DNA of 64,000 bases from Bacteroidales bacterium (lineage in GTDB: Bacteria; Bacteroidota; Bacteroidia; Bacteroidales; UBA932), in assembly GCA_017519865.1 (NCBI GenBank), contig JAFWRQ010000014.1:124001-188000 (forward strand). The letters run 5' to 3'. Below are positions 1 to 64,000 of the stretch, piece after piece (the first letter of the stretch is position 1; each line of letters starts with the position of its first letter). The notes under the pieces were generated by a model. The model searched no databases and had not been told where the DNA came from. It saw only the letters and a program-made list of their open reading frames with translations. A program made the position numbers and the translations under genes.

Positions 1-31
1 GTCCGCAATCAACCGTCCCAGTAATCATTCC

Positions 32-889
32 CTATCTTTTAGCAAAAATGGTTTTTATGTCCTTGGGCAGGAAGCCAGCCCAGTTGCGGACATTGATGCG
101 ATGATGGGCATAATACATGAGCTCGTGCGTGCCGGCATCGATGAGCATCTTGTAGCAATGTGACCCGTTCTGCGGGTCGAATGGCGCCACGACGTAGCTC
201 ACGAGAGTGTTGTAGGTGCCGTTCTGGAAAGCCTTGTCGGCTTCGGCCTCGCTCATGATGACCATGTCTTCGTCGAAATACTGCCTCTTGAAATCTTCTC
301 CCATCTCCGGAACGAGGTCGTCCTCGGAGAAGAAAATCCGTTTGATGCCGGTCTTGCGCACCTTGCGCGAATAGATGTCAAAGCCAGTGTAACCGGCTCC
401 GTCTGAGCGCATTGCCTTTGTGATATAGTCCTGGAGGATATCGAGCATTGCCGGTAGGAAGACTATCTCCCGTCCGGAGGGGAATCCCGCCGAGGCGATG
501 GGCAGGCTGGCCACGTCCACGGGACGCTTCTGCGGATCCTCCGCCTTGGGCTTGCCGCCTTTCATCAGGGTCAGCGTAAGCAGGCCGTTGTACTTCTTCT
601 CGTCCGAGCGTGCGACCAGAAGGAAATAATAGTCAGGATTTTCCTTGAGCGCATTGTATTCCTCTACCGTGCAGAATTCGTAGGGCGAGATGCGCCAGCG
701 CGCGGAGACTTCGTCGCGCAGCGCGCTTGACACCATGTCGCCCGCACCGAGCACGACTTTCGTGGTGCGCGTGCCGAGGTCGGCGATCTTCAGCTTCTTC
801 GTGTTGATCTTCGCCTGCCCGAAGGTTTCGGCCGGGGTAAGGAAGACCAAAAGAAGCAACGTGGCGACTATTTTGAAAATGCCCTTCAT
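32..889 (-). CDS. secreted protein of unknown function
   Basis: I do not recognise this 285-residue protein. Residues 1-25 form a signal peptide (basic Lys start, Leu/Val-rich core, ending near FGQA), so it is exported, probably to the periplasm. The rest is soluble and charged, with no further membrane segment and no catalytic motif that I can name. It is divergent from dnaX, with only about 54 bp between the two starts. A perfect TAnnTTTG box on its own strand ends just 6 nt before the ATG, so the transcript may have almost no leader. The start is the only Met in front of the signal peptide. Real gene: confident. Function: unknown. Confidence 0.8.
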   Translation of the reverse strand: MKGIFKIVATLLLLVFLTPAETFGQAKINTKKLKIADLGTRTTKVVLGAGDMVSSALRDEVSARWRISPYEFCTVEEYNALKENPDYYFLLVARSDEKKYNGLLTLTLMKGGKPKAEDPQKRPVDVASLPIASAGFPSGREIVFLPAMLDILQDYITKAMRSDGAGYTGFDIYSRKVRKTGIKRIFFSEDDLVPEMGEDFKRQYFDEDMVIMSEAEADKAFQNGTYNTLVSYVVAPFDPQNGSHCYKMLIDAGTHELMYYAHHRINVRNWAGFLPKDIKTIFAKR

Positions 890-894
890 AAGGG

Positions 895-902
895 CAAAGT
901 TA
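895..902 (-). promoter_or_regulatory. Bacteroidetes -7 box for the 32-889 gene
   Basis: On the minus strand this reads TAACTTTG, a perfect match to the TAnnTTTG -7 consensus. It ends 6 nt before the ATG at 889, which would give a leaderless or nearly leaderless mRNA. I see no convincing TTTG -33 element. Confidence 0.45.
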
Positions 903-914
903 CAAAATAATGCT

Positions 915-922
915 TAAATTTG
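915..922 (+). promoter_or_regulatory. Bacteroidetes -7 box for dnaX
   Basis: TAAATTTG matches the TAnnTTTG consensus and lies 21 nt before the dnaX ATG at 944. The -33 element is not clear. Confidence 0.5.
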
Positions 923-943
923 TAAGCTAACGCAATTGTGCTT

Positions 944-2722
944 ATGAGTCAGTATATCGTATCTGCCCGAAAGTACCGTCCGGACTCGTTCGAGTCGCTG
1001 ATAGGTCAGGACAACATCGCCCGGACCCTGAAGAATTCCATCCTCAGGGGCCAGCTTGCGCACGCCTACCTCTTCTGCGGACCGCGCGGAGTAGGCAAGA
1101 CCAGTACGGCGCGCATCTTCGCCAAGACCATCAACTGCTCCCATCCTACGGAGGACATGGAGCCGTGCGGAGAGTGCGAGTCCTGCGTATCCTTCCGCGA
1201 AGGGCGTTCCTACTGCATCCATGAACTGGATGCCGCTTCCAACAACGGTATAGACGACATCAAGGCCCTGATGGACCAGGTGCAGATCCCGCCTCAGGTC
1301 GGCAAGTACAGCGTTTACATCATCGACGAGGTCCACATGCTGTCGCAGTCGGCTTTCAACGCCTTCCTCAAAACCCTTGAGGAGCCGCCTGCACATGCCA
1401 TTTTCATCCTCGCCACCACCGAGAAGCACAAGATCCTTCCGACCATCCTCTCACGCTGCCAGACATACGATTTCAACCGCATCAGCGTCCCCGACATAGT
1501 CAATAATCTGCGTGACATCGCCGGCAAGGAAGGCGTCACGATAGACGACGAGTCGCTTCACATCATCGCCCAGAAGGCTGACGGGGCCATGCGCGACGCC
1601 CTGACCATCTTCGACCAGACAGTGGCGTTCTGCGGCACCGACGTGAAGTATGAAGACGTCATACGCAACCTCAATGTCCTGGATTACGAGTATTCCTTCC
1701 GACTGGTGGATTCTTTCCTGACCGGAGACTATGCTTCGGCGATGCTCATCTTCGACGAGGTCCTTGCCAAGGGCTTCAACGCCCAGCATTTCATCTCGTC
1801 CCTGAGTTCGCACCTGCGCGACCTCATCGTGAGCCGCACGGCCGGGCTGGATGCGCTGCTGGACCTGCCAGCGTCGCTCAAGCAGCGCTATCGCGCCCAG
1901 GCCGAAGCCTGCACGCTGCAGTTCCTGTACGACGCGCTGTCCATCACTACGCAGTGCGAGGCCGGCTATAAAGCCGCCATCAACCAGCGCCTGCACATCG
2001 AGTTCGCGCTGATGAAGCTGGCGTTCCTTTCGAAAGGAGTTCCCGGTTCCGCGGCGGCTGTACCTGTGGGTGATAAGTCCGGGGGTAGTGGTGCTGGAAA
2101 CCGTGCCACCCTCGGCATCGTAAGAGGGGGGGACCCGAGCGAAAAGCTTGGGGGGGGTCCTGTGCAGCAGGACGTTTCAAGCACCACTACCCCCGGACTT
2201 GAAGCCGAGCCGAAGCATGAAGCGAAAGCCGAGGAGGCGAAGCCTGCGCCAAGGCGTCGGGTTGCCAAGACCGGCGCCTCGCTGTCGCTGAACTCGCTGA
2301 TGAGCGAGCCCGAGGACCATAAGGCCGAGGCTGACGAGGCTGCGCCGGCGTTGGAGGAGCTCACGGACGGGAAGATATACGAGAAGTGGAAGGAAATGCC
2401 CGGCCTGTACCCGAGCCAGCCGCGCCTGGCCAATGGCCTGGCCAATGCCAAGGTGGAGATCTCCCGCGAGGACGGAGTGACCGTGACGTTCATAGTCACC
2501 AACGACGCGCAACGCTCCTGGATCGAGTCCCACAAGCTCCACGAACTCGAGGGACGTTTCCAGAAGCTCCTCGGCGTGCCCGGCGTCAAGCTCCGCGTGG
2601 CCGCCGCGCATTTTGAGGAGGAAAAAGTGATTTACACCCCGGAAGACAAGGCAAAGTACCTCATGGAGAATAATCCTGAGGTGATCGACATCATCAGCGA
2701 CCTGGGTTTGGACATAAAATAA
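944..2722 (+). CDS. dnaX: DNA polymerase III subunit gamma/tau
   Basis: Clamp-loader ATPase of the replicative polymerase. The N-terminus (IVSARKYRP, then LIGQ) is typical of DnaX. The Walker A motif GPRGVGKTS lies near residue 45, a zinc-binding cluster (C, then CGECESC) near 65-80, and Walker B/DExH (IIDEVHMLS) near 125. Clamp-loader domain III follows to about residue 360. The C-terminal part, with ALEELTDGKIYEKWKEM, resembles the Bacteroidetes tau region. The ATG at 944 is preferred over the GTG at 938 because the family starts MxxYIVSARKYRP. The linker at about residues 378-419 is odd: it is encoded by a palindromic insertion (see the repeat at 2075-2200) and reads as Gly-rich low complexity. 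It probably sits upstream of lptB in one transcript, 12 bp apart. Confidence 0.95.
   Translation: MSQYIVSARKYRPDSFESLIGQDNIARTLKNSILRGQLAHAYLFCGPRGVGKTSTARIFAKTINCSHPTEDMEPCGECESCVSFREGRSYCIHELDAASNNGIDDIKALMDQVQIPPQVGKYSVYIIDEVHMLSQSAFNAFLKTLEEPPAHAIFILATTEKHKILPTILSRCQTYDFNRISVPDIVNNLRDIAGKEGVTIDDESLHIIAQKADGAMRDALTIFDQTVAFCGTDVKYEDVIRNLNVLDYEYSFRLVDSFLTGDYASAMLIFDEVLAKGFNAQHFISSLSSHLRDLIVSRTAGLDALLDLPASLKQRYRAQAEACTLQFLYDALSITTQCEAGYKAAINQRLHIEFALMKLAFLSKGVPGSAAAVPVGDKSGGSGAGNRATLGIVRGGDPSEKLGGGPVQQDVSSTTTPGLEAEPKHEAKAEEAKPAPRRRVAKTGASLSLNSLMSEPEDHKAEADEAAPALEELTDGKIYEKWKEMPGLYPSQPRLANGLANAKVEISREDGVTVTFIVTNDAQRSWIESHKLHELEGRFQKLLGVPGVKLRVAAAHFEEEKVIYTPEDKAKYLMENNPEVIDIISDLGLDIK
2075..2200. 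repeat. palindromic element inserted in frame in dnaX
   Basis: Left arm 2075-2101 and right arm 2174-2200 are 27-nt inverted repeats that match at 26 of 27 positions. The arms begin AAGTCCGGGGGTAGTGG and end CCACTACCCCCGGACTT. Between them is a second hairpin, with arms GGACC and GGTCC and an inner CGAGC/GCTTG pair around a GAAAA loop. The unit is 126 bp (42 codons) and keeps the dnaX frame open. It resembles in-gene palindromic elements such as those of Rickettsia, but I see no second copy in this window. Confidence 0.8.
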
Positions 2723-2734
2723 CAGAGAAAGGAT

Positions 2735-3565
2735 ATGAAGCTTCGTTGCGAGAATCTCGTCAAGAAATACGGCGTCAGGACTGTGGTCAAGGGCGTCTCC
2801 ATGGAAGTGGAACAGGGTGAAATTGTCGGTTTCCTCGGCCCCAACGGAGCCGGCAAGACTACGAGTTTCTACATGATCACCGGCCAGATCGTGCCCAATG
2901 CCGGCCGCATCTTCCTCGATGACGAGGAGATCACCGACCTGCCCATGTACAAGCGCGCCCAGAGGGGACTCGGCTACCTCCCGCAGGAAGCCTCCGTCTT
3001 CCGCAAGATGTCCGTCGAGGACAACATCATCTCGGTGATGGAGATGTCCGGCATGCCCCGCGAGGAGCGCCAGGCACGCCTGGAGTCGCTCATAGACGAG
3101 TTCAACCTCTCCAAGGTCCGCAAGAGCCTCGGCATCCAGCTCTCCGGAGGAGAGAGGCGTCGCTGCGAGATCGCCCGCGCCCTGGCCATCGACCCGAAGT
3201 TCATCCTGCTCGACGAGCCCTTCGCCGGCGTCGACCCCATTGCCGTCGAGGACATCCAGTACATCATCGCTAAGCTGAAGTATAAGAATATCGGTGTCAT
3301 CATCACCGACCACAACGTCGGTGAGACCCTTGCCATCACCGACCGCGCATACCTCCTCTACGAGGGCTCCATCCTCCAGGAAGGCACGCCGAAGGCCCTT
3401 GCCGCCGACGAGGATGTCCGCACCAAGTATCTCGGTTCGGGATTCGAGTTGAAACGCTCGGTCGCAGTGGAAAAAGCGAAGGCGGAGCATGAAGCCCGCC
3501 TTGCCGCTATAGATTCACAAAGTCCCGCACATTCTGGGCAGTCACCTCAGGATCTCCCAGAATAA
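2735..3565 (+). CDS. lptB: LPS export ABC transporter ATPase LptB
   Basis: ATPase of the LptB2FG complex that extracts lipopolysaccharide from the inner membrane. Walker A is GPNGAGKTT (near residue 36), the signature is [15 protein letters not shown], Walker B is [13 protein letters not shown], and the switch His lies in IITDHNV. These are LptB-type sequences rather than generic ABC ones. At 276 residues it is about 35 longer than the usual 240, because of a charged, Ala/Lys/Glu-rich tail after the conserved end ([10 protein letters not shown]). That tail is encoded where the gene overlaps, tail to tail, the 3' end of the convergent regulator gene by 59 bp. It follows dnaX closely on the same strand. 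Confidence 0.93.
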
Positions 3566-4652
3566 GCAGCCTGTCCACCACATTGTCCAGTTCCCGGATG
3601 TTTCCGGGCCAGGCCTTTTCCTGCAGCAGTTTCACCGCTTCGGGTGAGAAACTGCGCGGCTTGCCGCCTTCGGTATACTTGTCCTTGAAGTACTCGATGA
3701 GCATCGGGATGTCGTCCCTGCGCTCTTCGAGGCTGGGGACGTTGAACACGATGACGCTGAGGCGGTGGTAAAGGTCCTCGCGGAAATTGCCTTTGGCAAT
3801 CTCTTCTGTGAGGTTCTTGTTGGTGGCGGCGATGACGCGGACGTCGACGATGATGTCCTTGTCGGAGCCAACGCGCGAAAGTTTGCGCTCCTGGAGGACG
3901 CGCAGTACCTTGGCCTGGGCCGCCAGGCTCATGTCGCCGATCTCGTCGAGGAAGAGCGTACCGCCGTCGGCCTGCTCGAACTTGCCCTTGTGCTGCTTGA
4001 TGGCGGAGGTGAAGGAACCTTTTTCATGGCCGAAGAGTTCGCTTTCGATGAGTTCGGAAGGTATGGCGGCGCAGTTGACCTCGATGAACGGCATGGTGCT
4101 GCGCAGGCTCTGCTGGTGGAGGTTGCGCGCCACGAGTTCCTTGCCGGAGCCGTTGGGCCCGACGATGAGGACGCGCGCCTCTGTAGGCGCCACCTTGGCA
4201 ATCATGTCGCGCAGGCGCTGCATGGGCGCGGACTCGCCTATCATGTCCGCTCCGTACACCTTTTTCTTGAGGATCTTGGTCTCCTTGACCAGTGAGACCT
4301 TTTCCGTGGCGTTTTTGATGGTGATGAGTATGCGGTTGAGGTCCAGGGGCTTCTGTATGAAATCGAAAGCGCCTTTCTTGATGCATTCGACTGCGGTGTC
4401 GATGTCTCCGTGGCCGGAAATCATGACCATTGCGGCCTCGACGCCCATGGCGTTGAGCCTGTCAAGCACTTCCATGCCGTCCATGTTGGGCATCTTGATG
4501 TCGCAGAAGATGATGTTGTACTTCTCCTTCTCGACCATCTGCACGGCGATGGCACCGTCCTCGGCCACGTCCACATCGTACCCTTCGTCACCGAGTATTT
4601 CCTTCAGGGAGTTGCGGATGGCCCTTTCGTCATCGACTACAAGAATCTTCAT
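3507..4652 (-). CDS. NtrC-like response regulator, receiver plus AAA+ domain without HTH
   Basis: Receiver domain at residues 1-115 (acidic pocket D7/D8, phospho-acceptor D51, switch Lys in IQKPLD), followed by a sigma-54-activator AAA+ domain at about 135-365 (Walker A GPNGSGKE, Walker [13 protein letters not shown], sensor region VRVIAATN). Two features stand out. The L1 loop reads GSFTSA instead of the canonical GAFTGA that contacts sigma-54. The protein also stops right after the AAA+ domain (REL...NVRDFVNL), with no C-terminal Fis-type helix-turn-helix. It may act without binding a specific site. Start chosen at 4652 (MKILVVDDE); an upstream Met at 4679 would add nine residues that fit the family poorly. 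It overlaps lptB tail to tail. Confidence 0.9.
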
Positions 4653-4716
4653 AAGCATTGTTTTCGTTTCCATCAACAAATATCGGACAAATTTCTCTCA
4701 AACGGCAAAAAATACG

Positions 4717-4724
4717 TAACTTTG
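4717..4724 (+). promoter_or_regulatory. -7 box for the alkaline phosphatase gene
   Basis: TAACTTTG, a perfect TAnnTTTG match 19 nt before the ATG at 4744. No clear -33 element. Confidence 0.45.
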
Positions 4725-4743
4725 TTAACCAATACGACTTTAC

Positions 4744-6204
4744 ATGAACAGATCAACTTTCCTTCGCAGGCTCGCCGCATTCGCGCTCCTCTCTGCACTG
4801 GTCCTCATCCCCGCCGAGGCTCGTAAAAAAGCCTCCAATCCCGAACCCAAGGCTCCCAAATACGTCTTCTACATGATAGGTGACGGCATGGGCTTCAACG
4901 AGGTATACGGCGCCCAGAATTACAACCAAGTCACCGGTGACGGTCCCGAGTATATCAATTTCACCCAGTTCCCGGTTCGCACCGTCATTACCACATTCTC
5001 CGCATCTTCCCTTGTGACCGATTCGGCCGCAGCCGGAACCGCCCTGGCGACGGGCGTCAAGACCTATAACGGCGCCATCGGCGTAGACAATGACCACAAT
5101 CCCGTGAACAGCGTCTGCTACTGGGCCCACCAGAAGGGTTTCGGTACCGGTATCGCCACCACCGTGGGTGTCAACCATGCCACTCCAGCCGCCTTCTTCG
5201 GCCACGCCGACAACCGCAATGAATACGACAAGCTCGCCACCCAGCTCATCGAAGCCGATTTCGTAGACTTCGCTGCCGGCGGCGGCTTCCTCAATGAGGC
5301 CAGCAAGACCGGCCGCGACAGCAAGTATTTCGAGGACAAGGCCAGGGAAGCGGGCATCGCCGTGTTCCACGGCAAGGACCAGTTCCGCGGACTGGCCAGC
5401 CATAAGGGCCGCGTCCTCTGCTTCAATGTCGATCCTGACCGTACCGAACTCAAGTATGCCATCGACCAGAAGCCTGGCGACACCAACCTTTCCGACTTCG
5501 TCCGTGCCGGCATCGACTATCTCTACGGCCATTTCGCCGAGAAAGGCTTCTTCTTCATGGTAGAGGGAGGCAAGATCGACGGCGCCGGCCACAATGACGA
5601 CGCGAAATGCAACATCAAGGAGACCAACGATTTCCATGCAGCCATCGACGTGGTGCTGGCGTTCTACGACCAGCATCCGGACGAGACCCTCATCCTTGTC
5701 ACCGCCGACCACGAAACGGGCGGCCTGCAACTGGGCAACAACTACATGATGCATCCCGAACTGCTCAAGTCCCGCAGCTTCAGCGAGGACGAGATCAATG
5801 TCAAGTTCAGGGCCTTGGCCGGTGTCGGTTCGGACCGGAAACCCCTTCCCGGCAGGACCGTTCCCACTTGGGAGCAGGTGAAGGCCTTCCTCGGCGAATA
5901 CATCGGCCTGTGGAACACCATCGAGGTGGACGAGAAACAGGAGGCCGCCTTCAGGGAGATGTATCACAATGCCTTTGAACTCGATGAGGAGGAAGTGGTG
6001 GAAAGTCTCTATTCCACAAGTAACAGGATAGTCTCCGACGCCATCATGTATGCCGACAGGCAGGCGGGCTACCTTTGGACTCACGGCAGCCACACCGGCT
6101 CTCCTCTCGGACTGTACGTCAAAGGTGCCGTAGCCACTGAGTTCAACACCTGCACCGACAATACCCTCATCCCGCAGTTTATCAAGCGCCTCGCCAATTA
6201 TTAA
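4744..6204 (+). CDS. secreted alkaline phosphatase, PhoA family
   Basis: Hydrolyses phosphate monoesters in the periplasm or outside the cell. The signal peptide spans residues 1-26 (ending PAEA). Metal-binding MIGDGMG follows, then the nucleophile region VTDSAAAGTALATG with the catalytic Ser in DSA, the metal site VNHATPA, and the C-terminal metal site TADHETGG with SHTGSP near the end. The length (486) fits the family. A close paralogue lies in the PUL at 23022-24551. Here the loop before PTWEQVKAF is short (GSDRKPLPGRTV), whereas the PUL copy has about 35 extra Gln/Gly-rich residues at that point. It starts its own unit after the divergent regulator; cmk follows by 6 bp. Confidence 0.92.
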   Translation: MNRSTFLRRLAAFALLSALVLIPAEARKKASNPEPKAPKYVFYMIGDGMGFNEVYGAQNYNQVTGDGPEYINFTQFPVRTVITTFSASSLVTDSAAAGTALATGVKTYNGAIGVDNDHNPVNSVCYWAHQKGFGTGIATTVGVNHATPAAFFGHADNRNEYDKLATQLIEADFVDFAAGGGFLNEASKTGRDSKYFEDKAREAGIAVFHGKDQFRGLASHKGRVLCFNVDPDRTELKYAIDQKPGDTNLSDFVRAGIDYLYGHFAEKGFFFMVEGGKIDGAGHNDDAKCNIKETNDFHAAIDVVLAFYDQHPDETLILVTADHETGGLQLGNNYMMHPELLKSRSFSEDEINVKFRALAGVGSDRKPLPGRTVPTWEQVKAFLGEYIGLWNTIEVDEKQEAAFREMYHNAFELDEEEVVESLYSTSNRIVSDAIMYADRQAGYLWTHGSHTGSPLGLYVKGAVATEFNTCTDNTLIPQFIKRLANY

Positions 6205-6210
6205 ACCATC

Positions 6211-6912
6211 ATGATTATACCTGACATCACCATAGCCGTCGACGGATTCTCCGCGACCGGCAAGAGCACATTCGCCAAACTGGTTGCCAAGGAGTTCGCA
6301 TTCCTTTACCTTGATTCCGGCGCCATGTACCGCGCCGTCACCCTTTTCGCGCAGGAGAACGGCATGATCGACGCCGATGCCAACATCGACCTCGACGCCC
6401 TCAAGGCTGCCCTTGACAGAGGGCTGGACATTCATTTCGAGCACACGGAGGACGGCTGCAAGACTTTCATCGGCGACCGCTGCGTCGAGAAGGACATCAG
6501 GACGATGGCCGTTTCGTCGCAGGTCAGCCCGGTCTCGGCCGTGCCTTTCGTCCGCAATTTCGTGGATGACAAACTCCATCAGTTCAGCGCCGCCGGCCGC
6601 GTCATCATGGACGGCCGCGACATCGGCACGACGGTGTTTCCCAACGCCGAGGTCAAGATATTCATGACCGCCAGGCCGGAGGTGCGCGCGCAACGCCGTT
6701 TCGATGAACTCGTCGCCAAAGGGGAGAACCCTGATTTCGAAGAGGTTATGAAGAATCTTCAGGAGCGCGACTATATCGACTCCCACAGGGAAGTGTCACC
6801 GCTCAGCCGGGCGGCAGATGCCTATGTGATGGACAACTCCGACATGACACTCCACGAGGAGACCGTGTGGATGCTCGGCCTGCTCCAGGGCAAGTTCGGA
6901 ATTCTCGAATAG
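6211..6912 (+). CDS. cmk: cytidylate kinase
   Basis: Phosphorylates CMP and dCMP to the diphosphates using ATP. It starts with the P-loop region AVDGFSATGKSTFAK, the Bacteroidetes variant. LDSGAMYRAVT (the nucleotide-binding YR) follows near residue 33, then MDGRDIGTTVFPNA near 133 and the lid region with RAQRRFDE and RDYIDSHREVSPL. The length (233) is normal. It is followed 7 bp later by ispH, a cmk-ispH neighbourhood that is common in Bacteroidetes, so the two are probably co-transcribed. Confidence 0.95.
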   Translation: MIIPDITIAVDGFSATGKSTFAKLVAKEFAFLYLDSGAMYRAVTLFAQENGMIDADANIDLDALKAALDRGLDIHFEHTEDGCKTFIGDRCVEKDIRTMAVSSQVSPVSAVPFVRNFVDDKLHQFSAAGRVIMDGRDIGTTVFPNAEVKIFMTARPEVRAQRRFDELVAKGENPDFEEVMKNLQERDYIDSHREVSPLSRAADAYVMDNSDMTLHEETVWMLGLLQGKFGILE

Positions 6913-6919
6913 GCTGCTG

Positions 6920-7813
6920 ATGGACCTGAAAGTAGAAATCGACGCCGGTTCCGGCTTCTGCGGAGGCGTCATACGCGCCATAGGCTGTGCCGAGAAGTTC
7001 CTCGACGCAGTGCCGGGGCGCCACCTTTTCTCGCTGGGAGCCATCGTACATAACGAGGAGGAACTCTCCCGCCTTGGGCGCAAGGGACTGGTCACCATAG
7101 ATTACGACGACCTCACGGACATGCAGGCGGCGGCGGGCGAGTCGCTCCTTATCCGCGCGCACGGCGAGCCGCCGCAGACTTACGCCAAGGCGGCGGCGTT
7201 GGGCTTCAATGTCATCGACTGCACCTGCCCGGTCGTGCTGAGGCTGCAGGACAGCATACGGAATGCGTATGCGCGCCTGAAGCCGCTCGGCGGCAAGGTC
7301 GTCATCTTCGGCAAGGTAGGGCACGCCGAAGTGCTCGGCCTGGTCGGCCAGACCGGAGGCGACGCCGTCGTCGTCGAAGACCTGGCCATGCTCGAAGAGG
7401 CGCTCGCCGACGGACGCGTACCGACGGACGCTCCCGTCGAGGTCTTCTCTCAGACTACCAAGAGCCCCGACGAATATGCCGGGATCTGTGCGCTGCTCAA
7501 GGAGCGTCTCCCCCAGGGGAGCCTTACGGTGCACGACACCGTCTGCTCCCAGGTGGCGACACGCCACGGAAGGCTCTCTTCGTTCGCCCAGTCCCACGAC
7601 GTGATACTTTTCGTATCCGGCAAGACCAGTTCCAACGGCAGGGTACTGTGCGACCTCTGCAAATCACTGAATATCCGCACATACCATATAGGTTCCGAGG
7701 CCGACATCAAGCGTGAATGGTTCGGCGATGAAGACCGGGTAGGCGTGTGCGGAGCCACCTCCACGCCCAAGTGGCTGCTGGAGAAAGTGGCCGACGCCGT
7801 GAGGGCGTTGTAG
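6920..7813 (+). CDS. ispH: 4-hydroxy-3-methylbut-2-enyl diphosphate reductase
   Basis: Last step of the MEP isoprenoid pathway: reduces HMBPP to IPP and DMAPP with a [4Fe-4S] cluster. The three cluster cysteines are visible in SGFCGGV (near residue 13), IDCTCPVV (near 100) and VHDTVCSQVATRHG (near 200). The conserved His-Gly pairs are in IRAHGEPP and KVGHAEVLG, and the family-typical end is CGATSTPKWLLE. The length (297) is normal. The ATG lies 7 bp after the cmk stop. Confidence 0.95.
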   Translation: MDLKVEIDAGSGFCGGVIRAIGCAEKFLDAVPGRHLFSLGAIVHNEEELSRLGRKGLVTIDYDDLTDMQAAAGESLLIRAHGEPPQTYAKAAALGFNVIDCTCPVVLRLQDSIRNAYARLKPLGGKVVIFGKVGHAEVLGLVGQTGGDAVVVEDLAMLEEALADGRVPTDAPVEVFSQTTKSPDEYAGICALLKERLPQGSLTVHDTVCSQVATRHGRLSSFAQSHDVILFVSGKTSSNGRVLCDLCKSLNIRTYHIGSEADIKREWFGDEDRVGVCGATSTPKWLLEKVADAVRAL

Positions 7814-7819
7814 ACTTTT

Positions 7820-7851
7820 TTTGGCAGATACCGTGCAAATTGTTACATTTG
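7820..7851 (+). promoter_or_regulatory. promoter of efp
   Basis: TTTG at 7820-7823 and TACATTTG at 7844-7851, 20 nt apart, match the Bacteroidetes -33/-7 pattern. The efp ATG is at 7905, which leaves a leader of about 45 nt. Confidence 0.65.
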
Positions 7852-7904
7852 CGGATGGATTGTCCTGCAATTCAACCTTTTGAAACTAATAAACGACAAT
7901 ATTT

Positions 7905-8471
7905 ATGGCAACAACAGCTGATTTCAAGAACGGCCTTTACCTCAAGTACAACGACAAGCCGTGCATGATCGTATGGTTCCAGCACGTCAAGCCGGGTAAG
8001 GGTCCCGCTTTCGTAAAGACCAAGCTCCGCAACCTCGAGAACGGACGCATCCTGGAGAACACCTTCACTGCAGGTGCCAAGATCGAGACCATCGAGGTCG
8101 AGCGCCGTCCCTACCAGTTCCTCTATGCCGAGGAGGACGGTTTCAACTTCATGCATGAAGAGACCTACGAGCAGATCAAGCTCCCCAAGGAGGTCGTCGA
8201 GAACTCCGACCTCATGAAAGAGGGCCAGCATGTCGAGATGATGTTCGTCACGGGCGACGAGGAGCGTTGCCTTACCTGTGAACTCCCGACCTACGTCACC
8301 CTCGAGGTCACCTATTCCGAGCCTGCAGTCAAGGGCAACACCGCCTCCACCTCTGCGCTTAAGGAAGTCGTCCTCGAGACCGGTGCCAAGATCATGGTTC
8401 CGCTCTTCATCAACACAGGCGATGTCATCACCGTCAACACCACCGACCGCACCTACGGCCAGAGGGTCTAA
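7905..8471 (+). CDS. efp: elongation factor P
   Basis: Binds between the ribosomal P and E sites and relieves stalling at polyproline. The KOW-like domain I carries the tip loop KPGKGPA with the Lys that is modified in many bacteria. The OB domains II and III follow (YLYAEEDGFNFMHEETYEQ-type segment, then GDVITVNTTDRTYGQRV at the end). The length is 188, standard. It has its own promoter upstream and a strong intrinsic terminator downstream, so it looks monocistronic. Confidence 0.96.
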   Translation: MATTADFKNGLYLKYNDKPCMIVWFQHVKPGKGPAFVKTKLRNLENGRILENTFTAGAKIETIEVERRPYQFLYAEEDGFNFMHEETYEQIKLPKEVVENSDLMKEGQHVEMMFVTGDEERCLTCELPTYVTLEVTYSEPAVKGNTASTSALKEVVLETGAKIMVPLFINTGDVITVNTTDRTYGQRV

Positions 8472-8490
8472 ATGGTCTTTCAGTGATTGA

Positions 8491-8525
8491 ATAAGGCAAC
8501 CTTTACAGCATAATGGTTGCCTTAT
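8491..8525 (+). terminator. intrinsic terminator after efp
   Basis: An 11-bp stem (8491-8501 with 8515-8525, core AAGGCAACC/GGTTGCCTT) is followed by TTTGT. It closes the efp unit. Confidence 0.75.
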
Positions 8526-8560
8526 TTTGTATTGAAGTCGAACATAACACTATAACTGAT

Positions 8561-9211
8561 ATGAAAATCCTGAAGTTTTTTGCTGCAGTCGTTCTGTCTG
8601 CATTCCTGCTTCCGACTGTATCCGCGCAGGGTTTTTTACCGGAAATCTCCGTTCCGGCCGGCGGTTGGGCGGAACTGTCCGTCAACGCCGGTGCCGGCTT
8701 GGAATTCGATGAGGTCGTGACCGAAGGATATCCTTTCGGTTCGTTTGAAGTGGGCGGGGGACTCGCTTTCCCTCTGATGCCCGACATTCCGGTCTATGCC
8801 AGGGCCAATCTCGGACTGGTCTATACTACCGACCGTGGTATCGACGGACCCAGCGACACTTATTCGTATTACACCTCGCTCCGCCCTTCGGCCGATGTCG
8901 GTTACCTGCTTACCATCTACAAGTCCATCAAGCTGTTTCTCTATCCCGGAATCTATACCAGGTTCAATCTTTATGGCCGTGACGTGTACAGGCCGGACTC
9001 CGACATAGTCAGGGCAAGGAACAGGATGAAGGATGTCGATGAGGACGACCGGATGCTTCCGCTCCAGTTCGGTTTTCAGATAGGAGCCGAACTTGAAGTG
9101 GAGCGCATACTGGTAGGCATGCGCATGTCAAGCGACTTGACGCATCTCTATGCAGGTGGCGACCCCACCCGCACGGCAACCGTGGCACTTAAGGTAGGTT
9201 ACAAATTCTAA
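8561..9211 (+). CDS. secreted outer-membrane beta-barrel-like protein
   Basis: 216 residues. The signal peptide spans about 1-21 (ending VSAQ). Alternating hydrophobic/polar strands follow, with aromatic residues, many Gly and a terminal Phe (KVGYKF), the usual signature of a small outer-membrane beta-barrel. The start is set at 8561 (MKILKFF); upstream in-frame codons from 8513 would place coding sequence inside the efp terminator. A small lipoprotein gene follows 11 bp later, so the two are probably co-expressed. No named family is recognised. Confidence 0.75.
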   Translation: MKILKFFAAVVLSAFLLPTVSAQGFLPEISVPAGGWAELSVNAGAGLEFDEVVTEGYPFGSFEVGGGLAFPLMPDIPVYARANLGLVYTTDRGIDGPSDTYSYYTSLRPSADVGYLLTIYKSIKLFLYPGIYTRFNLYGRDVYRPDSDIVRARNRMKDVDEDDRMLPLQFGFQIGAELEVERILVGMRMSSDLTHLYAGGDPTRTATVALKVGYKF

Positions 9212-9222
9212 TTATTCAGAAT

Positions 9223-9585
9223 ATGAAAAAGATTATCATAGCAATTGTTGCCGCCATATTGTTCCTTTCGTCCTGTACGCCTGTAACGGAGTATGTCGAC
9301 AGGTGGGATGCTACCAAGTCGGTATCTTACGGCGACTATGTCGTCGATTATGCTATGGGTGACTTCTACTGGCTGTTCTACGAGGATGTCTTAGTGATGC
9401 ACAGGAGAGAAGGCCTTCCGAACGAGAGGGGAATATCGTGGATAATGTCCCCTTGGGAATATTCGTTCGAAGGGGACCAGCTTTATGTTTGGAAACAGAA
9501 CTGGACAGTCGAGCGGAACGGCGATTCGATGATACTGTCGCTCCCCAACGGCTATTTCACGCTCTATCTCACCCGGCACAGATAA
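9223..9585 (+). CDS. small lipoprotein
   Basis: 120 residues with a lipoprotein signal (MKKIIIAIVAAILFLSSC; lipid-attachment Cys at residue 18). The mature part is rich in Trp and Tyr (YWLFYEDV, WSYEF-like strands) and probably forms a small beta-sandwich, lipocalin-like in feel. I cannot assign a function. It follows the beta-barrel gene closely, and its stop codon abuts the stop of the convergent gene at 9586. Confidence 0.75.
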   Translation: MKKIIIAIVAAILFLSSCTPVTEYVDRWDATKSVSYGDYVVDYAMGDFYWLFYEDVLVMHRREGLPNERGISWIMSPWEYSFEGDQLYVWKQNWTVERNGDSMILSLPNGYFTLYLTRHR

Positions 9586-10467
9586 TTATTTCACGACGGT
9601 CCCGACCAGGTCTGCGAGTGCCTGGGAGGGAGTGTTGTCGGTGTCCTGCGGGAGGAGATACCAGCGGGAGGTCCAGCTGAAGGCCTCACCGGGCTTCAGG
9701 CTGGTGTAGGCGCCCTGCGCCTCCAGTTCGATATAGGTCTTGCCGGCATTGACATAGACCTGGATCTCGGCTTCTTGAGGGGCCGGGCAGGTCGGGCCGA
9801 GGTCGTCGAAACGCTTCACGAAGAGAAGCCCGTCATTGGCATAGGCATACCATCCCGTGCCGTCGGCGTTGATCTTGCGGTTGTCGCGGGCTTCGTCGAC
9901 CTGGTACCAGGTGGCGCCGTGCTCGAAGATAAAGGGCATCAGGCCCTGGGGGGTGATGCTCTGCGCAGGGGCGTCGAAGAAGATGACTCCCTCGCTAGGG
10001 ACGCGGGAGATCTCCCACGGGGCGACATTGCGCTCGACTGCGGCATCGTTGACGATGGAGTAGGTCACGGCAATCGAGTTGGTGGCCGGTTCTGGACGGA
10101 ACTCCTTGACAATATGGTATTTGAAGCGCTCGGACGTCTGTCCGGTAAGGACGAGCGCGCCGTTCTTCTGCTCTGCGGTGTACGGGCGGCTGTCATACTC
10201 CGGTACCGGAGGCCAGTTCCACTCGCTCTGGGGGCTGGTCCAGAAAGTGCTTCCGAAAGCGTTGGGGCGCTGAAGCTGGGAGAGGACTTCCTTGCCGTTA
10301 TACTGGAAAGAAAGGATCTTTGCGCCCTTGGCGGCGTCGACGGTCATCGTGACATTGCCGGAGGAGATGCTGTACTGGTCGTTTTCAAGTGCCTTGATGT
10401 TTTGGGCGGATGCGATGCATCCGAGGGAGAGGGCCGCTGCGAGCGGCAGGAGGATTCTTTTGAACAT
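9586..10467 (-). CDS. secreted DUF4380/aldose-epimerase-like protein
   Basis: 293 residues; signal peptide 1-21 (ending ASAQ). The pattern GAKILSFQYNGKEVL near residue 50, then STFWTSPQSEWNWPPVPEYD and VPSEGVIFF, resembles DUF4380-type proteins with a galactose-mutarotase-like beta-sandwich fold, which are thought to act on sugars. Catalytic residues cannot be assigned from sequence alone. The start is at 10467 (MFKRILL); the longer frame from 10497 adds ten residues that are not signal-like. It lies downstream of the 10500-10967 gene on the same strand, 32 bp apart. Confidence 0.75.
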   Translation of the reverse strand: MFKRILLPLAAALSLGCIASAQNIKALENDQYSISSGNVTMTVDAAKGAKILSFQYNGKEVLSQLQRPNAFGSTFWTSPQSEWNWPPVPEYDSRPYTAEQKNGALVLTGQTSERFKYHIVKEFRPEPATNSIAVTYSIVNDAAVERNVAPWEISRVPSEGVIFFDAPAQSITPQGLMPFIFEHGATWYQVDEARDNRKINADGTGWYAYANDGLLFVKRFDDLGPTCPAPQEAEIQVYVNAGKTYIELEAQGAYTSLKPGEAFSWTSRWYLLPQDTDNTPSQALADLVGTVVK

Positions 10468-10499
10468 GGTGTTATCTATTATGATTTGTGGATTCAATG

Positions 10500-10967
10500 T
10501 CAGGCATCGGGTTGCCGGAGCTTGTACTCAAGCCCGTAGACGATGCGATAGACGTCGCGGGTGAGGCCTTCGACCTCGAAGCCTCCGAGAGTTTTCTCGA
10601 GGGTGATGCGATCCTCGAACATCCTGAAGAGGCGGTTGATGAACGAGCGGTAGCGGAAGGTAATGACCTGGTCGTTTTCCTGCTCGAGGACGTAGCCGTG
10701 CTCCTCCATGTAGGAGATGACGCCGGGGCGCAGGTCGGCGAAGTCGCCGAGCACCCCGGCCAGGCGCTTCTTGAAGCCGAAAGTAGGATAGAATGCGGCT
10801 ACTGCAGCGAACATAAGTGCAATGTATCCGACAGATTTCCAGCCCTGCTGGAACATGACGTTGATGTCTGAAGAAACGAAGCCCAGGAGCACCATCGCCA
10901 GCAGTATGATGGAGACGAAGACGCAGATGTATATAAAATACTTGACTGACCGGATAAGGTATTTCAT
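10500..10967 (-). CDS. small membrane protein
   Basis: 155 residues with two hydrophobic segments near the N-terminus (about 8-32 and 45-62), followed by a soluble, charged domain of about 90 residues containing YMEEHGYVLEQENDQVITFRYR-type strands. Family not recognised. The start is set at 10967 (MKYLIRS). The frame stays open much further upstream, but that part runs antisense to the two + genes at 11067 and 12000 and is a codon-bias shadow. It probably forms an operon with the 9586-10467 gene. Confidence 0.7.
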   Translation of the reverse strand: MKYLIRSVKYFIYICVFVSIILLAMVLLGFVSSDINVMFQQGWKSVGYIALMFAAVAAFYPTFGFKKRLAGVLGDFADLRPGVISYMEEHGYVLEQENDQVITFRYRSFINRLFRMFEDRITLEKTLGGFEVEGLTRDVYRIVYGLEYKLRQPDA

Positions 10968-11027
10968 CGCTATTTCATTTTTGGTATAGACAAATATAAT
11001 AAATTTCGGTATCTGCACGAAATTTGT

Positions 11028-11035
11028 TACTTTCG
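11028..11035 (+). promoter_or_regulatory. possible -7 box for the coiled-coil membrane protein/hemW unit
   Basis: TACTTTCG matches TAnnTTTG at seven of eight positions and lies about 31 nt before the ATG at 11067. Intergenic DNA between divergent genes. Confidence 0.35.
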
Positions 11036-11066
11036 CGGATGAAATACGATAACAATTGATTTGATT

Positions 11067-11978
11067 ATGAAAGAAGATCCCCTTGAGCGTCTGGAGCGCG
11101 AGGAGCGCGAAAAGAAGAACGGCGGTCTGAAGACCGTCATGTATGTGCTGGCGGCTGTAGCGTTGCTGCTTGCCGCGGCACTGGCTTATGTGTGGTTCCA
11201 GAAGAGTTCGCTGGTCCGCGACCTCAACATTGAGAAAGAGGACCTTACGGAGCAGATCGTAGCACTCCAGCAGGATTACAACAACCTTTCCTCGGATTAC
11301 GAGGCTATCAACTCGCAGCTCGACTCCTCCCGCGAGGAAGTCTCGCAGCTCGTCGAAAGGATCAAGCAGACCGACGCGACCAACCGCGCCAAGATGCGCC
11401 AGTATGAGAAGGAGCTCGGCACCCTGCGCAGCATCATGCGCAACTATATCGTACAGATCGATTCCCTCAATACCCTCAACCAGCAGCTGACCGCCGAGGC
11501 TGACGCGGCGCGCAAGGATGCCGCCGCGAGCCGCCGCCAGAACGAGGCGCTCAACCGCCAGGTCACCGACCTGAGCGGCCAGGTTGCCGCCGGCTCCGTG
11601 ATCAAGGCCCGTGGCATCATCTTGGAGCCTTACAGCTCGGCTGACAAGGTCACCGACCGCAGCAGCAGGGTAGTGCGGATGCTTACCACCCTCAGCCTGG
11701 TCGAGAACGACCTGGCTCCCAAGGGACCGGTCCGTGTCTACATCGTGGTCAAGGGACCTGACGGCACCATCCTCACCAACGCCAACAGCGTCGGCTTCGA
11801 AAGCGCCGGCGAAGCCCGCACGGCTTCCGCTTCCCGTGAGGTCGACTACGAAGGCAAGGAAGTCGAACTCAGCATTTACCTCAACGACCTGACTGACCGT
11901 TGCGTCAAGGGCGTCTACACCGTCGAGGCTTATACTACTCAGGGCTACCTCGGCAGCGCCGAGACCATGCTCAGATAA
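11067..11978 (+). CDS. coiled-coil membrane-anchored protein
   Basis: 303 residues. A short charged cytoplasmic start precedes one membrane helix at about residues 24-44. A long coiled coil rich in Gln, Glu and Leu follows (about 48-170), then a globular C-terminal domain (about 180-303) with VYIVVKGPDGTIL and beta-rich character. The topology fits a periplasmic coiled-coil protein. I do not know its role; similar proteins are widespread in Bacteroidales. The start at 11067 is preferred over 11061 (MIM). hemW follows 21 bp later. Confidence 0.8.
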   Translation: MKEDPLERLEREEREKKNGGLKTVMYVLAAVALLLAAALAYVWFQKSSLVRDLNIEKEDLTEQIVALQQDYNNLSSDYEAINSQLDSSREEVSQLVERIKQTDATNRAKMRQYEKELGTLRSIMRNYIVQIDSLNTLNQQLTAEADAARKDAAASRRQNEALNRQVTDLSGQVAAGSVIKARGIILEPYSSADKVTDRSSRVVRMLTTLSLVENDLAPKGPVRVYIVVKGPDGTILTNANSVGFESAGEARTASASREVDYEGKEVELSIYLNDLTDRCVKGVYTVEAYTTQGYLGSAETMLR

Positions 11979-11999
11979 TTCCTGGCGGGAGGCCGTGGC

Positions 12000-13229
12000 A
12001 TGATCTACATCCACGTACCGTTCTGCCGTAGTTTCTGCACCTATTGCGGTTTCTATTCCGAGATCTGCTCCCGGAGAGACCCGCAGCAGGTGCAGAACCG
12101 CATTATGGAGGACTACGTCGATGCCATCCTCGACGAGATTGCGTCCCGCCGGGAGGAAATAGCGGCTGCCCGCGGGTCGGATCCGGCGAAGCCGGGGGCG
12201 GCCGCGCTCCAGGCGCCGGACACGCTGTACATCGGCGGCGGGACGCCGTCGGTACTGGCCGTTCCAATGCTGGAACGCATCGTGCGGGCCTTGGGGCCGG
12301 CGACGTACGTGGAGTTCACCGTCGAGGTGAACCCCGACGACGTCGCGGCCGGCGGCGCATCTTATGCCGCCGCCCTCCGCGCCCTCGGAGTGAACCGCAT
12401 CAGCATGGGCGTCCAGTCGTTCGACGATGACATCCTTCGCTGGATGAACCGCCGGCACAATGCAACCGGCGCCCGCGAAGCATTCCGCCTCCTGCGTTCC
12501 TCCGGCTTCGACAATGTCAGCATCGACCTCATCTTCGGACTGTCCCAACTATCAGACGGACTCTGGGAACGGACCGTCGACGAGGCGCTCGCCCTCCGGC
12601 CGGAGCATATCTCCGCCTACCAGTTGTCCGTCGAGCCGGACAGTGCGCTGGCGGAAATGGTAGCCTCCGGCCGCTACACTGAAGCCTCCGACGAGCGGTG
12701 CCGCCGTCAGTACGACACGCTCTGCCGGCTCCTTGCCGCCGCCGGTTACGTCCACTACGAGGTCTCCAACTGGGCGCTCCCCGGCCGTGAAGCGGTCCAT
12801 AACAGCGCCTATTGGTGCCGCGTCCCTTACGTCGGCCTCGGCCCTTCCGCCCACAGCCTTTCCTTCCCTTCCACCGCCGGGAAGGCTTCACTGGCTGCCG
12901 TGCCCGGCGTCCGCTCGTGGAACGGCAGCGAGCTTGCCCGCCGCGGCGCTGACGGCTGCCTGCTTCGCTGGCATGCGGACCAGGAGATTCTCTCCGGACG
13001 CGAGGCCGCCGAGGAGGCCATAATGCTCGCGCTCCGCACTGCGCGCGGCCTCCCGCTCGCACAGCTCCGCGCGCTCTCCCCGTCCGCCCCTGTCGACGAC
13101 CTCCTCGCCGCCGGTGCCCTGCGGCTGATACCCGTCGCCGCCGCGTCTGACGGCCCCTGGGTACGCATCCCCGAGGACCGCTTCTTCGTCTCCGACGACA
13201 TCATCTCCCGCCTCTTTCCCGAAGGTTGA
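12000..13229 (+). CDS. hemW: radical SAM heme chaperone HemW
   Basis: Often annotated as oxygen-independent coproporphyrinogen oxidase-like. The cluster motif is at the start, C9-C13-C16 (PFCRSFCTYCGFY), followed by GGGTPS (near residue 80), VEVNPDD, GVNRISMGVQSFDD and DLIFGL, all typical of HemW. The C-terminal HemN-type domain includes SVEPDS and HYEVSNWALPGREAVHN. The CxxxCxxCxF form without the extra HemN cysteine supports HemW over the true oxidase. Length 409. The last codons form the first half of a CCCGAAGG repeat (see 13243-13271). Confidence 0.9.
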   Translation: MIYIHVPFCRSFCTYCGFYSEICSRRDPQQVQNRIMEDYVDAILDEIASRREEIAAARGSDPAKPGAAALQAPDTLYIGGGTPSVLAVPMLERIVRALGPATYVEFTVEVNPDDVAAGGASYAAALRALGVNRISMGVQSFDDDILRWMNRRHNATGAREAFRLLRSSGFDNVSIDLIFGLSQLSDGLWERTVDEALALRPEHISAYQLSVEPDSALAEMVASGRYTEASDERCRRQYDTLCRLLAAAGYVHYEVSNWALPGREAVHNSAYWCRVPYVGLGPSAHSLSFPSTAGKASLAAVPGVRSWNGSELARRGADGCLLRWHADQEILSGREAAEEAIMLALRTARGLPLAQLRALSPSAPVDDLLAAGALRLIPVAAASDGPWVRIPEDRFFVSDDIISRLFPEG

Positions 13230-13242
13230 GGCACAAACCGCG

Positions 13243-13271
13243 ACATCCTTCGGGCATTTCCCGAAGGATGT
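13243..13271. terminator. perfect hairpin after hemW
   Basis: The 12-bp arms ACATCCTTCGGG and CCCGAAGGATGT surround a 5-nt loop, 14 bp after the hemW stop. There is no T-run, so it may be a terminator-like or mRNA-protecting hairpin. It shares the CATCCTTCGGG core with the intergenic repeats at 60390-60468. Confidence 0.6.
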
Positions 13272-13345
13272 GGGTAAGACGGTGCTGGCCGGGTGGGGGT
13301 GAAGAAAAATAGGGGAGGGGCGGAGGAGGATAAAAGAAAAATGCT

Positions 13346-13353
13346 TATATTTA
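13346..13353 (+). promoter_or_regulatory. probable -7 box for the 13380 gene
   Basis: TATATTTA matches TAnnTTTG at seven of eight positions and lies 26 nt before the ATG at 13380. Confidence 0.35.
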
Positions 13354-13379
13354 GGAGCAAATTCTAAAACCTCAACAAA

Positions 13380-13556
13380 ATGTTAGCAAAGATTGTTTAC
13401 ATTCTCGGTATCATCGTCGCCATCTGGTGTGTTCTCGACATCTTCAAGAAACCCAAACTCGGCATCATCGGCAAGATTCTCCTTTCCATCGCCGTCCTCG
13501 CGTTCAGCTGGATCGGCTTCATAGTTTATTATTTCCTGTTAAGGGACAAGATCTAG
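13380..13556 (+). CDS. small membrane protein, PLDc_N-like
   Basis: 58 residues, starting MLAKIVYILGIIVAIW. It has two hydrophobic helices joined by a short basic turn (FKKPKLG) and ends with a Lys-containing tail after FIVYYFLL. The second helix with its W-I-G-F-I-V-Y-Y-F pattern resembles the short phospholipase-D-nuclease N-terminal (PLDc_N) membrane module, which occurs alone in many bacteria. The role is unknown. A -7-like box lies upstream, and the stop is 3 bp before the next gene, suggesting co-transcription. Confidence 0.7.
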   Translation: MLAKIVYILGIIVAIWCVLDIFKKPKLGIIGKILLSIAVLAFSWIGFIVYYFLLRDKI

Positions 13557-13559
13557 GGA

Positions 13560-14828
13560 ATGAAAAGAATATTTCTTTTTGCGGCCATACTGTTTAGTAT
13601 GGCTGCTTTGAATGCGCAACCCCACCGTTCCGAGGCTGCTGTTCGCGCTTTGATGGAAGACCCTTCCAGGGCTGGTAACAATACTAATTCATACGAGTTC
13701 CGCGAGATTCGCGATACAAAGCCGCCGAAAGGATATAAGCCATTCTATATCAGCCATTACGGCCGTCACGGCTCCCGCTCCAACTGGGGAGGTAAGGCCT
13801 ATGAGGACCTGATTGCAACCCTCGAGGAGGGCAAGCGCCAGGGCATCCTCACGCCCGGTGGCGACTCGCTGCTGGCCGCGACCCGCCAGGTCCTGGCGTT
13901 CTACGGCGGCATGGACGGCCGCCTGTCGCAGCGCGGCGTCCGCGAGCACGACGCGCTCGCCGAGCGCATGTTCAAGCGCTACCCCGAGGTCTTCAAGGGC
14001 GACAAGATGGTCCGCGCCTTCGGCAGCCAGGTGCAGCGCTGCCTCATCAGCATGAACGCTTTCACCACCTCGCTGGTGCGCCAGAACCCCAAGCTTCACT
14101 TCTACCTCGATACGGGCGAGAAATTCCAGGAATACATCAACAATGAGTCCGGCTGGCAGCAGAAGACCGGCCCGGCCATGATGAAGGCGATGGCGGTCGT
14201 CAGGGAGATGCCTGACGACACGCTCGGCGTGCTGAGCCGCATCTTCACGGACGTGCCCAAGGCACGTACCTTCGTTAAGAGTGCCCGCAGCCTCACCGAG
14301 AACGTCTGGAACACCGCCATCATCTCCGAGGACTTCGACATTCCTGACAACCTCTTCCGTTTCCTGCCCTTCGACGCCCTCTACAAGCGCTGGGCCCAGA
14401 GCAATGTCATGCTCTACACCGGCCACTGCAACTCCGTCGAGTCAGGCAACGACCGCGTGCCTATGGCGCAGTCCTGTGTCGAAGACATCGTGGCCAAGGC
14501 CGATGAGTGCATCGCCACCGGCCGCTATTGCGCCGACCTCCGCTTCGGCCACGACTATCCCTTGATGGCCCTTGTCAACTATCTCGGCATCGAAGGCGTG
14601 GGCGAGCGCATCCCTGCGGAGGAGATCTGCGACAGGTGGCTCGGCTTCTGGAACATCCCCATGGCCAGCAACCTCCAGATCATCTTCTACCGCAACAAGG
14701 CGGGCGACGTCCTGGTGAAGTTCCTCTACCAGGAGCAGGAGAAACTTCTCCGTGGCCTGGAGCCGTTCCAGGGCCCTTACTACAAGTGGGAGACTGTCAA
14801 GGCCAACCTCGAGGGCTACAAGCGTTAA
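13560..14828 (+). CDS. secreted histidine-type phosphatase (branch 2, phytase/MINPP-like)
   Basis: Signal peptide 1-19 (ending LNAQ). The catalytic RHG is at residues 69-71 in ISHYGRHGSRS, and the C-terminal proton-donor motif is HD in RFGHDYPLMALV. Together they place it in the branch-2 histidine phosphatases, which include acid phosphatases, phytases and multiple inositol polyphosphate phosphatases. Length 422 fits the Bacteroides MINPP-like enzymes, but the substrate is inferred only. It follows the small membrane-protein gene by 3 bp and is closed by a terminator at 14879-14917. Confidence 0.82.
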   Translation: MKRIFLFAAILFSMAALNAQPHRSEAAVRALMEDPSRAGNNTNSYEFREIRDTKPPKGYKPFYISHYGRHGSRSNWGGKAYEDLIATLEEGKRQGILTPGGDSLLAATRQVLAFYGGMDGRLSQRGVREHDALAERMFKRYPEVFKGDKMVRAFGSQVQRCLISMNAFTTSLVRQNPKLHFYLDTGEKFQEYINNESGWQQKTGPAMMKAMAVVREMPDDTLGVLSRIFTDVPKARTFVKSARSLTENVWNTAIISEDFDIPDNLFRFLPFDALYKRWAQSNVMLYTGHCNSVESGNDRVPMAQSCVEDIVAKADECIATGRYCADLRFGHDYPLMALVNYLGIEGVGERIPAEEICDRWLGFWNIPMASNLQIIFYRNKAGDVLVKFLYQEQEKLLRGLEPFQGPYYKWETVKANLEGYKR

Positions 14829-14878
14829 AAAAGTTTTTTCCGCCGGGATTAAACCTGCGGGAACGATACATGTCTTAG

Positions 14879-14917
14879 ATAATGTCCGGTTCACGAACGC
14901 CGGGCATTATTTTTTTG
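14879..14917 (+). terminator. intrinsic terminator after the histidine phosphatase
   Basis: An 11-bp stem (ATAATGTCCGG with CCGGGCATTAT) is followed by TTTTTTT. Confidence 0.8.
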
Positions 14918-14940
14918 ACAATGATTAAAACAGAACAGAT

Positions 14941-15522
14941 ATGAAAAAGATTTTGACTCTCGTCCTTGCAGCGTTCCCTTGTGTATTGTTTGCGCAGATG
15001 CCCGGCTTTGATTTCTCCTCGATGCAGATGGACCTCCCTGAAGAGACCATCGTTTCCTATACTGACGGTATGGTTTCCGACTACGGCCTCGATGCCGACC
15101 AGGCCTCCAAGGTCCTGGAGATCAACAAGAAGTACCTTGGCAAACTCGAGTATCCCGTCGTCATGCCCCCGGCAGCCGAGGAGGCAATGAAGAATGCCGC
15201 GAACGGCCAGGCCGGCGCAGGCTTCGACCCAGCCAGCTTCTCCGCCGAGGACAGGGACAGGATGATGTCCATGATGAATGACATGCAGGACAGGATGAAT
15301 GATATCGCCGACAATCAGGAGGCATACGAGAATGCCCTCGCCAGCGTCCTCGACAAGAAGCAGATGAAGAAATGGCGCAAGGCCAAGAAGCACTATCAGA
15401 CCGACCAGCGCATCATGATGGAAGCCCAATTCGGCGGCATGGGCGGCTTTGGCGGCGGTTTCGGAGGTGACTTCGGCGGCTTCGGCGGCGGCATGGGCTT
15501 CGGTGGAGGCTTCGGATTCTAA
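14941..15522 (+). CDS. secreted protein with Gly/Phe-rich tail
   Basis: 193 residues; signal peptide 1-19 (ending FAQ). The middle part is helical and charged, with LDADQASKVLEINKKYL and a Met-rich stretch (MMSMMNDMQDRMND), reminiscent of DUF4890/Spy-like periplasmic proteins. The last 30 residues are almost only Gly, Phe and Met in repeats of GGFGG, which suggests a flexible or self-associating tail. Function unknown. It has its own terminator downstream, and the unit is bounded upstream by the terminator at 14879. Confidence 0.75.
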   Translation: MKKILTLVLAAFPCVLFAQMPGFDFSSMQMDLPEETIVSYTDGMVSDYGLDADQASKVLEINKKYLGKLEYPVVMPPAAEEAMKNAANGQAGAGFDPASFSAEDRDRMMSMMNDMQDRMNDIADNQEAYENALASVLDKKQMKKWRKAKKHYQTDQRIMMEAQFGGMGGFGGGFGGDFGGFGGGMGFGGGFGF

Positions 15523-15554
15523 GATTCCTTTCAGGTTAGTTAGATTATAAATGG

Positions 15555-15594
15555 AAAAGGAGGGGACCCGCTTCAGGGTTCCCTCCTTTTTTTT
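15555..15594 (+). terminator. intrinsic terminator after the Gly-rich protein
   Basis: A 13-bp stem (arm 15557-15569, core GGAGGGGACCC, with 15576-15588) with a 6-nt loop is followed by T6. Confidence 0.85.
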
Positions 15595-15639
15595 ATGCCA
15601 CGAAGTCCTGGAACACTATGAAATATCGATGGAAACAGC

Positions 15640-15647
15640 TATCTTTG
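15640..15647 (+). promoter_or_regulatory. -7 box for the DUF4886-like gene
   Basis: TATCTTTG is a perfect TAnnTTTG match 21 nt before the ATG at 15669. It lies inside a longer open frame from 15618, which supports the downstream start. Confidence 0.55.
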
Positions 15648-15668
15648 AGAAAGATAAAACTCTTGATT

Positions 15669-16424
15669 ATGAAAAGATTGCTTCAGCTCTTCCTGCTGAT
15701 ACTGGTCTGCTCTGCTGCATCTGCGCAGATGAAGGACACTCTCCGTGTCCTATGTGTCGGCAACTCCTTCACCTATGTTGGCGACGCCCACAAGAAACTT
15801 GTCGACCTGGCTGCCAGCCAGGGCCATTTCATACGTATGAACGCCCAGTATGTGGGCGGTTTCACCTTTGCCCGCCACCTTCAGAGGGATGAGACACTCA
15901 ACGCCATCGAACGCCCCAGCCCGTCGGATGCTTTCGACTACGTCTTCCTCCAGAACCAGAGCCAGCTTCACGCCCGTTACGGCTCCAATCCAAAGCAGTA
16001 TCCCTATGTCCTGGCCGATGCCAAGGAACTCTCAGGCCGTATACGCCAATATTCCCCCGGGGCAATCATATTCATAGAGAGTACGTGGTCGTATCCGGCA
16101 AGCGATTTCGGTGGTTTCGGTTCCCTGGAAGCCTTTGACCGCCTGTCGGACAAGGGTACCGAAGCCCTTGCGAAGGCCTGCAAGGCAAAGGTTTCATATA
16201 TCGGCCGCGCATTCGCTTTGGCCCGTGTCCAGTGTCCGGACATCCCTCTGCTGGCAGATGACGCCAAACATCAAACAGACCTTGGATCATATCTCAAGGC
16301 CTGTGTGAATTATCTGCTGATGTATGGAGAACCCTTTGACGGGAACGCATCTCCCTGCGGACTCGACCCGGATATGACCGCACGCCTGCGTGCCGTAGCC
16401 CAGAGGTCCGTACTGGGCAGGTAG
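15669..16424 (+). CDS. secreted SGNH-hydrolase-like protein (DUF4886)
   Basis: 251 residues; signal peptide about 1-19 (ending ASAQ). LRVLCVGNSFTYVG near residue 27 carries the Ser of the SGNH block I (GNS), and DAKHQTDLGSYL near residue 210 carries a D..H pair like block V. This matches DUF4886, a GDSL/SGNH-like family often close to glycan-degradation loci, so an acyl-ester hydrolase role is plausible but unproven. The start is placed at 15669 because a -7 box lies inside the longer frame. It converges on the PUL, whose last gene ends 1 bp away. Confidence 0.78.
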   Translation: MKRLLQLFLLILVCSAASAQMKDTLRVLCVGNSFTYVGDAHKKLVDLAASQGHFIRMNAQYVGGFTFARHLQRDETLNAIERPSPSDAFDYVFLQNQSQLHARYGSNPKQYPYVLADAKELSGRIRQYSPGAIIFIESTWSYPASDFGGFGSLEAFDRLSDKGTEALAKACKAKVSYIGRAFALARVQCPDIPLLADDAKHQTDLGSYLKACVNYLLMYGEPFDGNASPCGLDPDMTARLRAVAQRSVLGR

Positions 16425-16425
16425 T

Positions 16426-18663
16426 CTACTGTTTCTTAAACAGTTCTCCTGCGAACTGTAGTGCTGAAGGAAGGGTTTCTCTCCAGAAGTCCCAGGTGTG
16501 TGCGCCGTCCCTTACACGGAATTGGTGAGGCAGGCCCGTTTCGCGGAGGGCCTTTATCACCTCGAAGTTGTCCAGGAGAAGGAAGTCATCGTCACCGATC
16601 TCCAGGAACAGGGCGGGAGCCCCCACGATATTACCTTCATCATCCTTCTCCCATTTTGCATCCCTCAGGATGTCGGGAATTGCGTGACTCCTTGAATATG
16701 CCTGCTCTGCGGCGGTCGGCTTGTCCCCGGCGCTCTGGAAAGTGAAGTTGCCTGTGGCAGCGCTCATTGCAAAACAAGCTCCGAAGAGGTCAGGTCTTTT
16801 AAGGGAATGATAGAGTGAACCATATCCTCCCATCGACAGGCCGGCTATGGCTCGGTGGTTCCGGTCACCGGCTATCCTATACTCTTTCTCGATGAAAGGC
16901 ATGAATTCCTTCAGGAAGAAATCCTCATACGGGGCCGTACCGTCAAAGGAGTTGACATAGGCGTGCCTGAAACCTTCAGGGCAGACGATGACCATCTCAG
17001 GTATCTGTCCGGAAGCCATGAGCCTGTCGGCAACCGAACTGAAGCGGGCGTCTTTCTGCCAGCTTCCATGGTCGCCACCTGCTCCGTGAAGGAGATAAAG
17101 GACGGGATACTTCTTTCCTGAGGTCTCAAATCCCTTGGGAAGATAAACGGTATAATGGACTGTCTTGCCGAGAAGTCGGCTCTCGATTGCACCGTCATTG
17201 TGGAAGCTGCCTTCCAACTGCGCTTCCTGCGGCCTGCGGCCCTGCTGGCTTCCTTGCTGCCCGCCGCCCCGCTGTCCGGGGACGCGGCCGCCCTGGGGTT
17301 CGTTCGGATAGCGGTCGATGGTGGCTGGCCCACCGGGAGAGAATGACAGTCCCTTTACGAATTCAATTTGGAAATCAGCGTCCTGCAGGCCAGTGAGGCG
17401 TTTACCACCGATATAGCAGTTCTCGAATGTGATGTCCTCCACGAATTTGGTCGGATGGCCTACAAGCGTAAAAGGCTTGACGGGATTGTCCCATCGGACG
17501 TTCTTCAGGTGGACCCCCTTGATGGACCCCATCTGGCCATTGCCGTAGCGTTCTCCTTCAGTAAGGATGATCTCGAGGTTCTTGTATTCGATATCGGATT
17601 CTACGCGAATGTCTTCGAAATATATGTCCCGGACCTCGGACGGGCCGTCGCAAACGATGCTGAATGCGGCGTGACCGCCGGTACGTCCGGAGCCGCGTGC
17701 CCGAAGGATGTCACAATCCTGCATTCTTATGTTCTCGACGATCCCTCCGTTTAGTTCGAAGCCCATCGTCATTCCGTCGGCGTGGTCCCATCCTACGAGA
17801 AGGCATCCTCTGATGGTCACGTCGCGGCAGCTGAGGTCGAAGTTGCCTGGATTGCCGTTGGCTTTTATGGCGATGCAGTCGTCACGTGTACGGATGAAGC
17901 AATCGTCGATGAGGAAGCCTTTGCTTGAAACGGGATTGATGCCGTCCAGGCCCCAGGTGCCAGTATGGGAGAAGACTTTGACATTGTGATAGACCGTGTT
18001 GAGGCTGTTGGTGACCGTATTTGTCCAGCCCCGTGTACTTCTCATGAATATTCCGTCAACGGTTAGGTTTTCGCATCCGTTGACGCTGAGGTTGCCACCG
18101 AGCGAGCCGCGGCCAAGGATCTTGACATTCTTTCCTGTGCCGTTGAAATTGCCGTTGACCAGCGCACCTCCGGCGATGTAGACTGTCATTCCATCCTCAA
18201 GGGTGATTCTTCCTGCATCATGGACTCCAGGACCGAAATATCGGACTCCCGGAGCATTTGGGGATGGAACTTCCGTTTCCAGCGGGTTGGCAAATATCGC
18301 CAGGTAAGGCCGGTCGTCTATCCTGATATACAGTTTGCCGGGCCCGTCGATCTTGAATGTCATCCTTTTTCCGTTGACTGAGGCCTTGATGCCGGCGCTT
18401 TTTGGCTGGATGGAATACGTGTTGATGGGAGATGAGGCCTCGATGGTGATTGTCTGTGGGCCGTCGCAGGAAAAGTTTGCTACGTGCAGGCCTTCCATCC
18501 CGTCAGGTCCCACTTGCTCGACCCATACAGGCTTTCCGCCTGCGACCAGGGAATAATCCGCACTGGTCTTCATACCCGGTATCATCGGGTATGTAACAAT
18601 ATTCTGGGCGTGCGCCGGAAGAACCAGTGCCGCGCCCAGAATAAACAGAACAAAGTTTTTCAT
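16426..18663 (-). CDS. pectin-lyase-fold glycosidase (GH49/GH28-like) fused to CE1 esterase
   Basis: 745 residues, signal peptide 1-19. Residues about 20-440 form a right-handed beta-helix with the acidic pairs of this clan (GLDGINPV, IRTRDDCIAIKANG, GWDHADGMTMG). In an alpha-glucan locus this suggests a GH49-type dextranase/isopullulanase; a GH28-like activity is the alternative. Residues about 456-483 are a Gln/Gly/Arg-rich linker (GQRGGGQQGSQQGRRP). Residues about 490-745 are an esterase-D/feruloyl-esterase-like alpha/beta hydrolase with oxyanion LYLLHGAGGD, nucleophile GLSMGG and His in DGAHTWDFW. Start 18663 (MKNFVLF). It is the last gene of the minus-strand PUL, 2 bp after the GH31 gene. 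Confidence 0.82.
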   Translation of the reverse strand: MKNFVLFILGAALVLPAHAQNIVTYPMIPGMKTSADYSLVAGGKPVWVEQVGPDGMEGLHVANFSCDGPQTITIEASSPINTYSIQPKSAGIKASVNGKRMTFKIDGPGKLYIRIDDRPYLAIFANPLETEVPSPNAPGVRYFGPGVHDAGRITLEDGMTVYIAGGALVNGNFNGTGKNVKILGRGSLGGNLSVNGCENLTVDGIFMRSTRGWTNTVTNSLNTVYHNVKVFSHTGTWGLDGINPVSSKGFLIDDCFIRTRDDCIAIKANGNPGNFDLSCRDVTIRGCLLVGWDHADGMTMGFELNGGIVENIRMQDCDILRARGSGRTGGHAAFSIVCDGPSEVRDIYFEDIRVESDIEYKNLEIILTEGERYGNGQMGSIKGVHLKNVRWDNPVKPFTLVGHPTKFVEDITFENCYIGGKRLTGLQDADFQIEFVKGLSFSPGGPATIDRYPNEPQGGRVPGQRGGGQQGSQQGRRPQEAQLEGSFHNDGAIESRLLGKTVHYTVYLPKGFETSGKKYPVLYLLHGAGGDHGSWQKDARFSSVADRLMASGQIPEMVIVCPEGFRHAYVNSFDGTAPYEDFFLKEFMPFIEKEYRIAGDRNHRAIAGLSMGGYGSLYHSLKRPDLFGACFAMSAATGNFTFQSAGDKPTAAEQAYSRSHAIPDILRDAKWEKDDEGNIVGAPALFLEIGDDDFLLLDNFEVIKALRETGLPHQFRVRDGAHTWDFWRETLPSALQFAGELFKKQ

Positions 18664-18665
18664 AA

Positions 18666-21053
18666 TCAATATTTTACTATAACTCTCGCTGGGGCGTTTG
18701 CAGGCTGGACAGGAAGTTTGATGCTTGCTTCCTGCTTGTTCGCATCCCACTTGCAATCCAATGCCTTGCCATCGAATGTCGCGGAAGGCTTGCGGGCAAG
18801 TCCGCCGATCACGATGGTCAGGTCACGGTCTGCCGTCATACCCTTGTACGAACCCTGACGGGCAGCGATGTCGACCGTGCAGCCGGAGCCTGTTGCCGTT
18901 TTGGTAATCAGCGTGGTGGCGTAGGAGTCGGGGTATGCCTGGCTAACCTCGTCATCCTCGTAGTGGGTGTAGCTGCTTTTCCCGGTACCGGGAGCTATGT
19001 AGATGCGAAGCGCATTGCTCTTCTCTTGGAGGTTCTGGATGCCTTCGGCTGCGAGCGGGATGATGGCTCCTGCCTTGACGAACCAGGCGATCTCTCCAAT
19101 CGTATACTTCAGGTCACGGGTCTGTCCACCCTTGAGCATCTGCTTGTGAGCCATATCGTACCAGTCGTTCCCGGCAGGGAGCCATACGGAACGGCCAGCC
19201 TTGCCCGTCAAGGAGTCCAGAGGCTCGCATACGGTCGCCGCAAGGATGTTGTCGCCGAAGAAATACTGCTCTTTCCAGTTGTATGCTTTCTCCTCTTCGG
19301 GGTACTCGTAATACATAGGACGGCAGAGGGAGACTCCGGTATCGTAGGCCTTGCGGGCCATATCATAGATGTATGGGCTAAGGGCATAGCGAAGTTCCAC
19401 GGCATCCCTCATATACTGATAGTGGTCTTCGAACGCCCAGAACCTGCGCTCTATGATGGCGGAGCTGGTGCAATGGGTCTTGAAGAGGGGAGAGAAAACG
19501 CCGTACTGGAGCCAGCGGGTATAGAGCTCGGGATCGGTAGGAATCTGGCCGCGTTGCATATGGCCGCCCAGGTCGTGTCCCCAGTATCCGTAGCCCACAT
19601 TGGAGGCCGTGGCGGTGAAATACGGCAGGTAGGCAAGGACTTCCCAAAGGATGTTGGTGTCTCCGGAGAAGCCGAGCTGGTAGCGGTGGCTGCCCAGGCC
19701 TCCCCAGCGGTGGTAGATCATCGGGCGTTCCGAATCCTCGGCGGGTTTGCCGCTGTTGCGGCGCACCTTGTCGTTGAAGAAGGTGTGGTTGAGCCAGAAA
19801 GTATTGCTGAGCCCGGGGACATAGTTGCTTTCCTTGTATTGCTGCCAGTCGAGCCACCAGAAGTCGACTCCCTGTTTCTCAAGCGGATGGAGTACGGAAT
19901 TGAAATAAGCGTCGGCCCAGGCGACCTGGTCCATACGGAAGGGAACGGGAGCGTGATAGCCCTTCTTGGCGATGTTGCCGTTGGCCTGCTGCTCGCCGCC
20001 CTTGTAGATATAGCCCTCCGGGCCGTCGTAGTCGTCCGTGCGGGAGAGGTAATCGGCCACGAAGGCCGGGTAGGCATCTTCGCGCTGGACGATTCCGGAA
20101 GCGGGATGGAGGTTGAGGGAAGTCTTGAGATGGAGTTCGTCGTGAAGTTCAGCAAGGAACGCCTCCGGATCATTGAAGAGGTCGCGGTTCCATGAATAAC
20201 CGGTCCAGCCGACGTTCTGGCCCACCTCATCGCGGCGGAGCCTGCGGCTAGTGGACTGCCATGTCTGATGCCAGTCCATATCGATCACCATTACGTCGAT
20301 GGGAATGCGGCGGTCGCGGAACTCCTTGCCCAGGGCCAGGAACTCCTCGTCGCTGTATGCCCAGTAGCGGCTCCACCAGTATCCGAAAACAAACTTGGGC
20401 GGCATGGGGATCTTGCCTGCAACCTTGGTGAAATCGGCCAGGGCGGTTTTGTAGTCGTGTCCGTAAGCGAAGATGTAAAGGTCCTGGACCTCACCTTCAG
20501 GACGTACGGATACCCACTCGCCCCAGTCGCTGTCGTCGGGAACGAAGAGGTGACGGGAACTCTCGTCTACGATGGCCCAGCCATCCCTGGAGAGGATGCC
20601 GAGTTCCATGGGGTCGTTGTTGTTGATATGGTTTGGCCCGGTGCAACCGTCCAAGGTGCGGGCCGTACCCATCAGGTTGCCCGTGGCTTCAAGGCCGGGA
20701 TGCCAGGTGACGGTCTTTCCATTCAGCTTGAAAGATACGGAAAGATTGTCCTCCGCGAATTTTCCGCCCTTGTAGGTCAATGTGACCGCGGAAGTGCGGA
20801 TGGTGGCACCGTCACCGCTCCTTGTGGCGGTGAACTTGGGAACGGGAAGATTGCGGTTGACTATGGCGAGGGTTGCGTGATCCTCGAAACGGCCGTTCTC
20901 TGACCATTCCATACGGATGAGCCTGTCGGTGAGCACGGTAAAACGAGCGTTGCCGACGACCACCTGTGCCTCTGCGGGGGCGACGGGGTCGTTTTTTGCC
21001 TGCCCCGTGAAGGCGGCAGCCAGAAGGGCCGCCAAAAGCAATATTCTCTTCAT
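18666..21053 (-). CDS. GH31 alpha-glucosidase family enzyme
   Basis: 795 residues; signal peptide 1-19 (ending GQA). The GH31 barrel starts near PPKFVFGYWWSRYWAYSDEE; IDVMVIDMDWH is the strand-beta3 motif. The nucleophile Asp is in DFWWLDWQQ, and the acid/base region is FSGDTNILWEVLAYLPYFTATASNVGYGYWGHDLGGH. A GH31 C-terminal beta-sandwich follows, with IYIAPGTGKSSYTHYEDD. It would release glucose (or another alpha-linked sugar) from oligosaccharide ends. It is the only secreted enzyme of this locus without a Gln/Gly-rich insert. 1-2 bp separate it from its neighbours, so it is in the operon. Confidence 0.9.
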   Translation of the reverse strand: MKRILLLAALLAAAFTGQAKNDPVAPAEAQVVVGNARFTVLTDRLIRMEWSENGRFEDHATLAIVNRNLPVPKFTATRSGDGATIRTSAVTLTYKGGKFAEDNLSVSFKLNGKTVTWHPGLEATGNLMGTARTLDGCTGPNHINNNDPMELGILSRDGWAIVDESSRHLFVPDDSDWGEWVSVRPEGEVQDLYIFAYGHDYKTALADFTKVAGKIPMPPKFVFGYWWSRYWAYSDEEFLALGKEFRDRRIPIDVMVIDMDWHQTWQSTSRRLRRDEVGQNVGWTGYSWNRDLFNDPEAFLAELHDELHLKTSLNLHPASGIVQREDAYPAFVADYLSRTDDYDGPEGYIYKGGEQQANGNIAKKGYHAPVPFRMDQVAWADAYFNSVLHPLEKQGVDFWWLDWQQYKESNYVPGLSNTFWLNHTFFNDKVRRNSGKPAEDSERPMIYHRWGGLGSHRYQLGFSGDTNILWEVLAYLPYFTATASNVGYGYWGHDLGGHMQRGQIPTDPELYTRWLQYGVFSPLFKTHCTSSAIIERRFWAFEDHYQYMRDAVELRYALSPYIYDMARKAYDTGVSLCRPMYYEYPEEEKAYNWKEQYFFGDNILAATVCEPLDSLTGKAGRSVWLPAGNDWYDMAHKQMLKGGQTRDLKYTIGEIAWFVKAGAIIPLAAEGIQNLQEKSNALRIYIAPGTGKSSYTHYEDDEVSQAYPDSYATTLITKTATGSGCTVDIAARQGSYKGMTADRDLTIVIGGLARKPSATFDGKALDCKWDANKQEASIKLPVQPANAPARVIVKY

Positions 21054-21054
21054 A

Positions 21055-23016
21055 TTATTTCTTGTATTCTATGACGATGGCTTCCATAGGTCCGACCTCG
21101 GTGTCGTTGGAGACCGTTACTTTCTCGCCGGTTATGACATTGGTGCCAGTACCCAACCCGTCGGTTATTTCGGAATAGTCGCTCCAGGGAATGTGTACAG
21201 CCTCATCAGAAGGATTGATGAACACGAAGACCGTGTCGGTGTCGTTGTATCGGAAATAGCCGTAACCGTTGCGTCCGGGAATGAAATGGAGGGTCTTTCC
21301 ATTATGGATAACTTCTGCGTCTTTACGCCACCTGAAAAGCTTGCGGCAATAGTCATAGACATCCTTGCGCATACCCTTCTCAATGGGCTGCCCGTCGAAA
21401 TCCACGTCGGCAGCGGCGCGTCCTTCATCGGTGAAGAAGTCGAATTCGTCACCTTCCCAGCCTCCCGGGAAGTCAACCCTCAGTCCTGGATCACCGGCAC
21501 GCAGGTCGGCCGATGAGAACATCATCTCGTCTCCGGAGAAGATCTGCAGGATGCCGCGGGCAGTGGCGAAGAAGGTCACCATCGCCTTGAAACGGGCCGG
21601 GTCCTTGCCCACGATGTCACCGACACGGCGGGTGTCGTGGTTGCTGGTGAAAATCATCAGATGGCTCAAGTCGTGGTAGAGGTAGTCCTGTGCCAGAACG
21701 TCATAAAGCGCCTTGGCGCTGGTACCGCCGCCACCTCGGCCGCCCTGACCGCCCTGCCTGCCGCCCTGCGGCGCGCCGAACACGGAATTGGCCGCGTTCA
21801 TGAGCGGGAAGTCCATTATGGACGGGAGGAAGGAGTTGAAGCCGTCGGAATTGGGGGCGTCCTTCTGCCAGTAAGCGATGGAGGCGGGAGAGCCGATCCA
21901 GCACTCGCCTACGATATTGAATCCGGGATACTCGTCCGTAACCGCCTTGCACCATTCTGCCATAGGATACTTCTCGTTGTAAGGATAAGTATCGACGCGG
22001 AATCCGTCCAGGTCGGAATACTCGATCCACCAGATGGCCCATTGCTTGAAATAATGGAGAAGATAAGGGTTGTCGAGATTCATGTCTACCATACCGCGGG
22101 TGAACCATCCGCTGTCCATCAGCATCGCATCGCGTTTTGAACCGTGCGGGTCGGACAAGGCGGAGAAAGCATAGTTGGACCCGGTATAGGACGGGAACTG
22201 GTGGATCCAGTCCTGGAAGGGGAGGTCAGTTGCCCACCAATGTGTGGTGGTGCCGCTGTGGTTGGTCACGATGTCCATTATGACCTTTAGATCCTTCTCG
22301 TGAGCCTTGGAGACGAATTCCTTGTAGAGGGCGTTGTCACCGTAGCGGGGGTCGATCTTGTAGTAGTCAGCTGCGGCGTAGCCATGATACGAGCCTCTCC
22401 TGTCGTTGTCGAGGAGGAGAGGGGTGTTCCATATGGCTGTGGCACCCAGGTCGGCGATGTAGTCCAGATGGTCTATGATGCCCTGTAGGTCACCTCCGTG
22501 GCGGCTTCCGATGGAAGAACGGTCAGCCTTTTCGTCAGTGTCGGGGGTGCTGTCGTTGGAGGGGTCTCCGTTGGCGAAACGGTCCGGCATGATGAGGTAG
22601 ATCAGGTCGGCAGTGGTGAAACTTGCCCTGTCGGCGGAGTTCTTGCGCCTTGAGGCAATCTCATACGGATACTTGAAGGAGTCTTTTCCCTTGGTGAAGA
22701 CCAGCCAGTAGGTTCCCGGCTTCGCCGAAGCGGGTACGTCGACGTCCACGAACAGATAGTTGGCGCTCTCGGCTTTGTTTACAGACTTGACCTTGACGCC
22801 GCTGCCACCCTCGATGCGTACATCCCAGGAGCTGATGTCGGGGCCGTTCACGAGCAGTTGGAGGGGACATTTCATCCCGGTCCACCAGGAGAGGGGTTCG
22901 ACGTGGGCCAAGGCGCCTTCCGGAGCGTCGGGAACGTCGGAGGGCTTGAAACCTGAGCAGGAGGCCAGTGCCGTAATAGACAGCACGGCGAGGAGGAGTA
23001 AGGATTTATGGTTCAT
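21055..23016 (-). CDS. GH13 alpha-amylase-type lipoprotein with N-terminal beta-sandwich
   Basis: 653 residues with a lipobox (ITALASC, Cys 20), so it is probably surface-exposed. Residues about 40-125 form a cyclomaltodextrinase-N-like domain (PLSWWTGMKCPLQLLVNGPDIS). The GH13 barrel follows: region I DIVTNH, nucleophile Asp in DGFRVDTYPY, acid Glu in NIVGECW, and transition-state Asp in FTSNHDT. This is the SusA/neopullulanase type of architecture. A Gly/Gln/Arg-rich insert (GGRQGGQGGRGGGG, about residues 412-434) interrupts the barrel before YDVLAQDYLYHD. All catalytic residues are present. The stop lies 1 bp before the GH31 start. Confidence 0.9.
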   Translation of the reverse strand: MNHKSLLLLAVLSITALASCSGFKPSDVPDAPEGALAHVEPLSWWTGMKCPLQLLVNGPDISSWDVRIEGGSGVKVKSVNKAESANYLFVDVDVPASAKPGTYWLVFTKGKDSFKYPYEIASRRKNSADRASFTTADLIYLIMPDRFANGDPSNDSTPDTDEKADRSSIGSRHGGDLQGIIDHLDYIADLGATAIWNTPLLLDNDRRGSYHGYAAADYYKIDPRYGDNALYKEFVSKAHEKDLKVIMDIVTNHSGTTTHWWATDLPFQDWIHQFPSYTGSNYAFSALSDPHGSKRDAMLMDSGWFTRGMVDMNLDNPYLLHYFKQWAIWWIEYSDLDGFRVDTYPYNEKYPMAEWCKAVTDEYPGFNIVGECWIGSPASIAYWQKDAPNSDGFNSFLPSIMDFPLMNAANSVFGAPQGGRQGGQGGRGGGGTSAKALYDVLAQDYLYHDLSHLMIFTSNHDTRRVGDIVGKDPARFKAMVTFFATARGILQIFSGDEMMFSSADLRAGDPGLRVDFPGGWEGDEFDFFTDEGRAAADVDFDGQPIEKGMRKDVYDYCRKLFRWRKDAEVIHNGKTLHFIPGRNGYGYFRYNDTDTVFVFINPSDEAVHIPWSDYSEITDGLGTGTNVITGEKVTVSNDTEVGPMEAIVIEYKK

Positions 23017-23021
23017 TCGTT

Positions 23022-24551
23022 CTATTTGTTATAACCGGCCAAATTGGCGATAATGGGTGCTATCTGGGTGTTGTCGGTCACCGGGATGAAGGCTTCCGCA
23101 CCACTGCCCGTAACATAAAGGCCTACTGGTGAACCGGTGTGGGCACCGTGGCTCCACTGGTAACCGGCGGTCCTGTTGAGATAACCGATCGCATCGGAAA
23201 CGAGGGTGGTGTTGATTGAGTAGAGGTTCTCGACATTGTTCTCGCGATTGCCGCCGGCGCCGAAAGTGCTGTCGTATATTGCCTTCAGGGAAGCCTCGGC
23301 GCGCCTGTCCACCGTAACGGTGGTCCAAAGCCCGAGATTGTCACTGAAGAAGTCTTTAACCTGGTCCCAGGTAGGGGGAGTGTATTCCTGCTGGGGCTGA
23401 GGCCCGCCTTGTCCCTGTGGACGGCTACCCTGTCCCTGCGGGCGCTGACCTCGTCCCTGTCCTTGCCCGCCTTGCTGGCGCGGTGGATAGAAAGCTTCGC
23501 GGAAGCGGGTGTTGACCGCATCCATCGACATTGTCTGCGTCGCCATCCTGTCAGGATGCATCTCGTACTGGCCGGAACCGAGTTCGAGGCCTCCTGTCTC
23601 GTGGTCGGCGGTGACTACGATGAGTGTCTCGTCCGGGTGAAGGTCCTTGAACGCAAGCACGACATCTATAGCCTCAGCAAAATCATTCACTTCCTGGAAG
23701 CAGGCGGCTCCGTCGTCGGCGTGTCCGCCGTTGTCGATCCTTCCACCTTCGATCATGAAGAAGAATCCCTTTTCACCATATTTCGCATCAAGATAGCGTA
23801 TGCCGGCCTCTACGAAGTCGGACAGTTTGGTGTCATCCTCTTTGCGGTCGATGGCATATGGCAGCTCTGTCTGGGCCTTGCCGCTGAGGCAGAGGACTCG
23901 TCCGGGAATGTTCTCTATGCCCTCGAACTGACCGGGTCCGCGCAGGATTCTGATGCCGGCTCCTCGGGCCTCGGTCTCGAAGAAAGCCGCATCGTGGCCG
24001 GTATTGCGCTCGGTTATGAAACCGGCACCGGCCGCGAAATCGACCGGAGCGTGGAGATATTGGAAAGCGATTTCTTCATAGCTGCCACGCTGGGCTGTAT
24101 GGGCGATGAAACAAGCCGGCGTCGCGTGATTGACTCCTACGTTGGTAGCGACGCCCGTACCGTATCCGGCATCTTTGGCCCATTCCACAAGGTTCGATAC
24201 GGAGTTTCCGTCCGCATCCACCCCGACGGCATTGTTGTAGGTTTTCACGCCTGTAGCGAGGGCTGTTCCTCCTGCTGCGGAGTCGGTCACGAGCGAAGTC
24301 GCAGATACCGTGGTGATGAAGTTCCTTACAGGGAAGTGTGCGAAATTGATCTCTTCTGGGCCGTACCCCGTGCCTGCGTTGTATTGCTCGGCACCGATAA
24401 CCTGGTTGATGCCCATTCCGTCACCGATCATATAGAAGACATACTTGACTTGGGGCTCCGCGGCTTTCTTCCTATTCCTGCGGGCGTCCGCTGGAACGAA
24501 AACGAGGAGCAGCAAGATGCTCAGTAAGGCGTATTTGAGGGTTCTTTTCAT
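23022..24551 (-). CDS. secreted alkaline phosphatase, PhoA family, in the PUL
   Basis: 509 residues; signal peptide 1-23 (ending ADA). It has the same motifs as the 4744 paralogue: MIGDGMG, VTDSAAGGTALATG with the nucleophile Ser, VNHATPA, TADHETGG and AHTGSP. Near residues 356-390 it has a Gln/Gly/Arg/Pro-rich stretch (GGQGQGRGQRPQGQG and more) exactly where the paralogue has a short loop before PTWEQVKAF. Its place between amylase genes, with 5-bp spacing to the upstream stop, argues for a role in the same pathway, for example removing phosphate from starch or glycogen phosphoesters (inference). Start 24551 (MKRTLK). Confidence 0.9.
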   Translation of the reverse strand: MKRTLKYALLSILLLLVFVPADARRNRKKAAEPQVKYVFYMIGDGMGINQVIGAEQYNAGTGYGPEEINFAHFPVRNFITTVSATSLVTDSAAGGTALATGVKTYNNAVGVDADGNSVSNLVEWAKDAGYGTGVATNVGVNHATPACFIAHTAQRGSYEEIAFQYLHAPVDFAAGAGFITERNTGHDAAFFETEARGAGIRILRGPGQFEGIENIPGRVLCLSGKAQTELPYAIDRKEDDTKLSDFVEAGIRYLDAKYGEKGFFFMIEGGRIDNGGHADDGAACFQEVNDFAEAIDVVLAFKDLHPDETLIVVTADHETGGLELGSGQYEMHPDRMATQTMSMDAVNTRFREAFYPPRQQGGQGQGRGQRPQGQGSRPQGQGGPQPQQEYTPPTWDQVKDFFSDNLGLWTTVTVDRRAEASLKAIYDSTFGAGGNRENNVENLYSINTTLVSDAIGYLNRTAGYQWSHGAHTGSPVGLYVTGSGAEAFIPVTDNTQIAPIIANLAGYNK

Positions 24552-24556
24552 AAATG

Positions 24557-27500
24557 TCACCTTTCAATGGTGGGGAATATGGTCAGGCGGAGAGTCGTGC
24601 TCCCGTAAGGTACAAGGTCGATGTACTGTACCTGGCCTTCGGTTTCGACCTTCTCCGGAAGTGCGGGGGTATACCTGTCTTCCTGCAATGTCCAGCCCTT
24701 GACGCTGACGACGGGGACACGGATCTTCATCGGGACCTTGTCCGGATCGAAGGGGAATCCTTGGGCGCCGGTGGTTTCTGCTTTGAGGCCGTCCAGGCGG
24801 TTGCGGACCAAAGCGTAGTTCCAGGGTCCTGCGGGAGTCATACTCCAACTTTTGAAATCTGGATTGGCCGACACCTTGCCGGCGAGGTTGGAGTAGATCT
24901 GGGAATCTTCCTCGACCTTTGCGGGGACGGCATAAGTGTAGACGATAGGACCGCGCTGAATCGAGGAGCCTGCGACGGGATTGTCTACGACCTCGATCTC
25001 CATAGGGAGGCTGACGGTGAAGCTGTCACCGCTGCGCCATTCCTTGCTGACAGTCTTGAATCCGGCCTTTTCGGCCTTGCACCATTCCGGTATCCTGTAT
25101 GTGAAATCCATATTGTACGCCTTGGAGGAGGGCTTTCCATTCTCGAAGAAACTGAACTCGAAGCGGACTTGCTCCTCGAAAGGATAAGAGGTTTTTTCCT
25201 CGATGCGGACAGTGACTCCGCCGCCGAGGTCGTACTCTACTGACGAAGGACCGTACAGAGCTGCCACCGGATTTCCTTTCTTGTCGCGCAGCCACATGCG
25301 GGCTACGTAGTTCGGCATATAGCGGTGGAGATTGCCTATACAGCACTCCGTCTCGTGGATTGGCCTATAGGCCATCCAGGTCAGGCCGTGCTTGAACCGG
25401 TTGTGATTGGAGTTGCCTGTTGCGATGACCTGATTGGGGCAGGAGAAATACTGCATCGACTTGAAATCCTTGGTGATGGAACCAAGGCCACCGTTGAAGA
25501 TGCCCTTTTCGATGCGGTCGGCCCAGCGGCCGTCGCCGGTAGTCATCAGATAATACCCCATTGTCCAGGTATAGTCGGACACGTCGCAGGTCTCGTGGCT
25601 GGCGAGCGGATCGTTGCCTGCCAGGGACTCGGATGAGGAGTTGATACCGTCGATGAGCATATTGGGACCCTCCATCTTTGCTTCCGCCTTAAGGGCGGCG
25701 TCCAGGTAGCGCTGTTCGCCTGTGTAGGCATAGAGCAGGAGAGGTATCTTCAGAAGTTCGTTCATCGTGACACCATGCATCGTGAACACCGTCTCGTCGA
25801 GAGCCGTGGTCTGGGTCATATCGGATGCCCCTTCTTCCCAGGCGCGCACCGCGTGGTCGAGGAGGTCGCGGTTGCCGGTGATGGAGTATGTCCAGAGCAT
25901 TCCTTCGACGTTTACGACAAAACGGTTCATTGCCAGTTCGTCGACAGTATAGGACAAGTAGTTCTTCTCGAGTGCCTCTGGGATGCGCGGATCACCTGTG
26001 GCCTCATAGTAAGCCTTGACTGCACGGAAGAAGACCGCCCAAGGCCAGGCCATCGAGCCGGTCTCGGGGCCCAGGCGTCCTTCCGGACGGTCGGCAGCGG
26101 CTATGCGCTGCTGGCGGGCACGGCGCTCCTGCTGCTCCGCAGCGCGCTGCTGCGCCCGCGGATCGGCCGAAACCTGGGCATTGAAGTCCTCTGCCTGGCG
26201 CTGGGGCCTTTGGCCTTCAACTCCCTGTGGAGGCCTCTGGCCCTGTCCGGCGGGAGTCGCATTCTGCCCTCCCTGGCCTCCGCGTCCGCGGCCACCCTGT
26301 TGTGCCGGCTCGGGCGGAGTGCCCTTCTGTGCCGGGAGAGGATGTGCAAGGACATAATCGATGTTTTGCTGCCAGATGTCGAGGAACTTTTTGTCGTCAA
26401 GCAAGAATCCGAGACGCGTAAGCCCGTCGAGATAATATGCGGTCTGTTCGAAGCGCCACCAGTCGGCACCCCTGGACTCGGAATCCCTTTCCAGCGTTCC
26501 CGCCCACAAAACGGAATTGTAAGGATACGCCATCGCCTCCGGATGGCCGGTGAGGCCGTCGCGCTGGCGCTCGAGTATCTCTTTGAGCCAGCCTTGGGGC
26601 TGGATCTTGTCTATCAGGCCTTCGGAGAATGCGGCATATGGTGCCGCCGGGATGCCGGAGCCTGAGGTTACCGTCATTTCGGGCGTGAAAAGATCGAAGA
26701 CATAGGTCCCGCGTGCAGGGACGTGCAGCTTGCCCACCATACTGTGGATCTCGCCGGTAATCACGTCCTTGCCTGCCGTGAAGTCACCGATGACGTCGCT
26801 ATAGCGTGACAGGTCGATGTCGACGTCACGGTCAGAGCCTCCGAGCACCACAAGGACTGTCTCGTCGTCTTTGATACGTGCATAGACATAGCAGTCGCCG
26901 TGCTCGCGCAGAGGTGCGTACTGGATGAGTTTGCCGCCGGCGATGGCCTTTGACCCCTTTCTCCATTGGAGGATCCTGTGCATATAGTCCCAGGCCTCGT
27001 TCTCCTCGGCGGTTCGGCCCTCGCGCGTGAAGACGCTGCGGGTGTCGCCGGGGAATCCGCCGGGCATATCGATGCGGATGGCGCCGTCTCCCTGCTGCTT
27101 CGTGGCTTTGAACAGAAGTTCGGTACCATAATACACCTGCGGAATGCCACGTGTAGTCAACAGGAAAGCTATGCCCTGCTTGTATCGGTTCAGACCCACG
27201 TCTTCCTTGCGAGAGAAGCGTCCGAGGTCGTGGTTGTCGAGGAACACGAGAATGTTGTCCGTATCGGCATAGAGGACATCGTTCGCCATCGACACGTAGA
27301 TGTTGAAGAGTCCTGTGGCTGCACCGTCGGCGGAATTGTTGGGCTGTGCGAATGCATCCGGAGCGAGGAACGCCAGGTTGAAGTCCATCACGGTCTTCAA
27401 GTAGGAGTTGTATGCGGGGTTGAGCGGGGAATCGTGCTGCCACCAGGCCGGGAATCCGCTTCCAAGGGGATACCAGGTTTCTCCGGTAATATTGAAATCA

Positions 27501-28546
27501 GGATATTCCTCCAGAGTTTCCTTGCACCAGCGGGCGCCGAAAATGGGATCCATATACGGATGCGTATCCTGCCTGACGCCGTCGATACGGGCGTATTCGA
27601 TCCACCAGATACAGTTCTGGATCAGATAGTCGGCGACGAGCGGATTGCGCTGGTTAAGGTCGGGCATTCCGCTGTTGAACCAGCCGTCGGTGAAAAGCTT
27701 GCGCTCGGACGGAGCCGCGTGTGGATCTACTGCAGTCCACTTGTTGTGGCTGGTCCCCACGAAGGTGTTGTTGAAATTGAGCCAGTCATCGGTGGGAAGG
27801 TCGCTCATCCACCAATGACCGCTGCCGCAGTGGTTGAAGATCATATCCATAACCACTTTCATCCCACGTGCATGGGTCTTGTCGACGAAGTCGATGTACT
27901 CCTCCATCGTTCCGAAACGGGGATCGATGTCGTAATAGTCGGTGATTGCGTAGCCGTGATAGGTGTTGGCTCCGTTTTTCTGTACCGGGTTGAGCCAGAT
28001 AGTGGTCATCCCAAGGTCCTGGATATAGTCCAGATGATCCAGGACGCCCTTGATGTCACCACCGTGGCGGCCTCCGTCGCGGGAACGGTCGGCCCTGGCA
28101 CCCTCGAGGGTGTTGTTGTCGGGGTTGCCGTCAGCGAAACGGTCGGGCGTGATCAGGTACAAAACGTCCTGGGGTCCGAATCCGAGCGCACCAGGCTTGC
28201 GGTTGCGTTCGCGGAGTTCGAAGGGCTGGACGGTTTTGCCGCCGGCCCCCGAGAATGTAATGTCCATCGTGCCCGGTCTGGCCTTGTCGGAGATGTCGAA
28301 ATAGAGGAAGAGATAGTTGGGATTGGAGGTTTTGACCACATCCTTGAGCGTAACCCCCCTGTAGTTGACGCTGACCTCGTTGGCGGAAATGCCGGGTCCG
28401 TGGACCATCACCTGCAGTGTGGTGTTCTTCATTCCCGTCCACCAGAAAGGCGGATCCATCTGCTGGATCTCCGCGGCAAGGACGCCGAAGCTTTGGGCCC
28501 AGAAGAGCCCAAAGCAACAGGCGACAGTCAATATGATCTTTTTCAT
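24557..28546 (-). CDS. GH13 amylase fused to DUF1680/GH127-like glycosidase
   Basis: 1,329 residues. The signal peptide ends near VLAA. Residues about 28-125 form a cyclomaltodextrinase-N-like domain (MDPPFWWTGMKNTTLQVMVHGPGIS). About 130-620 is a GH13 barrel with DMIFNHCG, nucleophile GVRQDTH, acid Glu ITGETWY and FLDNHDLG, all catalytic residues present. From about residue 650 a second enzyme begins (LIDKIQPQGWLKEILERQRDGL) and continues as a DUF1680 (beta-L-arabinofuranosidase-like) alpha/alpha toroid; the key Cys pair is at about 1068-1069 in HETECCIGNLHRYMP. An 80-residue Gln/Arg/Gly/Pro-rich insert lies at about 739-822. One continuous frame, start 28546 (MKKIILT). This domain pairing is unusual. 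Confidence 0.88.
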   Translation of the reverse strand: MKKIILTVACCFGLFWAQSFGVLAAEIQQMDPPFWWTGMKNTTLQVMVHGPGISANEVSVNYRGVTLKDVVKTSNPNYLFLYFDISDKARPGTMDITFSGAGGKTVQPFELRERNRKPGALGFGPQDVLYLITPDRFADGNPDNNTLEGARADRSRDGGRHGGDIKGVLDHLDYIQDLGMTTIWLNPVQKNGANTYHGYAITDYYDIDPRFGTMEEYIDFVDKTHARGMKVVMDMIFNHCGSGHWWMSDLPTDDWLNFNNTFVGTSHNKWTAVDPHAAPSERKLFTDGWFNSGMPDLNQRNPLVADYLIQNCIWWIEYARIDGVRQDTHPYMDPIFGARWCKETLEEYPDFNITGETWYPLGSGFPAWWQHDSPLNPAYNSYLKTVMDFNLAFLAPDAFAQPNNSADGAATGLFNIYVSMANDVLYADTDNILVFLDNHDLGRFSRKEDVGLNRYKQGIAFLLTTRGIPQVYYGTELLFKATKQQGDGAIRIDMPGGFPGDTRSVFTREGRTAEENEAWDYMHRILQWRKGSKAIAGGKLIQYAPLREHGDCYVYARIKDDETVLVVLGGSDRDVDIDLSRYSDVIGDFTAGKDVITGEIHSMVGKLHVPARGTYVFDLFTPEMTVTSGSGIPAAPYAAFSEGLIDKIQPQGWLKEILERQRDGLTGHPEAMAYPYNSVLWAGTLERDSESRGADWWRFEQTAYYLDGLTRLGFLLDDKKFLDIWQQNIDYVLAHPLPAQKGTPPEPAQQGGRGRGGQGGQNATPAGQGQRPPQGVEGQRPQRQAEDFNAQVSADPRAQQRAAEQQERRARQQRIAAADRPEGRLGPETGSMAWPWAVFFRAVKAYYEATGDPRIPEALEKNYLSYTVDELAMNRFVVNVEGMLWTYSITGNRDLLDHAVRAWEEGASDMTQTTALDETVFTMHGVTMNELLKIPLLLYAYTGEQRYLDAALKAEAKMEGPNMLIDGINSSSESLAGNDPLASHETCDVSDYTWTMGYYLMTTGDGRWADRIEKGIFNGGLGSITKDFKSMQYFSCPNQVIATGNSNHNRFKHGLTWMAYRPIHETECCIGNLHRYMPNYVARMWLRDKKGNPVAALYGPSSVEYDLGGGVTVRIEEKTSYPFEEQVRFEFSFFENGKPSSKAYNMDFTYRIPEWCKAEKAGFKTVSKEWRSGDSFTVSLPMEIEVVDNPVAGSSIQRGPIVYTYAVPAKVEEDSQIYSNLAGKVSANPDFKSWSMTPAGPWNYALVRNRLDGLKAETTGAQGFPFDPDKVPMKIRVPVVSVKGWTLQEDRYTPALPEKVETEGQVQYIDLVPYGSTTLRLTIFPTIER

Positions 28547-28560
28547 AGTATCTGTGATTA

Positions 28561-30582
28561 TCATTTGCTAAGGTCGAGCACGTATACTCCACGTGCTGGC
28601 ATTACTACGGGCGAAGTGACATCCACCACCTCTCCGGTGACCGCGTCCTTGCCTCTGGTGTAGTCCTTTATGACTTCGGAGAAACGCGACATATCCACGA
28701 TGCGGACGCTGTCCGAGCCGTTCAGCATTACCAGAACGGTGTTTTTCCCGTCCGTGCGGGCATATACGTAGCACTTGGTTTGATTGTCAGGCGTGTAGTG
28801 TATGAGTTTTCCCTCGGTCACCGGTTTGGAGTTACGGCGCCAGTTCAGGAGCTTGCTGGCGAAATCCCAGCACTCGTTCTGAAAATCGTTCCTGCCCTCT
28901 TTCGTGAAGCAATCTGCAGGATCCTCTTTCCAACCGCCCGGGAAGTCGGCGCGTCCGCCGCTGCGACCGGACATCGCAATTTCGGTACCGTAATAGATCT
29001 GCGGGATGCCACGTGTCGTCAGGAGAAATGCAAGGCCTTGTTTAAGTTTCCAGGCGGGATCGTCCGGATTCATGAATCGGTCGATGTCGTGGTTGTCCAG
29101 GAAGGTCAGAACGTGGTTCGGATCGGGGAAAAGGAAGTCCTGGGTGATGACCTCGTACATCTTGAAAAGGCCAGCCTCTGAACCTTCACTGGTATTGCTC
29201 TCCTTCATTATCTCACGCTGAGTAGTGAAGGTGAAGTCAAAGTCCATTACAGTCTTGAGGTGGGGGTCGTTGGCATTGACGGCAGATCCGCGTTGCCACC
29301 ATCCGGCGGCGGAGTTGCGTGGATACCAGCCTTCACCCACGATATTGAAGTCGGGATATTCCGCTTCGATCTCATCGCACCAGCGGACCATGAAGTCATA
29401 GTCGGCATAGGGGTAGGTGTCCATTCGGATACCGTCCACGCGGGCGTACTCGATCCACCAGATACTGTTCTGTATCAAGTATGTAGCCAGATGGCGGTTG
29501 CGCTGGTTGAGGTCGGGCATTCCGCCGGAGAACCAACCCTCGATCAGGATGTCCTTCTCGCTCTGGGGAGCGTGAGGGTCCATCAGAGTCCACTTGTAAT
29601 GGGTGGTAGTGACCAGTCCGCCGGGTTGGCGGACAGCCGAACGCAACAGGGCGTCCCTGGTCTCCTGGGGCAGTGCATTGAACTCATCGATGGTGGCGGG
29701 GAGTTGCACCTGCTGGCCGCGGCGCTGGCCGCCGCCCTGCTGGCCGCCGCCCTGCGGGCCCTGCGTCTGGCCCTGCTGGGCAGCACGCTGCCCTATGCTT
29801 CGGGCGTAGTCGTTCTGGTTGAACCAGTCATCGTCGGGAATATCCTCGATCCACCAGTGGCTGCTGCCTGAATGGTTGAAGATCATATCCATAACGACCT
29901 TGATGTCCTTCGCGTGCGCTGCGTCAATCATTTCGCAGTATTCTTCGTTCGAACCGAGCCTCGGGTCGATGAGGTAGAAGTCGGAAATGGCGTATCCGTG
30001 AGAAGCATTGCTCCTGTTGTACTGAACGGGATTGAGCCAGACGGCCGTCACGCCAAGTGCGTCGATGTAGTCGAGATGGTCCTTGATACCCTGAAGGTCT
30101 CCGCCATGATGCCCTCCGCCGTTCTGGCGGTTTACCGGGAAGTTCTCCCACTCGTCATTTGCGGGATTACCGTTGGAGAATCGGTCGGGCATAATGAGGT
30201 AGAGAACATCCTTGGAGGTGAAGCCCAGGGCGCCTTTCTTGGTGTTGCGTGGACGCAGTACGAAGTCTTTTACGGTAGTCTTCCGGCCCTCCTTGAACTG
30301 GAAGGTCATGGTGCCCGGACGCGCAGACGCCGAGATGTCCAGATATACGAACAGGTAGTTGGGGTTCTTGACCTTTGCGACCTCCTTGACTGATACTCCG
30401 GGATAGTCCTTGAGTGAGAACTCGCTCGCGGCAATGTCCTTGCCATAGAACATAACCTGAAGTTCGTGGTTCTTCATTCCGGCATACCAGAAGGGGGGAT
30501 CCATCCTCTGGATATCGGCCGCAAAGGAGGCTGTCCCGAGTGCAGCAAAGGCCAGGGCTGTCAGTAAATATTTGATTTTCAT
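28561..30582 (-). CDS. GH13 neopullulanase/SusA-like enzyme
   Basis: 673 residues; signal peptide 1-21 (ending SFAA), no lipobox, so periplasmic. N-terminal cyclomaltodextrinase-like domain (MDPPFWYAGMKNHELQVMFYG), then GH13: region I DMIFNHSG, nucleophile GIRMDTYPY, acid Glu NIVGEGWYP, FLDNHDID. It resembles the first half of the fused neighbour, suggesting duplication. In domain B about 65 extra residues, including QQGQTQGPQGGGQQGGGQRR (about 262-297), replace a short turn before HYKWTLMDPHAP. Its stop lies 14 bp before the fused gene's start. It probably cuts alpha-1,4 (and alpha-1,6) glucans to maltose or panose. Confidence 0.92.
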   Translation of the reverse strand: MKIKYLLTALAFAALGTASFAADIQRMDPPFWYAGMKNHELQVMFYGKDIAASEFSLKDYPGVSVKEVAKVKNPNYLFVYLDISASARPGTMTFQFKEGRKTTVKDFVLRPRNTKKGALGFTSKDVLYLIMPDRFSNGNPANDEWENFPVNRQNGGGHHGGDLQGIKDHLDYIDALGVTAVWLNPVQYNRSNASHGYAISDFYLIDPRLGSNEEYCEMIDAAHAKDIKVVMDMIFNHSGSSHWWIEDIPDDDWFNQNDYARSIGQRAAQQGQTQGPQGGGQQGGGQRRGQQVQLPATIDEFNALPQETRDALLRSAVRQPGGLVTTTHYKWTLMDPHAPQSEKDILIEGWFSGGMPDLNQRNRHLATYLIQNSIWWIEYARVDGIRMDTYPYADYDFMVRWCDEIEAEYPDFNIVGEGWYPRNSAAGWWQRGSAVNANDPHLKTVMDFDFTFTTQREIMKESNTSEGSEAGLFKMYEVITQDFLFPDPNHVLTFLDNHDIDRFMNPDDPAWKLKQGLAFLLTTRGIPQIYYGTEIAMSGRSGGRADFPGGWKEDPADCFTKEGRNDFQNECWDFASKLLNWRRNSKPVTEGKLIHYTPDNQTKCYVYARTDGKNTVLVMLNGSDSVRIVDMSRFSEVIKDYTRGKDAVTGEVVDVTSPVVMPARGVYVLDLSK

Positions 30583-30587
30583 TACTT

Positions 30588-32006
30588 TTATTTTACGATT
30601 ACATACTCGAAGGGACGGAGGAGCTCAGTCTCGCCAAAGGTCATGTTCCCGCCAGAGAGAAGGTCGGATACCTTGCGGCCCTGCCATCCTGCAGGGACCG
30701 GGGCGTTGACCTGGGTGTCCCTGAGGTTGACCATCACCAGCAGGGTCTCGCTCTCCTCGACGCGTTCGAAAATGAGCACGTCGTTATGAGGGTATGGTAC
30801 GAGGGAACCACGCCTGAGTGCGGGATGGGCTTTATAGAGGGCGATTAGGTCCTTGTAAGCCTGGACCATGCCGGGATTGGCGTCCCAATCCATTTCAGCG
30901 TAGTTGAAGAAGTTGATTTTGCCCGGATAGCCAATCTCCTGGCAGCTATAGACGAGGATGCCGCCGTGAATGAACGCAGTCGCCACGAAAGCGGCGATGG
31001 AACCGTCGTTGCCGAAGAACTCACGCACTGGAGACATCTTGACGTGTTCGTCGTGGTTAGTCGTGAAGCGGAGCTTGACCTTGCCTGCGGGCAGGCCTGC
31101 ATACTCGCTGGAGTCGGCTGCAAAGAGGCTGCTGACGGGCACCGTCCTGTTGACGGTGCGCGTGCGCACCTGGGGTTGCTGCTGCCCCTGCTGGCGATTG
31201 CCCTGGCGCTGGCCCTGTGCCCTCTGGGCCTGTGGTGCCGGTTGCTGGACGGTGACGGTCTCGCCGTTGAATACCCGGCGCAGTGCGGAAAGCCATCCCC
31301 AGGCATAGTTCAAGTCGAAGCCGGCCTCGAAATGGTCCTTACGCTGACCTTCGGCGAGCATAAGGAGAGGATGTCCCGTGGCGCGCAGCTGAGCGACACA
31401 GTCCTTCCAGAATTCGAATGGAACGTAGTCGGCAGCATCGCAGCGGAAGCCATCGACACCGACCTCTTCCACCCAGAACTTCATTGCGTCGATCATTGCC
31501 TGACACATTTCGGGATTGTCGAAGTTGAGATCGGCGACGTCGTTCCAACCGGTTCCCGCAGGATGGATGATCTCCCCATTCTCATCCTGCGTGTACCACT
31601 CAGGATTGTCCTTGATCCACTGGTTGTCCCAGGATGTGTGGTTGGCGACCCAGTCGATGATTACGGCCATACCCCTGGCGTGTGCGTGGGCTACAACCTC
31701 CTTGAAATCATCGAGCGTGCCGAATTCGGGATTGACGGCCTTGTAATCCTTAACGCAGTATGGGCTCTTGACGGCTTTTTCAATGCCTATTTCGCAAATG
31801 GGCATGAACCATACGACGTTGGTTCCCAGCTCGCTGATCGCATCGATGCGGGCGTTCACCGCCTTGAAGGAATTCTCAGGAGCGAAGTTACGTGGATTGA
31901 TCTGGTACATCACAACGTCTTCCGGAGCGGGGATGGTGACAGATGATATCTTGGCCGTGCAGGCTGAAGCCAGTACGGCGAGAAGGAGAATCAGACTTTT
32001 TTTCAT
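30588..32006 (-). CDS. GH13 alpha-amylase-like surface lipoprotein
   Basis: 472 residues with lipobox (VLASAC, Cys 16). The compact GH13 has region I IIDWVANHTSWDN, nucleophile Asp in DGFRCDAADYVP, acid Glu in LLMLAEGQ, and TTNHDEH. There is no N-terminal beta-sandwich, so it is a different subfamily from the other three. A Gln/Arg/Pro-rich stretch (QRAQGQRQGNRQQGQQQPQ, about residues 252-287) lies inside the barrel before the Asp of TTNHDE. It is the first enzyme gene after the LytS/LytTR pair, 18 bp downstream of the regulator stop, and precedes the other enzymes by 5 bp. Confidence 0.9.
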   Translation of the reverse strand: MKKSLILLLAVLASACTAKISSVTIPAPEDVVMYQINPRNFAPENSFKAVNARIDAISELGTNVVWFMPICEIGIEKAVKSPYCVKDYKAVNPEFGTLDDFKEVVAHAHARGMAVIIDWVANHTSWDNQWIKDNPEWYTQDENGEIIHPAGTGWNDVADLNFDNPEMCQAMIDAMKFWVEEVGVDGFRCDAADYVPFEFWKDCVAQLRATGHPLLMLAEGQRKDHFEAGFDLNYAWGWLSALRRVFNGETVTVQQPAPQAQRAQGQRQGNRQQGQQQPQVRTRTVNRTVPVSSLFAADSSEYAGLPAGKVKLRFTTNHDEHVKMSPVREFFGNDGSIAAFVATAFIHGGILVYSCQEIGYPGKINFFNYAEMDWDANPGMVQAYKDLIALYKAHPALRRGSLVPYPHNDVLIFERVEESETLLVMVNLRDTQVNAPVPAGWQGRKVSDLLSGGNMTFGETELLRPFEYVIVK

Positions 32007-32024
32007 TTGGTTCGTTGTTTTTTT

Positions 32025-32792
32025 CTATGCAAGCCACGCCATGAAGTCATTTACGCGCGAGCGTGCGACTATCATGTCGGTTTCCGGAGGGGGGTCCATA
32101 AGTATTTTCAAACGTCCTCCGTAGATTCGTTCAATGCCTTTGATGGCAAATGAGGAAATGATGTAGTTGCGCGAAATCCTGAAGAATACCTGCGGGTCCA
32201 GTTCGTCGAGAATAGACTCCATCTGATGGTCGAAGTAATACTTGGTGCCATCGTTTTTCACTATGTACTTGCTCTTGCCCTCTACGTAGAAGTAGGCTAC
32301 ATCAGAGGTCTCTATGGGGATGATCTTCTGTCCCAGTCGGACTATGAACCTACGCCTGTATGTCTTTCGGGTGGAGTCCCTGTCGTGGGCGAATCTCTGC
32401 ATCGTCGACAGGATGGCATTGATGTCGAAACTATCCGAACTTGCCCGGCAGCGGCTCACGGCCCGGAGCAGGGCCTCGTCATCAAATGGCTTGAGGAGAT
32501 AGTCAATGCTGCCCGCCTCGAAAGCCTTGACGGCATACTTGTCGTATGCGGTAGTCATAATGACCTTGGCCGTGATGGTCTCATGCTTGAAGATTTCGAA
32601 GCAGCTGCCATCCTGCAGTTCCACGTCCATGAATATAATGTCCGCGGTATTGCCCGGAGTGCGCAGCCATTCGAGCGTTCCCTTGACAGATTCGATCACG
32701 GCAACGACTTCGATGTCGGTGAAATTCCTGGTCAGTGCCCGTTTCAGGGTCTGCTGGGCAAGTATTTCGTCTTCTACGATAAGCGCTTTCAC
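32025..32792 (-). CDS. LytTR-type response regulator
   Basis: 255 residues. Receiver domain with E7/D8, phospho-acceptor D56 (IIFMDVEL), T in MTTAYD and K in LLKPFD; then a LytTR DNA-binding domain at about 150-250 (RRRFIVRLGQKIIPIETSDVAYFYVEGKSKYI... FFRISRNYIIS). It is the partner of the LytS-type kinase 6 bp upstream. LytTR regulators control several Bacteroidetes loci, but PULs are more often run by hybrid two-component, SARP-like or ECF/anti-sigma systems, so this pair inside an alpha-glucan PUL is notable. Likely target: the promoters in front of susC/susD and the enzyme operon. Confidence 0.93.
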   Translation of the reverse strand: MKALIVEDEILAQQTLKRALTRNFTDIEVVAVIESVKGTLEWLRTPGNTADIIFMDVELQDGSCFEIFKHETITAKVIMTTAYDKYAVKAFEAGSIDYLLKPFDDEALLRAVSRCRASSDSFDINAILSTMQRFAHDRDSTRKTYRRRFIVRLGQKIIPIETSDVAYFYVEGKSKYIVKNDGTKYYFDHQMESILDELDPQVFFRISRNYIISSFAIKGIERIYGGRLKILMDPPPETDMIVARSRVNDFMAWLA

Positions 32793-32798
32793 GGTCTC

Positions 32799-33950
32799 TT
32801 ACAATAAGGGGAGTTTGACGGTATAATCGTTCTCGGTTTCTGCAATAATAATTTCCTTCCCGGCTTCGTCGCGGTATCTCTTGCGAATGTATCGCTGTCC
32901 GTTCCCGGTTGAAGGCTGCGAGGTAATCTTGGGGTTGCGGTTGTTGGTGACGACGACGTAGCCGTCTTCAAGGAAGATACGTATCCTGAGAGGCTGGTCC
33001 TTCGAGATGCTGTTGTGTTTGGTGGCATTCTCGACCAGCAGTTGCAGGGAGCAGGGGATGATGAAATGCGGCGGGCCGTTCCTGTCTATATCTATCTTGG
33101 TTTCAAGCCCTTCGGGGAAGCGTACCTTCATCAGCTCGATGTATTGGCTGACAAACTTCAACTCGTCTTCAAGATATACAAGGCTTTCATCTTCAGTCTC
33201 GATGAGATATCTGTAGATCGAAGACAGTTGATGGATGAACTGCGAGGCCTGTTCATCGTGCCCGGAGACTACGATGCTGTCCAGCGAATTGAGGCTGTTG
33301 AACAGGAAATGCGGTTCTATCTGCTGCTTCAGTTTTTCATAACTGTACTGGGCCTCGTGCTTTTTCTTTTTCTCGGACCTGATGTCCTGCTGGACGGATA
33401 TGGTCTTGGCAGCCATCCAGATGACGGCGGCAAAACTGATAGCATAATCGATAATGATGTTCATCGCGAGGTTCTCTCCGAAGAAGGAATTTGAATTCCG
33501 GAGCATCATTACCAGACGGACTATAAGGACCGTTACGAAAGCGAAAATGAGCCAGGCCGGGCTCTGTGTGTTTGTTTCGTGATAGAAGCGGCTCTTCCGG
33601 ACCAGGAACTCGCATCCGACCTGCACCAATCCAAGGACGCCTGTGACCAGGAAGGTGCTTATCGGTCCTCTGAAGTAGTACTGTATCGGGCTGGAGGGGA
33701 ATATGTTGTGCCTGACGAATAATCCAACAATACTTCCCAGGCGCAGGCCGGCGAAATTGATCAGTATGACGGCTATGATCATGAACGGGATACTCATATG
33801 CCTGCGAAGCGAGAGCATAACGGACATAAGCATTGTAAGAAGGGTCAGGGCCATTTCATCGTGGAACCCGATCCTTCGTGCAGCGAACGAGACCACTGCA
33901 TGCAGGATGCAGAAAATCAAGATAATGTTATGTTCTTTGATCCTGTTCAT
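32799..33950 (-). CDS. LytS-type sensor histidine kinase
   Basis: 383 residues. About six hydrophobic segments fill residues 8-200 and no periplasmic sensor domain is visible, so the signal would be sensed in the membrane. The His_kinase domain follows: KLKQQIEPHFLFNSLNSLDSIV with the phospho-His of EPHFLFN near residue 214, and an HATPase region with the N-box LLVENATKHN. The glycine boxes are poorly conserved (GNGQRYIRKRY). The LytTR regulator gene follows at 6 bp. A TATCTTTA box at 33966-33973 is a likely promoter. Confidence 0.92.
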   Translation of the reverse strand: MNRIKEHNIILIFCILHAVVSFAARRIGFHDEMALTLLTMLMSVMLSLRRHMSIPFMIIAVILINFAGLRLGSIVGLFVRHNIFPSSPIQYYFRGPISTFLVTGVLGLVQVGCEFLVRKSRFYHETNTQSPAWLIFAFVTVLIVRLVMMLRNSNSFFGENLAMNIIIDYAISFAAVIWMAAKTISVQQDIRSEKKKKHEAQYSYEKLKQQIEPHFLFNSLNSLDSIVVSGHDEQASQFIHQLSSIYRYLIETEDESLVYLEDELKFVSQYIELMKVRFPEGLETKIDIDRNGPPHFIIPCSLQLLVENATKHNSISKDQPLRIRIFLEDGYVVVTNNRNPKITSQPSTGNGQRYIRKRYRDEAGKEIIIAETENDYTVKLPLL

Positions 33951-33965
33951 CGGTCATTTTGAACT

Positions 33966-33973
33966 ATAAAGAT
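33966..33973 (-). promoter_or_regulatory. possible -7 box before the LytS gene
   Basis: On the minus strand this reads TATCTTTA (seven of eight matches to TAnnTTTG), about 15 nt before the kinase ATG. Confidence 0.35.
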
Positions 33974-33986
33974 AGTGTTTTTTTAA

Positions 33987-34016
33987 AGGGGGCGCAAATG
34001 GAATCCAGCGCCCCCT
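33987..34016 (-). terminator. hairpin between susD and the LytS gene
   Basis: Perfect 9-bp arms AGGGGGCGC and GCGCCCCCT. In the minus direction it is followed by TTTAAAAAAA, a weak terminator context. It may set susC/D expression apart from the downstream genes. Confidence 0.5.
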
Positions 34017-34048
34017 ACCAACCTAAACCAATCAATTAACCAATATCT

Positions 34049-36001
34049 TTATACGTAATCAGGATTCTGTACGAGTCCGTGGTTGGCATCAAGAGCGCGC
34101 TGAGGGATGGGATACCACTCATACTTGCGGTCACGCTTTGCCGGAAGGTCGTAGCCTGTCTCGGTTGCACGGCCGAAGAACCACCACTGGCCCTGGGTGA
34201 ACTTGTCGAAGCGGCGCAGGTCGGTGCGGCGGCGGTGACCCTCGTCGTAGAACTCGAGTCCCCACTCGCTGAGCATGCGGTCCATGTCGAATGCATCGCT
34301 GAAGCCTCTGGGAGCCTGGTCCTTGGCACCTACGAGGGCTTTGCCGGTAGTAGGATGGACACCGGGATTGTTCCAGTCGGCATCGGAGAAGTAACGCTTG
34401 CGCACGGAGTTGACCATGTTCTTGGCCTCGGCGGCGTTGCCTTCGCGAAGGAGACACTCGGCGTAGGTGTAGACGACCTCGGCAAGACGGAATTCGACGA
34501 CGTCGGGATCGCAGAAGTCAAAGCCGGAGTTGGTGGTATAGTAAGGGTACTTGGCGGTACGCAGACCGGAGTTGGTCTCGCCCCAGCGGGGATTCTCGAC
34601 GACCTCGACAGGGTGGTTGCCCTTACCCTGGAAGTTGCCCACCTGGTCGACATAGACGAGACCCATTCCGTTGCGGTCGGCGTCGGCCATCTGGACATCA
34701 CCTGTGCCGTAGTGTTCACGCATGACGCCCTCGAGGAACATTCCACCCCAGTTGCCGCTGTCGTCTCCATAAGGAGGAAGCAGACGGATGTCACGAGGGT
34801 CGAAACGCTCGTGGACGGCGCCGAGTTTGTCGTTGTAGGGAGCGTCGAGGAAGCACTTGGCGAGTTCCTTGTCGTACATCTCCTTGATCACGCGGGCTTC
34901 ATAGATGGGAGTGATGCTCTTGATGGTGCCGTTGCTGCGATAGGTGGTGTCGGCTCCGACCTGGACGTTCTCGACGCACTGGGCGTAGAAGTCGCTGCTG
35001 TTGTCGAAGGAAGGAGTAGTACAGGTGCAGTTCCAACCGGCGTGGCGCTGGGTGGTATCGAAGTAATTCATGAAGACGTAACTCATGAACGGGCCGTTGC
35101 GCATGTTGGTGGACTTCTTGTTGTAGATCAGGTCGCTTGAGAAGGCGAAGATGATTTCAGGGCAGTTCGTATCGTTGTTGTATGAATAGATGTCCTGATA
35201 CTTGTCCACGATGCGGTAGGAACCGTACTTGCCGTCAAGGATCTCCTTAGCGAGGTTCTTGCACTCGGAGAAGCGGGCGGTGCCGGTGAAGATCTCGGAG
35301 TTGAGCAGGATGCGCATCTTCAGTACGCGGTTGAAAGCCTGGTTCACACGGTTGACCGAACCTCCGACAGGGAGGGCGGAGAGAGTCTCGTCGAGCTCCT
35401 GCTCCATCCAGTCGCAGACTTTCTTGCAACCCTCCTCGAAGGTGGTGCCTGCGCAGGCGCTCTCGGGAAGGATGCTGGTGTCGGTGCTGGTGGTCAGCGG
35501 AATGACGCCGCCGAAGACCTCGAACACGTTGTAGTAGCAGTACACGCGGAAGGCGCGGACCTCCGCTATGTACGACTCCTTCTTCTGTTCGGTGATGCCG
35601 ATCGAGGAGGCCTCGATGCTGGAGAGGTCGTCTATGAAGTTGTTGCAGAGGCCGATGGCGGTCCAGGCACCGTTCCAGATACGGTTGACGTAGTTGGAGA
35701 GCGGAGTCCAGGTATGGGTGGAAAGGACGAACTTGTCACCGGAGTCCCAGCCCCAGCTGCCGCCGTTCCAGGATCGCCAGGCGATCTGGTCGGCGGAGAG
35801 CTCCTGGGCATACCAGTAGAGCTCGGAGAGGTCTCCCTGCTCCTGCGCATAGATATTGGCGATGACCTGCTTGACGGCGGACTCGTCCGAGAAGTAGTTA
35901 CCGGCGTCGAGTAGGGTGAAAGGATGCTCCTCCATGTCGAAACAGCTTGTTGCGGCAAGTCCGGCAATCAGTACGGAAAGGATAATTCTTATCTTTTTCA
36001 T
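34049..36001 (-). CDS. SusD/RagB-like surface glycan-binding lipoprotein
   Basis: 650 residues with lipobox (LAATSC, Cys 20). It has a SusD-like N-terminal region with TPR-type helices (YWYAQELSADQIAWR, VYCYYNVFEVFGGVIPLTT) and the typical C-terminal RagB/SusD part (FRLAEVVYTYAECLLREGNAAEAKNMVNSVRKRYF, ending WYPIPQRALDANHGLVQNPDY). It would cap the SusC channel encoded by the neighbouring gene, 36 bp away, and bind the imported oligosaccharide. It is the larger of two SusD-like proteins here. Start at 36001 (MKKIRII) rather than 36019. Confidence 0.94.
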   Translation of the reverse strand: MKKIRIILSVLIAGLAATSCFDMEEHPFTLLDAGNYFSDESAVKQVIANIYAQEQGDLSELYWYAQELSADQIAWRSWNGGSWGWDSGDKFVLSTHTWTPLSNYVNRIWNGAWTAIGLCNNFIDDLSSIEASSIGITEQKKESYIAEVRAFRVYCYYNVFEVFGGVIPLTTSTDTSILPESACAGTTFEEGCKKVCDWMEQELDETLSALPVGGSVNRVNQAFNRVLKMRILLNSEIFTGTARFSECKNLAKEILDGKYGSYRIVDKYQDIYSYNNDTNCPEIIFAFSSDLIYNKKSTNMRNGPFMSYVFMNYFDTTQRHAGWNCTCTTPSFDNSSDFYAQCVENVQVGADTTYRSNGTIKSITPIYEARVIKEMYDKELAKCFLDAPYNDKLGAVHERFDPRDIRLLPPYGDDSGNWGGMFLEGVMREHYGTGDVQMADADRNGMGLVYVDQVGNFQGKGNHPVEVVENPRWGETNSGLRTAKYPYYTTNSGFDFCDPDVVEFRLAEVVYTYAECLLREGNAAEAKNMVNSVRKRYFSDADWNNPGVHPTTGKALVGAKDQAPRGFSDAFDMDRMLSEWGLEFYDEGHRRRTDLRRFDKFTQGQWWFFGRATETGYDLPAKRDRKYEWYPIPQRALDANHGLVQNPDYV

Positions 36002-36037
36002 TTTGTTTTCGCTTAACATTGTTTCACGTGTGGCAGA

Positions 36038-38992
36038 TTAGAACTGAGCGGTGACGCCGAGGGTGATTCTCGAAGCGTAGAGGGAGGTCGAGCCAGAGAT
36101 ACCCGGCTCCAGTCCGATGGAGCTCACGGTGGACGGGTCGACGCCGGTGAAACCTGTGAGGGTCAGCAGGTTAGTGGCGGCCAGATAGAGATAAAGGCTC
36201 TCAAAATTCAATTTGTTCTGCTTGAAGCGGAAGTTCTTTCCGACGGAGACGCGCTCGATCTTGAACCAGTCTCCCTTCTCGAGGAAGAAGGAGTTGAGAT
36301 AGTTGTTGTCTGCGGTTAGGTACGGATACTTCTCATAAGCGCTCTTGAGGAGGTTCTCGGCGGAGACGCCGGGATAGCCGTAGGACTGGAGCTGGTTGTT
36401 CCAGATGTCCATGCCGGCAAGACCGCGGCCGTTGATGGAGAGATCCCAAGTCTTATAGTTGAGAGTGAAGTTCAGGGAGAAGCTGTGTTTCGGGAGGGTG
36501 TTGCCGATGAAGACCTTGTCGTCATCCTTCACGCCAGTCTTGGTGGCAGTGCCGCCGTCAGCGGTCTCGTGGAGGAGCTGTCCGTCATCGGTATAGCCGG
36601 CATACTTGAAGCCACGGAGGCTACCGATACGGGTGTTTTCATACAGACGGAAACGGGTATCGGAAGAACCCAGACCGCCGGCGGAGCCGAGGTCGACCCA
36701 GGATGCTGCGTATACGTCATTGCCGATGCTTACCAGGCGGGCATCGCTGAAGGAGTAGGTGCCGCCGATGCTGTAGCGAAGGTCCTTGGTGATGTTGTCC
36801 CGCCAGTTCAAGGCGAGTTCGACACCCTTGTTGGAGGTGGAACCGAGGTTCAGCTGGATGGTGGAATACACGTACGGAGGCTGAGGAGCGGTGTAGGTGT
36901 AGAGGAGGTCCTCGGAACGGCGGTCGAAGTACTCGAGGCTACCGGTGAGGCGGCGCTTGAAGAGTTCGAAGTCGAAGCCGTAGTCGTACACGACGGCGGT
37001 CTCCCAACCGAGGTTCGGGTTGGCGTTACGGTTGATTCCGTATCCCGGGACCCATTCGCCGTCCATAAAGTAGTTGGAGCCCTTGGAGGCGTAGGTGGAA
37101 AGGGAGGCGTAGTCGGAGCCGGCGTTACGACCGGTCACACCGTAGGATGCACGGAACCTGAGCTCGTCCAGCCAGCCTCTGGTGCCCTGCATGAACGGCA
37201 TGTTGGAGATGGTCCAGGCTGCGGAGACGGCGGGGAAGTAACCGTACTTTTTGTTCTTTCCAAACTTGGAACTTCCTTCGTAACGGAGGGATGCGGTAGC
37301 GGTAAAGAGGTTCTTCCAGCTGTAGGTAACACGGCCGAAGACGCCGGCAATCTTATTGAAGCCCTTGCCGGAACTCATTGAGGCCTGACCGTCCTTGAGG
37401 TAGGTACCAGAACCGATGTTGTACCACAGGAACTGGTCGTACTGGAAGTCGCGGTTGGTCATGTTCATGCTCTCGTTTACCGAGTCGTTGTAGGAGTAGC
37501 CGCCAACAGCCTTGATGGTGTGGTCTCCCTGTTGGAAATTGTAGTTGACCAGCCATTCGAAGCTCTTGCTGAGGGAGTTGTTGCTGCCCAGGGAAGCGGA
37601 GCCTGCCCAGTTGTTCCACATCTGTGCGGTCTGCATCGTGGAAGGAGTATAGGAGTGGCTGTAGCTGGAATTGTAGCGGAAGGAAGCGTTTGCGTTGGTG
37701 GTGAGCAGGTGGTAAGCGTTCTGGAAGATCTTGACTTTGATGTCCTGCTGGAAGGTCAGGCTCGTGGAGTGGCTCTTGTTGATGGGGACCATCAAGTTTT
37801 CCACGGAGTTGGTGGAGCCTGTGGAGGAAGTCGGCCAGTAGTAGCCTGTAGGGGTGCTCTCGTCGTAGACCGGGACGGTCGGGTTGGAGAACGGTGTACC
37901 CGCAAAGGAGGCGCTGTTGCCCTCGCTGACGTTAGCGCGGATGTTGGCGACGGTGCTGGACTCGATGATGTCGTTGAGCATCTTCTGGTTCATCTGGAAG
38001 CGCGCACTATAGCTCTGGGAATCGCTGTTCTTGGTGAGAGCGTTGTTGTCGGTATAGGTCAGGGCCAGGCTGTAGTTGCTCTTTGCGGTGGATCCGGCAA
38101 GGGTGATGTGCTGGTTGAGGTCATAGTAAGGCTTGTCGTTCTTGAGTGCCTTGTAATAAGCATTCTCGATACGGTTGCCGTAGTCGGCCTTACCACGGGT
38201 CTCATTGAGTTCGAGCCACTCGTCCAGGCTGAAGGTCTCGGGGAACTTGTGGAGAACCTGCGTAGCGACATAGGAATCATAGGTCACACGCACGCGACCA
38301 GCTGTGCCGGAACCTTTCTTGGTGGTGACGAGGATGACGCCGTTTGCACCGCGGGTACCGTAGATGGCGGCGGAAGCGCCGTCCTTAAGGACCGAGATGG
38401 ACTCGATGTCCTGGGTAGCGACATCACTGAGAGAACCACCGATGATACCGTCGACGACGATGAGCGGGGAGTTGCCGCCGTTGATGGATGTGGCACCGCG
38501 GATCTGGTAGCCGGAGGCATTACCGCTGGCGTTAGTGTCGATATTAAGGCCGGCGACCTTACCGACGACGAGGGTCATGGCGTTGGGAGCAGCCTTATTG
38601 AAGTCTTCGGCTCTAACGCTCACGACAGATGAGGAGATCTCCTTCTTGTTCAAGGTACCGTAACCGACGACTACGGTCTCGTCAATCATTTCGGTATCTT
38701 CCTGGAGGGTAAGTCTCGAGGGAACCTCGGAAGCGACGAACGTGACCGTCTGGTATCCGATGCAACTGATCTCGATGGTGGAGCGGGCGCTGGAAACACG
38801 GAGGGAATACTCTCCGTCTGTACCTGTCGCCGTACCGTTCGTGGTGCCGCGCTCGATGACCGAGGCGCCAACCACAGGGCCGAATGCGTCGGAAATGACA
38901 CCACGGACTTCATATCCGTTCTGGGCGGACATGTGGACGGACGCGGCAAGGAAAACTGCCACGCCCGTTAGGAAAGCCAGTAAATTCTTCAT
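36038..38992 (-). CDS. SusC/RagA-type TonB-dependent transporter
   Basis: 984 residues, intact. Signal peptide 1-23 (ending MSAQ), N-terminal carboxypeptidase-like domain (VRGVISDAFGPVVGASVIERGTT), TonB box region (DETVVVGYGTLNK), plug domain ending IYGTRGANGVILVTTKKG, then a 22-strand-type barrel closing with aromatic-rich strands (ASRITLGVTAQF). It imports oligosaccharides across the outer membrane using TonB energy, paired with the SusD at 34049-36001. It is probably the working transporter of the locus, since the other susC is interrupted. Confidence 0.95.
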   Translation of the reverse strand: MKNLLAFLTGVAVFLAASVHMSAQNGYEVRGVISDAFGPVVGASVIERGTTNGTATGTDGEYSLRVSSARSTIEISCIGYQTVTFVASEVPSRLTLQEDTEMIDETVVVGYGTLNKKEISSSVVSVRAEDFNKAAPNAMTLVVGKVAGLNIDTNASGNASGYQIRGATSINGGNSPLIVVDGIIGGSLSDVATQDIESISVLKDGASAAIYGTRGANGVILVTTKKGSGTAGRVRVTYDSYVATQVLHKFPETFSLDEWLELNETRGKADYGNRIENAYYKALKNDKPYYDLNQHITLAGSTAKSNYSLALTYTDNNALTKNSDSQSYSARFQMNQKMLNDIIESSTVANIRANVSEGNSASFAGTPFSNPTVPVYDESTPTGYYWPTSSTGSTNSVENLMVPINKSHSTSLTFQQDIKVKIFQNAYHLLTTNANASFRYNSSYSHSYTPSTMQTAQMWNNWAGSASLGSNNSLSKSFEWLVNYNFQQGDHTIKAVGGYSYNDSVNESMNMTNRDFQYDQFLWYNIGSGTYLKDGQASMSSGKGFNKIAGVFGRVTYSWKNLFTATASLRYEGSSKFGKNKKYGYFPAVSAAWTISNMPFMQGTRGWLDELRFRASYGVTGRNAGSDYASLSTYASKGSNYFMDGEWVPGYGINRNANPNLGWETAVVYDYGFDFELFKRRLTGSLEYFDRRSEDLLYTYTAPQPPYVYSTIQLNLGSTSNKGVELALNWRDNITKDLRYSIGGTYSFSDARLVSIGNDVYAASWVDLGSAGGLGSSDTRFRLYENTRIGSLRGFKYAGYTDDGQLLHETADGGTATKTGVKDDDKVFIGNTLPKHSFSLNFTLNYKTWDLSINGRGLAGMDIWNNQLQSYGYPGVSAENLLKSAYEKYPYLTADNNYLNSFFLEKGDWFKIERVSVGKNFRFKQNKLNFESLYLYLAATNLLTLTGFTGVDPSTVSSIGLEPGISGSTSLYASRITLGVTAQF

Positions 38993-39181
38993 GTGGATTT
39001 AGTTAATAAGTGTGTTTGAACGTAAAAGTAGTCGGACGTTACCATTATAAATATGAAACGTTTCAGTTTTTGGTGTGAGCGGTTAATAAATTGGCGTGAG
39101 CAGCATTTGCCCTATTTGATATGTGAAAAAAATGACCGGCGCAGAGGCGTCGGCCATTCATTGTATATGACAGGTTGAGGG

Positions 39182-41011
39182 TTACTCTTTCCAGCCCGGG
39201 TTCTGAGGCATGCCGTCAGACTCGGAGTTGAGGTCGATGTAGGTCTGCGGGATAGGCCAGAGATTCCACTCGATCTCGCCGGAGAAGTCTGCCCAGCGCC
39301 TGTATTCCCAACCCACAGGGGTGTTGGCACGTGCAGAGTACATGCCATAGTCGTAGATCCTGTGCTTCCACTCCGAAGGTTTCATCCTCAGGAAGGTTGC
39401 CCAGCGAAACTCTTCGTACAGAAGTTCGCGTGCCCTCTCGTCGAGGATGATGTCGATGTCGATCGTCGTGAAAGGAGTGGCCTGGGCACGGTTGCGTACG
39501 ATGTTGATGGCCTGGAGGGCACCGGCTGTATCGCCGCCGCGGTACTTCGCCTCTGCGAGGAGAAGCGCCGCCTCGGCGCTGCGCGCCGCATACTGATGCC
39601 TGTAGAAATACACATACGGACCTGCCGAAGTCGGCTGCTGGGTGTCATAGTCCCAGGCATCGAAAGGAGTCTCCTTGTAGAAGATCGGGAAGATGGTCGT
39701 GGCCCTGTTGGGGTCGGTACTGTCGGTCTCGTCCCAACCGACCTTCTGCTCATAGAGTGAGTGGTTCGGGTCGGTGCAGATGAACTTGGTCCTGACGGTG
39801 ACATCCTCCACGTAGCGCATGTCGTACTCGGACCCGTTATTGTTGGCGGGCTCCCAGTTGAAGTAGCAGGCATAGTTGGTCGGGCAATACTGTGCCCATC
39901 CGGTACCACCGTTGATGGCGGGATAGGTCTTGCCACCGTACTTAGCCGAAACGGTCGCCCAAGGACCGGCGGCGGCGCCGGACTCGACAAACTGCTTCCT
40001 CCAGACACGGCTCTTCAGTGACGGGGAGAGGCCGTAGTTGTTGAAGCGCCTTCCACCGTTCAGGGCGTAGGCTGCGTAGTCGGGAGCGGACTCCATAACC
40101 CAGACAGCCTCAGTGTTCTCGGGACGGATGACGTTGGCGGACACGAACAGGTCACTGTAGACATTTCCGTCAGGGAAAGCATTGGGGATACCGAAGTTCT
40201 CGCCGGAGGCGCCGGGGAGACGGACGCCGAACCTCTCGGTCATCAGAGGACGGTTGGTAAGGACCTCCTGAGCGTACTTCGCGGAGTTTTCGAAGTCGGC
40301 CTTGCTGTCGTTCTCCTCGACACCGAGCCCGAGGTAGGCCTCGGAGAGGAAGAATGCTGCTGCCCACTTGCTGGCGCGTCCGCTCTCGTTTTGCGCAAGC
40401 GAAGCCGGGAGTTTGTCGTATGCTGCCTTCAGATCGGTGATGGCGGCGTTGTAGGTCTCGACGCGTGATGCGCGGGTGTAGCCGAAGTTAGGGGTCTCGG
40501 AGTATTCGAGCACGAGCGGCACACCGCCGTAGAGCTCGGCGAGACGCAGGTAGCAGACGCCGCGCAGGAACAGGGCCTCGGCATTTGCACGCGCCTTCGT
40601 GGCCTCGCTGTCCCATTCGACGTTGTCGAGCTGGCTGATGGCGAGGTTGGAATAGGAGATGATCTTATAGAACTTGTCCCAGAAGTCCTTCGGAAGGCTC
40701 TTGTCGGTGGACCAGGCACCCTTGATGTTGCTGAAGTGCTCACCGGCACCAAGCTGATACTTGCCGTCGAAGATATCGGTACCTGCGGTCTTGCGGAAAC
40801 GCACACCCATACCGGAGCCGTTCGGGAAATAGAGCTCGCTCATATCATAATACCCGGTATAGATGGTATTCAATAACTGGTCGCTGGACTCGAATGCGTT
40901 GAGGATAGTGACGCGGTCCTTGACCTTTTCGGTCAGGAACTCCTCGTCCGACATACATCCGGAGACGATGGAAGCAACCAGGGCTAATGTCAATATAATA
41001 AACTTCTTCAT
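39182..41011 (-). CDS. SusD/RagB-like lipoprotein (second pair)
   Basis: 609 residues with lipobox (IVSGC, Cys 19). SusD features include RGVCYLRLAELYGGVPLVLEY and RSAEAALLLAEAKYRGGDTAGALQAINIVRNRA, and the C-terminus is LWPIPQTYIDLNSESDGMPQ. It is intact although its partner susC (41030-44044) has an in-frame stop. The gene lies 18 bp after susC. Its last 17 codons are nearly duplicated in the remnant at 44206-44286, evidence for a former additional susC/susD copy. Confidence 0.93.
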   Translation of the reverse strand: MKKFIILTLALVASIVSGCMSDEEFLTEKVKDRVTILNAFESSDQLLNTIYTGYYDMSELYFPNGSGMGVRFRKTAGTDIFDGKYQLGAGEHFSNIKGAWSTDKSLPKDFWDKFYKIISYSNLAISQLDNVEWDSEATKARANAEALFLRGVCYLRLAELYGGVPLVLEYSETPNFGYTRASRVETYNAAITDLKAAYDKLPASLAQNESGRASKWAAAFFLSEAYLGLGVEENDSKADFENSAKYAQEVLTNRPLMTERFGVRLPGASGENFGIPNAFPDGNVYSDLFVSANVIRPENTEAVWVMESAPDYAAYALNGGRRFNNYGLSPSLKSRVWRKQFVESGAAAGPWATVSAKYGGKTYPAINGGTGWAQYCPTNYACYFNWEPANNNGSEYDMRYVEDVTVRTKFICTDPNHSLYEQKVGWDETDSTDPNRATTIFPIFYKETPFDAWDYDTQQPTSAGPYVYFYRHQYAARSAEAALLLAEAKYRGGDTAGALQAINIVRNRAQATPFTTIDIDIILDERARELLYEEFRWATFLRMKPSEWKHRIYDYGMYSARANTPVGWEYRRWADFSGEIEWNLWPIPQTYIDLNSESDGMPQNPGWKE

Positions 41012-41029
41012 TGTCTTAGGATTTAAGGG

Positions 41030-44000
41030 TTAGAATGTAACGTTCAGGCCAAGGGTGAAGGCGCGGGGCATACCGACCGAATAGCCATTGGACATTTCGG
41101 GGTCGGCCATACGCCACTTGGGGGCGACATAGAAGAGATTCCTTCCGGAGAGGGTGACCCTTGCATTGGCAAGACCGACAGCCTGGGCCAGCGCCCTCAT
41201 ATTGTACGAGAGGGAAAGGTCCTGGAGACGGACATATCCGTAAGGATTGAAGATGACATATTTGCTCTCGTTGTACGTTGCGTGCGGGCAGTCCGTATCG
41301 GTACGTCCGGGATAGTAGAACGGGATGTCGAGGGCGTTGCCTTCGGTGGTGTTGAAGGTCCTGTAGGCGAAAGTGTTGTCACGCAGTCCGTAACCGTTGC
41401 CGCTGAAGATGCCCTGGAAGAGGAAGTAGAGCTGGAGGTTCTTGTAACGGAAGGTATTGGCCCAGGAAAGGCGGAAATTCTCGTCCGTGGAACCCATGAT
41501 CTGCTTGTCGCTGGCTCCGGGGTTCTCGGTCAGACTGCCGTCTGCAGCGTAGAATACGGCCTCGCCGGGCTTGGCAAGGCTGCCGTCCTGGTCGATGTAT
41601 GCTACTTTGTAGTTGTAAATGACGTTGATCGGGTGTCCAAGGAAGAGACCGTTGGCGATGTCGTCCTGACCGTCACCGTAGAGGTCGACGATCTTGTTCC
41701 TGTTAAGGGTGAAGATGAAGTCGGAGTTCCAGGTGAAGTCGCGGGTCTTGACGGGAACGACGGTGGCGTTGATCTCGATACCCTTGTTGTCGACCTGGCC
41801 CATCGTGGCCTTTTGGCTGGTGATACCGGCCGTCATGACGGGGATGGTCCTGTTGAAGATCTGGTCCGTAGTCTTGGAATAATATGCATTCAGGTCGAAG
41901 TGGACCCTTCCCTTGAGGAAGTCGCCTTCAATACCCGCATTCCAGGCTGCGGTGGTCTGCCAGCCGAGTGCAGGGTTGCCGAGGGCGCTGATCTTCTGTC
42001 CCCAATGGACTGTCTCGTTGGAGTAGAACGGGATGCCTCCGTCTTTGGCGAGGGAGATGGTGGAGAGGGTTCCGTAAGGGCTGAGCGTCTGTGCACCGTT
42101 CTTGCCTCAGGAAGCCTTGAGTTTGAGTACGTCGATCCAGCCGACGTTCTTCATGAACGGCTCGTTGGAGATGGTCCAGGCGGCACCGAAAGCCGGGAAG
42201 TTACCCCACTTAGACTCTGCTCCGAAGACGGAGCTGCCGTCCCTGCGGATTGAGGCGTTGAGGTGGTAAGTGTCCTTATATGACCACATTGCGCGGGCGA
42301 GATAGCCGATGTCGGTGTGGAGCGAGTAGCTGGGGCTGGAGAAGTCCTTGGTGTCGGCGTTGGAAAGGCCGTGCCATCCGAGGAGGGTGTTGCCGGCAGC
42401 GGTGAAGCTGTTACCGTTCATAGAGTAGCTGGAGGACTGGTCGCTGTCGCGGGTGTACACGAGCGAAGCGCTGAGATAGTGGTCGCCGAACTGGTGGGCA
42501 TAGGAAAGGATGTTGTCTATGACCCAGTTCTGCCTCTTGCTCTCGGAGATGGAACCGTTGGCATCCTTGAGGCTGAAGTACTCGGGGTTCTGACCTACGC
42601 CTTCGATGTCCATTTCGCCGAGCAGCTGCACGTAGTAGTTCTCGTGCCTGAAGCTCTTGTTGTTGGTGTTGCGCTCGCCATAGGAGGCATTTACGCGGAA
42701 ATTGAGACCTTCGACCCAGGGGATGTTGATCTGGATGTGTCCGCCGAGGTTGAGGTTATTGTAGCGGTTCTCACGCTCTCCGCCGTACTCGACTGGCCAC
42801 AGGGGGTTGTACCTCGAAGGGGAGATACCGTCGGTATAGAAACGGAGGCTTCCGTCGGGCAGATAAGGCATTGCGTAAGGGGAAAGGCAGTAGAGGTCGT
42901 AGCGTACGGAAGCCTGGTTGCCGTCGCTGAGCGTGTTGGTGAAAGCCGTGTTGACGCCGACCTCGATCAGCTTGGAGATGTTGGTGGTGAGGTCCACGGA
43001 CACGTTGTTGCGCGTGAAGTGGTCGCCGATGATGTAACCTCTCTGGTTGGTGCGGCCGAGACTCACGAAATAGTTGGAGTTGGCGGTGCGGCCGGAGAAG
43101 TTGAGGTTATAGTTCTGGTTCCATCCGGTCTGGAGGCACATGTCGTACCAGTCGGTGACGATACCGGCTTTGTACTGCTGCTCCTCCATATAAGTCATGA
43201 AACTGAGGTCGGAGAAATCCGTCCTGCCGGCGCGGGCATTCCTGAAGATGATGTATTCGTCAGGATCCAGCACCTTGGGAATGTAGGTAGGATTGGAAAT
43301 CTGCTGTGTGGTACTGAAGGTGATGGTCGGCTTGCCTTCCTGGCCCTTCTTGGTCGTGACCATAATGACGCCGTTGGCGGCCTTCGATCCGTAGGCGGCG
43401 AGGGAAGTCGCGTCCTTGAGGACGCTGACCTGCTCGATGGAGTTGGGGTCGATATCCTCGATGTTACCGGGGAATATGACACCGTTGAGGACAATGAGAG
43501 GTGATGAAGAGGTTGAGCCGATGGACTTCCTACCGCGCACGAGGATGCTGGAATTCTGTCCGACAGTACTCTTTTCCGCTCCGATAACGACGCCGGAGAG
43601 GCGTCCGCGGAGAAGGTCGGAAGTGGTCTGGAGGCCCATGTCGGCCACGGGCGAGTCGGCCAGCTTCACGACATCAACCGATCCTGTGAAGTTCTTGGCG
43701 CGTGTGGTACCGTAACCGATAACGACCACGTCGTCAAGGAGTTCCTGGGAGATGGTGAGGGGAATTGTGAGTTCAGTCCGTCCGTTCAAGGGAACTTCGA
43801 CTTCGTCGTAACCTACGCTCGACACGACCAGGATGGCGTTCGGCGCACAATTGAGAAGGAACCGGCCGTCGTTGTCCGTGGCGACTCCGTTGGTGGTTCC
43901 TTTTACCATTACCGCGGCACCGATGACTCCCTGGCCGGATTCATCGACGACTGTGCCGCGCACGCTGCGTGTCTGGGCGGGCAGGTTCCAGGAGAGGAAA

Positions 44001-44044
44001 AGCCCGATAATGGACACACAGAAAAAAGACAGTGCTCTTTTCAT
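41030..44044 (-). pseudogene. SusC/RagA-type transporter interrupted by an in-frame TGA
   Basis: A complete SusC-type frame of 1,005 codons: signal peptide, carboxypeptidase-like domain (VRGTVVDESGQGVIGAAVMVKGTT), plug (YGSKAANGVIMVTTKKG) and barrel to the final ALTLGLNVTF-like strand. Codon 646 (42107-42109 on the plus strand) is TGA in LKLKAS-stop-GKNGAQ. SusC homologues usually have Trp or Tyr there (for example ASWGxNG), so a single TGG-to-TGA change is the simplest explanation. The frame stays open on both sides. TGA is used as a normal stop by other genes here (hemW, the GH13 fusion), so recoding is unlikely. It could also be an assembly error. Start 44044 (MKRALSF). Confidence 0.85.
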
Positions 44045-44153
44045 AAAACACATAAATACAATTGGTTATAAAAGTGGTTGGTCGCTGTAATCGCTGATTC
44101 CCGGGTGGTCAGTTCCGGCTATGACAGAGTGTCATTAAAGGGCTTAGTGAAGG

Positions 44154-44161
44154 TAAATATA
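44154..44161 (-). promoter_or_regulatory. possible -7 box for the interrupted susC/susD operon
   Basis: The minus strand reads TATATTTA (seven of eight matches), about 110 nt before the susC ATG. The 150-bp leader has no other gene. Confidence 0.3.
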
Positions 44162-44205
44162 CAGAAAACTTTCTTTTGGTAAAAGTGAATGCCCAGAAAA
44201 ATCAC

Positions 44206-44286
44206 TTATTCTTTCCAACCGGGGTTCTGCGGCATGCCGTCAGACTCGGAGTTGAGGTCGATCATCGTGTTGCGGTATGTTGACAT
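44206..44286 (-). pseudogene. 3' remnant of a susD-like gene
   Basis: The minus strand encodes MSTYRNTM followed by IDLNSESDGMPQNPGWKE and a stop, almost identical at DNA and protein level to the C-terminus of the SusD at 39182. Nothing else of that gene is present: the in-frame sequence runs back only to the stop codon of the GntP permease gene. It is best read as the end of a deleted susC/susD pair, with the deletion joint next to the gntP-like stop. Confidence 0.75.
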
Positions 44287-44300
44287 CCGCGGCGGGTAGC

Positions 44301-45707
44301 TTACGCAAATAAGGAAATGATAAGGGCGACAAGGAAACCTGTGCAGCCCACGAGCGTTTCCATGACGGTCCAGGTCTTCAGGGTGGTCTTCTCGTCCATG
44401 CCCAGAAGGGATCTGACAAGCCAGAAACCGGAGTCGTTGAAGTGGGAGCAGACGGTGGCGCCGCCGGCGATGGCGGCCGTGATGCAGGCGAGGTGCGTGG
44501 GCGATAGCCCGGCCACCTCTGGCATCGCGGCAATGATGCCGGCGGCCATCGTCATCGCCACGGTCGCCGAGCCTACTGAGATGCGTACCAAAGCCGCGAC
44601 CAGGAATGCGACTATCACCATCGGGAAAGATGCGGATGCCACCGCATTGCCGATAATCCCGCCCAGGCCGGAATACTGCAGGATGTAGCGGAGCACTCCG
44701 CCGCAGGCGGTGACCAGGAGTATGAGCCCGACGGGCTCCAGCGACCTGGTCATCACTTTCTCAAGTTCTGCGGCGGAGTAGCCGTTGCGGTAGCCCAGCA
44801 GGGCCATCGCAGCGATTGTGGCGATGGTCAGGGCAACGAACGGCTCACCGAGGAATCCTATTATTTTTCGCGCGGGCGCGAGCGCGTCCACTACGCCGGC
44901 AACGGACTTCAGAATAATGAGTATCAGGGGAATAAGGATGATGATGGCGACCGTCCAGAAGGACGGAAGGCGTCGCGTCGCTCCGGTCGACTGCGGACTT
45001 TTCGCGGCAGCGCTTTGCGGGCTCCGCGCGGCCTCCGCCGCACTCTCCTCAACAGCCTCCCGCGCCGGCACGAAGTACTTCTTCCCACAATATGCTCCCC
45101 AGATCGGCCCAGCCACTATCATGGCCGCAACGCCGCAGACTGCGCCGACCATGATCACACGGCCCAGGTCCACCCCGAGCATCGCTGCCACCAGCACCGG
45201 GCCGGGAGTCGGCGGGATGAAAGCATGGCCGACCGCCAGACCCGCCAGAAGCGGAATGGCGTAATACAGAGTTGAACGACCGGTCCTCCTGGCCAGCGAA
45301 AAGGCCAGCGGAATCAGGATAATGAGTCCGGCATCGAAGAAAACAGGTATGGCAATGACCAGTCCGGTTATGGCCAGGGCCCACGCGGCCTTTCGGTCTC
45401 CGAACTTGTCTACAAGTGTCTCGGCCAGCACCTTAGCCCCTCCGGAAATCTCCAGGATAGCTCCGAACATCGAGCCTAATCCCACCAGCAGGGCTATTCC
45501 CTTCAAGGTGTTCCCCACCCCGTCGTCCACAGCGGACACAATCTGGTCGAAAGGCATCCCGCTGCCCAACCCTATCAGGACCGCACCCACAAGGATGGCT
45601 ATCATCGCCGGAACCTTGAAGCGGATTATAAGAACCAGCAGGATCACCAGCCCCACGAGGGCTGCGACCACCAAACGTGTCGGATCCAATGCTGCGATTT
45701 CGTTCAT
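44301..45707 (-). CDS. GntP-family gluconate-type permease
   Basis: 468 residues with about 12-14 hydrophobic helices. GntP hallmarks include ILVGAVLIGLGSGMPFDQIVSAVDDGVG, KIPVFFDAGLIIL-like (IAIPVFFDAGLIILIPLAFSLARR), the conserved HAFIPPTPGPV and C-terminal HFNDSGFWLV. It is a proton symporter for gluconate or a related sugar acid. A central cytoplasmic loop rich in Ala and Ser (about residues 215-245) is longer than usual. Its own promoter (45745-45752) suggests it is not part of the PUL operon, although it runs in the same direction and lies next to the deletion scar. Confidence 0.92.
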   Translation of the reverse strand: MNEIAALDPTRLVVAALVGLVILLVLIIRFKVPAMIAILVGAVLIGLGSGMPFDQIVSAVDDGVGNTLKGIALLVGLGSMFGAILEISGGAKVLAETLVDKFGDRKAAWALAITGLVIAIPVFFDAGLIILIPLAFSLARRTGRSTLYYAIPLLAGLAVGHAFIPPTPGPVLVAAMLGVDLGRVIMVGAVCGVAAMIVAGPIWGAYCGKKYFVPAREAVEESAAEAARSPQSAAAKSPQSTGATRRLPSFWTVAIIILIPLILIILKSVAGVVDALAPARKIIGFLGEPFVALTIATIAAMALLGYRNGYSAAELEKVMTRSLEPVGLILLVTACGGVLRYILQYSGLGGIIGNAVASASFPMVIVAFLVAALVRISVGSATVAMTMAAGIIAAMPEVAGLSPTHLACITAAIAGGATVCSHFNDSGFWLVRSLLGMDEKTTLKTWTVMETLVGCTGFLVALIISLFA

Positions 45708-45744
45708 ACCGTTCCGGTAATGCTTATTCGTTAACCGTCAAATG

Positions 45745-45752
45745 CAAATATA
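45745..45752 (-). promoter_or_regulatory. -7 box for the GntP permease gene
   Basis: The minus strand reads TATATTTG, a perfect TAnnTTTG match about 38 nt before the ATG at 45707. Confidence 0.5.
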
Positions 45753-45896
45753 ACAAAAACTCCTCACGCCTCCCCCATCATCCCTCGGAAATACTATGGG
45801 TTGAGTGCGCTTATCCCTCTTGGGCTTCCCTGGAAAGGCTCTCCCCGTTCTCAACGATTTGCGCATCTCCTCCCTTTTCCTTCTGCCATCCCCATT

Positions 45897-46027
45897 GGTG
45901 TGCAGCTAGGTCGCTTTTGCACATGAGAGTGTTCTGTAGGTCGGTTTGGTGTGCAGTTTGGCCTCTTTTGCACACCGAGGTATTCTGTAGGGTGGTGTGG
46001 TGTGCAGTTTGGCCGTTTTTGCCCACC
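45897..46027. repeat. three REP-like units, exact 51-bp period, downstream of the RAYT gene
   Basis: Hairpins GGTGTGCA...TGCACACC (29 nt each) start at 45897, 45948 and 45999, exactly 51 bp apart. Between them lies a conserved TTCTGTAGG stretch containing the GTAG tetranucleotide typical of REP elements. The first unit's right arm is decayed (TGCACAT) and the third has TGCCCACC. Two related units lie on the other side of the transposase gene. The 339-bp gap 45708-46046 holds nothing else I can identify. Confidence 0.85.
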
Positions 46028-46046
46028 GGGGGATTGGATGGGCGGG

Positions 46047-46973
46047 CTATGGGAAGAGTTCTTTCACGATTTGTGGATCGAGATTGAGGATGCGACGGAT
46101 CTGACCGTTGGTGGCGTTGTACCTGTTTTTCATTTCAATGGCGATGCTTATTTTCTGGTCTGGAGCGAGAATGGAGGGACGCGGCTGATTGAAGGTTTTC
46201 CTGCATAGGGCAGTTACGGCTGAGAAGAGTTCTTCATCTGTCAGAAACACTTGATCCCCAAGTCTTTTTGCCGTCTCTGAGTATGCCTCGTAACTCTTGG
46301 TTAAGAGAGAGAAATACTGATGTGCATCTCGGAAAAACAGCTCTCCGCCGCTTATGTCCACGAATGATTTGATAGAGATCATCCCGTCCTTGACAATCCA
46401 GTCATCCGGCAACGGCTGTATCCTTCCGCGACAGAGAATGCGTTTTTCCTTGTATGTTAGACTCGCAAAGGTGGTACCGTCCGCATCGAGTCCCGGATTG
46501 AAATAATGCCTGCCCGAACTCCAGGGATATGAGAAAGGTGTGTAGGAGGGATGGGCGAGATAACCGTTCCGATGCACGTATACAATCTCGTTGCGAAGGG
46601 CTTTAAGCGACTCAATGGGGATGAGGTTGCAATTGAAGTTGTTCAGGTCCACCGTCCGCCCGGTCTCACGGACAAATCGTTGGAGTTTACGCTTCCTTCT
46701 GTCGAAAAACGCGAGGACCTCGTCACGATTGCCAGCGGCGATATCATGTAGATGGTTGGACATTACTGTGCTGGAGTAAATGACGACAGGACCTTTGGTG
46801 AGGGCGGCGGAATTGACCCCGATACGGTACTCCTGGTCAGTCAGGAAGATACACCCTTGGAGATTGCCCGGGGTGCAAATATGCCAGAAAGGCCCACGGG
46901 TGTTGAAGAGGTACTCACAGTATTCCTCTTTGCGCGCGAATTCAGCGCGGGGATTGTTGTTGAAGTTTTCCAT
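46047..46973 (-). CDS. REP-associated tyrosine transposase (RAYT, Y1_Tnp type)
   Basis: 308 residues. The HUH motif is NHLH in VIYSSTVMSNHLHDI (near residue 73). The tyrosine region EIVYVHRNGYLAHPSYTPFSYPWSS (near 128-152) matches the YIHxNPvxAGLV...DYPWSS block of RAYT proteins. The C-terminal part ends with a helix-turn-helix-like stretch (NRYNATNGQIRRILNLD) that may contact REP DNA. RAYTs are single-copy housekeeping-like relatives of IS200 transposases that maintain REP palindromes. The gene is framed on both sides by 51-bp REP units in the same orientation (45897-46027 and 47035-47114), as expected for a cognate RAYT/REP system. Confidence 0.9.
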   Translation of the reverse strand: MENFNNNPRAEFARKEEYCEYLFNTRGPFWHICTPGNLQGCIFLTDQEYRIGVNSAALTKGPVVIYSSTVMSNHLHDIAAGNRDEVLAFFDRRKRKLQRFVRETGRTVDLNNFNCNLIPIESLKALRNEIVYVHRNGYLAHPSYTPFSYPWSSGRHYFNPGLDADGTTFASLTYKEKRILCRGRIQPLPDDWIVKDGMISIKSFVDISGGELFFRDAHQYFSLLTKSYEAYSETAKRLGDQVFLTDEELFSAVTALCRKTFNQPRPSILAPDQKISIAIEMKNRYNATNGQIRRILNLDPQIVKELFP

Positions 46974-47034
46974 GCGCCAAAACTAGCAAAAGATCCGTCT
47001 CCGCACATATAAAAAGATATATTTCTAGCGGCCC

Positions 47035-47114
47035 GGTGTGAAATATATATGTTTTTTCACACCGAGGATGTCTGTGGGTCGGTTTGGTGTGCAGTTTGGT
47101 CGCCTTTGCACACC
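47035..47114. repeat. two REP-like units, 51-bp period, upstream of the RAYT gene
   Basis: Hairpins start at 47035 (variant arms GGTGTGAA/TTCACACC) and 47086 (GGTGTGCA/TGCACACC), again exactly 51 bp apart, joined by GAGGATGTCTGTGGGTCGG, which is close to the left-side spacer. Same orientation as the units at 45897-46027. Confidence 0.85.
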
Positions 47115-47164
47115 GAGAGATCAGTGGGAAGGCCGCGAAAGATCAGGCGGGCAGAAGGGGAGGG

Positions 47165-48349
47165 TCAGGATTTTGGCCGGAAGAGACGGTCGATGACGAG
47201 GGCGATGGCTCCGTCGCCGGTGACGTTGCAGGCCGTGCCGAAGGAGTCCATGGCGATGTAGAGGGCGATCATCAGTGCCTGAGCTTCGGCGCCGAAGCCC
47301 AGGATGGAGCTGAGCGGCGCGAGGGCTGCCATGACGGCTCCGCCGGGCACCCCGGGCGCCGCCACCATCATGATACCTAGCATCAGGATGAATTCAAGGA
47401 ACAGGGGGAAGGAGTGCGGCATGCCGTTCATCAGGCAGACGGCCAGGGCGCAGCAGGTGATCTTCATCGCGCTGCCGGACATGTGGATGGTGGCGCAGAG
47501 AGGCACGCTGAAGCCTGCGACCTCCTCGCGCACTCCGTTGGCGATGGTCTGCCGCAGCGTAACCGGGATGGTCGCTGCGGACGAAGATGTGCCCAATGCC
47601 GTGAAATAGGCGGGCAGCATGCCTGCGAGCAGTTTCAGCGGATTCCTCTTGACCACCGCGCCGGCAATGCAGAACTCATAGAGCAGAATGAATATATGCA
47701 GTGCGAATATGACCAGGATGATCATCGCAAAAACCTTCAGGACAGGGAAAACCTTGCCCGAGCAGGTCATATCCAGGAATATACCGAAAATATACAACGG
47801 CAGCAACGGGATGATGAGTTTCTCGATAGTCCTGGCGATGGCGCTGCGGAACTCCGAGAAGAAGCCCTTGAGGACCGGCAGGTCCATGTGGGCTATGCAC
47901 AGTCCGAAGATGAACGAGAACACCAGCGCCGTCATGACGTCCATCATCGAAGGAATGTTGATCGTGAAATATGGCTCTAGACCCGCGCCGGCGGCCGCGA
48001 TGTCGGCCGGGCCGGCCTTGGATACGAGCGAGGGGAAGATCGCTTCCCCGACTCCGTATCCAAGCCCCGCGGCAAGGGCAGTGTCGAGATAAGCGATGGC
48101 CACGGTCACCAGAAGCATCTTCCCGGCGCTCTTGCCGATGTCGCCGATCGCGGCCGTGACGAGCCCGAGGATGATCAGGGGAATGAGGAATCCCAGCAAC
48201 TGGGAGAATATTCCGTTGAATGTAAGGAATATTCTGACGAACCATCCGGGCATCACCAGACCCAGTACGATGCCCAGTACTATCGCAATCAATACCCTCG
48301 GGAGGAGCCCGATGCGTCCTCGCTTCAATATGACGGAGTTAGCAGCCAT
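47165..48349 (-). CDS. dicarboxylate/amino-acid:cation symporter (DAACS family)
   Basis: 394 residues with about eight membrane helices and two re-entrant loops. Signature motifs: the Ser-rich hairpin ALGTSSSAATIPVTLR, the CATIHMSGSA region, and the substrate/sodium site NVTGDGAIALVID. The family takes up glutamate, aspartate, serine/threonine or C4-dicarboxylates with sodium or protons; the substrate cannot be told from the sequence. It is slightly shorter than the usual 410-430 residues. It has its own promoter, divergent from the surface-protein operon that starts at 48459. Confidence 0.9.
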   Translation of the reverse strand: MAANSVILKRGRIGLLPRVLIAIVLGIVLGLVMPGWFVRIFLTFNGIFSQLLGFLIPLIILGLVTAAIGDIGKSAGKMLLVTVAIAYLDTALAAGLGYGVGEAIFPSLVSKAGPADIAAAGAGLEPYFTINIPSMMDVMTALVFSFIFGLCIAHMDLPVLKGFFSEFRSAIARTIEKLIIPLLPLYIFGIFLDMTCSGKVFPVLKVFAMIILVIFALHIFILLYEFCIAGAVVKRNPLKLLAGMLPAYFTALGTSSSAATIPVTLRQTIANGVREEVAGFSVPLCATIHMSGSAMKITCCALAVCLMNGMPHSFPLFLEFILMLGIMMVAAPGVPGGAVMAALAPLSSILGFGAEAQALMIALYIAMDSFGTACNVTGDGAIALVIDRLFRPKS

Positions 48350-48375
48350 GACCGTGTTTCTTGACGTGAATGTTA

Positions 48376-48383
48376 CAAATATA
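48376..48383 (-). promoter_or_regulatory. -7 box for the symporter gene
   Basis: The minus strand reads TATATTTG, a perfect TAnnTTTG match about 26 nt before the ATG at 48349. Confidence 0.55.
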
Positions 48384-48399
48384 ACATCTTAGTCGCTTT

Positions 48400-48434
48400 T
48401 TTGGGAGAAATGTATAAAAATTTATTTACATTTG
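48400..48434 (+). promoter_or_regulatory. promoter of the DUF4988 surface-protein operon
   Basis: TTTG at 48400-48403 and TACATTTG at 48427-48434; the 23-nt spacing is slightly long. The ATG is at 48459. Confidence 0.5.
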
Positions 48435-48458
48435 TATAATTAGGAAATAGTAGTGCTT

Positions 48459-49964
48459 ATGCAAAGATTATTTAGAGCCGTGGTTCCAGTCGTCCTCGCG
48501 GCTTTCCTGACGGCCCTGACGGGCTGTACGGGGTTGGTTCAGGACGATTTGGATGCAACCCATCAGAAACTGGATGCTCTCAAAGAGCTGGTCTCTTCTG
48601 TAAACAACCAATTAACAATTCTGAACAAGATCGTCGGCGAACTCGATGACAGCCACACTATCATTCCGGGCTCTTTCAAGGAGACGGATGAGGGATACGA
48701 GGTGTCATTCAAGGACGGGAAGACAATCGTCATCCCTTATGGCAAGGACGGTGTTGACGGAGAGACTTTCATCCCTGTCGGAGTCCTTTCCAAGGACGGT
48801 TATTATTATTGGACGGTCAATGGAGAACCGATCCTCGGTGACGACGGCAAACCGATAAAGGCCGGTTCCACTGATGGGGTCGCACCCGAGATTACGGTCG
48901 AGGGTGACTATTGGTACATCACCTGGAACTATCCGGACGGTACTACCGTCAAGAGGCGTCTTGCGAGTTGCGAGGATGTTGACGGCATCAGGGTGTTCTC
49001 GGGGTACGACAGGAGCGATCCCAACAAACTGGTCCTGACCCTCCTTGACGGTAACGTGATCGAACTGCCCTATTTCATCGAGTTCAACCTCTCGTTCGAC
49101 GGAGCAGTCATGGATACCATCAAAGTCTCGGCCGGAGAGCTTATCCCCATCCCTTACAAGGTTCTGGTGGAAGGCGGGACCGACCAGCCCGTTGTGGTCA
49201 CATCCGGCACTGACGGCGTATACTTCTCGCAAGTGGTCCGCGGCGAAGAATCCGGCGCCGGAGTTGTCAAGGTCCAGGTTCCGGACCCCTTCGAGGAGGG
49301 CTACATCCTTCTGAACGCTTATTGCGGCGGCAATTCCACCACCAAAATGATCTCGTTCCAGGAGCGTCATATCCCGTTTGCGGAGCAGACGGTCCGCCTC
49401 GCCAGTGGTGAGGATACCCGGACGGTCGCTTACGATGCAAACTTCGATTATGAGATCTCGGTCGAGTATCCCGATGCCGAGGCCGATGCCGACTGGCTGG
49501 AGGCCAAGTCCGAATCTGGTAGCATCTCATTCAAAACCAGGTCCAATCCCAGCGATGCTGTCAGGAATTGTATCGTCAAGATAACCCCGAAGGACAACCC
49601 CGATTATCTCTGCACCACCTTCGAGGTCAAGCAGGCAACCAACCGGGCCATCGTTTTCGAGAATGATGAGAGTTCGACTTTGACTTTCACTTCCGACAGC
49701 GAGAGAGCTGTTTTAACTGCTCCGGCTGAGGGCGGTGACGCAATAATTTGGATGACTTCTTTGGACGGAACTTCGCTTTTTATAGAGATGCCTGAAGCTA
49801 ATTGGTATACAACAGAGCTCAATCAAGTGGATGGCTTCTATAGGCTTAAAGTGCACGTGGATGCCCTTGGCTCTGCGGAGTCACGCAAAGCAGAAGGAGA
49901 ACTAAAGGTTAAGATTATTACTGCGAGTTTTCGTGTCGTATACTTTGATATTAACCAGGAATAA
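48459..49964 (+). CDS. DUF4988-like surface lipoprotein
   Basis: 501 residues with lipobox (TALTGC). A short coiled coil follows (DATHQKLDALKELVSSVNNQL), then a DUF4988-like part with a collagen-like turn (GKDGVDGETF), KDGYYYWTVNGEPIL and PEITVEGDYWYITW. Two BACON/Ig-like beta domains follow. It is probably an adhesin or binding protein on the cell surface. From about 49665 to the end, the codon use changes to AT-rich triplets (many ATT, TTT, GCT, AAT), unlike the rest of the gene, as if the last domain came from elsewhere. Start 48459 (MQRLF). A smaller relative follows 23 bp later. Confidence 0.82.
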   Translation: MQRLFRAVVPVVLAAFLTALTGCTGLVQDDLDATHQKLDALKELVSSVNNQLTILNKIVGELDDSHTIIPGSFKETDEGYEVSFKDGKTIVIPYGKDGVDGETFIPVGVLSKDGYYYWTVNGEPILGDDGKPIKAGSTDGVAPEITVEGDYWYITWNYPDGTTVKRRLASCEDVDGIRVFSGYDRSDPNKLVLTLLDGNVIELPYFIEFNLSFDGAVMDTIKVSAGELIPIPYKVLVEGGTDQPVVVTSGTDGVYFSQVVRGEESGAGVVKVQVPDPFEEGYILLNAYCGGNSTTKMISFQERHIPFAEQTVRLASGEDTRTVAYDANFDYEISVEYPDAEADADWLEAKSESGSISFKTRSNPSDAVRNCIVKITPKDNPDYLCTTFEVKQATNRAIVFENDESSTLTFTSDSERAVLTAPAEGGDAIIWMTSLDGTSLFIEMPEANWYTTELNQVDGFYRLKVHVDALGSAESRKAEGELKVKIITASFRVVYFDINQE

Positions 49965-49987
49965 AACACCCAGAAATAAATCATACA

Positions 49988-51025
49988 ATGAAAAAGTATA
50001 TAATTGCAGGTATCATGGCAGTCGCGCTGATGGCGAGCGGCTGCGGCAAGTTCGTCAGGGACGAGCTTATCAATATGCAGAATGAGATCGACCGTCTGCA
50101 GGACGTCGTCGCGGAAGCCAATGAGTCCTTAGGGACCCTTCAGGCAGTTGTCGACAAGATGGCCGCGGGAGGATTTATCGTCGACGTACAGGAGACAGCC
50201 TATGGCGACACCACCGCGTACGTCCTCAAGTTCGGTTTTGTCGACGCTAACGGAAACGTCGTTGAAGATGCCAATCCCCTCATCCTCCGCACCGGAGTGG
50301 ACGGAAGGGATGGCGAAGATGCTGAACCTATCGTTGTCGGCGTCAAATATGACGAACAGGACTACCGTTGGTACTGGTGCGACTCGCAGACCGAAGAGTG
50401 GATCCTCGATTCGGAAGGCAACCGTATCCCCGTGGACGGAAGGACTCCGGAACTTAAGATCGAGGACGACTTCTGGTGGGTGACGTTTGACTCCAATAAA
50501 CCGGCTGAGAAGAAGGAGTGGACGAAGATGGGCCCCGCCAAAGGCAATCCCGAGGTCTTCTCGGACGTCAAGCCCCTTGACGACCGCGTAGAACTCACTC
50601 TCGCTTCCAGCGGCGAGGTGCTGACGATCATGCGCTACCTGCCCGTCGAACTCAAGCTGACCGTCGGCGACAAGGAAGTGGGCGAAAGCCTGCCTGTCAA
50701 TCCCGGAGATACCCTAGCCATCAACTATGCCCTGTCCGGAACGGCTGCCGCCAAGGCCATGGTCTTCGCCGGCACCGACGGCCGTTTCAAGACTTCCTTC
50801 AAGCGCCTGTCCGACACTACGGGTGTCGTCAGGGTCATCTGCCCCGCTGTCATACCCGAGGATGGATATATATACATTAACGTAAACGATCCCAACGGCC
50901 GTTCCACGGTCCGGGTCATCAATTTCACCAAGGCTGAAGCCAATGTCCCTGAAGAGGGAGAAGGCTCCGGAGAGAGCTCCGGCTCCGGCGAAGGTTCGGG
51001 AGAGAATAATCAGGAGGGCGCGTAA
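49988..51025 (+). CDS. DUF4988-like lipoprotein with Gly/Ser/Glu-rich tail
   Basis: 345 residues with lipobox (ALMASGC, Cys 19). A coiled coil (LINMQNEIDRLQDVVAEANESL) is followed by the same type of region as the upstream protein: GVDGRDGEDAEP, then YRWYWCDSQTEEWILDSEGN, then TPELKIEDDFWWVTFD. One Ig-like domain follows. It ends in an acidic, repetitive tail (GEGSGESSGSGEGSGENN), probably a flexible extension. It is paralogous to the 48459 protein. Its stop overlaps the start of the DUF3575 gene (TAATGA-type junction), so translation is probably coupled. Confidence 0.85.
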   Translation: MKKYIIAGIMAVALMASGCGKFVRDELINMQNEIDRLQDVVAEANESLGTLQAVVDKMAAGGFIVDVQETAYGDTTAYVLKFGFVDANGNVVEDANPLILRTGVDGRDGEDAEPIVVGVKYDEQDYRWYWCDSQTEEWILDSEGNRIPVDGRTPELKIEDDFWWVTFDSNKPAEKKEWTKMGPAKGNPEVFSDVKPLDDRVELTLASSGEVLTIMRYLPVELKLTVGDKEVGESLPVNPGDTLAINYALSGTAAAKAMVFAGTDGRFKTSFKRLSDTTGVVRVICPAVIPEDGYIYINVNDPNGRSTVRVINFTKAEANVPEEGEGSGESSGSGEGSGENNQEGA

Positions 51026-51594
51026 TGAAGAAGTTGTTGTTAATAGGTCTGCTGGGGCTGATATTGCCCCTGACGTCATCCGCCCAGATATGGACGGTGC
51101 AGACCAACGTCCTTGACTGGGCGGCCCTTGGGACCGTCAATGCCGAGGTCGGGGTGTCCCTGTCCCAGCATTTCTCCTTCATGGCGGGAGGCCGCCTGAA
51201 TCCGTGGGAGTTCAAGGACAGCAAGCATGACATCCTGGTCTACAACCAGCAGAAGACCGTCTATCTCGGTGTCCGCTACTGGCCCTGGTACGTCAATTCC
51301 GGACTGTGGTTCTCTGCCAAAGCGCAGTACACTCCTTCCTTCGCTGTCTCGGGCCTGTGGTCCAAGGCGCTGACCGAAGGAAAGAACGGATTCGGCGGAG
51401 TATTGTCCGCCGGCTACACCTTCATGCTATCCAAGCATTTCAACCTTGAGGCCGGAATCGGTGCATGGGCGGGAGTCTTCCAGGACTACAGCGCCTATAA
51501 CAGCCAGGCCAACAAGAATTATGTGCGGGAGGAGGGACGCAAGACATGCATCCTTCCCGACCAGGTATCACTCAGCCTAGTTTACGTTTTCTAG
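51025..51594 (+). CDS. DUF3575 outer-membrane beta-barrel-like protein
   Basis: 189 residues; signal peptide 1-20 (ending SSAQ). The DUF3575 pattern is clear: WTVQTNVLDWAALGTVNAEVGVSLSQHFSFMAGG, YLGVRYWPWYVNSGLWFSAKAQY, GYTFMLSKHFNLEAGIGAWAG, and a terminal aromatic strand (SLSLVYVF). Such proteins lie next to fimbria-type and OmpA-like genes in Bacteroidetes and are thought to help secretion or assembly at the outer membrane. It overlaps the upstream gene by one base and abuts the next gene. Confidence 0.88.
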   Translation: MKKLLLIGLLGLILPLTSSAQIWTVQTNVLDWAALGTVNAEVGVSLSQHFSFMAGGRLNPWEFKDSKHDILVYNQQKTVYLGVRYWPWYVNSGLWFSAKAQYTPSFAVSGLWSKALTEGKNGFGGVLSAGYTFMLSKHFNLEAGIGAWAGVFQDYSAYNSQANKNYVREEGRKTCILPDQVSLSLVYVF

Positions 51595-53571
51595 ATGAAA
51601 TCCAAGTTTGTTATAATAGGGGTCCTGGCGGTAATCGCCCTGACCTATTCCTGCGCTTCGCAGCGCAAGCTCGCCGCCATCAGGAGCGGCGACCCGGCGG
51701 CTTCGCTGGTCCTTGGAAACGATGTCTATATCCCGGAGGTCAAGGAGGTCAAGACCCTTCGTGACACGCTCCGCATCAAGGACGACGACGGCACCGAACT
51801 GATACTGATGAAGGCCATCCTGGACGAGGACTCCGGCGAGATGGTGGCCACGGAAACGCTGGAGGCGGCCAAGGTAACGGCCCGCTTCCGCAATATCGCG
51901 GAGCGGCACGGGCTCGTGGATCTGGCTTTCCAGATCATCGTGCCCGCAGCGATGCAGGACAGCAAGTGGCAGCTGCGCTTCTATCCCGACATGTATATGC
52001 TGGGCGACGTCGAGCGCCTCGAGCCGGTGGTCATCACCGGCAATTCCTACCGCAAGGCGCAGCTCAGGGGCTACCAGCAATATGAGCGCTTCCTGTCGCG
52101 CATCGTTTCCGACACGACGCGTTTCGTGAACGTCAGGGCTCTGGAGATCTTCCTCAAGCGTAACATCCCCCTGCTGTATGCCTTCAAGACCGACAGCACT
52201 TTCGTCTCCGACGAGCAGTTCTACACTATGTACGGAGTGTCCGAGCAGGAGGCTATCGACCATTATACCAACAAAATAGCCAAGAGTATCAACGAGCGCC
52301 GCAAGGACAAGATGGACGAGATGTACCGCAAGTATGTCAAGGTCCCCATCGTCACCGAGGGCATCCGCCTGGATACCGTGATGGTCAGCCGCACCGGCGA
52401 CTTCATCTACAATTATGTCCAGACCATCGCCACTAGGCCGCGCCTGCGTAAGGTCGACATCGTCCTGTCGGGCGACATCTATGAGTCCGACAGGCGTCTG
52501 TACGAGATTCCCGAGAGCGAGCCGCTGACCTTCTACATCAGCTCCGTCTCCGGGCTTACCGACCAGACCGAGCGTTACATGACCAAGATCATCGAGCGCC
52601 ACGCTGATGCCAACACCACGAGCAACATCGACTTCAAGGTCGGCAAGAGCAACATCGACCTTGAGATGGGCAACAACCGCCGCGAGCTCGGGCGGATACG
52701 CCGCACGCTCGCTGCCTTGCTGGAGAACGAGACTTACCTGCTGGATTCCATCATCGTGACGGCTTCGGCTTCGCCCGAGGGGCGCGAAAGCCTCAATTCG
52801 AGGCTTTCCCGAGCCCGCAGCGAGTCCATCTCGCGCTATCTCGACGAGCAGATAAAGGTCCTGCAGGACTCCCTGGACCGCAACCGCAGCGTCGTTTACG
52901 ACGAGTCGGGACGCCGTGTCCGCGCCGAGCGGGTGCGCATCCCGTTCATCAACCGTTCGAAGGGAGAGAACTGGGACCGCCTGGATATCCTCGTTGACCA
53001 GGATACCTACCTTACCGAGGGCGACAAGTCGCGCTACGACCTGCTGCGGCGCGTGCCTGACCTCGACGGCCGCGACGCGCTGCTTGGCCGCGAGCGCTTC
53101 TACCAGTATCTGCGCGACGAGCTTTACCCGAGGCTCCGTACCGTTGCATTCGACTTCCACATGCACCGCAAGGATATGGTCAAGGATACTATCCACACGA
53201 CCGTCCTCGACTCCACCTATATGCGCGGTGTCAATGCCTTGCTGAACATGGACTATGACGGCGCCCTGGCGCTGCTCCAGCCTTACGAGGACTTCAACAC
53301 CGCCATTGCGTACATGGGCCTCGACCGCGACTGGAGTGCAATGCAGATCCTTTCGCAGCAGAAACAGACCGCTCCGGTCAACTACCTCATGGCAATCCTT
53401 TACGCCAGGACCGGCGACGAACAGGAGGCCGTCTCGCGCTACCTGCAGGCCTGCCGCCAGGATGCTTCGTACATCCACCGTGGCAATCTCGACCCCGAGA
53501 TCTCACAGCTGATCAAAGCCTACAAACTTAACGGCTACGACGGGGAGGAAGTCCCTCCGGCGGACTACTGA
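51595..53571 (+). CDS. OmpA-like surface lipoprotein
   Basis: 658 residues with lipobox (LTYSC, Cys 18). The large middle part (about 30-380) has no family I can name; it is rich in charged helices and beta strands (VPIVTEGIRLDTVMVSRTGDFIYNYVQTI). Residues about 390-520 resemble an OmpA-type peptidoglycan-binding domain (DSIIVTASASPEGRESLNSRLSRARSESISRYL), with an insertion. The C-terminal part has TPR-like helices (NALLNMDYDGALALLQPYEDFNTAIAYMGLDRDW). With DUF3575 next door it looks like an assembly/anchor module for the two upstream lipoproteins. It ends at a terminator hairpin. Confidence 0.82.
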   Translation: MKSKFVIIGVLAVIALTYSCASQRKLAAIRSGDPAASLVLGNDVYIPEVKEVKTLRDTLRIKDDDGTELILMKAILDEDSGEMVATETLEAAKVTARFRNIAERHGLVDLAFQIIVPAAMQDSKWQLRFYPDMYMLGDVERLEPVVITGNSYRKAQLRGYQQYERFLSRIVSDTTRFVNVRALEIFLKRNIPLLYAFKTDSTFVSDEQFYTMYGVSEQEAIDHYTNKIAKSINERRKDKMDEMYRKYVKVPIVTEGIRLDTVMVSRTGDFIYNYVQTIATRPRLRKVDIVLSGDIYESDRRLYEIPESEPLTFYISSVSGLTDQTERYMTKIIERHADANTTSNIDFKVGKSNIDLEMGNNRRELGRIRRTLAALLENETYLLDSIIVTASASPEGRESLNSRLSRARSESISRYLDEQIKVLQDSLDRNRSVVYDESGRRVRAERVRIPFINRSKGENWDRLDILVDQDTYLTEGDKSRYDLLRRVPDLDGRDALLGRERFYQYLRDELYPRLRTVAFDFHMHRKDMVKDTIHTTVLDSTYMRGVNALLNMDYDGALALLQPYEDFNTAIAYMGLDRDWSAMQILSQQKQTAPVNYLMAILYARTGDEQEAVSRYLQACRQDASYIHRGNLDPEISQLIKAYKLNGYDGEEVPPADY

Positions 53572-53599
53572 TTCTCCCTCCAAGCGCAGTTATAACACA

Positions 53600-53628
53600 G
53601 TAACCCTCAACCGCAAGTTGAGGGTTAC
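53600..53628 (+). terminator. terminator-like hairpin of the AACCCTCAAC family
   Basis: A 12-bp stem (GTAACCCTCAAC with GTTGAGGGTTAC, loop CGCAA) is followed by TTGCTTTTTC. It shares its arms with the repeats at 54540-54667 and 60510-60534; a decayed copy lies at 53656-53683. Confidence 0.7.
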
Positions 53629-53688
53629 TTGCTTTTTCGCCGGAAACCGGCTTGTCCCTCAACCTCCGGTGGAAGGTTAGGGGAGGCG

Positions 53689-53719
53689 TTGGAAATGAGC
53701 GGGATAAATGCTAGTTTTG
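53689..53719 (+). promoter_or_regulatory. promoter of the beta-flower-like repeat protein
   Basis: TTGG at 53689-53692 and TAGTTTTG at 53712-53719 with a 19-nt spacer match the Bacteroidetes promoter layout. The ATG is at 53732 or 53741. Confidence 0.6.
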
Positions 53720-53740
53720 TAGAAAACAATTATGGAGTTG

Positions 53741-54172
53741 ATGAAGAATAGATTTTTGATGATGGTCGCGGCGGTGGTGCTGGCGGCGGCAGTGGCGCTG
53801 TGCGGCGGGCCGGAGGCCCGGGCGCAGCGCATCACCGACGCCGGCTACAAGGCCGTCGGCTACATCAAGGCCGACGGGACCGTCCAGGACGCATCATACA
53901 GGATCGTAGGCCATATAAAGTCTGACGGGACGGTGCAGGACGCCTCTTACAAGATAACCTACCATCTGAAAGGAGACGGTACTGTGCAGGATGCATCATA
54001 CAGGATAGTAGGGCATATCAAGGACGACGGGACAGTCCAAGACTCGGGCTACAAGATCATCGGCCACGTCAAGAAGGACGGTACCATCCAGGATGCATCC
54101 TATAAGATTATCGGCCACGCGGAGGGAATACCGCTCCACTGGGCGGCTTTCTATTTCTTCTTCAACAAATGA
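53741..54172 (+). CDS. secreted repeat protein, 5-fold beta-flower-like
   Basis: 143 residues; signal peptide about 1-28 (ending ARAQ). The mature protein is six near-identical repeats of about 18 residues with the core KxDGTVQDASYxIxGHI. The central repeats are 54 nt each, with silent differences, so they are not a very recent expansion. The period and motif recall the small Bacteroides proteins annotated as 5-fold beta-flower, each repeat forming one petal, but this assignment is from memory and is moderate. The C-terminus is hydrophobic (HWAAFYFFFNK). Its own promoter is upstream and twin hairpins lie downstream. Start 53741 or 53732 (MELMKNR). Confidence 0.75.
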   Translation: MKNRFLMMVAAVVLAAAVALCGGPEARAQRITDAGYKAVGYIKADGTVQDASYRIVGHIKSDGTVQDASYKITYHLKGDGTVQDASYRIVGHIKDDGTVQDSGYKIIGHVKKDGTIQDASYKIIGHAEGIPLHWAAFYFFFNK

Positions 54173-54218
54173 CAGCCTGAACATTTCCCTCCTGTCCACG
54201 ATAATTTACCTCACCGAC

Positions 54219-54269
54219 AAAGTGTCCGCCAATGGCGCGGACTTTTCCACATAGCAGTGGGAAAAGTCC
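54219..54269 (+). terminator. two overlapping hairpins after the repeat protein
   Basis: The first has arms GTCCGC/GCGGAC (54224-54242) followed by TTTT. The second (54239-54269) pairs GGACTTTTCCAC with GTGGGAAAAGTCC (one bulge). They share 54239-54242 and cannot form together. Confidence 0.6.
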
Positions 54270-54310
54270 AACGCCCCCTCCCTCCATCCGCCCTTTCCTT
54301 TTCCCTCCTT

Positions 54311-54450
54311 CTGCCCTTTCCGCCTGCATCTCCTTCTCCGTCCCCTCCTCCTCTGCACACGCCCCTTCTGCCCTTTCCGCCTGCATCTCCTCCTCCGTCC
54401 CCTCCTCCTCTGCACACGCCTCTTCTGCCCTTTCCGCCTAACCTCTCTCC
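54311..54450. repeat. pyrimidine-rich tandem repeat, 57-bp period
   Basis: Units beginning CTGCCCTTTCCGCCTGC start at 54311 and 54368, with a partial third at 54425: 57 bp apart each time. Each unit also holds CCTCCTCCTCTGCACACGCC. Almost all bases on the plus strand are C or T. Confidence 0.75.
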
Positions 54451-54539
54451 CCCTACTGTCCCACCCGCAAGCATCTTTACCTCTCCCGCTCGTCCAACCT
54501 CCCCCGTCCCCTGACCCCTTCCTTCCCAATATCTCCCTC

Positions 54540-54667
54540 AACCCTCAACCCCGGTGGAGGGTTACCCTACTTTTTTGCAAAATCCCTCGCAACCCTCAAC
54601 CCCCGGTGGAGGGTTACCCTGCTTTTCAGCAAAATCCCTCGCAACCCTCAACCCACGGCGGAGGGTT
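54540..54667. repeat. three AACCCTCAACC palindromes, 51-52-bp period
   Basis: Hairpin units with arms AACCCTCAACC and GGTGGAGGGTT start at 54540, 54591 and 54643 and are separated by conserved TTTGCAAAATCCCTCGC-type spacers. The period is close to that of the RAYT-flanking REPs, but the sequence is different. Confidence 0.8.
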
Positions 54668-54707
54668 AAACCAGTTTACCCAGTGGGTTGGGCAGGAAGG
54701 ACGCTAG

Positions 54708-54849
54708 AAAAACACCTTGAGCGATAAAACGGCTCGGAGAGGCTTAGAAGGCATTTCGTGACTTAAGGTCCCATATGATTTACCGGTACCTTGATCGGTG
54801 ATAGGTCTTATATGTAGCTACATTGCGGATTAGCTCACAAGGTGTTTTT
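54708..54849. repeat. 142-nt unit bounded by 12-bp perfect inverted repeats
   Basis: AAAAACACCTTG at 54708-54719 is repeated inverted at 54838-54849 (CAAGGTGTTTTT). Inside, GAGC/GCTC and AAGGT/ACCTT pairs suggest further stems. No open frame is present. It could be a structured RNA (ending in T5 on the plus strand) or a small MITE-like element. No flanking target duplication is obvious. Confidence 0.55.
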
Positions 54850-54860
54850 CCGTAATGTTA

Positions 54861-54930
54861 TCCCTCGGCATTTTGCTGAGGGATGTCGGTGAAAGTGGAG
54901 TACCTCTCGGCATTTAACTGAGGGATGTCG
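54861..54930. repeat. two hairpins of the CATCCYTCRG family, 42-bp period
   Basis: TCCCTCGGC/GCTGAGGGA at 54861-54883 and a decayed second copy ending at 54924-54930, with GGATGTCGG repeated 42 bp apart. Read on the minus strand (CATCCCTCAG...AAATGCCGAG), it aligns with the 42-bp units at 60390-60468 (CATCCTTCGGGAAATGCCCGA). Confidence 0.65.
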
Positions 54931-54962
54931 GGAGGGGTGGATGGTTTTAAGAAGAATAACGA

Positions 54963-54970
54963 TATATTTG
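54963..54970 (+). promoter_or_regulatory. -7 box, possible promoter of the sigma-factor operon
   Basis: TATATTTG is a perfect consensus match and the nearest good box upstream of the gene at 55309. It would imply a leader of over 300 nt that includes the purine-rich stretch 55085-55290. No clear -33 element. Confidence 0.4.
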
Positions 54971-55308
54971 TAGAAGGACATTGAGGCCTGCAAAAAAAAC
55001 TGAAGATTTTTCCAACCTTTCGGCGGTGGTTTGCGTTATAGTATTGAAACCACTCCGCAACAGGAAGATCCTGCAGGACGGAACCCATAAAGGAGACCGG
55101 AGTCAGTGCGAAGGGGAAAGGTCGAAGACGGAAGGAGAGACAGTGACGAGGTTGGGTACGCCGGAGAGAAGCCGGATCGGTGACGAGGCAAAAGACGGAA
55201 GGGAGAGATAGAAGGAGGAGACGGGGAAGGAAGAGGGGAGAAGCAGAAGCGGGGACGAGCCTGGGAGGGAAGGGTGGAATGTCGAACAGTTTAATAAATG
55301 ATACAGTT

Positions 55309-55755
55309 ATGGATTTCTTTGAGTATGTAATGCTTCCGATCTGCATCTGCGTGGTGCTCCCGGTGCTGATCGTGTTGATCGTCGGACTTGTACGCAAGAA
55401 CGAGACAAACCGCAAGGCGGAGATTATGCTGAAAGCCATCGAGAATGGCGTAACCATTGATCCGGAATTATTTATGGCAAAAACAAAGAAGAGAGGCTCC
55501 ATCAAGCAGGACCTTATGGACAAACTGACAGGAGCTTGCATCACCAGTCTGATGGGAGTGGCTTTCATAGTCCTTGCCCTGGTGAACGCCTATGCTGGCG
55601 GAATCAGTTTCAACATCTTCCCTTCTTCTTACGTTCCTGTCGCCGGAGCCGTGCTTCTGGCCGTGGGCATAGGACTCTTCATCTCATACTTCGTCAGTAA
55701 GAAGATGCTGGCGAAGGAGATTGAGGCAGAGGAAAGGGAACTTCTCGAAAAGTAG
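55309..55755 (+). CDS. membrane protein of the DUF6249 type
   Basis: 148 residues. One hydrophobic segment lies at the start (about 6-28), followed by a basic/acidic stretch (RKNETNRKAEIMLKAIENGVTIDPELF), then two more helices (about 72-92 and 102-125) and a charged tail. The AIENG-hydrophobic-DPE motif is typical of DUF6249 proteins encoded beside ECF sigma factors in Bacteroidetes. The start is set at 55309 (MDFFEY); 55279 (MSNSLIND) is possible, while 55180 would run through the purine-rich leader. The sigma-factor gene starts 2 bp after its stop, so they share an operon. Confidence 0.8.
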   Translation: MDFFEYVMLPICICVVLPVLIVLIVGLVRKNETNRKAEIMLKAIENGVTIDPELFMAKTKKRGSIKQDLMDKLTGACITSLMGVAFIVLALVNAYAGGISFNIFPSSYVPVAGAVLLAVGIGLFISYFVSKKMLAKEIEAEERELLEK

Positions 55756-55757
55756 GT

Positions 55758-56234
55758 ATGACCCGGGAGCGGTTCATCTCCGAAGTAAGAGCATGTCAGG
55801 GACGGCTGAGGCGGTTCCTGGCTTCGCTGTGCGGGGATGCCGCCCTGGCGGACGACATCGCACAGGAAGCGCTCGTCCGCGCTTACGTCTGCTCCGACAA
55901 TTTCTCAGGCAATTTCAAGGCCTGGCTCTTCAGGATAGCCTATAACTGTTTCATCGACAATCTGAGGCGGGTGCCGGCGCCGGCGGCGACGCTCGACGCG
56001 CCGGAGGCGCTCCGCGTCGCCGACCCAGCCGCCTCCGACGCGGCGTTCCGCCACGAGGAGCTGCGGCGGGCGTTGTCGCTCCTTCCGGAGAAGGAGCGTA
56101 CCGCCATCGCGCTCCACTACTTCGAAGACCTCCCTGTCAAGGAAATCGCATCCATCATGCAGATTCCCGTCGGCACGGTCAAGTATCACCTTTCGGTGGG
56201 CAGGGACCACCTCAAACAACACATCCGAATATGA
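55758..56234 (+). CDS. ECF-type RNA polymerase sigma factor
   Basis: 158 residues. Sigma region 2 (ALADDIAQEALVRAYVCSDNFSGNFKAWLFRIAYNCFIDNLRR, about residues 30-75) and region 4 (LSLLPEKERTAIALHYFEDLPVKEIASIMQIPVGTVKYHLSVGRDHLK, about 105-155), with the short linker of the ECF group. It would direct RNA polymerase to a small regulon. Its stop overlaps the ATG of the next gene (ATGA), which encodes a likely membrane partner; together with the DUF6249 gene they form a three-gene unit common in Bacteroidetes. Confidence 0.92.
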   Translation: MTRERFISEVRACQGRLRRFLASLCGDAALADDIAQEALVRAYVCSDNFSGNFKAWLFRIAYNCFIDNLRRVPAPAATLDAPEALRVADPAASDAAFRHEELRRALSLLPEKERTAIALHYFEDLPVKEIASIMQIPVGTVKYHLSVGRDHLKQHIRI

Positions 56235-56593
56235 AAGATTTGGACCGATTCTTACGCGAAAATGCCCCGGAAACCCCTGAGGAGGGACAGTTCCTCATAG
56301 AGACCAATGCGCGGCTGGACTCCGTCGAAGGCATTAAGAAGACCGTCGACGGAGAGAACCGCCGCTGGCGCGTCGCGCTGATAATAGCGCTCGCCGCCGG
56401 CCTCGTACTCGGATGCATCATTACTCTTATAGTGATGTTTTATCCCGTCCAGCCCGCCCGGGCTGACGTCTCCGCCGTCGCGCGGGCGGTGGAGTCGCTC
56501 CGCGACTACAAGGAAGCCCTGATGGGCGCCATCGCATTCTGCGCCGTCGCCCTCGGCCTCCTCCTGATGTCGCGGAAGTGCGAGGCGCTGTAG
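56231..56593 (+). CDS. small membrane protein, probable partner of the ECF sigma factor
   Basis: 120 residues. The soluble N-terminal 47 residues (MKDLDRFLRENAPETPEEGQFL, acidic) are followed by a helix at about 48-70, a short loop, and a second helix at about 97-114. The position (4-bp overlap with the sigma gene) and topology suggest an anti-sigma-like role, but there is no zinc-finger HxxxCxxC motif, so this is inference from context only. Convergent with the lipoprotein gene at 56603. Confidence 0.75.
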   Translation: MKDLDRFLRENAPETPEEGQFLIETNARLDSVEGIKKTVDGENRRWRVALIIALAAGLVLGCIITLIVMFYPVQPARADVSAVARAVESLRDYKEALMGAIAFCAVALGLLLMSRKCEAL

Positions 56594-56602
56594 GCGCCTG
56601 GC

Positions 56603-57352
56603 CTATTTGCTATAGACTGCCCTGATGTTCATCCCGAAGGCACGGTCCGAGGTCGGGAGGGACATATTGTTGAGAGAGGGGGTCCTTACGTGCGGAGACA
56701 CCATCAGACAGTATGCTCTGGAAGGGTTGTAAACATCATACAGGAAACGATTCTCCGTGTATTCGATCTCGGCCGTCCAGAAATACCCTGCGTAGTTTTC
56801 ACTATTCACGGGGAATTTCGTCCCGTCGCAGTTGCCCGCTGCCGGAAACATAATGCTCTTTCCAGTCTTGATGCTGGTCAGTTTCAGGCAGTCGATAAGT
56901 CCAACCTTTTCAATTGACTGGGTCAGTAATGGCGAGTCGATAAGTTCCTGGATGTCTTCTCTGGTCGGCACGTGCCAGCCTTCGCCGAGCAGGACGTGCG
57001 CGGCATCGTCTTCGGGCTTCAGTGCGACCCTGTAGTCGATGTTGCTTCCGTATGCGGGGTTGTAGTTGTATTTGGTCAGGGATCTGGGGGAATTGTTGCT
57101 CCAAGCGTAATTGCTCCAATTGTAGAACGCGTCCTTCGGCGCCGTCTCGCCCCAAGAAAAAAAGTACCCGGGTTCACCCGGCTTGGTCGCACCGATGTCG
57201 AATGACGCCCACTTGACGGATAGCCCGAGGTCTACGGCTTCGGGGATGACGATCTTATCCGGCTCTTCCTCTTCCTCCGGCTTGGTGCAGGAGAAACATA
57301 GGAGCGAAAGGCAGGCAAATGCCAAAGCTGAAAGTTTCGACATAGTCTTCAT
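56603..57352 (-). CDS. lipoprotein with FISUMP-like domain
   Basis: 249 residues with lipobox (SLLCFSC, Cys 22). The block EAVDLGLSVKWASFDIGATKPGEPGYFFSWGETAPKDAFYNWSNYAW and later GWHVPTREDIQELI match the Fibrobacter-succinogenes-major-paralogue (FISUMP) domain, which is frequent in Bacteroides surface proteins. The end (DRAFGMNIRAVY) also fits. Function unknown, probably surface-exposed. It is divergent from the 57408 lipoprotein, with 55 bp between them holding a -7 box for each. Confidence 0.85.
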   Translation of the reverse strand: MKTMSKLSALAFACLSLLCFSCTKPEEEEEPDKIVIPEAVDLGLSVKWASFDIGATKPGEPGYFFSWGETAPKDAFYNWSNYAWSNNSPRSLTKYNYNPAYGSNIDYRVALKPEDDAAHVLLGEGWHVPTREDIQELIDSPLLTQSIEKVGLIDCLKLTSIKTGKSIMFPAAGNCDGTKFPVNSENYAGYFWTAEIEYTENRFLYDVYNPSRAYCLMVSPHVRTPSLNNMSLPTSDRAFGMNIRAVYSK

Positions 57353-57371
57353 TGAAATGCTTGGTTTTTGA

Positions 57372-57379
57372 CAAAAATA
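57372..57379 (-). promoter_or_regulatory. -7 box for the FISUMP-like lipoprotein
   Basis: The minus strand reads TATTTTTG (perfect TAnnTTTG), 19 nt before the ATG at 57352. Confidence 0.5.
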
Positions 57380-57381
57380 AT

Positions 57382-57389
57382 TAAATTTG
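57382..57389 (+). promoter_or_regulatory. -7 box for the 57408 lipoprotein
   Basis: TAAATTTG, a perfect match 18 nt before the ATG. It is 2 bp from the opposing box of the divergent gene. Confidence 0.5.
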
Positions 57390-57407
57390 TGATAATTACC
57401 ATTTTAT

Positions 57408-58955
57408 ATGAGGGCTTTTTCCATATTCGCCGCGTTTCTGGTATTGATTTCGGCCTGCACTGGTAAGCTTCCTCCGGAGGATATCCCCTCTGAGGAGCCT
57501 GCAAAGGAGGCGGGGCCGATATTCTTTGGGCTCGCCGTGAAGTATCCCCAGCTTATCGAGCACCTCTCCGACACAGAGGACTATCTGGTTGAGCTACCCT
57601 TCGACAAGAACGACCAGATGGTCGTCACCGGCGAAGGCATCAGCGGAACCCTCAAATACGACCGTTTCTATATCTTCCCTTATGCTGTGGGATTCTCAGG
57701 CTACCTGACATACGACGGTCCGGGAGGGCCTCCGGCCGACCTGGTCCTGAACGTCAAACGCATCAACCCTTCCTTCTCCAACGACGGAAACGCCCTTACC
57801 GGGCCGGCGGCGACAATGGGTCTGGAAGAAGCGGTAAACAGATACGGTGTCAGCAGTGGGACCTGCACATACGGCAACCCCGCTGTGGAGTTGTCCCAGT
57901 CGACGGCCTTTTACTCCGTGACAATGGACGTGACGTCAGGCTTCCCTGCCGGTAAAGGTAATAAGGTCACACTGATCGATAATGGCAAGGCATACGGCCC
58001 TTTTGACTTTGACCCTCGCAGCGAGGAGGCGCTTGTCCTGGCGCTTCCCGGAGGCGCGGAGCTGACCAGGCCGATGCTTGAGTTGGACGGAATTGCAAAG
58101 TTCCCCATTTCGCCCGACCTGGTACCAATCAGCCAGGAGTCTTTCGTGTTGGAAAGCGGGCACCATTACTGGGAGTCCGTCCAGCTTCGCAACCTTTCGG
58201 CAGAATGGTACTTCAGTCCGGCATATAATACGGTCTATTACCAGCCTGACCCTCAAACGCCTACGAGAAGCACCATTTCCGCCTTTGGCGAGGCCCATAA
58301 CGTATTTCTCAGCAACATCAATATAGAAAGCAACCGGACGGCGATATCCTTTGGCAACGACACATTTGTCTGGGTGGACGGGAACTGCCGTGCCGTCTCC
58401 ACTGACGGCAGCAGTCCCGCCATCTTCATCGCCTCCGGTAGTTCGCTCCACATCAAGGGCGACGGCAACCTCATTGCCGAGAGCAATGGCGAGGGTGAAG
58501 GAGGCGCGGGAATAAACTTCGGCAGCTTCCAAAGGGACTGTGGCGACATCTACATTGAAGGCGCCGTAAGCGTGCAGGCCAAGGGCGCTGCGGGCGCAGC
58601 CGGAATCGGAATGGGAAAGGTCACTACCACCCAGGCGATAGAGTTCAATTGCGGTAATATCTTCATCAATACGACCGGAACGGTCAAGGCCGTCGGCGGC
58701 GCCGGAGCGGCAGGCATAGGCTCCGGACGCCTGCCGTACTGGGATTGTTCCGTGTATTTCGGTAGTATTTCGGTCTTAGGAGGCATAGTTGACGCCACCG
58801 GAGGGGGAGAAGGTGCCCCCGATATCGGGGTCTGTGAAGGGGCTAGTATCCCCGGGGGAGTGTCGGTGGGTGCTGGCGTGACTTACGACGGCGTACACGG
58901 TTACCACGTCGTAAGGACTGACGGCACTGTACCCGCGGCTTACGACAAAGATTGA
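57408..58955 (+). CDS. surface lipoprotein with Gly-rich beta-helix-like domain
   Basis: 515 residues with lipobox (LISAC, Cys 17). The N-terminal half (about 30-290) is beta-rich and resembles fimbrillin-like/DUF domains of Bacteroidales surface proteins. From about 290 to 500 there are repeats rich in Gly, Ala and Asn with short turns (SNINIESNRTAISFGN, GGAGINFGS, AKGAAGAAGIGMGKV, VGGAGAAGIGSGRL), suggesting a right-handed beta-helix-like stack. It is likely an adhesin or carbohydrate-binding surface protein; no enzyme motif is seen. Monocistronic, convergent with the ZIP transporter gene. Confidence 0.78.
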   Translation: MRAFSIFAAFLVLISACTGKLPPEDIPSEEPAKEAGPIFFGLAVKYPQLIEHLSDTEDYLVELPFDKNDQMVVTGEGISGTLKYDRFYIFPYAVGFSGYLTYDGPGGPPADLVLNVKRINPSFSNDGNALTGPAATMGLEEAVNRYGVSSGTCTYGNPAVELSQSTAFYSVTMDVTSGFPAGKGNKVTLIDNGKAYGPFDFDPRSEEALVLALPGGAELTRPMLELDGIAKFPISPDLVPISQESFVLESGHHYWESVQLRNLSAEWYFSPAYNTVYYQPDPQTPTRSTISAFGEAHNVFLSNINIESNRTAISFGNDTFVWVDGNCRAVSTDGSSPAIFIASGSSLHIKGDGNLIAESNGEGEGGAGINFGSFQRDCGDIYIEGAVSVQAKGAAGAAGIGMGKVTTTQAIEFNCGNIFINTTGTVKAVGGAGAAGIGSGRLPYWDCSVYFGSISVLGGIVDATGGGEGAPDIGVCEGASIPGGVSVGAGVTYDGVHGYHVVRTDGTVPAAYDKD

Positions 58956-58979
58956 TATTTCTTTAGCGGTCAGGTATTC

Positions 58980-59738
58980 TCAGCCCATAACTACGTCGAG
59001 GACCATCATAAGTGCGAAGCCGATGGCAAAGCCGACCGTCGCGACGTTGGAATGTTTGCCCTGCGAGGCGTCCGGAACCAGTTCCTCCACCACGACGTAG
59101 AGCATAGCGCCTGCGGCGAAAGCCAGCAGGCCGGGCATCAGCGGCGTGACCGCGGCAGCCAGCAGGATGACCAGCGCGCCGCCGATGGGCTCGACGATGC
59201 CGCTCAGCGCGCCTACCCAGAAGGATTTCCAGCGGCTGTTGCCGGCGGCGCGCAGCGGCATCGAGATGATCGCCCCTTCGGGGACGTTCTGGATGGCGAT
59301 GCCCAGCGAGAGCGCGAGCGCACCGGCGGCCGTCATTCCGGCGCCGCCGCTCAGCGCCCCAGCGATGGCCACGCCCACCGCCATTCCCTCCGGGAAATTG
59401 TGGATTGTCACGGCCAGCGCCAGCATTGTCGTCTTCGACAACCTGCTCTTCGGCCCCTCGGGGCCTCCCGCCGGGTGCAAGTGCGGCGTCACGTGGTCGA
59501 TCAGCAACAGGAAGGCGAAGCCTCCCAGCAGCCCGATCGTCACCGGCCAGACGCCGCCCATCTCCATCCCCGGAATCAGCAGCGACCACACGGATGCCGC
59601 CACCATCACGCCGGACGCAAAGCCCAGCAGGACCTTCTGCAGCAGCTCCGGCATCTCTTTCGTCATAAAGAAAACGAATGCAGCCCCAGCCGCCGTCCCC
59701 AGGAAAGGAATCAATAAAGCAGTAAATATCGCGTTCAT
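58980..59738 (-). CDS. ZIP-family metal (zinc) transporter
   Basis: 252 residues with about eight helices. The ZIP metal sites are HNFPEGMAVGVAI (helix IV) and QNVPEGAIISMPL (helix V). The Gly-rich first helix (FLGTAAGAAFVFF) and the His-containing loop (DHVTPHLHPAGGPEG) also fit ZupT-like proteins. It imports zinc or other divalent ions. The start is placed at 59738 (MNAIFTALL). The frame is open upstream to 59801, but that part is made of the 15-bp tandem repeats (VEKDE units) and is unlikely to be coding. A long purine-rich leader precedes it on its own strand. Confidence 0.9.
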   Translation of the reverse strand: MNAIFTALLIPFLGTAAGAAFVFFMTKEMPELLQKVLLGFASGVMVAASVWSLLIPGMEMGGVWPVTIGLLGGFAFLLLIDHVTPHLHPAGGPEGPKSRLSKTTMLALAVTIHNFPEGMAVGVAIAGALSGGAGMTAAGALALSLGIAIQNVPEGAIISMPLRAAGNSRWKSFWVGALSGIVEPIGGALVILLAAAVTPLMPGLLAFAAGAMLYVVVEELVPDASQGKHSNVATVGFAIGFALMMVLDVVMG

Positions 59739-59763
59739 AATGCACTCTCTTGTTTGTCCTTTC

Positions 59764-59876
59764 TTCTCCACCTCATCCTTCTCCACCTCATCCTTCTCCA
59801 CCTCATCCTTCTCCGCTCCCTCTTCTCCGTCCCCTTCTTCTCCGTCCCCTTCTTCTCCGTCCCCTTCTTCTCCGCC
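59764..59876. repeat. 15-bp tandem repeats in the ZIP gene leader
   Basis: On the plus strand TTCTCCACCTCATCC occurs three times (59764-59808) and TTCTCCGTCCCCTTC three times (59823-59867), with an intermediate unit between them. On the transcribed minus strand each unit carries GGAGAAG. The array begins 26 nt upstream of the ATG. Confidence 0.85.
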
Positions 59877-60389
59877 TGATTCATTTATGCCTCAAAGTTA
59901 CAATTCTTCTCCTTTACCTGCAATCCCCATCTCTCGCTATTACCCCTGCTCCCATTCCCGCTCTCCCTCCCGTTCCCGCTCCCTCCTGTCTCTTTCCCCT
60001 CTTTTCCATCTCCTTTTGTCCCCGCTCCCTCCTGTTCTTCTGCCCGCCTGTCTCTTTCCCCTCCTATTTTTTCCCCGCCTGTCTTTTTTCCCTCTTCTCC
60101 GCGTCCCTCTTCTCCATCTCCTCCTGTCTCCGCTCCTGCCTGTCCTTCTGCCCGCCATTTCCTTCCCTCCCGTTCCTGCTCCCATTCTCAGCTCGGGAGC
60201 AGAACCATCTTTTTTACTCCCTTTTTGCATTTTTCTCGCCATTCTGGAGCGGAATCCCCTTTCCTGCTCCCATTCGCGCATTCCCTCGGTCTTTTTTCCC
60301 GTCAGCCTTCCGTTCCTATCCCCATTCCTCTTCCCTCCGTCTTTCCTCCCGTCTGCCTTCCGTTCCTGCTTCCTTTCCAGCCCGCCTCG

Positions 60390-60468
60390 CCCGAAGGTTC
60401 CGCTGAAAAATGCCGCATCCTTCGGGAAATGCCCGAAGGTACCGCTGAAAAACGGCACATCCTTCGGG
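60390..60468. repeat. two CCCGAAGG...CATCCTTCGGG hairpins, 42-bp period
   Basis: Units start at 60390 and 60432. Each reads CCCGAAGGT then CCGCTGAAAAA then CATCCTTCGGG, with arms CCCGAAGG and CCTTCGGG. Related to 54861-54930 and to the hemW hairpin at 13243-13271. Confidence 0.8.
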
Positions 60469-60509
60469 AAAACAGCTTACCTTCCGCGGGGAAGGGCGGG
60501 GAGCGCCGT

Positions 60510-60534
60510 AACCCTCAACCGGCGGTTGAGGGTT
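60510..60534. repeat. perfect AACCCTCAACC palindrome
   Basis: 11-bp arms AACCCTCAACC and GGTTGAGGGTT around a GGC loop. Same family as 53600-53628 and 54540-54667. Confidence 0.75.
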
Positions 60535-60674
60535 GAATCTCGCCTGGGCGGTTAGGGACGCAGGAGGACTGGTGAGGCGCTTGAGACCCTTCTGTTCAGG
60601 TGAAAATGTGGATAGGGGTTGGGCGGACTGGGGCAGGAGGACCGTGGAGAGGCGGATATTCATTCTGCGTGGGG

Positions 60675-60836
60675 AACTACCGCATCTTCTGCTCGATGGT
60701 CATCTTCCGCAACGTGTTCACCGCCGCCCAGACCATGGAGGACGTGGAGTATACGCTCAACGCATTCTAGTAAATCAAGGCCAAGCTTGACACCGGCGAA
60801 TACGACGACGCTATAGCAGTCATGACGACTGAGTAG
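60675..60836 (+). pseudogene. fragment resembling the C-terminus of a KBL/SPT-type PLP enzyme
   Basis: One frame reads NYRIFCSMVIFRNV, then FTAAQTMEDVEYTLNAF, two consecutive stops (TAG TAA at 60768-60773), then IKAKLDTGEYDDAIAVMTTE and a stop. This matches the end of the glycine C-acetyltransferase/serine palmitoyltransferase family (FCSxVI...TAxHTxEDVxxTLxAFxxIKxKLxxGxY), with an internal loss of about ten residues and stops where KE is usual. Nothing upstream resembles the rest of the gene. It is a decayed remnant; the family assignment is moderate. Confidence 0.5.
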
Positions 60837-60885
60837 CCATGGGTGACGGTTGGCGGGATAAGGGTGGAGTGCGGTCAGGGAAGAC

Positions 60886-60993
60886 ACAGAATGAATGAGA
60901 GTGCAGTGGCGTTCATTCTGTGGCCGAAAATCTGCCCGTTGGGAGCCTTTTCCTGCCATAGAATGGATGTTGGGGCGGTTCTGTTCATTCTGT
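60886..60993. repeat. ACAGAATGAA/TTCATTCTGT palindromes
   Basis: A perfect 10-bp inverted repeat (60886-60895 with 60912-60921) and a second imperfect one (60958-60993). TTCATTCTG also occurs at 60659. Another short palindromic family confined to this gap. Confidence 0.6.
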
Positions 60994-61185
60994 GGAATAC
61001 CACGATTGTGGGGAAAAGGTTGAAGAGGGGGAAGCCTATTAAGGTTGGGAGAGGGGCAAATCTGATCGTTTTTGGCGAAATCGTTCAGAAAGGGTAGATT
61101 GAAGGTGAAAACTGAACAAAGATGATGGAATCGTTCAGAAATAATGGTGAGGAAAAAGATTTTTCGCAGTTTTTGAAAAATATCG

Positions 61186-61216
61186 TTTGCGATATAAAAT
61201 TAAAGCCGTATATTTG
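61186..61216 (+). promoter_or_regulatory. promoter of the Gpx-OhrR-Gpx operon
   Basis: TTTG at 61186-61189, a 19-nt spacer and TATATTTG at 61209-61216: an ideal Bacteroidetes promoter. The next gene on this strand starts at 61753, so the transcript would have a leader of about 530 nt containing the 81-bp purine-rich repeats. Confidence 0.6.
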
Positions 61217-61285
61217 TATCGTGAACGATATAAATGGCATGGGGGGGGAAGCATAATAAGACGTGGAGAGCTGGCGGAGAGGCGG

Positions 61286-61575
61286 TAGAAGAGTGGCATG
61301 AAGAAGAGAGACAGAACGAGAGAGGTAGGATGGGAGAATGGACAAGAAGAGCAGGAAGGGGAGGCGGTAGAAGAGTGGCATGAAGAAGAGAGACAGAACG
61401 AGAGAGGCAGGATGGGAGAATGGATAAGAAGAGCAGGAAGGGGGGCGGTAGAAGAGTGGCATGAAGAAGAGAGACAGAACGAGAGATGCAGGATGGGAGA
61501 ATGGACAAGAAGGGCAGGAAGGGAGGCGGTAGAAGAGTGGCATGAAGAAGAGAGACAGAGCGAGAGAGGCAAGAT
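61286..61575. repeat. purine-rich 81-bp tandem repeat, four copies
   Basis: TAGAAGAGTGGCATGAAGAA starts at 61286, 61368, 61449 and 61530 (82, 81 and 81 bp apart). Each unit has GAGAGACAGA, then GGATGGGAGAATGGA and GCAGGAAGGG. The fourth copy is partial. The plus strand is almost only G and A from about 61240 to 61730. Confidence 0.85.
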
Positions 61576-61752
61576 GAGAGTGATGGGATAGTTGAGAGAG
61601 GTAGAGCAGGGGAGGTGAGATGGGATAGGATTAGAAGGGAAAGGAAGGAAAGGGATGAGGCGGGATGGAAAGAGAAGGGCTGAGGAGGATGATGAGGCGG
61701 GATGGGGAGGAGGAGATCGAAAGTGTCAGACAGGATAAGAATAACAATATAA

Positions 61753-62307
61753 ATGAAAAGAGATATGACAAAGATTTATGATTTCAAGGCCCTGAGCAAT
61801 AAGGGCAAAGAGGTGGACTTCGCGCAGTATGAGGGCAAGGTCCTGATGGTGGTCAATACCGCATCGAAGTGTGGGTTCACTCCGCAGTATGACGGGCTGG
61901 AAGCCCTTTATCAGAAGTATAATGGGCAGGGATTCGAAATTGTGGGATTCCCTTGCGACCAGTTTGCCGGCCAGGAGCCCGGCTCCAACGAGGAGATTGC
62001 GGAGTTCTGCCGCATCAACCACGGCGTGACCTTCCAGTTGATGGCCAAGACCGATGTCAACGGCACCAATGCCGAGCCGATCTTCGAGTATCTGAAGGCC
62101 GCGGCACCTGCCGAGGAATACAACGGCCTTAAGGCCAAGGCCACCAGGGCCATGCTCAAGGGAATCAGCAAGAGTGTGGAGAAGGACAGCGACATCCTCT
62201 GGAATTTCACCAAGTTCCTCATCAACCGCGACGGCACCGTTGTCAAGCGCTACGCTCCCACCACCACTCCCGAGGACATCGAAAAGGACATTCAGGGAAT
62301 GCTATGA
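61753..62307 (+). CDS. glutathione peroxidase-family thiol peroxidase (cytoplasmic)
   Basis: 184 residues, no signal peptide. Peroxidatic Cys in [15 protein letters not shown] (near residue 40), catalytic Gln region in GFPCDQFAGQEPG, and the Trp/Asn pair in WNFTKFLI. It is the Cys-type enzyme, which probably uses thioredoxin to reduce hydrogen and organic peroxides. The ATG at 61753 (MKRDMTKIY) or 61765 could be used. Its stop overlaps the ATG of the OhrR-like gene, and a secreted paralogue follows, so the three genes form a tight operon. Confidence 0.92.
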   Translation: MKRDMTKIYDFKALSNKGKEVDFAQYEGKVLMVVNTASKCGFTPQYDGLEALYQKYNGQGFEIVGFPCDQFAGQEPGSNEEIAEFCRINHGVTFQLMAKTDVNGTNAEPIFEYLKAAAPAEEYNGLKAKATRAMLKGISKSVEKDSDILWNFTKFLINRDGTVVKRYAPTTTPEDIEKDIQGML

Positions 62308-62756
62308 TAAAAGAGGAGTTCAAACTGGACAACCAGCTCTGTTTCAGGCTCTACACTGCCTCGAGGCTGTTGACACAGGCGTATAATCCGCTGCTCGCGG
62401 AGTATGGGCTGACCTACCCGCAGTACCTCGTCCTGCTGGTACTGTGGGAAAATGACGCCCAGCCGGTCAACGACATCGCCAAGCGGCTTTTCCTCGAGAC
62501 CAACACCGTTACGCCCCTTCTCCAGAGGATGGAGAAGGAGGGCGTCCTCGTCCGCCGCAAGGGCGAGGCGGACGGTCGCCAGACCATAGTCTCCCTGACC
62601 CGGAAGGGCAGGGAGCTCCAGACGAAGCTGGCCGACGTGCCTTTTGCCGTCGGAAACGCCGTCGTCTGCGACAGCGTCAACCCAGCCACCGCTCCGGACC
62701 TTTTCCGTATGCTCGACGACATCATTGCAAAACTCAATAATCCCCAAACAACATGA
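62304..62756 (+). CDS. MarR-family regulator, OhrR-like
   Basis: 150 residues. The winged helix is clear: [50 protein letters not shown], and the wing [30 protein letters not shown] near the N-terminus carries Cys 13 at the position of the peroxide-sensing Cys of OhrR. Tyr residues expected in the sensing pocket (YTASR, YNPLL) are also present. It overlaps both flanking peroxidase genes by 4 bp and probably represses this operon until organic peroxide oxidises the Cys. Ohr itself is not seen here. Confidence 0.92.
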
Positions 62757-63373
62757 AAACCAGACGTATTATCTCCCTCGCGGCGATGGCCGCCGCCCTT
62801 TTCTTCACCGCCTGCCAGTCCGGAAAGACTACCAAGGTGTATGACTTTACCGCTGTCGCCAACGACGGCTCTGAGGTGAATTTCTCCGACTACAAAGGCA
62901 AGGTCCTCCTCGTGGTAAACACCGCCTCCAAGTGCGGCTTCACTCCCCAGTACGACGGCCTCGAGGCCCTGTACGAGAAGTACAAGGACCAGGGTCTCGT
63001 CATCGTCGGTTTCCCCTGCGACCAGTTCGGTCACCAGGAGCCCGGCACCGCCGAGGAGATCGAGGAGTTCTGCCGCCTGAACTACGGCGTAACCTTCCCC
63101 CTGATGGACAAGATCGAGGTTAACGGCGACAACGCCCACCCCATCTACAAGTGGCTCTATTCCGAGAAGCCTTTCGCCGGCTTCGGCGAAGGTGAGACCG
63201 CCCAGCGTATGGGTCAGATGCTCGCCCGCATGGATCCCGACTACCTCTCCAACCCTGACATCAAGTGGAATTTCACCAAGTTCCTCGTCGACCGTAAGGG
63301 CAATGTCGTCGACCGCTTCGAGCCTATGGTGACCCCCGAGGAACTCGCTACCTATATTGAGGCACAACTGTAG
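62753..63373 (+). CDS. glutathione peroxidase-family lipoprotein
   Basis: 206 residues with a lipoprotein signal (AALFFTAC, Cys 20), so it is anchored on the periplasmic side or the outer membrane. The catalytic motifs are [28 protein letters not shown] and [12 protein letters not shown]. It is close to the first enzyme of the operon but has a longer middle ([23 protein letters not shown]). It would remove peroxides outside the inner membrane while its partner works in the cytoplasm. It overlaps the OhrR-like gene by 4 bp. Confidence 0.92.
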
Positions 63374-63442
63374 GGCGTTTCTCTATTCGTTGATTTTTTG
63401 TAAATTCGCACATACAAGATATCAACCAACACAACCATAGAT

Positions 63443-64000
63443 ATGAGAAAGCTTATTGTCTTTACCATTGCCTTGGCTGCCATCCTGTGCTCATTCAGCG
63501 CGGGCGCGCAGCAGCCGCAGAGAAGGATTTCCCCCAATGACACCCTGAAGAGCGTAAGAGTGCTTCCCGACGGGACGACCGTCTTCAGCATCTACGCCCC
63601 GAAGGCGAGGACCGTCAGCCTTACGGGCGACATGATGCCCTATGGCCAGCCCGTCGTTCCCGTCGAGAGGAACGGCGTCTGGTCCTTCAGCATCCCGAAC
63701 GTCAAGCCCGGTTCGTACAGGTACCATTTCGTGGTGGACGGCGTACAGGTCTATGACCCCAAGAGCCCTACGACCACGCAGAATACGGCCCTGGCCGTAG
63801 TGGAACCCAACGGAAAGGAATTCTTCTCCTACAATCCCAACATTCCGCACGGCGCCCTTGCGGTCCGCTCCTACTGGAGCAAGACCCTCGGCCGCACGCG
63901 GACGATGAGGGTATGGACCCCTGCGGGGTACGAGGCCGGCAAGGCGAAGCTCCCCGTCCTCTACCTCATCCACGGCGGCGGCGACACTGATGTCGCCTGG
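63443..64000 (+). CDS. secreted CE1-type esterase with N-terminal beta-sandwich (partial, runs off the window)
   Basis: 186 codons are visible with no stop before the edge. Signal peptide about 1-23 (ending AGAQ). Residues about 38-110 form a CBM48/early-set-like domain (VRVLPDGTTVFSIYAPKARTVSLTGD and PGSYRYHFVVDGVQVYDP). The start of an esterase-D/feruloyl-esterase-like alpha/beta hydrolase follows (SYWSKTLGRTRTMRVWTPAGY, then LPVLYLIHGGGDTD with the oxyanion HGGG). The nucleophile GxSxG lies beyond the window. It would hydrolyse esters on plant polysaccharides. The ATG follows a 69-bp gap after the Gpx lipoprotein gene. Confidence 0.85.
   Translation, partial: MRKLIVFTIALAAILCSFSAGAQQPQRRISPNDTLKSVRVLPDGTTVFSIYAPKARTVSLTGDMMPYGQPVVPVERNGVWSFSIPNVKPGSYRYHFVVDGVQVYDPKSPTTTQNTALAVVEPNGKEFFSYNPNIPHGALAVRSYWSKTLGRTRTMRVWTPAGYEAGKAKLPVLYLIHGGGDTDVAW

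Follow-up and report, generated by a model that had tools for sequence, protein, structure and literature searches.

Disordered low-complexity regions in bacteria are best known from the cytosol. In the accessible text of the reports on Bacteroides Rho, a disordered region of this protein drives condensation (PMC13269538; PMC10284900). For the GH13_46 amylases, the accessible part of the published description lists as features an MPDLN sequence in conserved region V, a pair of Trp residues lying between regions V and II, and an aromatic end of region II (PMC9781549). Among the titles and opening abstract lines listed in a mostly open-access literature on disorder, low complexity, and assembly in such enzymes, none described inserts like those reported here.

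The window, that is, the whole 64,000-nucleotide stretch of DNA that was analysed, comes from a Bacteroidales bacterium that has relatives in the rumen and hindgut. At 16.4-32.0 kb on the minus strand it encodes an operon of seven consecutive starch-type enzymes, six of which carry inserts of one recurring kind: each of these polypeptides has one positively charged stretch rich in Gln, Gly, Arg, and Pro.

The alpha-glucan operon and the stretches in its enzymes

Pfam assigns the seven enzymes, in operon order, to GH28 with a CE1-type esterase, GH31, GH13, alkaline phosphatase, GH13 with GH127, GH13, and GH13. P1 (16426..18756, minus strand, as are all features of the locus), the GH28-CE1 (esterase) fusion with a signal-peptide-like N-terminus, has its stretch at 17218-17316 in the inter-domain linker. 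P2 (18666..21053), the GH31 enzyme, is the only one without a stretch. In the GH13 lipoprotein P3 (21055..23016), SusA/cyclomaltodextrinase-like by alignment, the stretch (21718-21777) lies between the MDFPL and FTSNHD motifs, presumably the helix-6 region of the GH13 barrel. The same barrel region holds the stretch (31158-31250) of P7 (30588..32006), also a GH13 lipoprotein, and this is the one place common to two enzymes among several unrelated ones. P4 (23022..24560) is a PhoA-type alkaline phosphatase by its Pfam Alk_phosphatase match and by VTDSAAGGTA, TADHETGG, and GAHTG, which we take to be the motifs of this type; its stretch (23388-23486) lies between the latter two, in what is presumably the crown region. 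The GH13-GH127 (DUF1680) fusion P5 (24557..28564) carries its stretch core (26195-26317, residues 750-790) in the DUF1680/GH127 half, ahead of the GH127 catalytic match (Pfam, 884-1085), followed by an Arg/Gln-rich segment to about 26080. Finally, the GH13 enzyme P6 (28561..30582), SusA-like by alignment, has its stretch (29704-29796) after the DWFN motif, presumably in the domain B region, and this is the only window insert with excess DNA repeats.

An earlier note had reported inserts in six of the seven enzymes, with GH31 as the sole exception, and had placed them in unrelated folds. Both points are confirmed: the cores map within or beside the spans given there, in three GH13 barrel regions, the phosphatase, the DUF1680/GH127 half, and an inter-domain linker.

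A LytTR response regulator and a histidine kinase (32025..33950) adjoin the operon, followed by two SusD and two SusC-type genes (34052..44065), one of the two SusC genes being interrupted by a stop. With an adjacent SusC/SusD pair and glycan enzymes, the locus is a Sus-type PUL. P6 has an N-terminal Cyc-maltodext_N and a C-terminal domain, as in GH13_46, and contains MPDLN, WWIEY, and DTYPY; MPDLN and the WW signature are likewise present in P5, while P3 has MVDMN in place of MPDLN (signatures after the accessible part of PMC9781549).

Pooled over the six enzymes, the 182 insert residues are 32% Q, 29% G, 13% R, and 12% P, without D, K, H, I, L, F, W, Y, M, or C, so that Gln:His is 58:0 and Lys is absent. 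Their net charge is +20, and the remainder of the same proteins carries about -3.5 per 100 residues. This composition suggests that the stretches are intrinsically disordered. Since the bearers include both lipoprotein-like and signal-peptide-I-like enzymes (N-termini judged by eye), partner enzymes may not share a compartment. A search of the window's operon and Sus genes showed no acidic low-complexity partner, the maximum being 8 D/E in 20 residues.

Rarity, recurrence in relatives, and selection

To score a stretch we required at least 14 of 20 residues to be Q, G, R, or P, including at least 3 Q, in the frames of our own gene caller. In a 590 kb sample (28% of the 2.12 Mb genome, window included), 9 of 434 gene calls passed, namely 6 of the 7 operon genes versus 3 of the 427 others (Fisher p 6.5e-11 within this sample). 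The three others are Rho, with a Gln/Pro-rich stretch, SSB, and one esterase. Beyond the operon no window gene call reached the threshold, in agreement with the earlier note, which had found the other secreted enzymes here to lack the inserts. Around homologous amylases of Bacteroides, Prevotella, Flavobacterium, and others, none of 646 gene calls had a stretch. The survey of genome G181 covered 125 gene calls in 162 kb. A DNA-pattern scan for Q/G/R/P codons was dropped because chance matches on a test sequence were too numerous. One six-frame probe built from insert sequence recovered two of the six inserts (P4, P7) and two weak places, and a second recovered just its own source inserts (P5, P6) and one weak place, so the probes are not a sensitive census.

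Among relatives at least 50% identical (83 proteins in all), scored at a looser threshold of 13 of 20 residues with at least 2 Q, five of the six stretches recur, those of P3, P4, P5, P6, and P7. Stretches were present in 19 of 23 relatives of P6, 6 of 10 of P7, 8 of 16 of P3, 3 of 3 of P4, and 6 of 14 of P5 (four of these six in a P6-like GH13 half), and in none of the 11 relatives of GH31 or the 6 of P1. They occupy the same loops in related species with differing lengths and sequences, and no protein among the 83, P1 relatives included, carried two. Near the relatives' loci, the looser threshold was also reached by 4 of 221 gene calls that belong to other families; three of them (L081, L086, L106) look like wrong frames, being long calls on the minus strand, with L106 overlapping a P3 homolog, and the fourth is in L088.

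The stretch cores have a dN/dS of 0.18 versus 0.07 for the remainder of the same genes (29 disjoint ortholog pairs), and 0.21 in the 19 ortholog pairs with equal-length loops. The stretches are thus under purifying selection, with constraint at the amino-acid level. Length and composition covary among the proteins of one genome overall (p 0.0005 and 0.002) and not significantly within clades (p 0.07 and 0.70). Coordinated lengthening between enzymes was rejected, being visible just as one clade-level shift.

Alkaline phosphatase and membership of the operon

The best evidence, by gene comparison, for a tie between the stretch and membership of the alpha-glucan operon comes from the alkaline phosphatase. 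We collected 80 distinct frames, 76 of them from places within the genus and 4 from further families of its order, and dropped fragment L325, which lacks the loop, leaving 79. The stretch is present in 7 of 8 in-locus phosphatases versus 0 of 71 others; the in-locus exception, L286, has a loop of 12 residues without a stretch. Within the genome itself no stretch is present in the paralogs of P4 and P3, and the P4 paralog, a control in the window outside the operon (4744..6201, plus strand; 56% identical), has a loop of 13-15 residues.

The seven stretch-bearing phosphatases split over two branches of the phosphatase tree. A single clade was rejected by an AU test that followed sight of a quick tree and ran on the first, 35-copy set only (p 3.35e-5); with the N-part alone the test was non-significant (p 0.075). 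Two changes also appear in the N-part tree, the C-part tree, and a quick, long-branched tree of 76 of the 79 sequences (three were dropped for spanning too little of the protein). More than once, therefore, a phosphatase either acquired the stretch when it entered the locus or lost it when it left. Reading this as two gains presumes that losses do not come much more readily than gains. The phosphatase seems to have entered the operon on two occasions.

Taken together, the relatives and the phosphatase suggest that selection maintains the stretch and that it accompanies operon membership. The link is not exclusive: solitary P6-type amylases, whose flanks of up to 10 kb showed no other gene of the operon, retain the stretch, two esterases outside the operon (L152, L266) have similar loops, L286 lacks the stretch, and that of P1 was not seen in its relatives.

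Possible roles and comparison with known systems

We tentatively favor, at somewhat short of an even chance, an explanation in which the stretches are sticky spacers that hold the operon enzymes near one another. Through many weak contacts they would engage the acidic bodies of partner enzymes (net charge -12 to -37), or else other stretches or an anionic cell-envelope polymer, and the enzymes would thereby stay close without a folded scaffold. Selection would retain composition, charge, and presence, leaving exact sequence and length free. Enzyme clustering, or attachment to such an anionic polymer, would then be the likeliest role.

Distinctly less probable than the spacers themselves is an operon-wide tag, in which, within this genus, each enzyme joining the alpha-glucan operon separately gains one Arg/Gln-rich disordered stretch at any permissive loop, and these stretches gather the secreted enzymes, with no scaffold, into a cluster or condensate in the envelope.

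A sizable minority chance goes to tolerated growth, in which secreted-hydrolase loops in this genus drift to GC-rich disorder under a weak solubility filter, with no dedicated function. The outside esterases, the variable stretch length, the constraint relaxed by comparison with the folded parts, and the recent DNA repeats in P6 agree with it. Purifying selection on the cores, the rarity of stretches elsewhere in the genome sample, and the in-locus bias of the phosphatases on two branches do not, and, judged by composition, GC content alone is insufficient to account for Gln without His or Arg without Lys. The earlier note had held that random occurrence in many unrelated secreted proteins would count against its reading; such loops are rare elsewhere in the sample, although the two outside esterases have them and P6 types retain their stretch where no operon neighbors were seen in flanks of up to 10 kb.

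The regions of the P6 and P4 stretches border active sites in these folds. Each stretch might accordingly be a lid, a substrate-holding element, or a stability element near its own active site, and the positions after DWFN in P6 and between conserved metal-site motifs in P4 fit such a role. We regard it as unlikely: the P1 linker and the P5 site preceding the GH127 match share no common relation to an active site, the stretches lack Trp and Tyr residues that could stack on sugars, and homologs without them exist.

Codon-repeat expansion by slippage, the alternative that the earlier note had offered, did not hold up as a current process and is quite improbable. The window P6 insert has 15 repeated 9-mers versus 1.4 expected, but only 1 of 55 loops exceeds its amino-acid requirement at p<=0.01 (2 at p<=0.05), and the stretches are therefore not fresh repeat expansions. 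Insert codons are diversified, the five other window inserts show no excess over random synonymous codons, and DNA words common to the six are not above expectation. An assembly or frame artefact is hardly conceivable even though the assembly is of metagenome type and unfinished (75% complete, in 37 contigs), as the frames are open and the same loops occur in several separately assembled genomes.

The first interpretation is partly supported. The search for the same inserts in relatives that it proposed succeeded for the stretches of P3 to P7, and its idea of a shared property selected in the locus gains from that recurrence, from purifying selection, and from the two phosphatase branches, with tethering, clustering, and a common partner as candidate roles. 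The question touched is what keeps the numerous enzymes of a PUL together when no scaffold holds them: a selected tag common to co-operonic enzymes would make assembly directly testable and give disordered low-complexity regions a role in secreted enzymes, and an operon-wide tag would be a distributed counterpart of the cellulosome.

With SusC, SusD, GH13, and GH31, the locus resembles Sus-type PULs. Unlike what we take to be the classical Sus operon, it has a LytTR/histidine-kinase pair, an added phosphatase, GH28-CE1, GH127, and the stretches. P6, P5, and P3 share their domains with the GH13_46/SusA-type amylases (Flavobacterium cyclomaltodextrinase 1h3g and B. thetaiotaomicron SusA 9fyz), but each has an insert that these two lack in the alignments. 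Bacteroides Rho, in the accessible part of its description, offers the likeness of a disordered low-complexity insert within a conserved protein (PMC13269538); that system is cytosolic and RNA-dependent, whereas here the inserts lie in six different secreted-type enzymes of one operon.

Composition and rarity of the stretches

The seven-gene enzyme operon at 16426-32006 on the minus strand, identified by Pfam matches and gene calls, encodes a GH28-CE1 fusion (P1), a GH31 enzyme (P2), a GH13 lipoprotein (P3), an alkaline phosphatase (P4), a GH13-GH127 fusion (P5), a GH13 enzyme (P6), and another GH13 lipoprotein (P7), all on the minus strand, and is adjoined by a LytTR/histidine-kinase pair and SusC/SusD genes. 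The earlier note had claimed that six of these seven consecutive PUL enzymes carry Gln/Gly/Arg/Pro-rich inserts with GH31 as the sole exception, and this was confirmed, with one stretch per enzyme. The 182 pooled core residues were 32% Gln, 29% Gly, 13% Arg, and 12% Pro, the remainder being Ala, Val, Thr, Ser, Glu, and Asn, and included no Asp, Lys, His, Cys, or aromatic residue. Their net charge is +20 (+2 to +5 for single stretches), while the whole six stretch-bearing enzymes have net charges of -12 to -37. This composition suggests that the stretches are disordered. All four GH13 proteins have the catalytic motifs that were sought (region-II Asp, GE or EG, NHD); GH13_46 signatures were taken from passages of PMC9781549.

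In the own-genome sample (590 kb including the window, or 28% of the 2.12 Mb assembly), 9 of 434 gene calls contained 20 residues with at least 14 Q/G/R/P and at least 3 Gln: 6/7 operon genes versus 3/427 others (Fisher p 6.5e-11), counts that are approximate because our self-made gene caller trims starts. The three others were Rho, SSB, and an alpha/beta-hydrolase with a BD-FAE match. In a second genome, G181 (162 kb sample), 5/125 calls passed, four of them in a P1-P7-type operon and the fifth (in stretch L208) borderline and ordinary-looking. Among five other genomes of the genus (398 kb, with 3 of the 20 stretches picked around GH13 homologs), 1/296 calls passed, a CE1-type esterase beside genes resembling amino-acid biosynthesis, and none of 646 passed around homologous amylases of Bacteroides, Prevotella, Flavobacterium, and others (1.03 Mb, 50 loci). 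In these samples such inserts were rare outside the operon, whereas their occurrence in many unrelated secreted proteins is what the earlier note had named as refuting; two esterases outside the operon do carry similar loops.

Several other features were observed. The alpha/beta-hydrolase (L152 8515-10374, plus strand) has one Gln/Pro-rich and one Ala/Pro-rich loop, and its homologs differ at both places. A DUF4890 protein adjoining the operon (window 14941-15522, plus strand) has a C-terminal Gly/Phe/Met-rich tail, a different kind of low complexity. A SusC-type gene (41027-44065, minus strand) contains one in-frame stop, at 42107-42109, that breaks it in two, with Pfam domains in both pieces, reflecting either real inactivation or an assembly error. 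The right part of the window contains long tandem repeats at 53837-54099 and 61279-61580, with 102 bp and 81 bp units.

Recurrence and length in relatives

According to their record titles, most close P6 relatives stem from metagenome assemblies of rumen and hindgut. The search of related Bacteroidales PULs proposed in the earlier note found matching loops occupied by stretches that differ in sequence and length. In G000, G181, and G326, the genomes nearest to this one, the residues between fixed anchors numbered 47-52 in P7, 36-48 in P4, 66-81 in P6, and 87-137 in P5; a second group of relatives had shorter loops (P7 17-27, P4 27-29), and distant P7 copies had 8-23. At a looser threshold (13/20, at least 2 Gln, relatives at least 50% identical), the stretch was present in P6 (19/23), P7 (6/10), P5 (6/14), P3 (8/16), and P4 (3/3), and in none of the P1 (0/6) or GH31 (0/11) relatives; none of these 83 proteins had two. 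The six stretch-bearing P5 relatives carried it in a P6-like GH13 half (four) or the GH127 half (two). A P6-like GH13 is apparently fused to GH127 in relatives L079, L081, L085, L088, and L096, with the stretch in the GH13 part in all but L096.

The P1 stretch is at a fusion point: its position corresponds to the end of the GH28 frame in 13/13 relatives reaching that point, G181 included. In G181 (L197 10939-13365, minus strand), a stop in the Gln-rich junction splits GH28 and CE1 into two frames. Where P7 was found away from P6 (G033, G198, G445, G072), and the DNA examined around it contained no operon gene but P1, the loop has at most one Gln. P6 retains its stretch in several loci with no other operon gene found in the flanks examined.

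Stretch and locus in the phosphatase family

The P4 family occupies 76 places in 70 of 400 genomes of the genus, and all of these, together with 4 copies belonging to other families within the order, gave 79 distinct loop-spanning copies. Locus membership was judged from neighbouring operon genes (for L169, via the longer stretch L197). The stretch was carried by 7/8 in-locus phosphatases, the eighth (L286, genome G432) having a 12-residue loop, and by 0/71 phosphatases not assigned to the locus, beside which a more distant operon gene could be missed because flanks were at most about 1.5 kb or 4 kb per side, and shorter at contig ends. The loops of these 71 were 4 to 15 residues, save two of 26, neither Q/G/R/P-rich. 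Own-genome paralogs of the phosphatase and P3 outside the operon were without the stretch.

In a 35-copy tree built after excising the loop, the seven stretch-bearers formed two groups (G000, G181, G326 and G283, G375, G215, G381), well-supported branches forced two changes of stretch state, and a one-change tree occurred in 0/200 bootstrap trees. A single clade of stretch-bearers was rejected (AU p 3.35e-5, log-likelihood difference 43.5), the group being set by the insert, though a quick tree preceded the test. Analysed separately, the segments on either side of the loop each gave the same two changes (AU p 0.075 for the segment preceding it and 0.0032 for the one following) and thus give no sign of recombination around the loop. 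For 76 of the 79 copies, a quick tree likewise required two changes in the insert, and three in locus membership. The position of the phosphatase in the operon varies: it follows P5 in G000 and G326, comes last in G181, and is flanked by P5 and GH31 in the second group; the examined stretches of related operons L076 and L078 showed no copy. On a plain reading, the phosphatase would have been recruited at least twice, each time with gain of a like stretch in the same loop; stretch losses on leaving the locus would also tie the stretch to the locus.

Constraint on the stretches and their possible role

Fresh repeats leave DNA more repetitive than the amino acids demand. Compared with random synonymous codons, excess repetition was seen among the six window inserts in P6 only, and in 1/55 loops at p<=0.01 and 2/55 at p<=0.05 (own-genome loops counted in), leaving the codon-repeat expansion suggested in the earlier note without support as an ongoing process. 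Insert cores had a dN/dS of 0.18 in 29 disjoint ortholog pairs (173.5 synonymous changes over 408 sites, 136.5 replacement changes over 1296 sites) versus 0.074 for the rest of the genes, and 0.21 in the 19 pairs whose loops match in length, which leaves little for alignment to conceal. Constraint thus acts on the stretches, but is about two- to threefold weaker than on the rest of these genes. Of the proposal that a shared property is selected in this locus, recurrence and constraint stand, and the link to the locus holds in one family, the phosphatase.

We hypothesize that the stretches keep the enzymes together, or attached to an anionic polymer of the cell envelope, each acting as a sticky spacer whose charge and composition would be kept while its length is free. 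That each polypeptide has a single stretch, that the stretches occupy several unrelated places, and that charge and composition are kept while length is free is the pattern such a spacer would need. Counter to an operon-only tag are the esterases outside the operon, solitary P6, L286, P1, and GH31, and the length covariation between enzymes hangs on one clade-level shift. We therefore regard clustering or tethering by the stretches as the likelier reading, though a tentative one, and tolerated growth of low-complexity loops as somewhat less likely. A local catalytic role of each stretch is hard to reconcile with this pattern of number, placement, kept charge and composition, and free length.

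Among the papers listed by full-text searches for disordered or low-complexity regions, or for assembly, in enzymes of this kind, none addressed inserts like these in PUL enzymes. According to PMC13269538, a disordered region drives condensation of Bacteroides Rho, a precedent in the phylum, but a cytosolic one. The own-genome Rho (L063 9716-11527, plus strand) likewise begins with a long region of low complexity, first Ala/Lys/Pro/Glu-rich and then Gln/Asn/Pro-rich, to be set beside the Bacteroides Rho region that is reported to condense.
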